In this document: positions 1 to 34,979 of the stretch, piece by piece
How the letters are laid out: each line of letters opens with the position of its first letter
Numbering within the stretch: position 1 is the first letter of the stretch
NCBI GenBank assembly: GCA_947454705.1
Contig: CANGKZ010000050.1
Coordinates: 1-34,979 of the forward strand
Origin: Verrucomicrobiota bacterium
GTDB lineage: Bacteria; Verrucomicrobiota; Verrucomicrobiia; Limisphaerales; UBA9464
Direction: 5' to 3'
Length of the DNA stretch: 34,979 nt
Translations under genes and position numbers: made by a program
The notes under the pieces: generated by a model
What the model saw: the letters and a program-made list of their open reading frames with translations, nothing else
What the model was told of the DNA's origin: nothing
Databases searched by the model: none

Positions 1-9
1 TCGATGCAC

Positions 10-51
10 GATTTGAGCCGCGAACCCCGGGTTCAACGGACGTCTCAAATC
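10..51. repeat. Nested inverted repeat
   Basis: An outer 8-bp inverted repeat, GATTTGAG (10-17) with CTCAAATC (44-51), encloses a second palindrome, GAACCC (22-27) with GGGTTC (29-34). It could fold as a two-part hairpin or cruciform. No T-tract follows on either strand, so it is not a typical intrinsic terminator. Its function is unknown. Confidence 0.5.
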
Positions 52-184
52 GGCAGTTATCCCAGGCGCCGACCTCCACAATCCTAACCCAGCCTCTCTC
101 CTGACCTACTCGCAAGAGTGTCAAATCCTGACCCGGACTTGACCGAGCGATGCTGGGCCGTGGATGCTGGATGAGGCGGATTGG

Positions 185-208
185 GTTTGGAGTCCCGTCT
201 TCAGACGG
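185..208 (+). repeat. REP-like hairpin repeat, copy 1
   Basis: This 24-bp unit has the head GTTTGGAGT followed by a small hairpin, CCGTC-TTCA-GACGG. A related unit lies in inverted orientation at 285-308, making a REP-pair (REPIN-like) arrangement. Two longer relatives with the same TTTGGAGT head occur at 20141-20184 and 20296-20325. Confidence 0.55.
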
Positions 209-284
209 TTCCGGGGGGGGCGTGAGAAGGATGACGTGGGTGAAGATGCAGTCCTGAGGTTCCACGTTCCGTCCAACAGCAGAG

Positions 285-308
285 CCGCGTAAACGCGGTA
301 CTCCAAAC
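285..308 (-). repeat. REP-like hairpin repeat, copy 2 (inverted)
   Basis: Read on the minus strand this unit begins GTTTGGAGT and continues into the hairpin CCGCG-TTTA-CGCGG. It mirrors copy 1 at 185-208. The stems differ in sequence but both still pair (CCGTC/GACGG against CCGCG/CGCGG), which suggests selection for the fold. Confidence 0.55.
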
Positions 309-362
309 CTGCTTCAAGCCCGAACCTCCCCTTCCTGCTTTCATGCTTTCCAGATTCAATCC

Positions 363-392
363 GTTCTCTGCGTCTCCGCGCCTCTGCGGTTT
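363..392. repeat. CTCTGCG-type intergenic word repeat
   Basis: This short degenerate tandem is built on the words CTCTGCG, CTCCGCG and CCTCTGCGGTTTT. The same word array recurs in the gaps at 5864-5890 and 6015-6041, and a TCTGCG-based variant lies at 4669-4703. No coding role is apparent. Confidence 0.5.
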
Positions 393-686
393 TGATGCGT
401 CGGCTTGCGGGTGGACGTTAAGCAAAGCGGCGTGGCGCTGCGCTTCCCGCCGCACTCCAAGCTCGGTTTGGCGAAGGCATGGCTCGGAGGGTCTCAATTT
501 TGATTCGGGTGAGGTTCGGCCTTCGGGTAGTCCTTCTTCTTCCGGACATTGGACCTTGGACTCAGGAAATGGGTCCTGCCTCAATTCTGGTCGAGGTCGG
601 GGTTGTCGGTCGCGGTGGGGCGCGGTTTACTCCTTTCGTTGTACAACGTTTGGATCATTAATCGCACCGCGACGCGGCTCCTCCTC

Positions 687-3600
687 ATGACCGGGTGGAT
701 CGCCGGTTTGATCGCGACCGCGTGGGCCGACGATGAGCGCGGACGTCCAATCCTTCGCACGTGGCGTGCGTCCGAGTATTCCGGCGGAGCCGAGGTGTGG
801 GCGGCGGCGCAGTCCGCGGACGGCGTGATGCATTTCGCCAATCTCGACGGAGTGCTGGCGCATGACGGCCGGGATTGGTCGTTCCTCAAAATCACGCCGC
901 AGTACGTGCGCAATCTGGCCTGGTCGGACGGCGGCACCAATCAGCCGGGGCGCCTGCTCCTTTGCGGAGTCGATGCCTTTGGCGAGATCACCCGCGATGC
1001 CGATGGGGTGATTCATCCGGTCGATTACCTCGCCCAACTGGCCGCCACCAATCGATCGGTGGGCTTGCTGCGCGACCTGGTGGTGCGACGCGACGGGGTG
1101 TTTGCATCGGGCGATGGCGGCGTGGTGCGTTGGGATGGAGCGAAGGCTTCCCGCCAGGAATTCAGCGGCGCGGGAAAACTGCGATTGTTCGCCGCGGATG
1201 ATCGGTTGTTCCTGCACTCCTCCAGCAATGGATTGATGGAATGGAGTGGAACCACGTGGCAGCCGCGGGTGCCGGTTACCGCATTCGTGGGTGCGAGTCC
1301 CGGCGGTGCGGTGGGAGGATGGACGAATGGAGCCGGGGCGCTGCGCCTCTTGGTGCGCGGACGCGGTGTGGTGGAGCTCGGGCCCAACGGAACGATTACC
1401 CGCGTGACGACCGATGGCGCCGACTGGCTCGCGCGGGTGGATCCGACGCTGGTGCGGCGTTTGCACGATGGATTGATTGCCATCGGCACGGTGGGAGATG
1501 GACTGGGATTGCTGGATCCCGAAGGACGCCGACTGCAGGTGGTGAACACATCGGCCGGACTCACCAGCGACACGGTGCGCGGGCTGACGGAGGATCGCGA
1601 AGGTGGGCTCTGGATTTGCACGCAGGATGGATTGAACCGCCTGGATCGAGCGGTTCCGGTGACGTTGTTTCCCCGGGAGGATGGACGGCAGAACACGCGC
1701 ATCGGCGGTGCGGTGCGGCACGAGGGAACGCTCTATTTTTTCTCGGACGATGCCTTGATGCGCGTCGTTCCAGGAATCCCGGCCGAGGGGCGGCCGGCGC
1801 GGTTGGAACGGGACCCGCGGGTTCCGCCCGGCTTGCAGGGAACGAAATTGTTGAGCCATCCCACCGGCCTGCTGATCGGCGGTGCCGCGGGGTTGTATCG
1901 TGTGGGGGCCGATGGGGCGCGACTGGTGTTCGCCGCGCCGTCGCCGGTGCTGAGCCTCGCGCAGTCGGTGACCGATCCGGGGCGTATCTTTCTTGGTCTC
2001 GCCGACCGTTTGCTCAGCGCGGTGGTGACGGAAGGAACGTGGCGCGTCGAAGGCGTCGTTCCGGAAGTAAGTGGCGAGGTGATCTCGGTGCTGCAGGAAT
2101 CGGACGACACGTTGTGGGCGGGCACCTCCACCCGGGGAATCTTCCGGGCCGTGCGTGCCTCGCGTTCTGTGCCTTGGTCCGCGGCCAAGGTGAGCCAGTA
2201 CGTGCATCCGCAGCGTCCCCGCGGGCTGCCGGAGAATCATGAGCAGATCTTCCTGTTCGACAGTTCGCTCGGACCCCATTTCAGCACGGCGGCGGGGTTG
2301 TATCGGTACGACCGGACGACGGACCAGTTCAGCGTGGATGTCCGCCTGCAGGTGCCGGGACGGACGAATCTGATCGTGGATCCGGTGATGCGCGGGGCTG
2401 CGGGCGACGCATGGGTGAACGCGATCCAATCGCTGAAGGAAACGCCGTATCCGTTGGCGCGGTTTCGTCAATCGGCGGATGGCACGGTCCGCTTCGAACC
2501 GGCCACGGCGGCGTTGCGGGCGTTGATCGGTCGTCGCGGATTCCAGTTCGCCCTGTGGGAACCGGAGCCGGCGGGCGGAGTGCTGTGGGTGAAACCGTTC
2601 GGCGGTTCGGTTTTTCGTCTTGAGCTGGGAGACTACCGCCCGTTGGAGCCGCCCCGCTGGGCCCCGTTGATTCGATCGGTTCATGCCTGGGGAACGAATC
2701 AGCCGCTGCACGTTTCGGGCTTGTTCCGTCATGGCCGGGACCCTGTGCGATTGACCTTCGCTGCAGCGCAGTTCGGCACCGGCGCGGTTGCGGGGTATCA
2801 GACCCGGCTGCGTGGGCTGGATGATCGATGGAGCGACTCGACGCTGGAGACGGAGCGCGAGTTCCTGAATCCCGAGGGTGGACCGTTCACCTTCGAGGTG
2901 CGTATCAAGAATGAGGCAGGCGAAGTGGGGCCGGTGGCGGTCTATGGCTTTGACGTGCTGCCTCCGTGGTATCGCGGCGGACCGGCGATTGCGGCGTATG
3001 CGTTTGCCGCGTTGCTGGCGTTTTACGGCGTGCTGCGTTGGCGGCTGCAGCGGGTGGAGGCGCGGTCGCGCGAGCTGGAATCGCTGGTGGCGGTGCGGAC
3101 GCGCGAACTCGAGGTGGCCAAGGATGCGGCGGAGGAGGCGAACCGGGCGAAGTCGCGCTTCCTTGCCAACATGAGCCACGAGCTCCGCACGCCGCTCAAC
3201 GGCATCCTTGGATTTGCGCAGATCCTGGGCCGCGATGCCGACATGAACGAACGCAACCGCGAGCGGCTCCGCGTGATCCGGTCGAGCGGCGATCATTTGT
3301 TGGGCCTCATCAACGACGTTCTCGATCTGGCCAAGGTGGAGGCGGGTCGCGTGGAGCTCCGGTTGGCGCCGTTTTCGTTGAAGAATTTGATCCGCGACGT
3401 GGAGGCGAGCTTCGCAACGCGTGCGGCGCAGCGGGCGTTGAAATTGGAAGTGGTGACCGCCGGGGTGCCGGATGGGACGGTGCTGGGCGACCAGCAGCGG
3501 CTGCGTCAGGTGCTGGAGAATCTGCTCGGAAATGCGATCAAGTTCACCCAGCGCGGAACGGTGCGACTGGAAGTGAATCCGGAAACAACGGTGACCAAAA

Positions 3601-4592
3601 AAGATTCATCGTCCGAGCCGGTGGTGTTCCGGTTCACGGTCATCGACACCGGTCCGGGGTTGGCTCCGGACGATGTGGCGCGTCTTTTTCAGCCGTTTTC
3701 CCAGGCGGTCAACGGGCGTCCGCCCGAGCAGGGTGCGGGGTTGGGGTTGGCCATCAGTCAGCATCTGGTGGGTCACATGGGCGGACGCATCGAGGTCAGC
3801 AGCTCGGTCGGAGTGGGAAGCCGGTTCACCTTTGCGGTCCCGCTGACGCTTGCAGGCGGACCCGAAGTGGCATCGGCACCGCGCCGCATTCTCGGATACG
3901 ACGGGCCGCGTCGATCGGTGCTCCTAGTGGATGACCTGGAGATCAACCGTCGGCTGCTTCGCGAATTCCTGGAGCCGCTTGGATTTGCGGTGCACGAGGC
4001 GGCGAGCGGCGATGCGGCACTGGCGTTGCTTGCGGGCGCGCCGGCGCGGGTGACGGTGGATCTGGTGTTGCTGGATTTGCGGATGCCCGGCATGGACGGC
4101 TTTGAATTGAATCGTCGGTTGAAGTTGTTGCCCGGATTTGAGGCGCGAGTCGTGGCGACGTCGGCGTCGGTGCTGGGATTCAACCGCGACGATGCGCTGC
4201 GGGCCGGGGCGGATGAATTCCTTCCGAAGCCGTTCCGCGAAGAACAGCTCTACACGGTGTTGAAGGAGCAGTTGCGGATTGAATGGCGCATGTCGGAGGC
4301 CGAGCCGGCGGGAGCGATGGAGCGGGGGGCTGTTGGCGATTCCGCCGCCGCTTCGTCAGTGACGGCCGGGCCGGTGGTGTTGCCGCCGGACGCGCTGCTG
4401 GGACCGCTTCGTGCGGCGGCAAACCGGGGGGACATCGTGGCGTTTCGAGCGGCTTTGGCGGCGTTCCGAGTGGAGTCGCCCGCGCACGCGGCGTTTGCAT
4501 CGGAGCTGGAAGCGCTTGCCGCCAGTTACCAGATGGCGGCGATTCGTGCGCGGTTGAATCCTGACCCTGCGGTTGAAGGGGTGAAGAGTTGA
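687..4592 (+). CDS. Hybrid sensor histidine kinase with beta-propeller sensor and receiver
   Basis: This is a membrane sensor kinase of about 1301 residues. The N-terminus is hydrophobic and ends AWADD, like a secretion signal. Residues about 30-680 form a periplasmic propeller with Reg_prop motifs (GLTSDTVRGLTEDREGGLW near 291-310). A Y_Y_Y-type domain follows (about 685-755), then one membrane helix (about 764-785) and a coiled linker. The HisKA box MSHELRTPLNG carries the phospho-acceptor His831. The HATPase has its N box (NLLGNAIKF) and G boxes (DTGPGLAP, GAGLGLAI). A receiver has Asp1130 in LLDLRMPGMDG. The roughly 100-residue tail is helical and lacks a recognisable Hpt histidine. The frame is open back to 549, but a repeat word near 550 favours the ATG at 687; an in-frame TTG at 639 is possible. 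It probably works with the regulator at 4814-5716. The ligand is unknown. Confidence 0.9.
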   Translation: MTGWIAGLIATAWADDERGRPILRTWRASEYSGGAEVWAAAQSADGVMHFANLDGVLAHDGRDWSFLKITPQYVRNLAWSDGGTNQPGRLLLCGVDAFGEITRDADGVIHPVDYLAQLAATNRSVGLLRDLVVRRDGVFASGDGGVVRWDGAKASRQEFSGAGKLRLFAADDRLFLHSSSNGLMEWSGTTWQPRVPVTAFVGASPGGAVGGWTNGAGALRLLVRGRGVVELGPNGTITRVTTDGADWLARVDPTLVRRLHDGLIAIGTVGDGLGLLDPEGRRLQVVNTSAGLTSDTVRGLTEDREGGLWICTQDGLNRLDRAVPVTLFPREDGRQNTRIGGAVRHEGTLYFFSDDALMRVVPGIPAEGRPARLERDPRVPPGLQGTKLLSHPTGLLIGGAAGLYRVGADGARLVFAAPSPVLSLAQSVTDPGRIFLGLADRLLSAVVTEGTWRVEGVVPEVSGEVISVLQESDDTLWAGTSTRGIFRAVRASRSVPWSAAKVSQYVHPQRPRGLPENHEQIFLFDSSLGPHFSTAAGLYRYDRTTDQFSVDVRLQVPGRTNLIVDPVMRGAAGDAWVNAIQSLKETPYPLARFRQSADGTVRFEPATAALRALIGRRGFQFALWEPEPAGGVLWVKPFGGSVFRLELGDYRPLEPPRWAPLIRSVHAWGTNQPLHVSGLFRHGRDPVRLTFAAAQFGTGAVAGYQTRLRGLDDRWSDSTLETEREFLNPEGGPFTFEVRIKNEAGEVGPVAVYGFDVLPPWYRGGPAIAAYAFAALLAFYGVLRWRLQRVEARSRELESLVAVRTRELEVAKDAAEEANRAKSRFLANMSHELRTPLNGILGFAQILGRDADMNERNRERLRVIRSSGDHLLGLINDVLDLAKVEAGRVELRLAPFSLKNLIRDVEASFATRAAQRALKLEVVTAGVPDGTVLGDQQRLRQVLENLLGNAIKFTQRGTVRLEVNPETTVTKKDSSSEPVVFRFTVIDTGPGLAPDDVARLFQPFSQAVNGRPPEQGAGLGLAISQHLVGHMGGRIEVSSSVGVGSRFTFAVPLTLAGGPEVASAPRRILGYDGPRRSVLLVDDLEINRRLLREFLEPLGFAVHEAASGDAALALLAGAPARVTVDLVLLDLRMPGMDGFELNRRLKLLPGFEARVVATSASVLGFNRDDALRAGADEFLPKPFREEQLYTVLKEQLRIEWRMSEAEPAGAMERGAVGDSAAASSVTAGPVVLPPDALLGPLRAAANRGDIVAFRAALAAFRVESPAHAAFASELEALAASYQMAAIRARLNPDPAVEGVKS

Positions 4593-4813
4593 AGGGGATC
4601 CGCTCATCACTGCGCGGGCGGAGTCCCAAGTCTAAAGTCCAATGTCGAGAACGCGCGCGGTTTTAGAGTTTATCTGCGTTCATCTGCGTCCATCTGCGGT
4701 TCTATCCCCGGCGTCGTGGGTGAACCAAGGATGGTAATTTCCGGCAGACGGCGGCAACATTCGCACCGCGGTTCGGCGTTGTATCCGAATTCGAATTGAA
4801 ACCCTCCGATCCC
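4593..4813. repeat. Gap with word repeats between sensor and regulator genes
   Basis: This 221-base gap separates two genes that would normally be adjacent. It contains AAGTCTAAAGTCCAATGTC (about 4629-4647) and a TCTGCGTTCATCTGCG-type array (4669-4703) that ends TCTGCGGTTCT, like the CTCTGCG arrays elsewhere. No gene was found in it. Confidence 0.5.
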
Positions 4814-5716
4814 ATGGCCAGCGCGACTCTCCTTGTCGTGGACGACGTTCCGGCGAATCTCAGCCTGTTGCTGGATGCGTTGTCGCAGGCGGGTTTCCGC
4901 GTGCTCGTCGCCGAGAGCGGCGAGGGGGCGCTGGCCCAGGTGGCGCATGAAGTACCAGATTTGATCCTGCTGGATTTCATGCTGCCGGGCATGAACGGGC
5001 TCGAAGTGTGCCGGCGGCTGAAGGCGCGTCCGGGACTTGTCGAGATCCCGGTGATTTTCCTGACGGCGGTGGACGACGTGGGGGAGAAGGTTCGCGCGCT
5101 GGAGGCGGGGGCGGTGGATTATGTCACCAAGCCCATCCAGACGGCCGAGGTGCTGGCGCGGGTGCGGACCCAGCTGCGGATCGCATCGCTGCAGCGTGCG
5201 TTACAGGACGAGGTGGTGATGCGGCGCGAAGCAGAAGAGCTGCTGCATGATTCGCTCGACCGGGGACTTCTGTTGTTCGACGACCAGGGGCGGATCCGTT
5301 TTTCCACCCGGCTGACCCAGACGTTGCTGGCGCGTTTTTTCCCGTCGGTATCCCACGATCAGACGCCGTCGGTGCTGCGCGAATTGGCCGGGTCCAAACC
5401 GGGGGCCGAGTTGCCGTCCGGGCTGGAGGTGCGCGTGCTGCGCGCGGCGGCGAATGGCGAGCTGGCGGTGCTGGAGCTGTCGAGCGAACGAACACCGAAA
5501 CCGGCCGACCTGCTGCCGCTCGGGTTGACGCCGCGCGAGGCCGAGGTGTTGTTTTGGGTGAGCGAGGGCAAGACGAACGCGGAGATTGCCATCATCCTGG
5601 ATTCGTCGCGTCGCACGGTGGAAAAGCACGCCGAGCACGTGCTGGAAAAACTCAACGTGGAGAATCGTGCCGGAGCCATTCGCGTGGCGCTGGATTTGTT
5701 GAGAGTGCGCGGGTGA
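4814..5716 (+). CDS. Response regulator, REC plus LuxR-type HTH
   Basis: This 300-residue cytoplasmic transcription regulator has an N-terminal receiver (about 5-120) with the acidic pair Asp10-Asp11, the phospho-acceptor Asp54 in LLDFMLPGMNG, the FLTA threonine and the TKPI lysine. A middle segment (about 140-225) reads like a degenerate PAS-type module (RGLLLFDDQGRIRF). The C-terminus is a LuxR/GerE helix-turn-helix (LTPREAEVLFWVSEGKTNAE, then SSRRTVEKHAEHVLEKL). A TTG start at 4796 is also in frame; the ATG at 4814 is preferred because MASATLLVVDD begins right at the receiver fold. It lies downstream of the hybrid kinase on the same strand, so it is probably the kinase's output partner. 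Its targets are unknown; the TonB receptor at 6196-9045 is a candidate by proximity only. Confidence 0.9.
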   Translation: MASATLLVVDDVPANLSLLLDALSQAGFRVLVAESGEGALAQVAHEVPDLILLDFMLPGMNGLEVCRRLKARPGLVEIPVIFLTAVDDVGEKVRALEAGAVDYVTKPIQTAEVLARVRTQLRIASLQRALQDEVVMRREAEELLHDSLDRGLLLFDDQGRIRFSTRLTQTLLARFFPSVSHDQTPSVLRELAGSKPGAELPSGLEVRVLRAAANGELAVLELSSERTPKPADLLPLGLTPREAEVLFWVSEGKTNAEIAIILDSSRRTVEKHAEHVLEKLNVENRAGAIRVALDLLRVRG

Positions 5717-5863
5717 GGGGAAATCGGAGATCGAATATCGAAGATCGGGCTGAGGGGGAATTTGGGAGGCGGGAAAGCAGGCCTCGGAGCGAAGGCAAAA
5801 GTTCAAAGGAAAAAGGCGAAATTGGAACACCGCATCGAGCATTGAGCATCGAGGATCATCGGC

Positions 5864-5890
5864 TCCGCGCCTCTGCGCCTCTGCGGTTTT
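5864..5890. repeat. CTCTGCG-type intergenic word repeat
   Basis: The array reads CCGCG, CCTCTGCG, CCTCTGCGG and ends in TTTT. It is nearly the same as 363-392 and 6015-6041, in the same orientation. It lies outside any gene. Confidence 0.5.
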
Positions 5891-5911
5891 CTTCCGGGTA
5901 CCGGGCTGTGA

Positions 5912-5964
5912 CTTCACGAGAGGTCCGCAAACGAATATGGGGCTTGGGTGGAACCAAGCCCTCC
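5912..5964 (+). repeat. Dispersed hairpin repeat of about 50 bp, copy A
   Basis: This unit consists of CTTCACGAG, then TCCGCAAACGAA, then a perfect 8-bp stem-loop GGGCTTGG (5940-5947) - GTGGAA - CCAAGCCC (5954-5961), followed by TCC. A second copy lies on the opposite strand at 30219-30271, with the same stem, loop and TCCGCAAACGAA box. No T-tract follows, so it is not an obvious terminator. Confidence 0.65.
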
Positions 5965-6014
5965 ACCGATTCGGGATCTTCGATCTCCCAGATCCTCCGC
6001 ATCACGCAGCGCCC

Positions 6015-6041
6015 CCTCTGCGGCTCTGCGCCTCTGCGGTT
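6015..6041. repeat. CTCTGCG-type intergenic word repeat
   Basis: This array of CTCTGCGG, CTCTGCG and CCTCTGCGG is followed within about 10 bases by CTTTGGACTTTGGACC, a second repeat word. The same two word types recur in other gaps of the window. Confidence 0.5.
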
Positions 6042-6096
6042 CAAGTTCGTGCTTTGGACTTTGGACCTTGCTCCGGGGTCTTGATTTCGACCGGGG

Positions 6097-6144
6097 AATA
6101 AAAAGGGGCGCGCGAAATGAGGAGGAGACATTCCGCGCGCCCTT
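6097..6144 (-). terminator. Rho-independent terminator of the TonB receptor gene
   Basis: Read on the minus strand, AAGGGCGCGCGGAATG pairs with CATTTCGCGCGCCCCTT around a short loop and is followed directly by a run of five Ts and then ATT. The long GC-rich stem plus U-tract lies about 50 bases after the receptor stop codon, as expected for an intrinsic terminator. Confidence 0.85.
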
Positions 6145-6195
6145 GCACGACGGGTGACCCGACACGGGGCACCGATTCTATGAACCAAATCTGGA

Positions 6196-9045
6196 TCAGA
6201 ACTTCTTGCTCAGCTCGAAGTAGTAGTAGCGGCCCAGCGCGCTGTGCAGGCGGTAGCTGTAGGCGACGTTGGCAAAGTTGGGGCTGAGGTCGAGGGGAGG
6301 GTTGGCGTCCATCACGTTGTTGATGCCGGCGGTGACCTTCACATCCCACGGCAGCTTGTAGGAGGCCTGCACGTCGAAGGTGAGGAAGCTCGCCACGGTG
6401 GCGGGGTCGCCGGTGGCGGGGTTGAAGTAGCCGACACTGCCGATGTAGTTCGCGAAGGCGCTGGCCTGAAGTTTGCGGAATTCCCAGGTCAGGCTGGAGG
6501 TGGCACGCCAGCGGGGGAGTCCGTCGCCGTCGCCGTACGATTCCCGTCCGGCGAGCCGGTTGTAGGTGCCCGATGCCGGATCCAGGACGCGGTAGCTCAA
6601 CAGGTAGGAGGCCGTGGTATCAAAGGTCCAGGTGCCGGCGTTCGCCGTGGGAAGGCCGTAGGTGAGGCGGGCGTCGAGGTAGTCGGCAACGGTGGCACCG
6701 ATGTTGGAGTAGTTGTCGCTGAGGGCTTGCAGGGGGCCCGCACGCAGGCCGGTCTTGGGATCGATCTGCGGGAGCGGCAGCGTCGGGTTTTCGCGGAGAA
6801 AGGTGGCATCGCCTTCATACGGACGCCGGGTGCTGTGGTCCGGTTGCTGGGCCAGGTATTCCGGGCCAAAGAAGTCGTAGGCCGATCCGATCTCGTTGTT
6901 CCGGCTGATTTGGAGCCAGTCCACGCTGGTCCGCAGTCCCTTCAACTCCGAGGGCGACCAGACCATTCCGGCGGTCCACTGGGTTGCCGATTCGGGCTTC
7001 AGGTTCGGGTTGCCGCCGCTCCTGAAATAGACGCTTTCAATCGTGCCTCGCAGCGGGTCGGTGAACCGTTCGGTGCCGGCCTCCAGCGGATGATTGAACA
7101 GCTGCTGGAGGGAGGCAGGGCGGAAGTTTTCGGAATAGGACGCACGCAGCATCACCTCTTCGTTCACCGGCCTCCATTCGATGCCGAGGGTCGGCACGGC
7201 GGAGATGCCAGCGTCGCTGTAGTGTTCCACGCGACCGGCGGCCGTGAGTGTGACGCGGTGAAACGGGATCACATTCCAGTCCTTGCCGGTGATGGGAATG
7301 CGGGTCTCGACGTAGCTGCTCGCGACGTCGCGGGATCCCAGGTCGTGCACGAGGTTCACCCCGGGGAGGCCTTTGCCGATGAGGGTGGTGTCCGGATCGT
7401 CGGAGTACCGTTCCGTCCGGTATTCCAAGCCGGCCGCGTAGGCCACGTCGCCGCCGGGGATTTGAAACAGGTTGCCGTTGGCTCGGGCGTCCCAGGAGAG
7501 GAGGTCGGTGATCGAGACACGCTGCGGGTCGATCACGAGTTTGCGGGCGGTGGCGGGATTGTTGGGAGAGTTCGGGCCGTTGAACAGATTCAGTGCGGTG
7601 GCGGGATTGGGGTCGTTCAACGCGGCCTGAATCTCGTTGAGATTGAATTGCAGCGAACCGGAGCTGTCGGTTTCCGCACGGTTGTAGAGCACGGCGGTTT
7701 CGTAGTTAAAGTGCTCGTTGATCTCTCCGCGAAGTCCGCCGACGAAGCGAATCGTGTCGGTTTTCGCCAGGGTGCCGGAGGCGCCGCTGTCGAAAAGTCG
7801 GATGCGGCCATCGGTGATGTCCACGCCGAAGGGATTGTAGGGATTCTTGGCGGGAATGGTGAGCTGCTCGCCGAGGATGGTGACGCCCTTGTCCACCACG
7901 GTGGTTCCGATCGGAATGCCCGCGCCGTTGCCGCCGCCGAAGAGGTCGAGGCCGAAGGGATTGGTGACCACGTGTTCTTCGAGGTGCCGGTAGGAGAACT
8001 CGGCGAAGGCCTGCAGCTGGTCTTCAAACAGGCGGTGATTCAGCGTGGCGTAGATTCCCTCGCGTTCGGACTTGGGAAGCGCCTGGACGTACTTGGTGCG
8101 GTCGTAACGGTCCGCGTCGGTGAAGTAGTGGTAGTCGCCCGGCTTCGCCTTGCCGTCGGTATTGCGGGGCGGAACGAAATTGGCGAAATCGGTCGAGGTG
8201 GCATCGTAGAACGGGGTTCCGATGAGTCCCGGTGCATTCAACGGAACCGAGAACCGGCCCGGGAATGCGTAGCTGCTCCCGTTGTTGATGCCGCCCAGCG
8301 GGGTGTGGTCCGAGAACGAGGAATAGGTGCGGTCGCGATTGTAGAGGTCGTTCTGATGATAGTAATCGGCCACGACCATGAAGTCGGTCCGGTCGTTGCC
8401 GCCGCCGTAGGTGATCGATCCCTTGGTGGTGCCGTAGTCCTGGTGGACGGTGTTACCGTAGAAGACCCGGAGTTCGCCGCCGCGATAGGAGCGCTTGGTC
8501 TTGATGTTGATCACGCCGGCGATGGCATCGGCGCCATACACGGCGGAGTTGCCTGCGGTGAGAACCTCGACCGAGTCGATGGCTTCGAGCGGCAGGGCGT
8601 TGAGATCGACAAAGGAGATGGTGCCGTCATTGGCCATGCCGTAGGGCGCCACGCGGCGTCCGTTCAAGAGCACCAGGGTGGCGTTGAGTCCCAGTCCGCG
8701 AAGGGAGACGGCGGTCGCGCCCGGAGCGAATCCGAATCCGTTGTTGGACCCGTTGATGCCGGCAGATCCGATCTGCGGAAGACGTTGGAGCAGGTCGTTC
8801 ACCGTGGTGACCCCCATCTGGTCGATCTTGGTCCGGGAATAGATTTCCCCGGGCTGCGCGGTTTCGACTTCCGCGGTGGGGATGTTGGAGCCGATCACCA
8901 CCTGCTTCTTCATTTCGGTTGGTGCCGTGGAGTCGGAAGACTGCGCGAGGAGCAACGGAACCGTAATCAGTTGGACACCCAAACCGACCAGCAGGGAGCG
9001 CCTCGCGGTTTCAATTTGTCGCCGGGTGTGGATCTGGATGGGCAT
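6196..9045 (-). CDS. TonB-dependent outer-membrane receptor
   Basis: This 949-residue outer-membrane transporter has an N-terminal signal segment (about 1-35: a charged start, then a hydrophobic stretch ending LLLAQ). A short TonB-box-like stretch (QVVIGSNIP) precedes the plug domain (about 60-185), which carries VNDLLQRLPQ, SLRGLGLNATLVLLNGRR, IDSVEVLTAGNSAVYGADAI and AGVINI. The remaining 760 or so residues are the beta-barrel, with YRTERYSDD and SYSENFRPAS typical of the family. It ends in an aromatic Phe, the usual BAM signal. The length is normal for the family. It would import a substrate using proton-motive energy via TonB-ExbBD, which are not encoded here. The substrate cannot be told from sequence. 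It is transcribed alone, with a strong terminator behind it and a C-rich leader without a Shine-Dalgarno motif. Confidence 0.93.
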   Translation of the reverse strand: MPIQIHTRRQIETARRSLLVGLGVQLITVPLLLAQSSDSTAPTEMKKQVVIGSNIPTAEVETAQPGEIYSRTKIDQMGVTTVNDLLQRLPQIGSAGINGSNNGFGFAPGATAVSLRGLGLNATLVLLNGRRVAPYGMANDGTISFVDLNALPLEAIDSVEVLTAGNSAVYGADAIAGVINIKTKRSYRGGELRVFYGNTVHQDYGTTKGSITYGGGNDRTDFMVVADYYHQNDLYNRDRTYSSFSDHTPLGGINNGSSYAFPGRFSVPLNAPGLIGTPFYDATSTDFANFVPPRNTDGKAKPGDYHYFTDADRYDRTKYVQALPKSEREGIYATLNHRLFEDQLQAFAEFSYRHLEEHVVTNPFGLDLFGGGNGAGIPIGTTVVDKGVTILGEQLTIPAKNPYNPFGVDITDGRIRLFDSGASGTLAKTDTIRFVGGLRGEINEHFNYETAVLYNRAETDSSGSLQFNLNEIQAALNDPNPATALNLFNGPNSPNNPATARKLVIDPQRVSITDLLSWDARANGNLFQIPGGDVAYAAGLEYRTERYSDDPDTTLIGKGLPGVNLVHDLGSRDVASSYVETRIPITGKDWNVIPFHRVTLTAAGRVEHYSDAGISAVPTLGIEWRPVNEEVMLRASYSENFRPASLQQLFNHPLEAGTERFTDPLRGTIESVYFRSGGNPNLKPESATQWTAGMVWSPSELKGLRTSVDWLQISRNNEIGSAYDFFGPEYLAQQPDHSTRRPYEGDATFLRENPTLPLPQIDPKTGLRAGPLQALSDNYSNIGATVADYLDARLTYGLPTANAGTWTFDTTASYLLSYRVLDPASGTYNRLAGRESYGDGDGLPRWRATSSLTWEFRKLQASAFANYIGSVGYFNPATGDPATVASFLTFDVQASYKLPWDVKVTAGINNVMDANPPLDLSPNFANVAYSYRLHSALGRYYYFELSKKF

Positions 9046-9046
9046 A

Positions 9047-9069
9047 GGGTCGGGTAGGGTGGGGTGGGG
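9047..9069 (+). promoter_or_regulatory. G-quadruplex motif abutting the TonB receptor start codon
   Basis: Five G-runs (GGG, GGG, GGG, GGGG, GGGG) separated by 1-2 bases lie on the plus strand, ending one base from the receptor's ATG. This fits the standard G3+N1-7 quadruplex pattern on the template strand. The mRNA leader is correspondingly C-rich and has no purine-rich ribosome-binding site. A regulatory role is inferred only. Confidence 0.4.
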
Positions 9070-9089
9070 TTGGAACGCCTAGTTTGGAC

Positions 9090-9113
9090 GGATGATTTTT
9101 TTGGGAATCATCC
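9090..9113. promoter_or_regulatory. Perfect inverted repeat upstream of the TonB receptor
   Basis: GGATGATT (9090-9097) and AATCATCC (9106-9113) form a perfect 8-bp dyad with an 8-base spacer. It lies about 45 bases before the receptor start and 118 bases after the phosphatase stop. It may be an operator for a dimeric regulator or a hairpin in the leader. No proper T-tract follows on the minus strand, so termination of the phosphatase transcript is less likely. Confidence 0.4.
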
Positions 9114-9231
9114 ATCCATGCGCAGAGACCCGCCGAAAGGGATCATGCAAACGTATCTTTTTTGAGTCCCGGCACGGCGTGCGGGAGATCGCCCCATTTT
9201 TGGGCAGCGGCGCCGACGGCAGCGGCAGCGG

Positions 9232-10851
9232 CTAGGAGCGACGGATCGCGAGGAGCGTGATGTCGTCGGCCAGCGGGCCGTTGCCGGAGAAGGCGGCGAC
9301 GGAGCGTCGGAGTCCGGCCACCCAGTCGGTCAGCGGGGCATCGGTCGGAAGATCGCGGACGGCTTCGGCGAGGCGCTTCGGACCATAGAGTTCGTTGGGA
9401 TCCGAAAGACCGGGACTTTCTGTGACGCCATCGGTGTAGAGCAGAACGGCATCGCCGGCTTCGAGTTGAAGCACGGCTTCCTCGGAGCGACGGATTCCCG
9501 ATTGCATGCCCAGCAAGGGGGCGCCGCGAAGGGCGATTTCCTCCACGGTGCCGTCGCGCCGGCGTACCAAAACCGGGGGATGTCCCCCGTGCGCAACGGT
9601 CACCCGGCCGAGCGTGTGGTCGTAGATCCCGAAGCAAAGCGTCACGAACATGAAGTTCGGATTGTCGAGGGCCACAGCCTCGTTGAGACCGGCGATCAGG
9701 TCGGCCGGGCTGGTCACTCCCTGGGCGATATGCCGCTCGAGCGCGTGAACGAGGGTCATGAAGAGCGCGGCCGCCATGCCCTTGCCGGAGACATCCGCCA
9801 CGGCGAAGGCGAGCCGGTGATCATCCAGAGGGAAATAATCGTAGAAGTCCCCCGACACCTCCAGCGCGGGATGAAGCGCCGCGGCGAGATCCACCGGACC
9901 GGCGGCGAGCTGGACGGCCTGCGTGGGCAGGTAGCCGAGCTGGATCTCCCGGGCCATGGCGAGGTCCCGTTGCATGCGCTCCGCGCTGAGCAATTCCTGA
10001 TACATCTGCGCATTGTCCAACACGGTGGACACCATCAGGGCGACGGCGGTGAGCAGATATAAATCATCCTGGGTAAACGGCCTTCCCGCCTGAAATCGAT
10101 CGAGCTGCAGTGCGCCGAAAACCTTTCCGGAATGGGTCTGCAGCGGAACGCAGACCAGGGATTGGATGCCCAGCGCATTGAGCGTCATGTTGGCCATGTA
10201 GCTCTGCTCCAGCCGGGTGTCGCTTGCCAGCACGCCCACGCCCTGGTTGAAGACCTTTCGCAGCACGGACCGGCTGAACAGAGGGCCGGAGGGCTGGGCT
10301 TCGCCCCGGTTTTTCAGGGCCCGGACGGTGGGTTCATCCCCATCGCGCAGGAGCACCAGCGCGCGTTCCGCCTCCGGGGACAGGATCAACAACTGCTCCA
10401 GCAGGCGTTGCAGCAGAGTGTCGGTGTCCACCGATCGCCCCAGGTGATGGGCCAGCTGCAGCACTGCCTGGAGCTTCTGTCCGGAATGATCGCGAAACAG
10501 CTCGGCATTGGAGGTCGCGGCCACGGTTTGACGATGGATCGTCATGTCGTGGTCCGGCTTCGCCTCCGCTTCGAGGCGGAAAATGCTGGTGCCGATCCGG
10601 AGCGTGTCACCGGGGCGAAGCTGGCTCCGGGCGGAGATGCGGATGTCGTTGATGAAGGTTCCGTTGCTGCTTCCCAAGTCCTCCACAAACACCGACTCGC
10701 CCTGCCAGGTAATCCGGGCGTGACGCCGGCTCACCGCGGCGGTGTCGAGGGCGACCGTGACATCCCTCTGTCTCCCGACGATGGCGCCTTCCTCGGTCGG
10801 CGTGAGGGTCCGGCCTGCACCAGGGCCGTGGGCGATGTAGAGGCGCGACAT
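9232..10851 (-). CDS. FHA-GAF-SpoIIE (PP2C-type) serine/threonine phosphatase
   Basis: This 539-residue cytoplasmic protein starts with an FHA domain (about 5-95) holding the phospho-threonine pocket signature: GR near 26-27, SRRH 41-44, SSNGT 61-65 and N68. A GAF domain follows (about 140-285; VCVPLQTHSGKVFGALQLDR), then a coiled linker (about 285-305; ERMQRDLAMAREIQLGYLP), which is standard before RsbU-type phosphatases. The PP2C/SpoIIE domain (about 310-539) has metal-binding Asp335 in GDFYDYF, Asp353 in VADVSGKG, Asp474 in YTDG and Asp529/530 in ADD. The frame is open upstream, but the ATG at 10851 begins exactly at the FHA fold. It is divergent from the kinase operon across 168 bases, so it may reverse or read phosphorylation by those kinases. 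An alternative is an RsbU-like anti-anti-sigma phosphatase; no STAS gene is nearby. Confidence 0.92.
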   Translation of the reverse strand: MSRLYIAHGPGAGRTLTPTEEGAIVGRQRDVTVALDTAAVSRRHARITWQGESVFVEDLGSSNGTFINDIRISARSQLRPGDTLRIGTSIFRLEAEAKPDHDMTIHRQTVAATSNAELFRDHSGQKLQAVLQLAHHLGRSVDTDTLLQRLLEQLLILSPEAERALVLLRDGDEPTVRALKNRGEAQPSGPLFSRSVLRKVFNQGVGVLASDTRLEQSYMANMTLNALGIQSLVCVPLQTHSGKVFGALQLDRFQAGRPFTQDDLYLLTAVALMVSTVLDNAQMYQELLSAERMQRDLAMAREIQLGYLPTQAVQLAAGPVDLAAALHPALEVSGDFYDYFPLDDHRLAFAVADVSGKGMAAALFMTLVHALERHIAQGVTSPADLIAGLNEAVALDNPNFMFVTLCFGIYDHTLGRVTVAHGGHPPVLVRRRDGTVEEIALRGAPLLGMQSGIRRSEEAVLQLEAGDAVLLYTDGVTESPGLSDPNELYGPKRLAEAVRDLPTDAPLTDWVAGLRRSVAAFSGNGPLADDITLLAIRRS

Positions 10852-11019
10852 CCGGACCGGGAAGCTACGAAACACCGTCCGCCAATGCCAGTTCAAGGCG
10901 GGTGAAAGTGGACCAATTCTGATCCTCGACGTTGGAGCGCCTTTTTTTTGATACCTCCTGATCCTTTTTGAGGGCGTTTCACGCTTGTTACTTCGCAGCG
11001 CGGCCATCCGCGCCTCCCG
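10852..11019. promoter_or_regulatory. Divergent control region of phosphatase and kinase operon
   Basis: This 168-base gap lies between two outward-facing genes and must hold both promoters if they are not driven from elsewhere. Its centre (about 10940-10970) has two T-rich tracts, CTTTTTTTTGATAC and CCTTTTTGAGG, in otherwise GC-rich DNA. No convincing -35/-10 pair and no clear ribosome-binding site before either start could be identified by eye. Confidence 0.4.
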
Positions 11020-13725
11020 ATGCATTCCGAATCCAGCCCTGACGAGACGATTTTCGCCGCTGCCCTGCAGTGGGAGACGGCGGAGAGCCGTGCCGCGTAC
11101 CTGGACGAGGCGTGTGCCGGGGATCCGGACCTCCGCCGGCGCGTGGATCAACTTCTGAAGGCCGGGGAGGCGGCGCAGACGTTTCTGGAGAGCCCCGCCG
11201 CGCGTGCCCTGGACCCATTTCCGAAGGACAAGAAGGCAGCCCGGAATGAGCCTCCATCCGAGGCGCCGGGCACACGGATCGGCCGGTATAAGCTGCTTCA
11301 GCAAATTGGCGAGGGCGGGTGCGGGACCGTGTTCATGGCCGAGCAGGAGGTTCCGGTTCGGCGGCGGGTGGCGCTGAAGGTGATCAAGCTGGGCATGGAT
11401 ACGAAGTCAGTCGTCGCCCGCTTTGAGGCCGAGCGGCAGGCGCTGGCCCTGATGGATCATCCGAACATTGCCCGGGTGCTCGATGCCGGATCGACTGCGA
11501 CGGGGCGGCCCTACTTTGTGATGGAGTTGGTCCGCGGGATCCGGATCACGGATTACTGCGAACAGAGTCACCTGGGAACCCGGCAACGGCTCGACCTGTT
11601 CGTCCAGGTGTGCCAGGCGATTCAGCACGCGCATCAGAAGGGGATCATCCACCGGGACATCAAGCCTTCGAACATTCTGGTGACGCTCCACGATGGAGTG
11701 CCTGTACCGAAAGTGATCGATTTCGGAATCGCGAAGGCCACCGAGGGACGGCTCACCGATGCCACGCTTTTCACCGCGTTTGAGCAGTTTATTGGAACCC
11801 CCGCCTACATGAGTCCGGAGCAGGCGGAGATGAGTGGGCTGGATGTGGACACCCGCTCCGACATCTACAGCCTGGGGGTTCTGTTGTATGAGCTGTTGGC
11901 GGGAAAAACGCCGTTTGATGCGAAGCAGTTGATGTCCTCCGGACTCGACGCCATGCGGAAGACCATCCGGGAACAGGAGCCCGCTAAGCCCAGCACGAAG
12001 CTGAGCGAGACCCTGATGGCCTCGGAGCTGGCGCATCGAAGCGCGGGTGGCGGGAAGGGTTTGGGTTTGGGGCGGATCGACGATTCGCGTCAGCGGCTTC
12101 GGGAGCTTCGCGGGGATTTGGATTGGATTGTGATGCGGTGCCTGGAGAAGGACCGGACGCGGAGATATGAAACGGCCAATGGGCTTGCGTCGGACCTTCA
12201 GCGTCACCTGGCCAACGAGCCCGTTCTGGCGCGTCCCCCGAGTGCGGCCTACAAATTACAAAAGGCATTCCGGCGCAATCGGCTCGTTTTCACTGCAGGC
12301 GGGATTGTCTTTGTGGCCCTGTCGATCGGCATTGCCTGCAGTTTGTGGCAGGCCGTTCGCGCCCATCGTTCGGCCCAACGAGCGCGTCAGGCGGAGTTTC
12401 TGGCCCGCCAACGGCTGGACGAATCCGAAGCGATCTCGAAGTTCATGACCGAGGTCTTTCAGAGCCCGGATCCCGCGAAGGACGGACGTACCATCACGGT
12501 GGTTGAAACCCTGGGTGCGGCGGCGAAGCGGTTGGAAGCCGAGCTGAAGGCTCAACCGTTTCGCAGAGTTCAGCTGCAGGCGACGCTGGGCAAAACCTTC
12601 TTCGGGCTCGGCCTTTTTCCAGAAGCGATCGCTTTGCAGGAAAAGGTTCACGATTGGTACGTGCAAAATCGTGGCCCGAAGGCTGAAGCGACATTGCTTG
12701 CCCTGATGGCTCTTGCGCGGTCCTCCATTTACTCGGATCGCAGCCGGCAGGTTCAGACGCCAGGGCTTTGGAGGACGGTGTATGATGGCCTTGCAGCGCT
12801 GAAAGGACCGGATGATCCCGCAACCCTGGAGGCGGAGGCCGGGCTGATTGATGCATTCGAACTGAATCAGGGACCGCCGGATTTGCTGGAGCGGTCTCAG
12901 AACCTGCTGGAACGAAGGCGGCGCATTCTCGGGGAACGACACGAAGCCACGATCTTTTCGATGGGGCAGGTGGCGCGGATGCTTTCACACCGGGGGCGTT
13001 CCAAGCAGTCCGTCGAGATGAGCCGGGAGATGCTCCGTCTCCAACATGGCCCCGGGGGAGCGGCAACCCCCGACGCAATCTCCACTGCGTTGAATCTGAG
13101 CGCGTTTCTAAGCGAAATCGGGAGCACCGATGAGGCCGGACGATTGATCGAGGAATATCTTCCCAAGTCCCGTGAGATCCTTGGGCCGGATCATGTGCTT
13201 TCCATTGCATTCGAGGGAAACCTCGCTGCGAACTATCTGGAGCGCGGTCGCGATGCAGAAGCCTATGAAATGATCCGGAAGAGCTACGAACGTGAAGAGC
13301 GAATCCGGGGAGCCGAATCCCCGGTTGCGTTGACGCTGCAGATGCTTTTGGCGACGGCGAGTGCACGACTCGGTCATGAGGACGAAGCGCTCCGGTTGGG
13401 GGGGGCAGTCGTCTCGACGCGTCGACGAGTGGATGGCCCCGGGTCGGGGCGAACGCTGGAAATGATGACGGAGTTTGCGGAGGTTAATCTGACCCTCGGT
13501 CGGGTTGCCGCTGCGATTGCCTTGGCTGAAGAGGCGCTCTCGCTCGAGCGTTCCCGGCAGGATTTGATGGAGACTCTGGTTCAGAAGACCATGAATGTGT
13601 TGAACAAATGCTACGAGCGGGCGAACCGAATCTCCGATGCGGATGCCATCCGTAAGGAGCTTGAGCAGCTTACCTCCAAAATCTCGAAATCGACGCGTGC
13701 CGATAGAGAGGCGCCCACTCCATGA
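11020..13725 (+). CDS. Transmembrane Ser/Thr protein kinase with TPR tail (paralog 1)
   Basis: This 901-residue protein is a Hanks-type kinase followed by a sensor tail. A short N-terminal module (DETIFAAALQ, then RRRVDQLLKAGE) is shared with the next two genes. The kinase domain (about 86-400) has the glycine loop IGEGGCGTVF, Lys120 in VALK, HRDIKPSN (His211, Asp213, Asn218), DFG 234-236 and GTPAYMSPEQ. A membrane helix spans about 421-442. After it comes a conserved segment (SEAISKFMTEVFQSPDPAK) and then TPR-like helices to the end, with repeated PNxA/LGxxxEA patterns. The kinase should be cytosolic and the TPR part periplasmic. It is the most divergent of the three paralogs and has a Gly-rich insert near 340-352. 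Its stop codon overlaps the next start by ATGA. Confidence 0.93.
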   Translation: MHSESSPDETIFAAALQWETAESRAAYLDEACAGDPDLRRRVDQLLKAGEAAQTFLESPAARALDPFPKDKKAARNEPPSEAPGTRIGRYKLLQQIGEGGCGTVFMAEQEVPVRRRVALKVIKLGMDTKSVVARFEAERQALALMDHPNIARVLDAGSTATGRPYFVMELVRGIRITDYCEQSHLGTRQRLDLFVQVCQAIQHAHQKGIIHRDIKPSNILVTLHDGVPVPKVIDFGIAKATEGRLTDATLFTAFEQFIGTPAYMSPEQAEMSGLDVDTRSDIYSLGVLLYELLAGKTPFDAKQLMSSGLDAMRKTIREQEPAKPSTKLSETLMASELAHRSAGGGKGLGLGRIDDSRQRLRELRGDLDWIVMRCLEKDRTRRYETANGLASDLQRHLANEPVLARPPSAAYKLQKAFRRNRLVFTAGGIVFVALSIGIACSLWQAVRAHRSAQRARQAEFLARQRLDESEAISKFMTEVFQSPDPAKDGRTITVVETLGAAAKRLEAELKAQPFRRVQLQATLGKTFFGLGLFPEAIALQEKVHDWYVQNRGPKAEATLLALMALARSSIYSDRSRQVQTPGLWRTVYDGLAALKGPDDPATLEAEAGLIDAFELNQGPPDLLERSQNLLERRRRILGERHEATIFSMGQVARMLSHRGRSKQSVEMSREMLRLQHGPGGAATPDAISTALNLSAFLSEIGSTDEAGRLIEEYLPKSREILGPDHVLSIAFEGNLAANYLERGRDAEAYEMIRKSYEREERIRGAESPVALTLQMLLATASARLGHEDEALRLGGAVVSTRRRVDGPGSGRTLEMMTEFAEVNLTLGRVAAAIALAEEALSLERSRQDLMETLVQKTMNVLNKCYERANRISDADAIRKELEQLTSKISKSTRADREAPTP

Positions 13726-16379
13726 CTCCCAATCGCGAAGAGACGCTTTTCGCCGCGGCGCTTGAGCTGCCCGCGGGAGAACGTGTGGCGTATCTGGCCC
13801 GCGAGTGCGGAGCGGATGGGGCCCTGCGTGCCCGCGTGGCGGCGCTGTTGGCGTCGTACGACGCAACCGCGAATCCGCTGGTGACCCAGTTTCAGTCGAG
13901 CGAAGCCCCGGTGCCCGGATTGAACTTCGCGGAGGACGACCGGGTGGGGCAGATGCTGGGTCGGTATAAACTCCTGGAGAAGCTGGGCGAAGGCGGCTGC
14001 GGGGTGGTGTACGTGGCGGAGCAGACAGAACCGGTGCGTCGTCGCGTTGCGTTGAAGGTGATCAAACTTGGGATGGACACCAAACAGGTGGTGGCCCGGT
14101 TTGAAGCGGAACGTCAGGCGTTGGCGCTGATGGATCATCCGAACATCGCCAAGGTGTTGGATGCCGGAACCACCGAAGCAGGACGTCCGTTCTTCGTGAT
14201 GGAACTGGTTCGTGGAATCCGGATCACGGATTATTGCGATCAAACGAATCTGAGCACGCAGGAGCGGTTGAACCTGTTCATCAAGGTGTGCCAGGCGATC
14301 CAGCACGCGCATCAGAAGGGAATCATCCACCGGGACATCAAGCCCTCGAACATCCTGGTGACGCTGCACGATGGAGTTCCTGTACCGAAAGTGATCGACT
14401 TCGGCATTGCGAAGGCGACGGAGGGGCGCCTGACCGAGGCCACGGTGTACACGCAGTTGAATCAGTTCATCGGAACTCCGGCGTACATGAGTCCGGAGCA
14501 GGCGGAGATGAGCGGACTCGACATCGATACCCGCAGCGATATCTACAGCCTCGGAGTGCTTCTCTACGAATTGCTGATTGGAAGGCCCCCCTTTGATCCG
14601 AAGGAGTTGATGTCGCTGGGGCTGGATGCGATGCGGAAGACGATCCGCGAGCGGGATCCGGCACGTCCGAGCACGAAGCTGGCGACGCTGGCGACGCTGG
14701 AGGCAGAAGAATTGACCACAACAGCAAAACGCCGAGCGACGGAGACGTCGAAGCTGGTGAGCCAGTTGAAGGGGGATCTGGACTGGATCGTGATGAAGTG
14801 TCTGGAGAAGGACCGGACGCGTCGCTACGAGACGGCCAACGGGCTGGCCTCGGACATCACGCGGCATCTCACCAATGAGCCCGTGGTGGCACGTCCGCCG
14901 AGCGCCAGGTACAAGCTTCAAAAGGCGTTTCGGAGAAACAAGCTGGTCTATGTGGCGGGCACGGTGGTGTTCGTGGCGTTGATGCTGGGAGTGATGTTGA
15001 GCGTCTGGCAGGCCGTGCGGGCGCAGCGGGCGGAACAGTTCGCGCGTCAGCGACTGGAGGAGTCGGAGGCGATCTCGAAGTTTATGACCGAGGTCTTCCA
15101 GAGCCCGGATCCCGCCAAAGATGGAAGGACCATCACGGTGGTTGAAACGTTGGGAGCTGCGGCGAAGAAGTTGGAGAAAGATCTCGAATCGCAACCCGAG
15201 CGACGCGCGCAGCTTCAGGCCGTGCTGGGACAAACCTACGCTTCTCTCGGGCTTTTTGCCGAAGCCACGCAGATGGAGCGAAGGGTTCATCAATTCTATC
15301 TCTCCACGAGCGGGCCTACCCATACCAACACCCTCAATTCAGCGTTGCGGTTGGGGGCTGGGCTCGGAGCCGCGAATCCGAAGCAGATCCCTGAGGGCCT
15401 CGAACTTTTGCAACGGGCGGTTGCAGAGTATCGCCGGCAGTATGGTTCGGACCATCCGGCGACCCTTAAGGCCATGTTGAAGCTGTCCGGTGGGTTGAGG
15501 GAATTCGGCGATCGAAAGGAAGCGTTGGACGTGGGGAGGGATTTGTTGGAACGGCAGCAACGGATCCTCGGTTCGGAGCATCCGGAGACCATTCAGAACA
15601 TGTCCAATGTCGCGGCCATGCTGATGCTCTTCGGCAACACGACGGAAGCGGTGAAGCTGAGCGCGGAGGCGCTTCGTTTGCGACGCAAGTTGGATGGACG
15701 TCCCACGCCTGCCCTGTGTGAAGCCATGTGGTCACACTCCTTCTGTCTTACCCAGGCGGACCAGATCGCTGAAGCCTCGAAACTGTCGGAGGAGCTCTTG
15801 CCCATGCTGAGAGAGATCATGGGACCGGAGAACTCTGCCGTGCTGAGTTTGATGGTCAACATGACGGCGGACTATATGACCCTGAATCGTCTGTCCGACG
15901 CCCAGCGAATGGCTCAAGAGGCCTATGATCTGGGAATGCGGGTTCAAGGACCCAAAAGCGGCATAGTAATCAATTCACTGGGAAACCTGTCCCAGGTGCA
16001 CGCACGTTTGGGACACGGTGACGAGGCCGTACGCCTGGGGGAACAGGTGCTCGCAACCTGCCGAGCGCTGAACGGCCCCGATGGCGAGATGACCTTGCAG
16101 GCCCTGACAGAGCTCGGGCGAACCTGCCTGATGGTGAATCGAATTCCGGAGGCGATTGCGTATGCCGAAACGGCATTAAAAGCGGGACGCCCTCAACTGC
16201 CTGCCATGGCCAACGAGACCACCATTACGATGCGTCTCTTGATCGAGATCTATGAGAAAACGGGCGACGCCTCGCGACGCGCTGCCTTGACCAAGGAGTT
16301 GGATCGCTTGACTGCGACGCTCAATTCGACGTCCACCACGAATCAGGTTCCGTCCAAGGGAACCGCCGCAAAACAATGA
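13722..16379 (+). CDS. Transmembrane Ser/Thr protein kinase with TPR tail (paralog 2)
   Basis: This protein of 885 residues has the same architecture as its neighbours. The N-terminal module ETLFAAALELPAGERVAYLA is followed by the kinase domain (about 80-385) with GEGGCGVVYVAE, Lys112, HRDIKPSN (His203, Asp205, Asn210), DFG 226-228 and MSPEQ. The membrane helix lies at about 408-429, the SEAISKFMTEV segment just after it, and then TPR-type helices. The kinase half is nearly identical to that of the next gene, while the TPR half is clearly different. A 9-bp in-frame duplication in the linker (14681-14698, giving ATLATL) is absent from the third kinase. The start codon overlaps the previous stop, and the stop overlaps the next start (ATGA at both ends), so translation is probably coupled. 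Confidence 0.93.
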   Translation: MTPNREETLFAAALELPAGERVAYLARECGADGALRARVAALLASYDATANPLVTQFQSSEAPVPGLNFAEDDRVGQMLGRYKLLEKLGEGGCGVVYVAEQTEPVRRRVALKVIKLGMDTKQVVARFEAERQALALMDHPNIAKVLDAGTTEAGRPFFVMELVRGIRITDYCDQTNLSTQERLNLFIKVCQAIQHAHQKGIIHRDIKPSNILVTLHDGVPVPKVIDFGIAKATEGRLTEATVYTQLNQFIGTPAYMSPEQAEMSGLDIDTRSDIYSLGVLLYELLIGRPPFDPKELMSLGLDAMRKTIRERDPARPSTKLATLATLEAEELTTTAKRRATETSKLVSQLKGDLDWIVMKCLEKDRTRRYETANGLASDITRHLTNEPVVARPPSARYKLQKAFRRNKLVYVAGTVVFVALMLGVMLSVWQAVRAQRAEQFARQRLEESEAISKFMTEVFQSPDPAKDGRTITVVETLGAAAKKLEKDLESQPERRAQLQAVLGQTYASLGLFAEATQMERRVHQFYLSTSGPTHTNTLNSALRLGAGLGAANPKQIPEGLELLQRAVAEYRRQYGSDHPATLKAMLKLSGGLREFGDRKEALDVGRDLLERQQRILGSEHPETIQNMSNVAAMLMLFGNTTEAVKLSAEALRLRRKLDGRPTPALCEAMWSHSFCLTQADQIAEASKLSEELLPMLREIMGPENSAVLSLMVNMTADYMTLNRLSDAQRMAQEAYDLGMRVQGPKSGIVINSLGNLSQVHARLGHGDEAVRLGEQVLATCRALNGPDGEMTLQALTELGRTCLMVNRIPEAIAYAETALKAGRPQLPAMANETTITMRLLIEIYEKTGDASRRAALTKELDRLTATLNSTSTTNQVPSKGTAAKQ
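13890..14990 (+). repeat. Long direct repeat, unit 1 (kinase domain of paralog 2)
   Basis: The DNA from the end of the N-terminal module to the membrane helix is closely matched, base for base over long runs, by 16547-17638 in the next gene. The offset is 2657 bases before the 9-bp duplication and 2648 after it. Boundaries are approximate. Confidence 0.8.
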
Positions 16380-19300
16380 CGAATCCGAATCGCGAAGAAA
16401 CCCTGTTCGCCGAGGCGCTTGAGTTGCCTGCGGGGGAGCGTGTGGCGTATCTGGCCCACGAGTGCGGATCGGATACGGCCCTGCGCGCCCGCGTGGAGGC
16501 GCTGCTGGCGTCGTACAACGCGACCGCGAACCCGCTGGTGACGCATATTCAGTCCGCAGAAGCCCCAGTGTCCGGATTGAACTTCGCGGAGGACGACCGG
16601 GTGGGGCAGATGCTGGGCCGGTATAAACTCCTGGAGAAACTGGGCGAAGGCGGCTGCGGGGTGGTGTACGTGGCGGAGCAGACGGAACCGGTGCGTCGTC
16701 GGGTTGCACTCAAAGTGATCAAGCTGGGAATGGACACCAAACAGGTGGTGGCCCGGTTTGAAGCGGAACGTCAGGCGCTGGCGCTGATGGATCATCCGAA
16801 CATAGCCAAGGTGTTGGATGCGGGAACCACGGAAGCAGGACGGCCGTTTTTTGTGATGGAACTGGTTCGTGGAATCCGGATCACGGATTACTGCGATCAA
16901 ACAAATCTGAGCACACAGGAGCGGTTGAACCTGTTCATCAAGGTGTGCCAGGCGATCCAGCACGCGCATCAGAAGGGGATCATCCACCGGGACATCAAGC
17001 CATCGAACATTCTGGTGACCCTGCACGATGGAGTGGCGGTGCCCAAAGTGATCGACTTCGGCATCGCCAAGGCCACCGAAGGCCGCCTGACCGATGCCAC
17101 GGTGTACACGCAGTTGAATCAGTTCATCGGAACTCCGGCGTACATGAGTCCGGAGCAGGCGGAGATGAGCGGACTCGATATTGATACCCGCAGCGACATC
17201 TACAGCCTCGGAGTTCTTCTCTACGAATTGCTCACCGGGAAGACGCCGTTTGACGCCAAGGAGTTGATGTCACTGGGGATCGATGCGATGCGGAAGACAA
17301 TCCGCGAGCGGGATCCGGCACGTCCGAGCACGAAGCTGGCGACGCTGGGGGCAGAGGAACTGACCACAACAGCAAAACGGCGTGCAACGGAGACTGCGAA
17401 GCTGGTGAGTCAGTTGAAAGGGGACCTGGACTGGATCGTGATGAAGTGTCTGGAGAAGGACCGGACGCGCCGATACGAGACGGCCAACGGGCTGGCTTCG
17501 GACATCACGCGACATCTCACCAACGAGCCCGTGGTGGCACGTCCGCCGAGTGCCAGTTACAAGCTTCAAAAAGCGTTTCGGAGGAACAGGCTGGTCTATA
17601 CCGCGGGCACGGTCGTGTTCGTGGCGTTGACGTTCGGAGTGGTATTGAGCGCCTGGCAGGCGGTGCGCGCGGAGCGTGAGGCGAGGCGGGCGCAGCGGGC
17701 GGAACTTGCGGCGACCCGGCGGCAGACGGAAGCCGAGGCAATCGCAAAGTTTATGACCGAGGTCTTCCAGAGTCCTGAACCCGGCCGTGATGGCCGTGCG
17801 GTCACGGCCGCGGAAATGCTCGGGGCTGCGGCGAAGAAATTGGAGACCGATCTCTCCGGACAACCAGAACGGCGCGCACAACTTCAGACGACGTTGGGGG
17901 CAACCTATTTTTCGATGGGGCTCTATGATGAGGCCATCCCCATGTTTGAACGAGTTCGTGACTACTACCTCGCAGGCTCGGGCCCCGAGCACACCAATAC
18001 GATCGAGGCGATGCATCGCCTGGGGGATGCCTACAAGATGAGTGGACGCAGGGTGGAGTCCGTCAAACTTATGCGTGAGGTGCTGCGCCTGCGGCGTCAA
18101 ATCAATGGCCCGGAGCATCCTGCAACTCTTACTGCAATGGACTCTTTGGCAGTAAATGAGTCAAAAGATCCGGTCGAGCAAAAGGAGGCAGTCGAGCTCC
18201 TGGAAAGCGCGCTCGCGTCGAGCCGCAAGGTTATGCCGCCGGCATCGCCCCTGACCCTGCGCATCATGCACAATCTGGCGCTCTCCTACCGCAAGATCGG
18301 CAAGATCGAGAAATCTGTGCCAATGCAGGAAGAGGTACTGCTGCAGTGCAGGAAAAAATTCGGTAATGAGAATCCGCAGACAATCCGGGCGATTCAGACC
18401 ATGGCTCACTATTACGAGGACAGCGGTCGAGTGGCGTTGGCACTCGATCTTCGCGAAGAGCAGCTTCGGCTCAGCCGGAAGGTGCTGGGGCCTGAGCATC
18501 CTGGCACCCACGCTGCACTCGGGTTTTTGAGGTACACCTATTCTATTGTTGGGCGATATGAAGAAGCCTTCAAGCTGGCGGATGAATGCCTTGCGCTGGT
18601 CAACCGGATCGATGGCCCCGAGAGTCGTTCGACTTTGCATGATATGCGGGAGGCTGCAGAAATCACGCTGCGGTCGGGTCGAGTGGATGAAGCGATCAAG
18701 CGGTATGAGAATCTCGTTGCTCTCCAAAACAAGGTGGATGGTCAGGAACATCCCGCCACCCGTCGATGCATGCGGGAATTGGCGCATGCCTATTTCGCGG
18801 CGGGGCGCAAAGGGGACGCCGTGGAAATGCTCAATCGGGTGACGGCGCTGCGTGTGACCGATGAGGCTGGCTCGATCGCGCGTCAGTGGCTCGCCATCTG
18901 GCAAGTATGGACAGGCCAAACCGGAGACTATGAAGCGATGCGACGCCAATGGGTGCAACAGACCGAGGGAGGCGAGGATCCGGGCGTCGTTGAACGCGCT
19001 TCGAAATCGTTTCTGCTGCGACCTTCGACCGACTCGGAACTTACGTCGAGGGCGCTCAAACTCGCCACGAAAAGTGCGGAGCGATATATGACCGATCCGT
19101 GGATGCTGACGACTCTCGGATTCGCCCAATATCGTAACGGACTGTTTGCCGAGGGGGAGCGGAACTTACTGACGGCGCAACGGATGGCTGGACCCACGCA
19201 TTTTGACACCGTCACGGTGGCGCGAATGGTTCGCGTGATGTGTCTTGTGAGGCTGGGACGCCTGGATGAATCGAGACGCCTCTTTCGCGAAGCGGAGGCG

Positions 19301-19438
19301 GCGATGCTTCCAATGTCGACGGATGAAAGCCGTCCCTTCTCGGGCAAAAGGTTGGCATTTCCGGACGAGTTGATCGGCTGGCTGGCCTACAAGGAAGCCC
19401 GGGCCCTGTTGGCGGAAGCGGCCGCCGTGAAGCCGTGA
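16376..19438 (+). CDS. Transmembrane Ser/Thr protein kinase with long TPR tail (paralog 3)
   Basis: At 1020 residues this is the longest of the three kinases. The N-terminal module (ETLFAEALELPAGERVAYLA) leads into a kinase domain with GEGGCGVVYVAE, Lys113, HRDIKPSN (His204, Asp206), DFG 227-229 and GTPAYMSPEQ. The membrane helix lies at about 406-427. The tail has at least ten TPR-like helical pairs, many with the HPxTxxAMxxLA or LGxxYxxxGRxxEA pattern, and a C-terminal extension (ESAERYM-like, FAQYRNGLFAEGERNLL) that the other two lack. The post-membrane segment differs at several positions (FQSPEPGRDGRAVTAAEMLG). It overlaps the previous gene by ATGA, and its TGA lies inside a possible GTG start of the sigma factor. 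The sensory ligand is unknown. Confidence 0.93.
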   Translation: MTNPNREETLFAEALELPAGERVAYLAHECGSDTALRARVEALLASYNATANPLVTHIQSAEAPVSGLNFAEDDRVGQMLGRYKLLEKLGEGGCGVVYVAEQTEPVRRRVALKVIKLGMDTKQVVARFEAERQALALMDHPNIAKVLDAGTTEAGRPFFVMELVRGIRITDYCDQTNLSTQERLNLFIKVCQAIQHAHQKGIIHRDIKPSNILVTLHDGVAVPKVIDFGIAKATEGRLTDATVYTQLNQFIGTPAYMSPEQAEMSGLDIDTRSDIYSLGVLLYELLTGKTPFDAKELMSLGIDAMRKTIRERDPARPSTKLATLGAEELTTTAKRRATETAKLVSQLKGDLDWIVMKCLEKDRTRRYETANGLASDITRHLTNEPVVARPPSASYKLQKAFRRNRLVYTAGTVVFVALTFGVVLSAWQAVRAEREARRAQRAELAATRRQTEAEAIAKFMTEVFQSPEPGRDGRAVTAAEMLGAAAKKLETDLSGQPERRAQLQTTLGATYFSMGLYDEAIPMFERVRDYYLAGSGPEHTNTIEAMHRLGDAYKMSGRRVESVKLMREVLRLRRQINGPEHPATLTAMDSLAVNESKDPVEQKEAVELLESALASSRKVMPPASPLTLRIMHNLALSYRKIGKIEKSVPMQEEVLLQCRKKFGNENPQTIRAIQTMAHYYEDSGRVALALDLREEQLRLSRKVLGPEHPGTHAALGFLRYTYSIVGRYEEAFKLADECLALVNRIDGPESRSTLHDMREAAEITLRSGRVDEAIKRYENLVALQNKVDGQEHPATRRCMRELAHAYFAAGRKGDAVEMLNRVTALRVTDEAGSIARQWLAIWQVWTGQTGDYEAMRRQWVQQTEGGEDPGVVERASKSFLLRPSTDSELTSRALKLATKSAERYMTDPWMLTTLGFAQYRNGLFAEGERNLLTAQRMAGPTHFDTVTVARMVRVMCLVRLGRLDESRRLFREAEAAMLPMSTDESRPFSGKRLAFPDELIGWLAYKEARALLAEAAAVKP
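16547..17638 (+). repeat. Long direct repeat, unit 2 (kinase domain of paralog 3)
   Basis: This is the partner of 13890-14990. The high DNA similarity stops soon after the membrane helix, where the TPR parts diverge. That pattern fits recent duplication or ongoing gene conversion limited to the catalytic half. Confidence 0.8.
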
Positions 19439-19449
19439 GTTCTTCCTCC

Positions 19450-20013
19450 ATGAGTGATGTAACCCAGATCCTGAGTGCGGTTCGAGCGGGCGATGAAGCG
19501 GCTGCGGGGCAGTTGTTTGAACTCGTGTACACCGAGCTCCGGCAGGTCGCGGCTCAAAAGATGGCGGGAGAGGCCGTTGGTCACACGCTTCAGCCCACCG
19601 CATTGGTGCACGAGGCGTGGCTGCGTCTTGGTGCGGATGCACAACCGCACTGGCAGAACCGGGCGCATTTCTTTTCCGCGGCGGCGGAGGCGATGCGGCG
19701 CATCCTGGTGGACCGGGCCCGGCGCAAACAGGCGCTGCGCCGCGGTTCGGGCGCGGAGCACATTGATGTCAACGGCGAGGGATTCGAGATCGCCGGGCCT
19801 GCCGATGACGAGCAACTGCTGCGCCTGAATGAAGTGCTCGATCAGTTCGTGGCCATCGAACCGCAGAAGGCCGAACTGGTGAAACTGCGATACTTCGTCG
19901 GGCTCTCCGTGGAACAGGCCGCCCTGGTGTTGAATGTTTCAGAACCCACGGCGAAACGCTGGTGGGCGTACTCCAAGGCCTGGCTCTATCGCGAAATGAA
20001 GGGCAAGGAGTGA
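19450..20013 (+). CDS. ECF-type RNA polymerase sigma factor (TIGR02999-like)
   Basis: This 187-residue sigma factor directs RNA polymerase to a target promoter set. Region 2 shows LVYTELRQVAAQKM, TALVHEAWLRLG, and FFSAAAEAMRRILVDRARRK, all hallmarks of the TIGR02999 family. Region 4 shows KLRYFVGLSVEQAALVLNVS followed by TAKRWWAYSKAWLYREM, the promoter -35 binding helix-turn-helix. The ATG at 19450 gives the usual family start (MSDVTQIL). A GTG at 19435 is in frame and overlaps the kinase stop by GTGA, copying the overlap style of the two upstream junctions, so it remains possible. No anti-sigma gene is adjacent; the three upstream kinases are the likely regulators. In ECF43 (EcfP of Vibrio) a partner kinase activates the sigma factor by phosphorylation; the same here is inference. 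Confidence 0.92.
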   Translation: MSDVTQILSAVRAGDEAAAGQLFELVYTELRQVAAQKMAGEAVGHTLQPTALVHEAWLRLGADAQPHWQNRAHFFSAAAEAMRRILVDRARRKQALRRGSGAEHIDVNGEGFEIAGPADDEQLLRLNEVLDQFVAIEPQKAELVKLRYFVGLSVEQAALVLNVSEPTAKRWWAYSKAWLYREMKGKE

Positions 20014-20140
20014 GGTAGGAGTGGAATTAAAAATTGGGAATGAGAAATTAAAAATGGGAGAGCGGAGGATCGCAGATGGGAGATCGGAGGATGCCGGATG
20101 CTGGATGCTGGGCTTCGTGGGACACCTTGGGCCGCGGGCC

Positions 20141-20184
20141 TTTGGAGTGCGGTGGCAGAGCGCAGCGTCGACACCGCTTTCGAG
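20141..20184 (+). repeat. REP-like hairpin repeat, copy 3
   Basis: The head TTTGGAGT is followed by a stem GCGGTG (20149-20154) pairing with CACCGC (20172-20177) across GCAGAGCGCAGCGTCGA, then TTTCGAGC. It faces the inverted copy at 20296-20325 and shares its head with the pair at 185-308. Confidence 0.6.
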
Positions 20185-20295
20185 CACGTTCACTGAATCA
20201 AACCGACCGGTCCGGTTGAGTTGGTTTCAAGAATGAGATGCTCACTGCGGTTTCGTGGTTCTCTAATTTTGGATCCAAGTCCTATTCGAACCCTT

Positions 20296-20325
20296 CAAAG
20301 CGCCAGAGGACTGGCGCACTCCAAG
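20296..20325 (-). repeat. REP-like hairpin repeat, copy 4 (inverted)
   Basis: On the minus strand this reads CTTGGAGT, then a perfect 7-bp hairpin GCGCCAG - TCCT - CTGGCGC, then TTTG. Together with copy 3 it forms an inverted pair about 185 bases across. Confidence 0.6.
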
Positions 20326-20360
20326 ACGCTGTCGCGACCTCGTTCCCCGCGCGGCGACAT

Positions 20361-20380
20361 GGACTTTGGACTTTGGACTA
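20361..20380. repeat. GGACTTT word tandem
   Basis: GGACTTTGGACTTTGGACTA is a 7-bp period tandem. Related words appear near 550-562, 4629-4647 and 6052-6067, always between genes. Confidence 0.45.
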
Positions 20381-20401
20381 TTCGGATCGCCGAACGCGTT
20401 C

Positions 20402-21742
20402 TCAGGCCATTTCGAGGCCGCGCATCGTTCCGGTGGAGGAGGCAAACTTGTCCGATTCGATCCCCATCCGCTGGAGCATGGAGACAAATAGGTTGGGCAG
20501 CGGATAGTTCCGCTGGGTGTCGAATGCCAGATGCTGCCCGTGCTTGAATCCGCCACCCGCAAATAGAATGGGCAGATTCGTGGTCACGTGGGTGTTGGCG
20601 TTCCCCAGATTGGAACCGTAGAGAATCATCGTCCGGTCCAGCAGGGTGTCGCCCTGTTCCTTCACCCGCTTGAGCTCGGTGAGCATTCCGGAGATCAATT
20701 GCATGTGCCAGAGGTCGATCGCCTTCAACTGCGCGATCTTGGCCTCGGAGCGTCCGTGGTGGGAGAGGTTGTGGTAGGCCTCGGTCAGCTTGGTGTCGCC
20801 GAGTTCGATCACCGGCGAGTTCACGCTGTCGAGCAACAGCGCGATGGACCGCGTGGAATCAGTCTCGAAGGCGAGTCGTGCGAGGTCGTACATCAGCCGC
20901 ACTTTTTCCATGTAGTCGCGCGGACTCTCGGGATCGAGCGGGACGCTGGCCGACACCGCGGGCTTCGGCTTGCGCTCCCATTCGCGCGACATCTGCATGC
21001 GCTGCTCCAGTTCGCGCACGCTGGTGAAGTATTGGTCGAGACGGTCGCGGTCCGCGCCGCTCACGTTCTTCTTCAACGTGGTGGCCTGGCCCGCAACGGC
21101 GTCGAGGATGCTCTGGCCGAGTTCGAGTTTGCGGACCTGGTTCTCCGTCTCCGCGGCACTGCCTTGGAGGAAGAGCCGACGGAACACGTCCGACGCCTTT
21201 TCCTCGCACGGAATCAGAACCCCGGAGCCGGTCCAGGAAAGGCTCCGCGCCCCGCGGTCCACGTTCACGCCGAGGTTCAGCGAAGGAAACCGGGTGAGGT
21301 GGCCGATGCGTTCGGCGATGTATTGATCGAGCGAGATGGTGTTGCGGAATCCGCCGCTGCCCGGGTGCGGGGCCGCGGTGAGGAAGCAGTTGTCGGCGGG
21401 ATGGCCGCCATCGACGTCCGGATGCGACACGCCGCTGAACACGGTGAATTGATCCCGGTGATCGCGAAGCGCCTCAAGATAGGGCGACGGCGTGTATCCG
21501 CGGCCGGTGGTCTTGGGAAAGAACTCCTCGGGAAGCAGGCCGAGGTTGTTGCAAATCGCGAACATCCGCCGCGGGGTTGCCGGGGCCTTTTCCGCGCCGC
21601 GCGCGAAGGCCGGGGACATGGATTCCAGGAACGGCAGCGAAAGCGCGATGCCGCTCCCCACCAGGAAGCGCCGACGCGACAGCGCCTGCCGAGTGGAAAC
21701 AAACGGCATGCGCACGGAGGATTCGGAGGGAATGGGCTTCAT
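20402..21742 (-). CDS. DUF1552 family secreted protein (Tat signal)
   Basis: This 446-residue protein belongs to the DUF1552 family, common in Planctomycetes and Verrucomicrobia and of unknown biochemical function. A twin-arginine signal is visible at about residues 22-45 ([20 protein letters not shown]), so it is probably exported folded. Family stretches include [44 protein letters not shown], and a C-terminal part with YHNLSHHG and [15 protein letters not shown]. That C-terminal half resembles the alkaline-phosphatase/sulfatase-like fold of DUF1501 proteins. The ATG at 21742 follows the DUF1592 gene by 16 bases, so the two form an operon; a later ATG (11 codons on) is also possible. The fixed pairing with DUF1592 suggests a shared periplasmic oxidative or degradative process. 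Confidence 0.9.
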
Positions 21743-21758
21743 GGGGGCGTTGTTGAAT

Positions 21759-24443
21759 TTATTTCTCCCGGAAAAGGCGGCTCTGCACAAGCTCGTGGAT
21801 CAGGCTGCGGACCCCGAATTGTCCCTTCGCGGTGCGGTCGAGCATTCGCTCAATTTCGGTACGGTCGCTGAAGTGCACCGGGGCTCCGGTGGCATAGACG
21901 GTGAGTTGACGCGCGAGGTTGCGGGCGAGCTGACGCTGGTCGGCGAGAATCAGGCGTTTGAAATCGCGGATGTCGGTGAAGGGGCGTCCATCGGGCAACT
22001 CTCCGGAGGCATCCACCGGAAGCGCGGAGTGGAAGGTGAATTTCTGTCCCCCTTTTCCGATTCCTGGGTCGGGCTTGGCGTTGCCGCCGTCGGCCCGGTA
22101 CCGCTCGCGCCATCCGCCCATCACATCGAAGTTCTCCAGGGCGAACCCGGCCGGATCAATTTTGGCATGGCACGCATTGCAGCTTTCCTGCGTGCGGTGC
22201 TTGGCCAGCTGCTGCCTCAGGGTGACGGCGCCGCGGATGTCAGGCTCCACCGCGGGAACGCTGGGGGGCGGCGGAGGCGGTGCCTGGCCGATGATGCGTT
22301 CCATGATCCAGACGCCGCGCAGCACGGGCGACGTGGTGGTGCCGTTGGCGGTCACCTTGAGCACGCTGGCCTGGGTGATCAGGCCGCCGCGCGGACTGTC
22401 GGCGGGAATCGGGACCTTGCGGTGCAATGCCCCTTCGAACCTCGGCAGTCCGTAATGCACGGCAAGGCGCTCGTTGAGCATCGCGAAGTCCGAGGACACC
22501 AGATTGCGCGCCGGCAGGTTTCCGCGGATGAGCTCGGCGAAGAAGGCGCGCGTCTCCTCGAGGGCCGATTCGGTCAAATGGTCATCGAGGTAGTAGTCGG
22601 GATAGAGCGTCGCATCCGGAGCGGTGCCTTCCATTTTTCGGAGGTCGATCCAGTAATCGAGGAACGCCTCCACGAAGCGGAGGGACCGCGGATCGTTCAG
22701 GAGCCGGTCAGTCTGGGCACGAAGCACCTCGGGCCGGTGAAGACGTCCGCGTCGTGCGGCTTCGCGCAGTTCCGCGTCGGGCGCTGTGTTCCACAAAAAA
22801 TACGACAGGCGGGAGGCGAGCGCGTAGTCGTCGAGCGTTCCCGGCTTTTCCTCCAGGCCGAGAAACTCGGGCGAACAGAGCACGGCGGTGTAGCCGGCGA
22901 TCATGGAATCGGTGAAGGAATTGCCGGCCTCCATCGCTTTCGAAATCAACGGAAGGAAGCGCTGGGATTCCGTCCCGGACACCGGCCGTCGGTACGCGGC
23001 GGAGACGAAATGACGCAGCAGCGGCTCGGCATCGGCCGCCGGCTTGGTGGAAAGAACCTCGACCCCGGGGGCGGGCTTGAAGCGTCGATTGGCACGGGCG
23101 GTGTTGGTGCCCCCGGAAGGTGCGGCCGGGGCGGCCGGTTTCTGGTTGGCGATGGGCAGGGAACCGAAGAGCAGCTGGTGTCCCGGCGTGGGCCATGTGT
23201 CATAAATGGGGCCCTCGACTTCCAGCCAACGGAACACCACGCCCGGTTGACCGTCCTTTTCCGCAAGTGGGTTCTGCCATCGGCCGGGTCCGGGACGCGA
23301 CCGGAAGAGGCGCGCGGGGTCGGGTCGGATGGTTTCCCCCGCGAGCAGATAAACGTCGAGTTCCTTCACGCCCGGTTCCGGGGTGACGTCAAAGGCCCCG
23401 AGCCGTCGCAGCAGGTTTGGCGGCACCTCGGAGTACACGGTGATGGGTTCGGAGCGGCGGCCTTTTGAAACGTTGTCGAGATCGGGAATGAACCACTTGT
23501 TGGTCGGGCCCGGACCCACCCACACGGAGTAGCCGTGGAAGCGGAGCCTGTAGCGTCCGGCCACCGGAGCGCGGAACTGGTTGAACTTCGGCTCCAGCGG
23601 CTCGTAGCTGCCGGCCACCACGCCCACGCCTTCGAGTTCCCGCTTGGCGGGATCGTTTGTACCAACACTGATCGGTGCCTTGCCCGCCCGGACGTCGGCC
23701 TGGCCGCCGAAGCCGAGCACCGGGAAGGTGGCGCGTTCGGGCGCGGTGTTAAAAACCGAGAAGGTCATCGGCCCGGTGTAGCTGCGCTGGTCGCGGGTGT
23801 AGTAGCGAACGACCGAGGGCTTGGGGCGGTCCGCCTGGGGAACCATGGCGCCGCGCAGGGCGGTGTCGGCGGTGGCCAGGTACCGGGCCATCTGCACGTG
23901 CGAGATGTCGAGGGCGTCGCCGATCTTGTTGTAGCGATAGGCCAGGCCGTCCTCGGGCAGTGCATCGCGCAGGGGCAGCCACGGGGACTGGAGCAGATCG
24001 CGAACCGTATTTTCGTACTCGTACCGATTCAGTCGCCGCCGCGTGGCGCGTCCGGACTGGGCGATGTGGCGTCGATCCGTTTCGGTGAGCCGGTTGGAGA
24101 GTTCCCCAAGGAACGATGCCGTTTCGCGTGCGGCGGGTTGGGGCTTTTTCTTCGGAGGCATTTCTCCGTCGCGAACACGGTCGTGGACCTTCACCCAGAG
24201 GTTGAACTCAGCCGGGGAATCGAGATTGAAGGCGAGCGCGGTGAGGTCGAGTCCGCCCTTTTTGGAGTCGGCATCATGACACTCAACGCAGTGCTGCTTC
24301 AGCATCGTCTGAACCGTACCGGGCGCCGTGGGAGTTGCCGCACGCGCGTCCACGACGAACGCTGCGGACCAGGACCAACCGCATGCCACCATCAGCAGAG
24401 GTCGGATCAGGCGGGCAAAAGGGGAATGAAGGTTCGGCCGCAT
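21759..24443 (-). CDS. DUF1592 family protein with cytochrome c (PSD-type) haem domain
   Basis: This large exported protein has 894 residues. A signal peptide (about 1-36) is followed by a cytochrome c-like domain with CVECH (Cys52, Cys55, His56) and a probable distal Met95 in GEMPPKKK. Then come the standard DUF1587 box ([16 protein letters not shown]), DUF1595/DUF1592 ([30 protein letters not shown]), DUF1588 ([17 protein letters not shown]) and DUF1585 ([18 protein letters not shown]). A second CxxCH is present at CNACH (Cys755, Cys758, His759). The domain order and length are normal for the family. It is the first gene of a two-gene operon with DUF1552. Haem binding is expected from the motifs; the substrate and reaction are unknown. 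Confidence 0.92.
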
Positions 24444-24524
24444 GGGAAACAGGTCCTCAATGGAAGACCTCCGTGCGACCTGTATTCAAGCCGCGATCCG
24501 CGGCGTGACCCTTTGCGCGCCGAT

Positions 24525-26747
24525 TCAGCGGACGCTTGCGGGAGGGGTTTCCTTGTAGGGCACCCCGAGGCGGTCGAAGAGGAAGCTCAGGACATCGGCC
24601 TCCTGCTGGATCACTTCGCTCCGAGCGGTGCCGGATCCGTGGCCGCTGCTCGCGCTGGTGCGCAGAAGGATCGGCTCGCCGGAGGCGGTCGCAGCCTGCA
24701 GGCGCGCGGTCATCTTGCGGGAGTTCGAGGGATTCACGCGGCCGTCGTTGTCGCCGGTCATGAAAAACACAGCGGGATACTTCACTCCGGCGCTGACGTG
24801 GTGGTAGGGCGAGTACGCGTGCAGGGCCCGGAATTGTTCGGGATTTTTCACCGTACCAAATTCGGGAACGTTGAACGCCCCGTTGGGTTCGAGCTCGACG
24901 CGCAGCATGTCGTAGATGCCCACATGGGTGACCACGGCGCGGAAGAGTTCCGGATGCTGGGTGAGGGAGGCGCCCATGAGCAGCCCGCCGTTGCTGCCGC
25001 CCTCGATGGCCAGTCGCGAGGGCTGGGTGTAGTTGCGGGCGATGAGGTGTCGCGCGCAGGCCGCGAAGTCATCGAACACGTTCTGCTTGTTCACGCCGGA
25101 TCCCTGCGAATGCCACGTGCCGCCATACTCGCCACCGCCGCGGAGGTTGGCCACCACGTGCACGCCGCCCTGGTCGAGCCAGAGGCGTCCCTCGGCTCCG
25201 AGAAACTTGGGCGTGATGTTGATTCCATAGCCGCCGTAGCCGGTGAGGAGCGTGGGGTTGTTGCCGTTTCGCTTCGTGCCGCGGCGTTGAATGATGCTGA
25301 CCGGAACGCGGGTTCCATCCTTGGAAGTGGCGAACTCGCGCAGGACTTCGCAGTCGTCGAAGGTCACCGGCGATTTCTCCACCAGTGCGGTTCGATGCAC
25401 GCCTCCCTTCGCGGCATCGGCGCGGAACCATCCGGTGGTTGTGAGAAACGTTCCGACCGAGAGAAGCATGGATCGATCGGGCAGGGGGACCATGGCGCCG
25501 ACGGCCGAGACCGGCGGCAGCGCTAGCGTGGAGGGCGAGGATCCATCGAGTTTGAAGCGTCGCACGCGCGAGGGGCCGCCGAGCATTTCAATGACCCAGA
25601 GTCCCGATTCATTGGCGGCGAAGGCGGGCACGATGTCCAGGCCCTGCCAGTCGTAGCCCACGATCACGCTCTCGCCTTCGGGAACGATGACCCGGGCTTC
25701 GCTCAGAATGGGTCGATCGACCGGGAGCTTCAGGATGCGTCCGCGCGGGGCGTCCTTGCGCGAGACGAGGTAGAGCTGGTGCTCGGGTCCGAACACGATG
25801 GATTTCACGCCATCGGCAAACCGCGTGATCTGGTTCCATTTTTGATCCGGCCCGCGCAGCCAGTGGGCGAAGTCGCCGCCGTCGCCGTCCTGCACGGTCA
25901 CCAGCAGGTGGCGTCCATCGGGGCTGACCGATGGGAACACTTCGCCGATGCGCGGGAATTCCTTTCCGATGCAATAGGTGTCGGCCGACTCCGCATCGCC
26001 GAGGGCGTGGTGATACAGCTGCTCGTAGAAGGCGAGGTCTGCGGGCGGACGTTCCCCGGCGCGCGGATAGCGGGTGTAGAAGAAGCCGCGGCTGTCGCGG
26101 TCCCAGGCCACACTGCCGCCGCCGGTGGGGAAGGAGACGCGTTCAATCCGGTCCGGTCGGGGCGCGCCCGTGACGGCATCGAGCAGCACGAGATTCCCGC
26201 GCTCGGATCCGGCATCGGCAAGAATCACGGCCACGCGGGTGCCGTCGGGCGAGGGATAGAATCCGTCGATGGACGTGGTGCCTTTCGAATTTTGGACGTT
26301 CGGATCGAGAAGGATGCGTTCCGTTTCCGGGGCATCGGGCGATGCGATGGACACCAGCAGCGGTTGTTCCAGCGGGGGTTGTCGCTTGAGCGCGAGGAGC
26401 CGGTTTCCTGCGGGTTTGACCTGGCGGTAGGAAGCCGATGCGGCGGCGCTGAGTTTTTCGAGCCGCTTGTGAATCGGGGAGCGCGCAGGCAGGGCGTCGA
26501 GAAAGCCGCGGGTGTGGGCGTTCTGCCCGGCGGTCCAGGTGCGGACATCGGCGGAGGTTGAATCCTCGAGCCACCGGTAGTCTTCGGCGACGGCGACGCC
26601 GTGGTAGGTGTCGGTGACGGGTTTTCGTTCGGCGACGGGCGGGGCGGCGTGGAGGGGTTGCATCCGGAGCGAAATCAGCAGGAGGGCGGTGATGCCGACG
26701 GCGTGGGGCCACGAGGGCAGCGGGAGTCGCGTCGCGAGTCGAACCAT
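24525..26747 (-). CDS. Secreted prolyl oligopeptidase family serine peptidase (S9A)
   Basis: This 740-residue protein probably cleaves short proline-containing peptides in the periplasm. A signal peptide covers about residues 1-36 (GITALLLISLRMQPLHAA). The N-terminal entry region (DTYHGVAVAEDYRWLED) and the seven-bladed propeller (about 100-440) are followed by the alpha/beta-hydrolase domain. The catalytic Ser585 sits in EGGSNGGLLMGA, the catalytic Asp lies in GDNDGRVNP (about 666-668), and His703 lies in SSGHGSG. Length and layout match S9A enzymes. An upstream in-frame ATG at 26789 exists, but the one at 26747 sits just before the signal peptide. The gene is divergent from the serine hydrolase across 104 bases, and both encode exported proteins. 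Confidence 0.94.
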   Translation of the reverse strand: MVRLATRLPLPSWPHAVGITALLLISLRMQPLHAAPPVAERKPVTDTYHGVAVAEDYRWLEDSTSADVRTWTAGQNAHTRGFLDALPARSPIHKRLEKLSAAASASYRQVKPAGNRLLALKRQPPLEQPLLVSIASPDAPETERILLDPNVQNSKGTTSIDGFYPSPDGTRVAVILADAGSERGNLVLLDAVTGAPRPDRIERVSFPTGGGSVAWDRDSRGFFYTRYPRAGERPPADLAFYEQLYHHALGDAESADTYCIGKEFPRIGEVFPSVSPDGRHLLVTVQDGDGGDFAHWLRGPDQKWNQITRFADGVKSIVFGPEHQLYLVSRKDAPRGRILKLPVDRPILSEARVIVPEGESVIVGYDWQGLDIVPAFAANESGLWVIEMLGGPSRVRRFKLDGSSPSTLALPPVSAVGAMVPLPDRSMLLSVGTFLTTTGWFRADAAKGGVHRTALVEKSPVTFDDCEVLREFATSKDGTRVPVSIIQRRGTKRNGNNPTLLTGYGGYGINITPKFLGAEGRLWLDQGGVHVVANLRGGGEYGGTWHSQGSGVNKQNVFDDFAACARHLIARNYTQPSRLAIEGGSNGGLLMGASLTQHPELFRAVVTHVGIYDMLRVELEPNGAFNVPEFGTVKNPEQFRALHAYSPYHHVSAGVKYPAVFFMTGDNDGRVNPSNSRKMTARLQAATASGEPILLRTSASSGHGSGTARSEVIQQEADVLSFLFDRLGVPYKETPPASVR

Positions 26748-26851
26748 GGTGCAAACGCTGTCACTGGCCTGCGATGGGGGAAAGCGCAATTCCCCGCGCG
26801 AGCGGAAGATTGCCCGCGTTGAAACGTCGCGGCAGGATCTTCATTGATCCC

Positions 26852-28357
26852 ATGAAACGCGCCCCGATCGCATCCCTCGTCGTCGCCCTCACCGTCCTGG
26901 CTCCTGTTGCGGTTTCGGTCGCGGTCGCGGCCGCTCCGGCCAAGGCGCTGCCCCGCAGCACGCCCGAGGCGCAGGGGATTTCATCGGCAGCCATTCTCGG
27001 ATTTGTGGAGGAGGCGGACCGATCGATTGATTCGCTGCACAGCCTGATGATCGTGCGTCACGGCCAGGTGGTGGCCGAGGGATGGTGGACGCCGTACGAC
27101 GCAAGCACGCGCCACGAGCTGTATTCGTTGAGCAAAAGCTTCACCTCCACGGCGGTGGGCTTCGCGGTGGCCGAGGGAAAGTTGAGCGTGGATGACGAGG
27201 TGTTGAAGTTCTTCCCGGAGGACGCGCCGGCGAATCCGAGCGGGAATCTCAAGGCGATGCGGGTGAGCGATCTGCTGCGCATGCAGGCGGGTCACGAACG
27301 CGAAATCACCATCACGCGCGAGGCGCTCTCGACCCGCGCATTTCTGGCGCATCCGGTTCCGTTCAAGCCAGGCACGCGGTTTCTCTACAACACGCCCGCC
27401 ACGTTCATGCAGTCGGCGATCGTGCAGAAGGTCAGCGGCCAGCCGGTGCTGGAGTATTTGAAGCCGCGGCTGTTTGAACCGCTGGGGATTGAGAATCCGA
27501 CCTGGGACACCAACGCGCAGGGAATTTCCCTCGGCGGCTACGGGTTGAGTGTGAAGACCGAGGACATTGCCAAATTTGGTCAACTGTACCTGCAGAAGGG
27601 ACGCTGGCAGGGGCGTCAGCTGTTGCCCGCCAGCTGGGTGGAAGCGGCGACGTCGCGCCAGACTTCGAATGGAAGCAATCCCCGCAGCGACTGGGATCAG
27701 GGCTATGGGTACCAATTTTGGCGCTGCCAGAACAACGCGTACCGGGGCGATGGGGCGTTTGGACAGTATTGCATCGTGATGCCGGAGCAGGATGCGGTGA
27801 TCGCCATGACCAGCGGCGTGCGGGACATGCAGGCGATCTTGAATCTGGTCTGGTCGCGGTTGTTGCCCGCGATGCAGCCGAAGCGCCTTCCGTCCGATGC
27901 GGCCACGCAGGCGCGTTTGAAGTCCGTGCTCGGCGCGCTGAAGCTCAAGACGGTCGAGGGCGCGCAAACCTCTCCGATCGCATCGCGGGTGGTGGGGCGG
28001 CGCTACGCGATCGCCGCGAACGACCACCAGTTGGAATCCCTCACCGTGGTGAAGTCGGGACCGGAAGGAACCACCTTGAACCTTCGATTCCATGGGGTGG
28101 ATCGCACTGTGGTTTGCGGGGCGGGCCGCTGGGTGAAGGGGCGCTTGGAGTTTGGTCAGTTCCCGGAACGCATCGTGGGCGCGAGCAGCGCGTGGGTGCA
28201 GGAGGACACGCTGGTGGCGAAGCTCTGTTTCCCGGAGACGCCTTACACCCTGAGCCTGAAGCTAAAGTTCTCCGGGGACACTCTGGTGCTGGATCCGGAG
28301 TTCAACGTGTCGATCTTCCCCACCCACCTGGCGCGCTGGACTGGCAAGGCGGAGTAG
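26852..28357 (+). CDS. Secreted serine hydrolase, beta-lactamase / penicillin-binding fold
   Basis: This 501-residue exported hydrolase of the beta-lactamase class C family (PF00144) has a signal peptide at about residues 1-28 (hydrophobic, ending VAVAAAPA). The active-site SxxK motif is SLSK (Ser92-Lys95) in ELYSLSKSFTSTAVG. The second motif is at FLYNTPATFMQS (Tyr179). Further family landmarks are VSDLLRMQAG, YLKPRLFEPLGIENPTW and YGLSVKTEDIAKFGQLYL. A C-terminal domain of about 130 residues (from about 370) is beta-rich and of unknown role. The ATG at 26852 is preferred over the in-frame start at 26774 because it begins the signal peptide. The substrate is unknown: esterase, amidase or D-amino-acid peptidase are all possible. 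Confidence 0.92.
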   Translation: MKRAPIASLVVALTVLAPVAVSVAVAAAPAKALPRSTPEAQGISSAAILGFVEEADRSIDSLHSLMIVRHGQVVAEGWWTPYDASTRHELYSLSKSFTSTAVGFAVAEGKLSVDDEVLKFFPEDAPANPSGNLKAMRVSDLLRMQAGHEREITITREALSTRAFLAHPVPFKPGTRFLYNTPATFMQSAIVQKVSGQPVLEYLKPRLFEPLGIENPTWDTNAQGISLGGYGLSVKTEDIAKFGQLYLQKGRWQGRQLLPASWVEAATSRQTSNGSNPRSDWDQGYGYQFWRCQNNAYRGDGAFGQYCIVMPEQDAVIAMTSGVRDMQAILNLVWSRLLPAMQPKRLPSDAATQARLKSVLGALKLKTVEGAQTSPIASRVVGRRYAIAANDHQLESLTVVKSGPEGTTLNLRFHGVDRTVVCGAGRWVKGRLEFGQFPERIVGASSAWVQEDTLVAKLCFPETPYTLSLKLKFSGDTLVLDPEFNVSIFPTHLARWTGKAE

Positions 28358-28404
28358 GGCGGAAATTCGAGTTCGGGGAGGGATTCGAGCGGTTTTCTCC
28401 CCGA

Positions 28405-28432
28405 AAAATGACCTACGCCTTGTGGTGTAGGT
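28405..28432 (-). terminator. Possible terminator between the convergent hydrolase and dnaB
   Basis: ACCTACGCC (28411-28419) pairs with GGTGTAGGT (28424-28432), a 9-bp stem with one G-U pair. On the minus strand it is followed by CATTTTTC. It could end the dnaB transcript, although it lies about 170 bases beyond the stop. On the plus strand no T-tract follows. Confidence 0.4.
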
Positions 28433-28525
28433 GGCAATGAACTTGCTAAACTCGCGCATCCAACTGGGGCATACGCATTTTTTGCCGCCCCGGATCGACG
28501 CCAAGGAGGCGGGGATGGGGCGGGT

Positions 28526-28594
28526 ATCGAAGATCGCAGATCGCAGATCGGAGATCGTGTCTCGGAAATCGGAGATCGAAGTTCGATTTTCGGG
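28526..28594. repeat. GATCG word array
   Basis: A degenerate tandem of ATCGAAGATCG, CAGATCG, CAGATCG and GAGATCG, followed by TCGGAAATCGGAGATCGAAG and TTCGATTTTCGGG, ends just before the dnaB stop. The same words occur at 5725-5747 and 20071-20090. Confidence 0.5.
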
Positions 28595-28603
28595 AACGCA
28601 GGG

Positions 28604-30070
28604 TTAGCCGACGTCGTCGTCGCTGACCTTGGCTGCGGATTCGAAGCGGGTGAAACCTTTGAGGAAGGACAGCGGAACGTCGCCCGTGGGGCCGTTACGT
28701 TGTTTCGCAATGAGGAGGTTCACCTGCACCACTTCGCCCTGGGGAACGGAGGGGGCATCTTCTTCGTCATCGGTGCTGGGCTTGTAGAGGAGCGCCACCA
28801 CGTCGGCGTCCTGCTCGATGGCACCGGATTCGCGAAGGTCGGAGAGCCGCGGCTTGCGGTTCTTGTCCTTTTCCATATCGCGGTTCAACTGACTGAGCAC
28901 GATCACCGGGCATTTCAACTCCTTGGCCAGCGCCTTGACGCCGTTGGAGATGTCGGAGATTTCCTGCTGACGATTGTCCTGCGCCTTTTTGGCCGTGGAG
29001 TGGAGGAGCTGGAGGTAGTCGATGACGAACATCCGGATCCCGTGCTGCTGCCACATGCGTCGCGCGCGGGCGCGGAGCTGGAGAATCGAGAGGCCCGGGG
29101 TGTCGTCGATGTGCAGCGGCGCCTTGGCCATTTTTGAGGCGGCTCCGGTGAGCTTGCGCATGTCGGACTCGGAAAGGAAGCCGTCGCGGATGGCGCGACC
29201 ATTCACCCGGGCGACCGAGCAAAGCATACGCATGACCAGTGACTCCGAGGTCATTTCCAGGCTGAACACGCCCACCGGGAGGCCTTCGTTCATGACCACG
29301 TGCTCGGCAATGTTCATGGCCAGCGAGGTTTTTCCCATCGAGGGACGGGCCGCCAGGACGATCATTTCGCCCTCGTGGAGGCCGCTGGTCATCTTGTCGA
29401 GATCGACGAATCCGGTACCAATTCCGGTCAGACCGCCGGCGCGTTGGTGGAAGTCCTCAATCATGGCGATCGCGCCACGAACCAGGTCCTTCATGCCGCG
29501 GTTGCTGACCGATTCGCGGTCCTGGCTGATGCGCAGGATGTCGCGTTCCACCTCGTCGAGCAGGGCATCGACTTCGCCCTCGTGGGTGTGGACGCGTCCG
29601 GTCACCTGCGTGCAGGTCTGGAGCATGCGCCGGAGCACGTGCTTCTCGCGAACGATGTCGAGGTAGTACTCGAGGTTGGCCGCGCTGGGGACGGCGTCCA
29701 TGAGGCTGCTCAGGTAGGCGAGTCCGCCCACGCCCTCGAGCTGGTTGGCATCCTTGAGCCGCTGCTGGACGGTGATGAGATCGATCGGGTCCTTGCCGTC
29801 GTACATCGCCACCAGGTGTTCGAACAACGCCTGATGGCGCAGGTCGTAGAACACCTCGGCCCCGGCTTTTACCTTTTCGAGGCACAGCCCGAGGCTGTCG
29901 TTGGGCGAAAGCAGGATACACCCCAGCACGCCCTGTTCGGCTTCGGTGCTGTGGGGCGGGAGACGATCGAGCCTCGCGGGATCGACGAGCGGCGAGTTCT
30001 TCTGGCGACGGGTGCGCTTGAAGTCGGCCGGGGGCAGGGGAAGCAGCGTGGATTCAGCGGAGTCAGACAT
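28604..30070 (-). CDS. dnaB: Replicative DNA helicase DnaB
   Basis: This 488-residue hexameric helicase unwinds DNA at the replication fork. The N-terminal domain (about 38-145) has PPHSTEAEQGVLGCIL and DLITVQQRL. The RecA-like C-terminal domain has GIGTGFVDLDKMTSGLHEGE, the Walker A box ARPSMGKTS (Lys247), FSLEMTSESLVMRML, the Walker B Asp351 in MFVIDYLQLL, and the arginine-finger region IVLSQLNRDMEKDKNRKPRL with SDLRESGAIEQDAD. An N-terminal extension of about 35 residues is unremarkable. No intein interrupts it. It is last in the prs-to-dnaB block but is separated from rplI by a terminator and a 527-base gap, so it probably has its own promoter. No Shine-Dalgarno motif is evident before the ATG. 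Confidence 0.97.
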   Translation of the reverse strand: MSDSAESTLLPLPPADFKRTRRQKNSPLVDPARLDRLPPHSTEAEQGVLGCILLSPNDSLGLCLEKVKAGAEVFYDLRHQALFEHLVAMYDGKDPIDLITVQQRLKDANQLEGVGGLAYLSSLMDAVPSAANLEYYLDIVREKHVLRRMLQTCTQVTGRVHTHEGEVDALLDEVERDILRISQDRESVSNRGMKDLVRGAIAMIEDFHQRAGGLTGIGTGFVDLDKMTSGLHEGEMIVLAARPSMGKTSLAMNIAEHVVMNEGLPVGVFSLEMTSESLVMRMLCSVARVNGRAIRDGFLSESDMRKLTGAASKMAKAPLHIDDTPGLSILQLRARARRMWQQHGIRMFVIDYLQLLHSTAKKAQDNRQQEISDISNGVKALAKELKCPVIVLSQLNRDMEKDKNRKPRLSDLRESGAIEQDADVVALLYKPSTDDEEDAPSVPQGEVVQVNLLIAKQRNGPTGDVPLSFLKGFTRFESAAKVSDDDVG

Positions 30071-30218
30071 GGCGACGGCAACAGCAGGCGAACACTCTAG
30101 CGATCAACGCCGGAGAAGGTGCAGGAGAAACCCACGCGGGGGAGGCGGGAGTTACCGACCGGTTGTTCACAGGAGAGTGGGTCGAGGGGGGGGCGAAGTT
30201 CGAAGATCGTAAATGGGG

Positions 30219-30271
30219 GGAGGGCTTGGTTCCACCCAAGCCCTAGCTTCGTTTGCGGATCTCGTGTGAAG
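30219..30271 (-). repeat. Dispersed hairpin repeat of about 50 bp, copy B
   Basis: Read on the minus strand it gives CTTCACACGAG, ATCCGCAAACGAA, a 4-base spacer and the perfect hairpin GGGCTTGG - GTGGAA - CCAAGCCC, then TCC. It matches copy A at 5912-5964 in stem, loop and flanking box; only the short spacers differ. Confidence 0.65.
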
Positions 30272-30369
30272 TTGCAGTGTGAAATCCGGAGCTCATCGCG
30301 GATGTGCACGGGGTAGATTCTGTTCCAATTCTCTGTCGCCCCGCCGGGGCTGAGGAGGTCGTGCGCGAG

Positions 30370-30415
30370 GAACCCCCGGGCTGAAGCCCAGGGCTATTTT
30401 CGAGAATCCCTTCGG
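30370..30415. repeat. GC-rich palindromic intergenic element
   Basis: The core CCCGGGCTGAAGCCCAGGGC carries two overlapping palindromes, GGGCT-GA-AGCCC and AGCCC-AGGGCT. It is followed by TATTTTCGAGAATCCC. Similar GGGCTTCAGCCC elements are, from memory, common between genes in some environmental phyla; I could not verify this here. Confidence 0.4.
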
Positions 30416-30517
30416 CTTGGATGCTGATGCGATGGCGGATCCGGCGTCGGCCCCAGAACCCCTCTGGCCGATCTGCGGTCTTCGAACTCCGATCTCCGAC
30501 TCCTCCCCACCGCGGCT

Positions 30518-30557
30518 CAAAAAACAAAAACGGGCGAACGCGGAATGCGTTCGCCCG
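30518..30557 (-). terminator. Rho-independent terminator after rplI
   Basis: On the minus strand CGGGCGAACGC - ATTCC - GCGTTCGCCCG forms a perfect 11-bp stem and is followed at once by TTTTTGTTTTTTG. It sits about 40 bases after the rplI stop, so it should end the prs-rplI transcript before dnaB. Confidence 0.92.
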
Positions 30558-30597
30558 TGGTGGACTCAATCGGCAGGGCCGATCGAATCGGGATGAA

Positions 30598-31188
30598 TTA
30601 CTTGGCCTTGCCCTTCTTGGCAGGCTTGGCTTCGGCGGCCGGAGCGGGGGCTTCGGCAGCTTCGGTGCGACGGCCGCGCTTCTCGGTCTTCGGGGCCTCG
30701 GACTTCACTTCGGCGGGCACTTCGGGAAGCGGGTTGGCGCTCTTGACGATGATCTTGAGCGAGCTCTTGACCTCGGGGTGGAGGCGGAGTTCGACGTCGT
30801 ATTCGCCGAGCGCGTGGATCGCCTTCTCGAGGTGGATCTTGCGCTTGTCGAGGGAGACTTCGAGCTGGGTCTTGAGGGCGTCCGCGATGGAGCCGCTGGT
30901 GATCGAGCCGAACATCTTGCCGTCGTCGCCGGTCTTCGCCAGCAAGGTCAGGGTGACCTTGTTCAGGCTCTTGCCGAGCTCGGACATGGAGTTGAATTCC
31001 TGAGCCTCGCGTTCGGCGCGGCGCTGGCGCAGCACTTCAACGCGGCGCTTGTTGCTGCTGCTCAAAGGAACAGCGAGCCCCTGCGGGATCAGGTAGTTGC
31101 GGGCGAAGCCGGCGGACACGGAGACTTGGTCGGATTCACCGCCCAGACCCACGACGGGCTTGATCAGGATGATTTCAGTTTTGGCCAT
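30598..31188 (-). CDS. rplI: 50S ribosomal protein bL9
   Basis: Protein of 196 residues. The N-terminal RNA-binding domain (about 1-55) has EIILIKPVVGLGGESDQVSV and GFARNYLIPQGLA, which is diagnostic for bL9. A central helix (about 45-80) links to the C-terminal domain with KMFGSITSGSIADAL and LGEYDVELRLHPEV. The last 45 or so residues are an Ala/Lys/Pro/Glu-rich tail beyond the usual length of about 150, probably disordered. It follows ssb by 65 bases; rpsR, which often sits between ssb and rplI, is absent here. A strong terminator lies just downstream. Confidence 0.96.
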   Translation of the reverse strand: MAKTEIILIKPVVGLGGESDQVSVSAGFARNYLIPQGLAVPLSSSNKRRVEVLRQRRAEREAQEFNSMSELGKSLNKVTLTLLAKTGDDGKMFGSITSGSIADALKTQLEVSLDKRKIHLEKAIHALGEYDVELRLHPEVKSSLKIIVKSANPLPEVPAEVKSEAPKTEKRGRRTEAAEAPAPAAEAKPAKKGKAK

Positions 31189-31253
31189 ACGGACGAAAAG
31201 GGGTGTTGGTTAAGACGGAGTTCGAAAATCGGATTCGAAAATACGGGTTCGGT

Positions 31254-31736
31254 TCAGAACGGGACATCATCGTCCTCGGGCGGAGGGCCGTCGGAGTCAG
31301 GAGCCGGTGCCGGAGCGGCGGGACGCGCAGGGCGGGGGGCCGGTGCGGAGGAGGGACCGGTGCTCGGTCCCGGACCGCCACCACCAGGGCCGTCGCCCGA
31401 GCGGGGACCTCCAACGAATTGGAAGGTCTCCATCACGACGCGCAGCTTGGTCACTTTCTGACCCGACTGCTTGTCGTCCCATTGATCCAGCTTTAGGCGC
31501 CCTTCCATGAAGAGAGGGCTGCCCTTGCGGAGGTATTGCGAGATCAACTCGGCCTGTTTTCCCCAGGCATCGATGTCGATGAAGGTCACTTCCTCGCGGG
31601 TCTCGCCGGATTCGCTCTTATACGACCGGTTGACCGCCATGCCCAAACGAGCCACTGCCATCCCTTTCGGGGTGTAGCGGAGTTCGGGATCGCGGGTGAG
31701 GTTCCCGAGAAGAATGACTTTGTTGAAGCTCGCCAT
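31254..31736 (-). CDS. ssb: Single-stranded DNA-binding protein SSB
   Basis: Protein of 160 residues. The OB fold (about 1-108) has NKVILLGNLTRDPELRYTP, VTFIDIDAWGKQAELISQYL and GRLKLDQWDD. A Gly/Pro/Ala-rich disordered linker (about 109-150) ends in the acidic tip DDDVPF, the docking peptide for DNA-repair and replication proteins. It lies between rpsF (35-base gap) and rplI in a translation/replication operon. A small hairpin (GACGG-CAAAA-CCGTC, 31749-31763) lies just upstream of its ATG. Confidence 0.97.
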   Translation of the reverse strand: MASFNKVILLGNLTRDPELRYTPKGMAVARLGMAVNRSYKSESGETREEVTFIDIDAWGKQAELISQYLRKGSPLFMEGRLKLDQWDDKQSGQKVTKLRVVMETFQFVGGPRSGDGPGGGGPGPSTGPSSAPAPRPARPAAPAPAPDSDGPPPEDDDVPF

Positions 31737-31771
31737 AACAACAGACCAGACGGTTTTGCCGTCCGGATCGG

Positions 31772-32071
31772 TTACTTCGCAGTCTTGGCCGCCTCGGAGA
31801 ACAGCACGCGATAGACCTCTTCGACCAGTTTGAACTTGGCGTTGAGGGCTTCGACGATGCCGGGCTTGGCGTCAAAAATCACGTTCACGTAGTGGCCGCC
31901 GGTGACCTTCTTGTCGGTCACACGGACGAACGGCTTCTTGTCCATCTTTTGGATGGTTTCGACCTTGCCGCCTGCGGCGCTGATCTCGGCCTTGAGCTTG
32001 TCAACGGCCTCGTTCAAGCCCTCTTCCTTGCCGGCGAGGTTCAAGATGAACAGTCCTTCGTAGCGTTTCAC
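31772..32071 (-). CDS. rpsF: 30S ribosomal protein bS6
   Basis: Protein of 99 residues, a normal length. It shows the bS6 fold signatures KRYEGLFILNL at the start, KVETIQKMDKKPFVRV in the middle and HYVNVIFDAKPGIVEALN near the end. It starts with GTG at 32071, preceded by AAAGGACAACGAA, one of the few clear ribosome-binding sites in the window. It lies 46 bases downstream of pth and 35 upstream of ssb. Confidence 0.96.
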   Translation of the reverse strand: MKRYEGLFILNLAGKEEGLNEAVDKLKAEISAAGGKVETIQKMDKKPFVRVTDKKVTGGHYVNVIFDAKPGIVEALNAKFKLVEEVYRVLFSEAAKTAK

Positions 32072-32117
32072 TTCGTTGTCCTTTCTGCTCTGCTTTCTGC
32101 ACTAATCCGCGAGAGGG

Positions 32118-32711
32118 TCATCCGACCATCCCATTGAATAAATTCATTGCCACCGCGACTCCGCGGGAGCACCAGCATTCCACCTGTTCCCCACCCCGTG
32201 CGAGGACTTTTTCCAGCATGGGCCTTTCGGAGGCTCCAAATTTGCCCAGCACATGGCCGGCAATGTCCCGAATTCCTGACTCCGGACGGGCGATCCCAAT
32301 CCGCAGCCGGGGATACCCTCGGGTGCCCAGGTGTTGCTCGACCGATTCCAGCCCATGGTGCCCTCCGGGACTGCCTTCGCCTCGGAGGCGGAGTGTTCCC
32401 AGCGGCAGATCGGCATCATCCACGAGGACGAGCACGGATCCAGCCGGCACTTTGTGAAAGGCGGCCATTTTGGCGACTGCCTCTCCGCTGGCATTCATGA
32501 AGGTGAGCGGTTTGGCCAGGAGAACCCGGCGGCCACCCACGCTGCATTCGGCCACTTCTGAAAAGAACTTTTTTTCCGTTCGCCACTTCCCTCCGAACTG
32601 ATCGGCAAGGCGGTCTGCCAGCATGAATCCGGCATTGTGGCGAGTGTCCCGGTATTCCGTTCCGGGATTGCCGAGTCCGACGATCAATCCTGCGACACTC
32701 ACGTCGGACAA
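32118..32711 (-). CDS. pth: Peptidyl-tRNA hydrolase
   Basis: This enzyme of about 197 residues recycles stalled peptidyl-tRNA. It has LIVGLGNPGTEY, the catalytic His25 in DTRHNAGF, LAKPLTFMNASGEAV and the acidic VLVDDADLPLG. In the GGHNGL motif the Asn is replaced: the sequence is GGHHGLESV. The start is uncertain. A TTG at 32711 lies inside the T-tract of the bL25 terminator, while a GTG three codons later (32702) also leaves the enzyme complete. It sits between rplY and rpsF in the housekeeping block. Confidence 0.95.
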   Translation of the reverse strand: MSDVSVAGLIVGLGNPGTEYRDTRHNAGFMLADRLADQFGGKWRTEKKFFSEVAECSVGGRRVLLAKPLTFMNASGEAVAKMAAFHKVPAGSVLVLVDDADLPLGTLRLRGEGSPGGHHGLESVEQHLGTRGYPRLRIGIARPESGIRDIAGHVLGKFGASERPMLEKVLARGGEQVECWCSRGVAVAMNLFNGMVG

Positions 32712-32744
32712 AAAGGACCGGCGCCGCAGGCGCGACGCCGGTCC
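32709..32744 (-). terminator. Intrinsic terminator or attenuator between rplY and pth
   Basis: On the minus strand GGACCGGCG (32744-32736) pairs with CGCCGGTCC (32723-32715) across a 12-base loop and is followed directly by TTTTTG. It lies right after the rplY stop. Its T-run overlaps the TTG start option of pth, so it may act as an attenuator that lowers expression of the genes downstream. Confidence 0.8.
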
Positions 32745-32753
32745 CTGTTAAAA

Positions 32754-33455
32754 TTACTTCTTCTTGTCGGCAGCCGGCTTCTTGTCGCCGGCGGCAGGAG
32801 CGGCAGCGCCGTCTTCCTTCTTTTCCTTGATCATCTCGGGCTGCTTGGCATCGCCTTCGGCTCCCGGAGCCGCAGCAGCGGCTTCTTCGGTGACCGGGGC
32901 GGCGACAGCGAACACGGGGATCTTGGCATCGCCGAGGAGCTCAACGCCGCTCGGGGCCTTGATTTCGCCGATGTGGAGGGTCTCGCCGACCTTGAGGTGG
33001 CTGACGTCCACAACGATCTGCTCGGGGAGATCGGCCGGGAGGCAGCGAACCTTCACGCGGAAACGCACGTGCTCGAGGGTTCCGCCGCCGTTCTTCACGC
33101 CGTCGGCAATACCAGTGGCTTCCACCGGGACTTCGATCGTGACCTTCTCGTCCGCCTTGACTTCGTGGAAGTCGATGTGGAGAGGGGCCTGGGAAAGGGG
33201 GTGATGCTGCACGTCCTGCACGATGGCCAGGCGGCTGGGCTTGGAATCGCCAGCGATCGTGAGGTCCACGAGGATGATCTCGGTGTGGGCCTGGTGGACC
33301 AGAAGCTCAAACGCCTTGGAATCCACTTCGAGATTCTGCGGGGGATTGTGGCGTCCGTAAATGACCGCAGGAATGCGGCCGAGGGAACGGACTTTGCGGG
33401 CCCCCTTGCGGCGGGCTTCGGTGCGCGACTGCGCGCTCAATGCTACAGATTTCAT
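32754..33455 (-). CDS. rplY: 50S ribosomal protein bL25, Ctc form
   Basis: Protein of 233 residues of the two-domain Ctc/TL5 type that binds 5S rRNA. The N-terminal domain (about 1-95) has ARRKGARKVRSLGRIPAVIYG and VQDVQHHPLSQAPLHIDFHEV. The beta-rich C-terminal domain (about 96-190) has VTIEVPVEATGIADGVKNGG and LPADLPEQIVVDVSHLKVGE. An Ala/Lys/Glu-rich tail of about 45 residues ends KKPAADKKK. It lies 27 bases after prs, the usual neighbour in many bacteria, and is followed by an intrinsic terminator. Confidence 0.96.
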   Translation of the reverse strand: MKSVALSAQSRTEARRKGARKVRSLGRIPAVIYGRHNPPQNLEVDSKAFELLVHQAHTEIILVDLTIAGDSKPSRLAIVQDVQHHPLSQAPLHIDFHEVKADEKVTIEVPVEATGIADGVKNGGGTLEHVRFRVKVRCLPADLPEQIVVDVSHLKVGETLHIGEIKAPSGVELLGDAKIPVFAVAAPVTEEAAAAAPGAEGDAKQPEMIKEKKEDGAAAPAAGDKKPAADKKK

Positions 33456-33482
33456 GTCGGTCGTATCAGCCGGCTGCCAGCA

Positions 33483-34427
33483 TTAGCTGGTTCGCCCGCC
33501 CTTAAACTCAAACAAGGATGTGACGCTTGAATTGTGGTGGATGCGCTTGATCGCCTCTCCCAACAATCCCGCGACCGACAACGTGGTAATGTTTACGCCG
33601 TCGATTGCGGAGCGGGAGACAGTATCGGTCGTGATCAGTTCGTCAATAGAGGATTTTTTGAGACGATCGATGCCGAGGTCGTTGAGCAGGGCGTGGGAGA
33701 CGCAGGCGATGATCTTTTCCGCACCGCGGGACTTCAGCAGGGCGGCGGCGTTGACCAGCGTTCCGGCGGTTTCGGTGAGGTCGTCCACGAGCAGAACATT
33801 CTTGCCTGCGATGTCACCGATGACGGCGGTGGCTTCGGTCTCGGTCGGGCTCTTGCGGCGCTTGGCGACGATGGCGAGTTCCGCGTCGAGCTGCTGCGCG
33901 TAGGCGTAGGCCATCTTCAACCCACCCACGTCGGGGCTGACCACCACGAGATTGGTGATCTGCTTCTTGTGGATGTACTCGTAAATGACGGGCGCGGCGT
34001 ACAGGTGATCGACCGGAATGTCGAAAAAGCCCTGAATCTGCTGCGCGTGCAGGTCCATGGTGAGGATGCGGCTGGCGCCTGCGGCGACGATGAGATTGGC
34101 CACCAGCTTGGCGGTGATGGGCACGCGGGGCTGGTCCTTGCGGTCCTGGCGGGCGTAGCCGTAGAAGGGCAGAACCGCGGTGATCCGGCTCGCGCTGGCG
34201 CGGCGGAGGGCGTCCATCATGATGAACAATTCCATCAGATGGTGGTTGGTCGGATTGCAGGTGGACTGGACCACGAAGCAGTCCTGACCGCGGACGTTTT
34301 CGTCGATTTTGACGAACGTTTCACCATCCGGGAACGTGCTCACCGTGCACTTCCCGACGGGCACCTGAATGGACTCACAGATGGCCTTGACCAGGATGGG
34401 ATTGGAGTTGCCGGAAAAGATTTTCAC
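33483..34427 (-). CDS. prs: Ribose-phosphate pyrophosphokinase (PRPP synthetase)
   Basis: This 314-residue class I enzyme makes PRPP from ribose-5-phosphate and ATP for nucleotide, His and Trp synthesis. Family landmarks are FSGNSNPILVKAI, FPDGETFVKIDENVRG, FYGYARQDRKDQPRVPI, the metal site DLHAQQIQGFF (Asp125, His127), the SPDVGG loop and the PRPP-binding VLLVDDLTETAGT (Asp215/Asp216). Where many homologues have DDMIDTAGT, this protein has DDLTETAGT. The start is taken as GTG at 34427 because it precedes KIFSGN directly; the frame is open further upstream but without family similarity. It is the first gene of the prs-rplY-pth-rpsF-ssb-rplI block. Confidence 0.96.
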   Translation of the reverse strand: MKIFSGNSNPILVKAICESIQVPVGKCTVSTFPDGETFVKIDENVRGQDCFVVQSTCNPTNHHLMELFIMMDALRRASASRITAVLPFYGYARQDRKDQPRVPITAKLVANLIVAAGASRILTMDLHAQQIQGFFDIPVDHLYAAPVIYEYIHKKQITNLVVVSPDVGGLKMAYAYAQQLDAELAIVAKRRKSPTETEATAVIGDIAGKNVLLVDDLTETAGTLVNAAALLKSRGAEKIIACVSHALLNDLGIDRLKKSSIDELITTDTVSRSAIDGVNITTLSVAGLLGEAIKRIHHNSSVTSLFEFKGGRTS

Positions 34428-34756
34428 GTGTCGATGGTTGTCGGAGGGCTGCCCCAAAACAGAAACGCCACCGTCGCCGGTGGTCGCTCCGTTAAGGTGA
34501 CGCGACGGTAACAACCGACCCCAAGGGGGCAAGGGGGTTTTTCCGGGATCGGGAGCGGAGAGGGGCTGAATCAGGAGAGATGCTGGATGCTCGGTGCGGA
34601 AGTGCGGAGGAGATGGGAGATGGGAGATGGGAGATGGGGGGCTGGATGCTGGATGCTGGATGCTGGATGCTGGGGTCCCGTCCTGAAATAGGTTGACGGC
34701 CTATGAATGGAAAACGAGAGGTGCGAGAAGAGGTGTCACGTCCTGATTTCCGTTTG
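34428..34756. other. Non-coding gap upstream of prs with tandem repeats
   Basis: This gap should hold the prs promoter and leader, which includes a hairpin CCACCG-TCGC-CGGTGG (34468-34483). Further out are 7-bp tandems (34609-34674), the phrase CCCGTCCTGAAATAGGTTGAC (34677-34697) and TCACGTCCTGATTTCC (34737-34752). The last two share CGTCCTGA and might be insertion-sequence ends. No gene was found. Confidence 0.6.
34609..34674. repeat. Two adjoining 7-bp tandem repeats
   Basis: AGATGGG is repeated four times (34611-34638), and after a short GGGG stretch GGATGCT is repeated four times (34643-34670). Both words also occur, with fewer repeats, at 161-173 and 20071-20112. This is a candidate variable-number tandem repeat. 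Confidence 0.7.
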
Positions 34757-34979
34757 TCACATTTCTGGTGGAGATGCGGGCTGTTGGAGGGCGAGGGGGA
34801 GCGGAGGTGAGCGTAGCGAACCGAGCGGAACCGAGCCCACCAACAGCCCGGAGTGGCTGGCATGGTGTACGTCGGATGGTGTCCGTAGGTTTAATGCGAA
34901 GTGCGGGCGGCGTTGGTTGTAGAGCTTTCGGGCCTCCGTGATAGCCACTCGGGCCTGATGCTTGGTGTTGAAGTTCCGA
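34757..34979 (-). pseudogene. C-terminal end of an IS3/rve-type transposase (cut by window edge)
   Basis: On the minus strand the frame enters from beyond the right edge and reads NFNTKHQARVAITEARKLYN, then QRRPHFALNLRTPSDVHH, before a stop at 34757. The pattern YNxxRPHxALxxxTPxxVH is the signature at the end of IS3-family integrase-core transposases. The catalytic DDE residues lie outside the window. After VHH the frame runs for about 30 residues through a GC-rich inverted repeat (34779-34848) that does not look like transposase sequence, so the natural C-terminus may have been altered. Whether the element is intact cannot be judged. Confidence 0.7.
34779..34848. repeat. 70-bp element bounded by 14-bp inverted repeats
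   Basis: GGCTGTTGGAGGGC (34779-34792) and GCCCACCAACAGCC (34835-34848) are inverted repeats with one mismatch. The interior is a run of GAGCG/GCGAACCGAGCGGAACC-like words. It lies within the 3' end of the transposase frame and could be a small inserted palindromic element or part of the insertion-sequence tip. Confidence 0.5.

Follow-up and report, generated by a model that had tools for sequence, protein, structure and literature searches.

An ECF43-type locus in a Verrucomicrobiota bacterium with three TPR kinases, one sigma factor and a predicted promoter before a TonB-dependent receptor gene

The window analysed here is a stretch of 34,979 nucleotides of DNA from a Verrucomicrobiota bacterium (GCA_947454705.1, contig CANGKZ010000050.1). 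ORF and domain scans recovered the five genes that the initial annotation had described, a phosphatase gene divergent from three kinase genes and an ECF sigma factor gene. The kinases are encoded on the forward strand at 11020..13725 (kinase 1, 901 aa), 13722..16379 (kinase 2, 885 aa) and 16376..19438 (kinase 3, 1020 aa) and are followed by the sigma gene at 19435..20013 (+, 192 aa), with a 4 bp overlap at every junction from kinase 1 through the sigma gene (11020-20013). This gene run contains no anti-sigma gene, as had been claimed. A sigma-70 promoter scan gave 0 sites in 10700-11200 and 0 in 19900-20500, and terminator-like sites in 19900-20500 number 3 vs 0.6 expected. Beyond the phosphatase lies a gene for a TonB-dependent receptor (6196..9045, reverse strand; Pfam Plug 5.5e-20, barrel 2.5e-33); a forward-strand ORF at 6244-9057 was rejected as the gene at this position. 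DUF1552 and PSD/cytochrome genes, assigned by family matches (20402..24443, reverse strand), form a conserved flank outside the module, which is convergent with the sigma gene in genome G007 (L248) and lies near the phosphatase in G006 (L114).

The phosphatase ORF spans 9232-11304 on the reverse strand and matches FHA (5.9e-19), GAF (6.8e-11) and SpoIIE/PP2C (5.6e-45) domains, the FHA and SpoIIE domains being aligned over almost their full length. Because the first TTG of this long ORF falls inside kinase 1 and the FHA domain starts just past an internal ATG at 10851, the sequence indicates that translation probably begins at that ATG, giving a protein of 539 aa (9232-10851) and a gap of 168 bp to kinase 1.

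The sigma factor matches PF07638 (3.2e-55) and TIGR02999 (5.4e-63), both above the cut-offs, and we equate this family with ECF43 from the shared motif and kinase linkage rather than from a group model. The initial annotation had proposed an alignment with ECF43 to look for a replaced acidic motif in region 2.2, and this is what the alignment revealed: QPTALVHE takes the place of the DxxDxxQE of ordinary ECFs (the ECF43 consensus is QTTA), the motif Thr is present in 69/69 aligned rows (from 68 sequences, as that of the window is counted twice), and the fourth motif position is A in 68/69 rows. Hanks-type kinases adjoin the sigma gene without an anti-sigma gene, as in ECF43, here as three overlapping kinase genes. 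The codon of the motif Thr, Thr55 when numbered from the GTG, is at 19597..19599 (+); this residue is the equivalent of EcfK Thr51 and a predicted phosphorylation switch. In the accessible text on X. citri EcfK, a T51A variant is still functional, T51 and a linker Thr each being enough on its own (PMC13147305), and for this reason Thr55 may by analogy be not the only or not the main switch. Comparison of the sigma factor with PDB sequences gave none at E <= 0.01.

All three kinases have the same layout, an N-terminal helical domain, a Hanks kinase domain, one hydrophobic segment and a C-terminal TPR tail that is longer in kinase 3; the helical domain, the kinase domain and the single segment agree with PknS-type ECF43 kinases, the transmembrane segment (within about residues 405 to 449) being assigned by hydropathy only. 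Pkinase matches range from E 1e-46 to 5e-46, and the motifs VALKV, HRDIKPSN, DFG and SPEQ are present in each. Kinases 2 and 3 belong to class B of the tree, where they are sisters (support 99/86); their kinase domains are 93-100% identical (77-85% at the third codon positions of that region), while their far TPR tails are only 24-29% alike.

The N-terminal domain, of about 55 aa, is common to all three kinases and to PknS, a proven ECF43 kinase. An HMM of this domain, trained without the kinases of this genome, matched six ECF43-locus kinases at E 1e-18 to 1e-26 and 0/22 other kinases examined (best E 0.42), in a test that took in 28/30 kinases of the genome. A profile search of the whole genome likewise gave 6 matches, and among the kinases examined the only carriers are the six kinases of two ECF43 loci. 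Across 58 genomes, 116/150 listed domain matches lie on the same strand within 10 kb of an ECF43 sigma gene, counted against the 135 stronger sigma matches listed, and per-genome counts of domain and sigma factor, again for the matches listed, correlate with rho 0.87. By these sequence counts the domain is linked to ECF43 loci, and it is probably the site at which the kinases dock the sigma factor. A fold search with the domain model gave no match at E <= 0.001; therefore nothing is drawn from its fold.

Several kinases per sigma factor are rare but recurrent (7/109 loci), and the genome itself has a second three-kinase ECF43 locus. At least one kinase is found in the gene run at 69/92 distinct sigma loci and none at 23, of which 14 sit at an end of the stretch compared; counting by gene run misses broken frames, so that G020 has 2 kinases by run and 4 by domains. 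The initial annotation had not recognised three kinases per sigma factor with a linked phosphatase as a described arrangement. We found no paper on this set in a search mostly outside the subscription literature. Neither several kinases per ECF43 sigma factor nor an ECF43 promoter motif was found described in the literature covered, which included the accessible parts of PMC13147305, PMC8999054, PMC8103513 and PMC11032199 and few subscription papers.

A motif of fixed spacing, TGATCCNTTT-N13-CGCATGG, precedes the kinase operon in this genome and in those of relatives; we use it below as TGATCCYTTT-N13-CGCATGG. The predicted operon promoter (10959..10988, +) lies 31 nt upstream of kinase 1 and has 2 mismatches to the pattern. 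The only exact match in the genome (5.45 Mb) is the predicted promoter TGATCCCTTTCGGCGGGTCTCTGCGCATGG (9116..9145, reverse strand), 70 nt upstream of the ATG of the adjacent receptor gene, which makes this receptor a predicted sigma target. G007 has an 88% identical receptor beside its kinases, with a 1-mismatch copy of the motif upstream. Three further 2-mismatch matches in the genome (L254-L256) have no convincing gene downstream, and its C18 locus had no match in the upstream comparison and only a weak one in a later scan.

In 58 genomes the motif has 29 matches at <=1 mismatch, 19 of them within the 9 genomes with a close sigma factor, which also hold all 10 exact matches; altering the spacer by one base gave 7 and 3 matches, 0 of them in these 9 genomes. 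An exact match is present in 8/9 genomes with a close sigma factor vs 0/49 of the others (p = 4.7e-9), a comparison that is partly circular for 5/8 genomes besides our own. The motif was discovered from upstream regions of G000, G004, G006, G007, G010, G013 and G017, where matches are not independent, and the independent genomes of the clade are G003, G014 and G020. Of the matches that played no part in discovery, those in G003, G020 and G047 precede ECF43 kinases, and one in G013 stands 203 nt upstream of the sigma gene; in G014 the exact motif faces a divergent gene and the kinase has a poorer site. As a control, the reversed pattern includes CTAG and probably errs on the lenient side, and the motif-site table files the window and several discovery loci as having no sigma seen, through duplicate removal. 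Order-wide, 57/293 genomes have a match at <=1 mismatch, and an ECF43-type kinase lies downstream at 3/27 new loci examined (of 55 matches outside the first 58 genomes). We set this search aside as weak out-of-sample proof, and because of the 3/27 the exact motif appears to be specific to the clade. Another regulator could be its reader; that the sigma factor reads it is our inference.

That the phosphatase is a fixed part of the module, as first proposed, is not borne out. It is present in 2/9 genomes with and 5/49 without a close sigma factor (p = 0.30; 58 genomes), and in 9/50 genomes of the family (8 plus the one in G007, which matches partially, at the end of a contig). A SpoIIE-type gene lies within 10 kb of 3/92 sigma loci, the window among the three. 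The predicted sigma motif was absent upstream of the phosphatase in the genome scan and the upstream comparison; G006, of the same genus, keeps the phosphatase with no sigma factor and only a kinase-1 remnant; and the neighbourhoods L117, L119 and L199 examined have no ECF43 kinase or sigma gene near the phosphatase. We therefore rejected it as a conserved general partner of the sigma factor, whose presence it does not track. That a small FHA protein is the shared element was also rejected and stays a lead: among the 92 sigma loci such proteins occur within 10 kb only in operons of G020 (L047/L157) and G017 (L077), two of the three survey rows being the same L077 gene. The distribution of the phosphatase and the missing motif make it unlikely that all five genes form one loop, in which the kinases write and the phosphatase, bound to phospho-threonine of the kinases or of the sigma factor, resets them. 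In favour of such a loop, FHA and SpoIIE domains are nearly complete, phosphatase and kinase 1 are close divergent neighbours, and the gene stays beside the operon within the genus (G000, G006, G007): in G007 it shares the locus but is separated by the receptor, and in G006 it lies next to the kinase-1 remnant. In G025 an ECF43 kinase-sigma pair is also found on the same strand, about 8-11 kb from it. Known substrates of SpoIIE-type phosphatases are STAS proteins, and the enzyme resembles the RsbU/SpoIIE type in its SpoIIE catalytic domain with GAF. It is a serious possibility, which we hold tentatively, that it serves a STAS partner-switching route elsewhere and merely shares the neighbourhood, as its scattered distribution and varied neighbours suggest. 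Against this, no STAS match was found beside it, the scan being confined to ORFs of the window above small size, and it carries an FHA domain, which classical enzymes of this type are not known to have. As a neighbour at the locus, the phosphatase may reset or read the kinases, its link to the module being uncertain and not obligatory.

For the kinases, near-identity of kinases 2 and 3 in the kinase domain, decay in G006 and broken frames in G020 would fit redundant duplicates, only one of which contacts the sigma factor, in a transient array. We find this doubtful, since four genomes from two genera (G000, G007, G004 and G020) have the same order, a first kinase of a different sort and then class B ones, the tails diverge strongly while the kinase domains stay alike, and all three kinases keep catalytic motifs and N-terminal domain. 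Least probable, and in our view very unlikely, is a sigma factor that binds polymerase constitutively and is controlled by level only, the kinases acting elsewhere: a self-regulation motif upstream of the operon would suit it, but region 2.2 lacks the acidic motif, its Thr is invariant, and the relatives EcfP and EcfK depend on their kinase in the portions of PMC8999054 and PMC13147305 available.

Taking together the gene layout, the missing acidic motif, the conserved Thr, the tie of the N-terminal domain to ECF43 loci, the recurrent arrays and the fixed-spacing motif, all read from sequence, we consider it likely that 11020-20013 encodes an ECF43-type signalling unit: three sensor kinases act on a single phospho-activated sigma factor, which drives its own operon and the receptor, the phosphatase being not obligatory. 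The catalytic domain of each kinase would be cytoplasmic and its TPR array probably periplasmic. A signal, presumably received by the TPR tail, would activate any one kinase, which would dock the sigma factor through its N-terminal helical domain and phosphorylate Thr55; the phosphate would supply the negative charge absent from region 2.2 and so allow RNA polymerase binding. Active sigma factor would then read TGATCCYTTT-N13-CGCATGG, switching on its own operon in positive feedback and the adjacent receptor gene. More tentatively, kinase arrays with a docking domain and interchangeable tails could feed one sigma factor, its operon and the receptor as a many-inputs, one-output circuit for nutrient uptake with a clade-specific promoter.

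The locus would be a several-input version of an ECF43 system. It supplies a candidate docking domain, which PknS shares and the other kinases examined in the genome lack, as well as a defined promoter sequence and a predicted target for it. With these, whether signals are integrated on a phosphorylated sigma factor can be tested directly in E. coli, using few genes. The ECF43-kinase pair is well described, with one kinase for each system in the accessible parts of PMC13147305 and PMC8999054. In EcfK/PknS of Xanthomonas citri (ECF43), as far as the available text goes, the sigma factor likewise has a region 2.2 Thr and lacks DxxD, with QATE where QPTA stands here, but there is one kinase instead of three and the sigma factor controls a type VI secretion cluster (PMC13147305). 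PknS (PDB 9EED), a membrane-bound Hanks kinase, has the N-terminal helical domain as well: kinase 2 matches PknS over residues 5-383 (phmmer 3.5e-59), and the domain HMM scores 32.7 bits on the PknS stretch in a test that took in 5/7 plasmid records. EcfP of Vibrio parahaemolyticus (ECF43) is inactive without a phosphorylated motif Thr (STTA), a likeness predicted here, while EcfP/PknT, likened by description, has one kinase and a polymyxin response (accessible parts of PMC8999054 and PMC13147305). The expanded TPR/WD40 Ser/Thr kinases of Planctomycetota are similarly single-pass, with C-terminal TPR or WD40 arrays predicted to be periplasmic, although the theme of the available text is kinase expansion and not sigma-linked arrays (PMC11032199). 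The kinase-sigma pairing is of an already known kind, and it is the several-kinase arrangement and the predicted promoter that open this locus to testing.

All five genes proposed to form one phospho-signalling module were found in the window by ORF and domain scans: a phosphatase (9232-10851, minus strand), three kinases (11020-13725, 13722-16379 and 16376-19438, plus strand) and a sigma factor (19435-20013, plus strand). The genome containing them comprises 5.45 Mb in 80 contigs, and the closest named records by sigma protein are Verrucomicrobiota metagenome assemblies with 72-80% identity. From kinase 1 through to the sigma gene, each gene overlaps the next by 4 bp, which argues for a single transcript. 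The FHA domain of the phosphatase begins immediately after the ATG at 10851, so its gene, likely shorter than its reading frame, need not overlap kinase 1. Catalytic motifs are retained in all three kinases, each of which has one hydrophobic segment between the kinase domain and a TPR tail predicted to be periplasmic by analogy with like kinases of Planctomycetota (PMC11032199, in the part available).

Region 2.2 of ordinary ECFs reads DxxDxxQE; its ECF43 counterpart is QTTA-like, and the Thr in it is phosphorylated (PMC13147305 and PMC8999054, in the parts available). The replaced acidic motif that the initial annotation had proposed looking for is present: the window's sigma has QPTALVHE at these eight positions, making it ECF43-like by sequence. 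The Thr is invariant in a 69-row alignment (68 sequences, the window's own entered twice); at other motif positions, E stands fourth in one sequence and first in one. The linker between the sigma domains contains several Asp and Glu residues, so that, judging from this single sequence, the second site known from EcfK may carry a permanent charge. Weak PF07638 matches near other kinases on four further contigs of this genome (C68, C1, C14 and C20), three of the four with zinc-ribbon-like N-termini and the one on C1 with an acidic region 2.2-like motif, may represent further kinase-linked ECF groups.

The N-terminal part of the kinases gave no match in a Pfam scan. We built an HMM of this domain from 61 relatives, excluding the window's own genome. 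All six kinases of that genome's two ECF43 loci match it, and none of the 22 other kinases examined does; a whole-genome profile search likewise returned six matches. Among the matches listed for 58 genomes, the numbers of domains and of sigmas per genome rise together (rho 0.87): both occur in 43 genomes, the sigma only in one, the domain only in three and neither in 11. A same-strand sigma lies within 10 kb of 116 of the 150 domain matches listed (88 of them within 1.5 kb), and some of the other 34 are on contigs ending beside the kinase (G007, G004). In the five of seven plasmid records compared, the domain was found in an ECF43-linked planctomycete kinase (1.6e-19) and a Gemmatirosa kinase-like frame (6.2e-16). 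Persicobacter, Pseudoalteromonas and one Eleftheria kinase gave weak matches (1e-4 to 4e-3); the second Eleftheria kinase gave none. An AlphaFold2 model has three helices (7-16, 21-31 and 36-57; mean pLDDT 75.8, core about 90). We infer that this is a sigma-docking domain; the term "docking" does not occur in the main text of the PknS paper as available (PMC13147305). On sequence grounds the domain appears diagnostic for PknS-like kinases of ECF43 loci.

Several kinases per sigma is an uncommon arrangement. Among the matches listed, 109 sigma loci have at least one N-terminal domain no more than 12 kb away on the strand of the sigma: 102 have one, four have two, two have three (both in the window's own genome) and one has four (G020). 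By gene runs, 92 sigma loci have one kinase (58), none (23, of which 14 are at the end of the fetched stretch), two (6) or three (5, two rows being two sigmas of one run). The second three-domain locus, on contig C18 (L219, G000:C18:10000-29900, at 6888-19436), has its own ECF43-type sigma gene, placed first, and three kinases; about 2 kb upstream is a gene with response-regulator and SpoIIE similarity (2965-4815). In a tree of 31 kinase domains, kinase 1 groups with the kinase that comes first in G007 (100/99). Kinases 2 and 3 pair (99/86) and are joined by the second kinase of G007 (97/89). These three belong to class B, nine rows (97/92) into which the three C18 kinases and the later ones from G004 and G020 also fall, and the order of a first-type kinase followed by class B is repeated in G007, G004 and G020. 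A "class A" was defined by the common start DETIFAAALQWET or near variants; as a tree group it is unsupported, the first kinases of G003, G004, G010, G013, G014 and G020 forming an open group (90/31) with kinase 1 outside. Tails diverge between kinases whereas kinase domains remain alike, and a WD40 frame replaces TPR downstream of the kinase-1 remnant of G006, so by sequence the tails seem exchangeable. That remnant (L114, G006:C37, 3293-4779) retains the N-terminal domain and lacks the kinase domain, with the WD40 frame in a different frame, and could be a true deletion or an assembly fault. In other kinase-sigma operons, small FHA proteins, hydrophobic over a stretch near the C-terminus, directly precede the sigma (L047/L157 in G020, L077 in G017), and a PEMT/ICMT-like methyltransferase lies between kinase and sigma gene in G003 (L048, 14855-15430).

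Comparison of upstream regions yielded a motif, TGATCC, 17 bases and CGCATGG or a near form. It lies upstream of the first kinase in G004, G006, G007, G010, G013, G017 and the window; the window and G007 also have it upstream of the TonB-dependent receptor. It was not seen for G003 or G014 in this comparison. Its spacing and constant orientation are compatible with a -35/-10 pair. Searched as TGATCCYTTT-N13-CGCATGG, the window's own genome has a single exact match, upstream of the receptor (9116-9145, minus strand), and no match with one mismatch; the operon site (10959-10988, plus strand) is one of four with two mismatches. Allowing up to three gives 63 matches, so that weak matches are uninformative. 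A search of 58 genomes that allowed one mismatch at most gave 29 matches. Nineteen come from the nine genomes with close relatives of the window's sigma, and all ten exact matches are in eight of those nine. With both blocks kept and the spacer of 13 changed to 12 or 14, there were seven and three matches, none in the nine. Matches outside those that defined the motif lie upstream of ECF43 kinases (G003, G020, G047) and of a sigma (G013); in G007 they precede a kinase start that is broken and the gene of a DUF5122 protein. Others are inside reading frames, such as one each in G007 and G010. With the tested site left out of the matrix, four of 12 kinase-first loci outside the discovery set scored at least 15, against two of 240 control windows, and in six of the 12 the best site ends 18-28 nt before the domain and scores 12.7-24.9 (control median -10). 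This co-occurrence points to the window's sigma as the probable reader of the motif. Order-wide, 57 of 293 genomes have a match, and three of 27 new loci examined (from 55 new matches) have an ECF43-type kinase downstream; outside the clade the pattern is uninformative.

The phosphatase did not hold its proposed place in one conserved module. Full-length relatives occur in eight of 50 family genomes, with a partial copy at a contig end in G007. The locus is common to genus members: G007 has phosphatase, receptor and two kinases on one contig and sigma, DUF1552 and PSD genes on another; G006 has phosphatase, the remnant and DUF1552/PSD with no sigma present, possibly through an assembly fault; and in G001 (54% complete) the phosphatase adjoins the same response regulator and hybrid kinase as flank the window. 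Outside the genus its neighbours vary; in G033 the phosphatase comes after a different, WD40-type kinase, and in G025 it is 8-11 kb from an ECF43 pair. In the 58 genomes it showed no association with the close sigma (2/9 with, 5/49 without, p = 0.30), and of 92 sigma loci, three, the window among them, have SpoIIE-type genes no farther than 10 kb away. We therefore treat the phosphatase as a neighbour, possibly functionally involved, and not as a defining part.

A signal received at the TPR tail would activate the kinase, which would phosphorylate Thr55 of the sigma; the phosphorylated sigma would then bind polymerase, and the operon and TonB-dependent receptor would be transcribed. A receptor of this type hints at a nutrient or surface cue. 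Adjoining its gene are a hybrid histidine kinase that matches Reg_prop and a response regulator of the LuxR type (549-5716), which suggest a nutrient-sensing neighbourhood.

The initial annotation did not recognise the arrangement as one already described. This stands for the array of several kinases per ECF43 sigma, of which a literature search of partial coverage found no description, and not for the core, since an ECF43 with a kinase is an already known kind. The most useful new leads are the promoter with its receptor target and the kinase N-terminal domain. The nearest solved chain to the window kinases is 9eed, named as an X. citri PknS construct (PMC13147305, in the part available), in which the N-terminal region is absent from crystal density and predicted helical. 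The match extends over the N-terminal part, so the likeness of the window kinases to X. citri PknS takes in this region as well.
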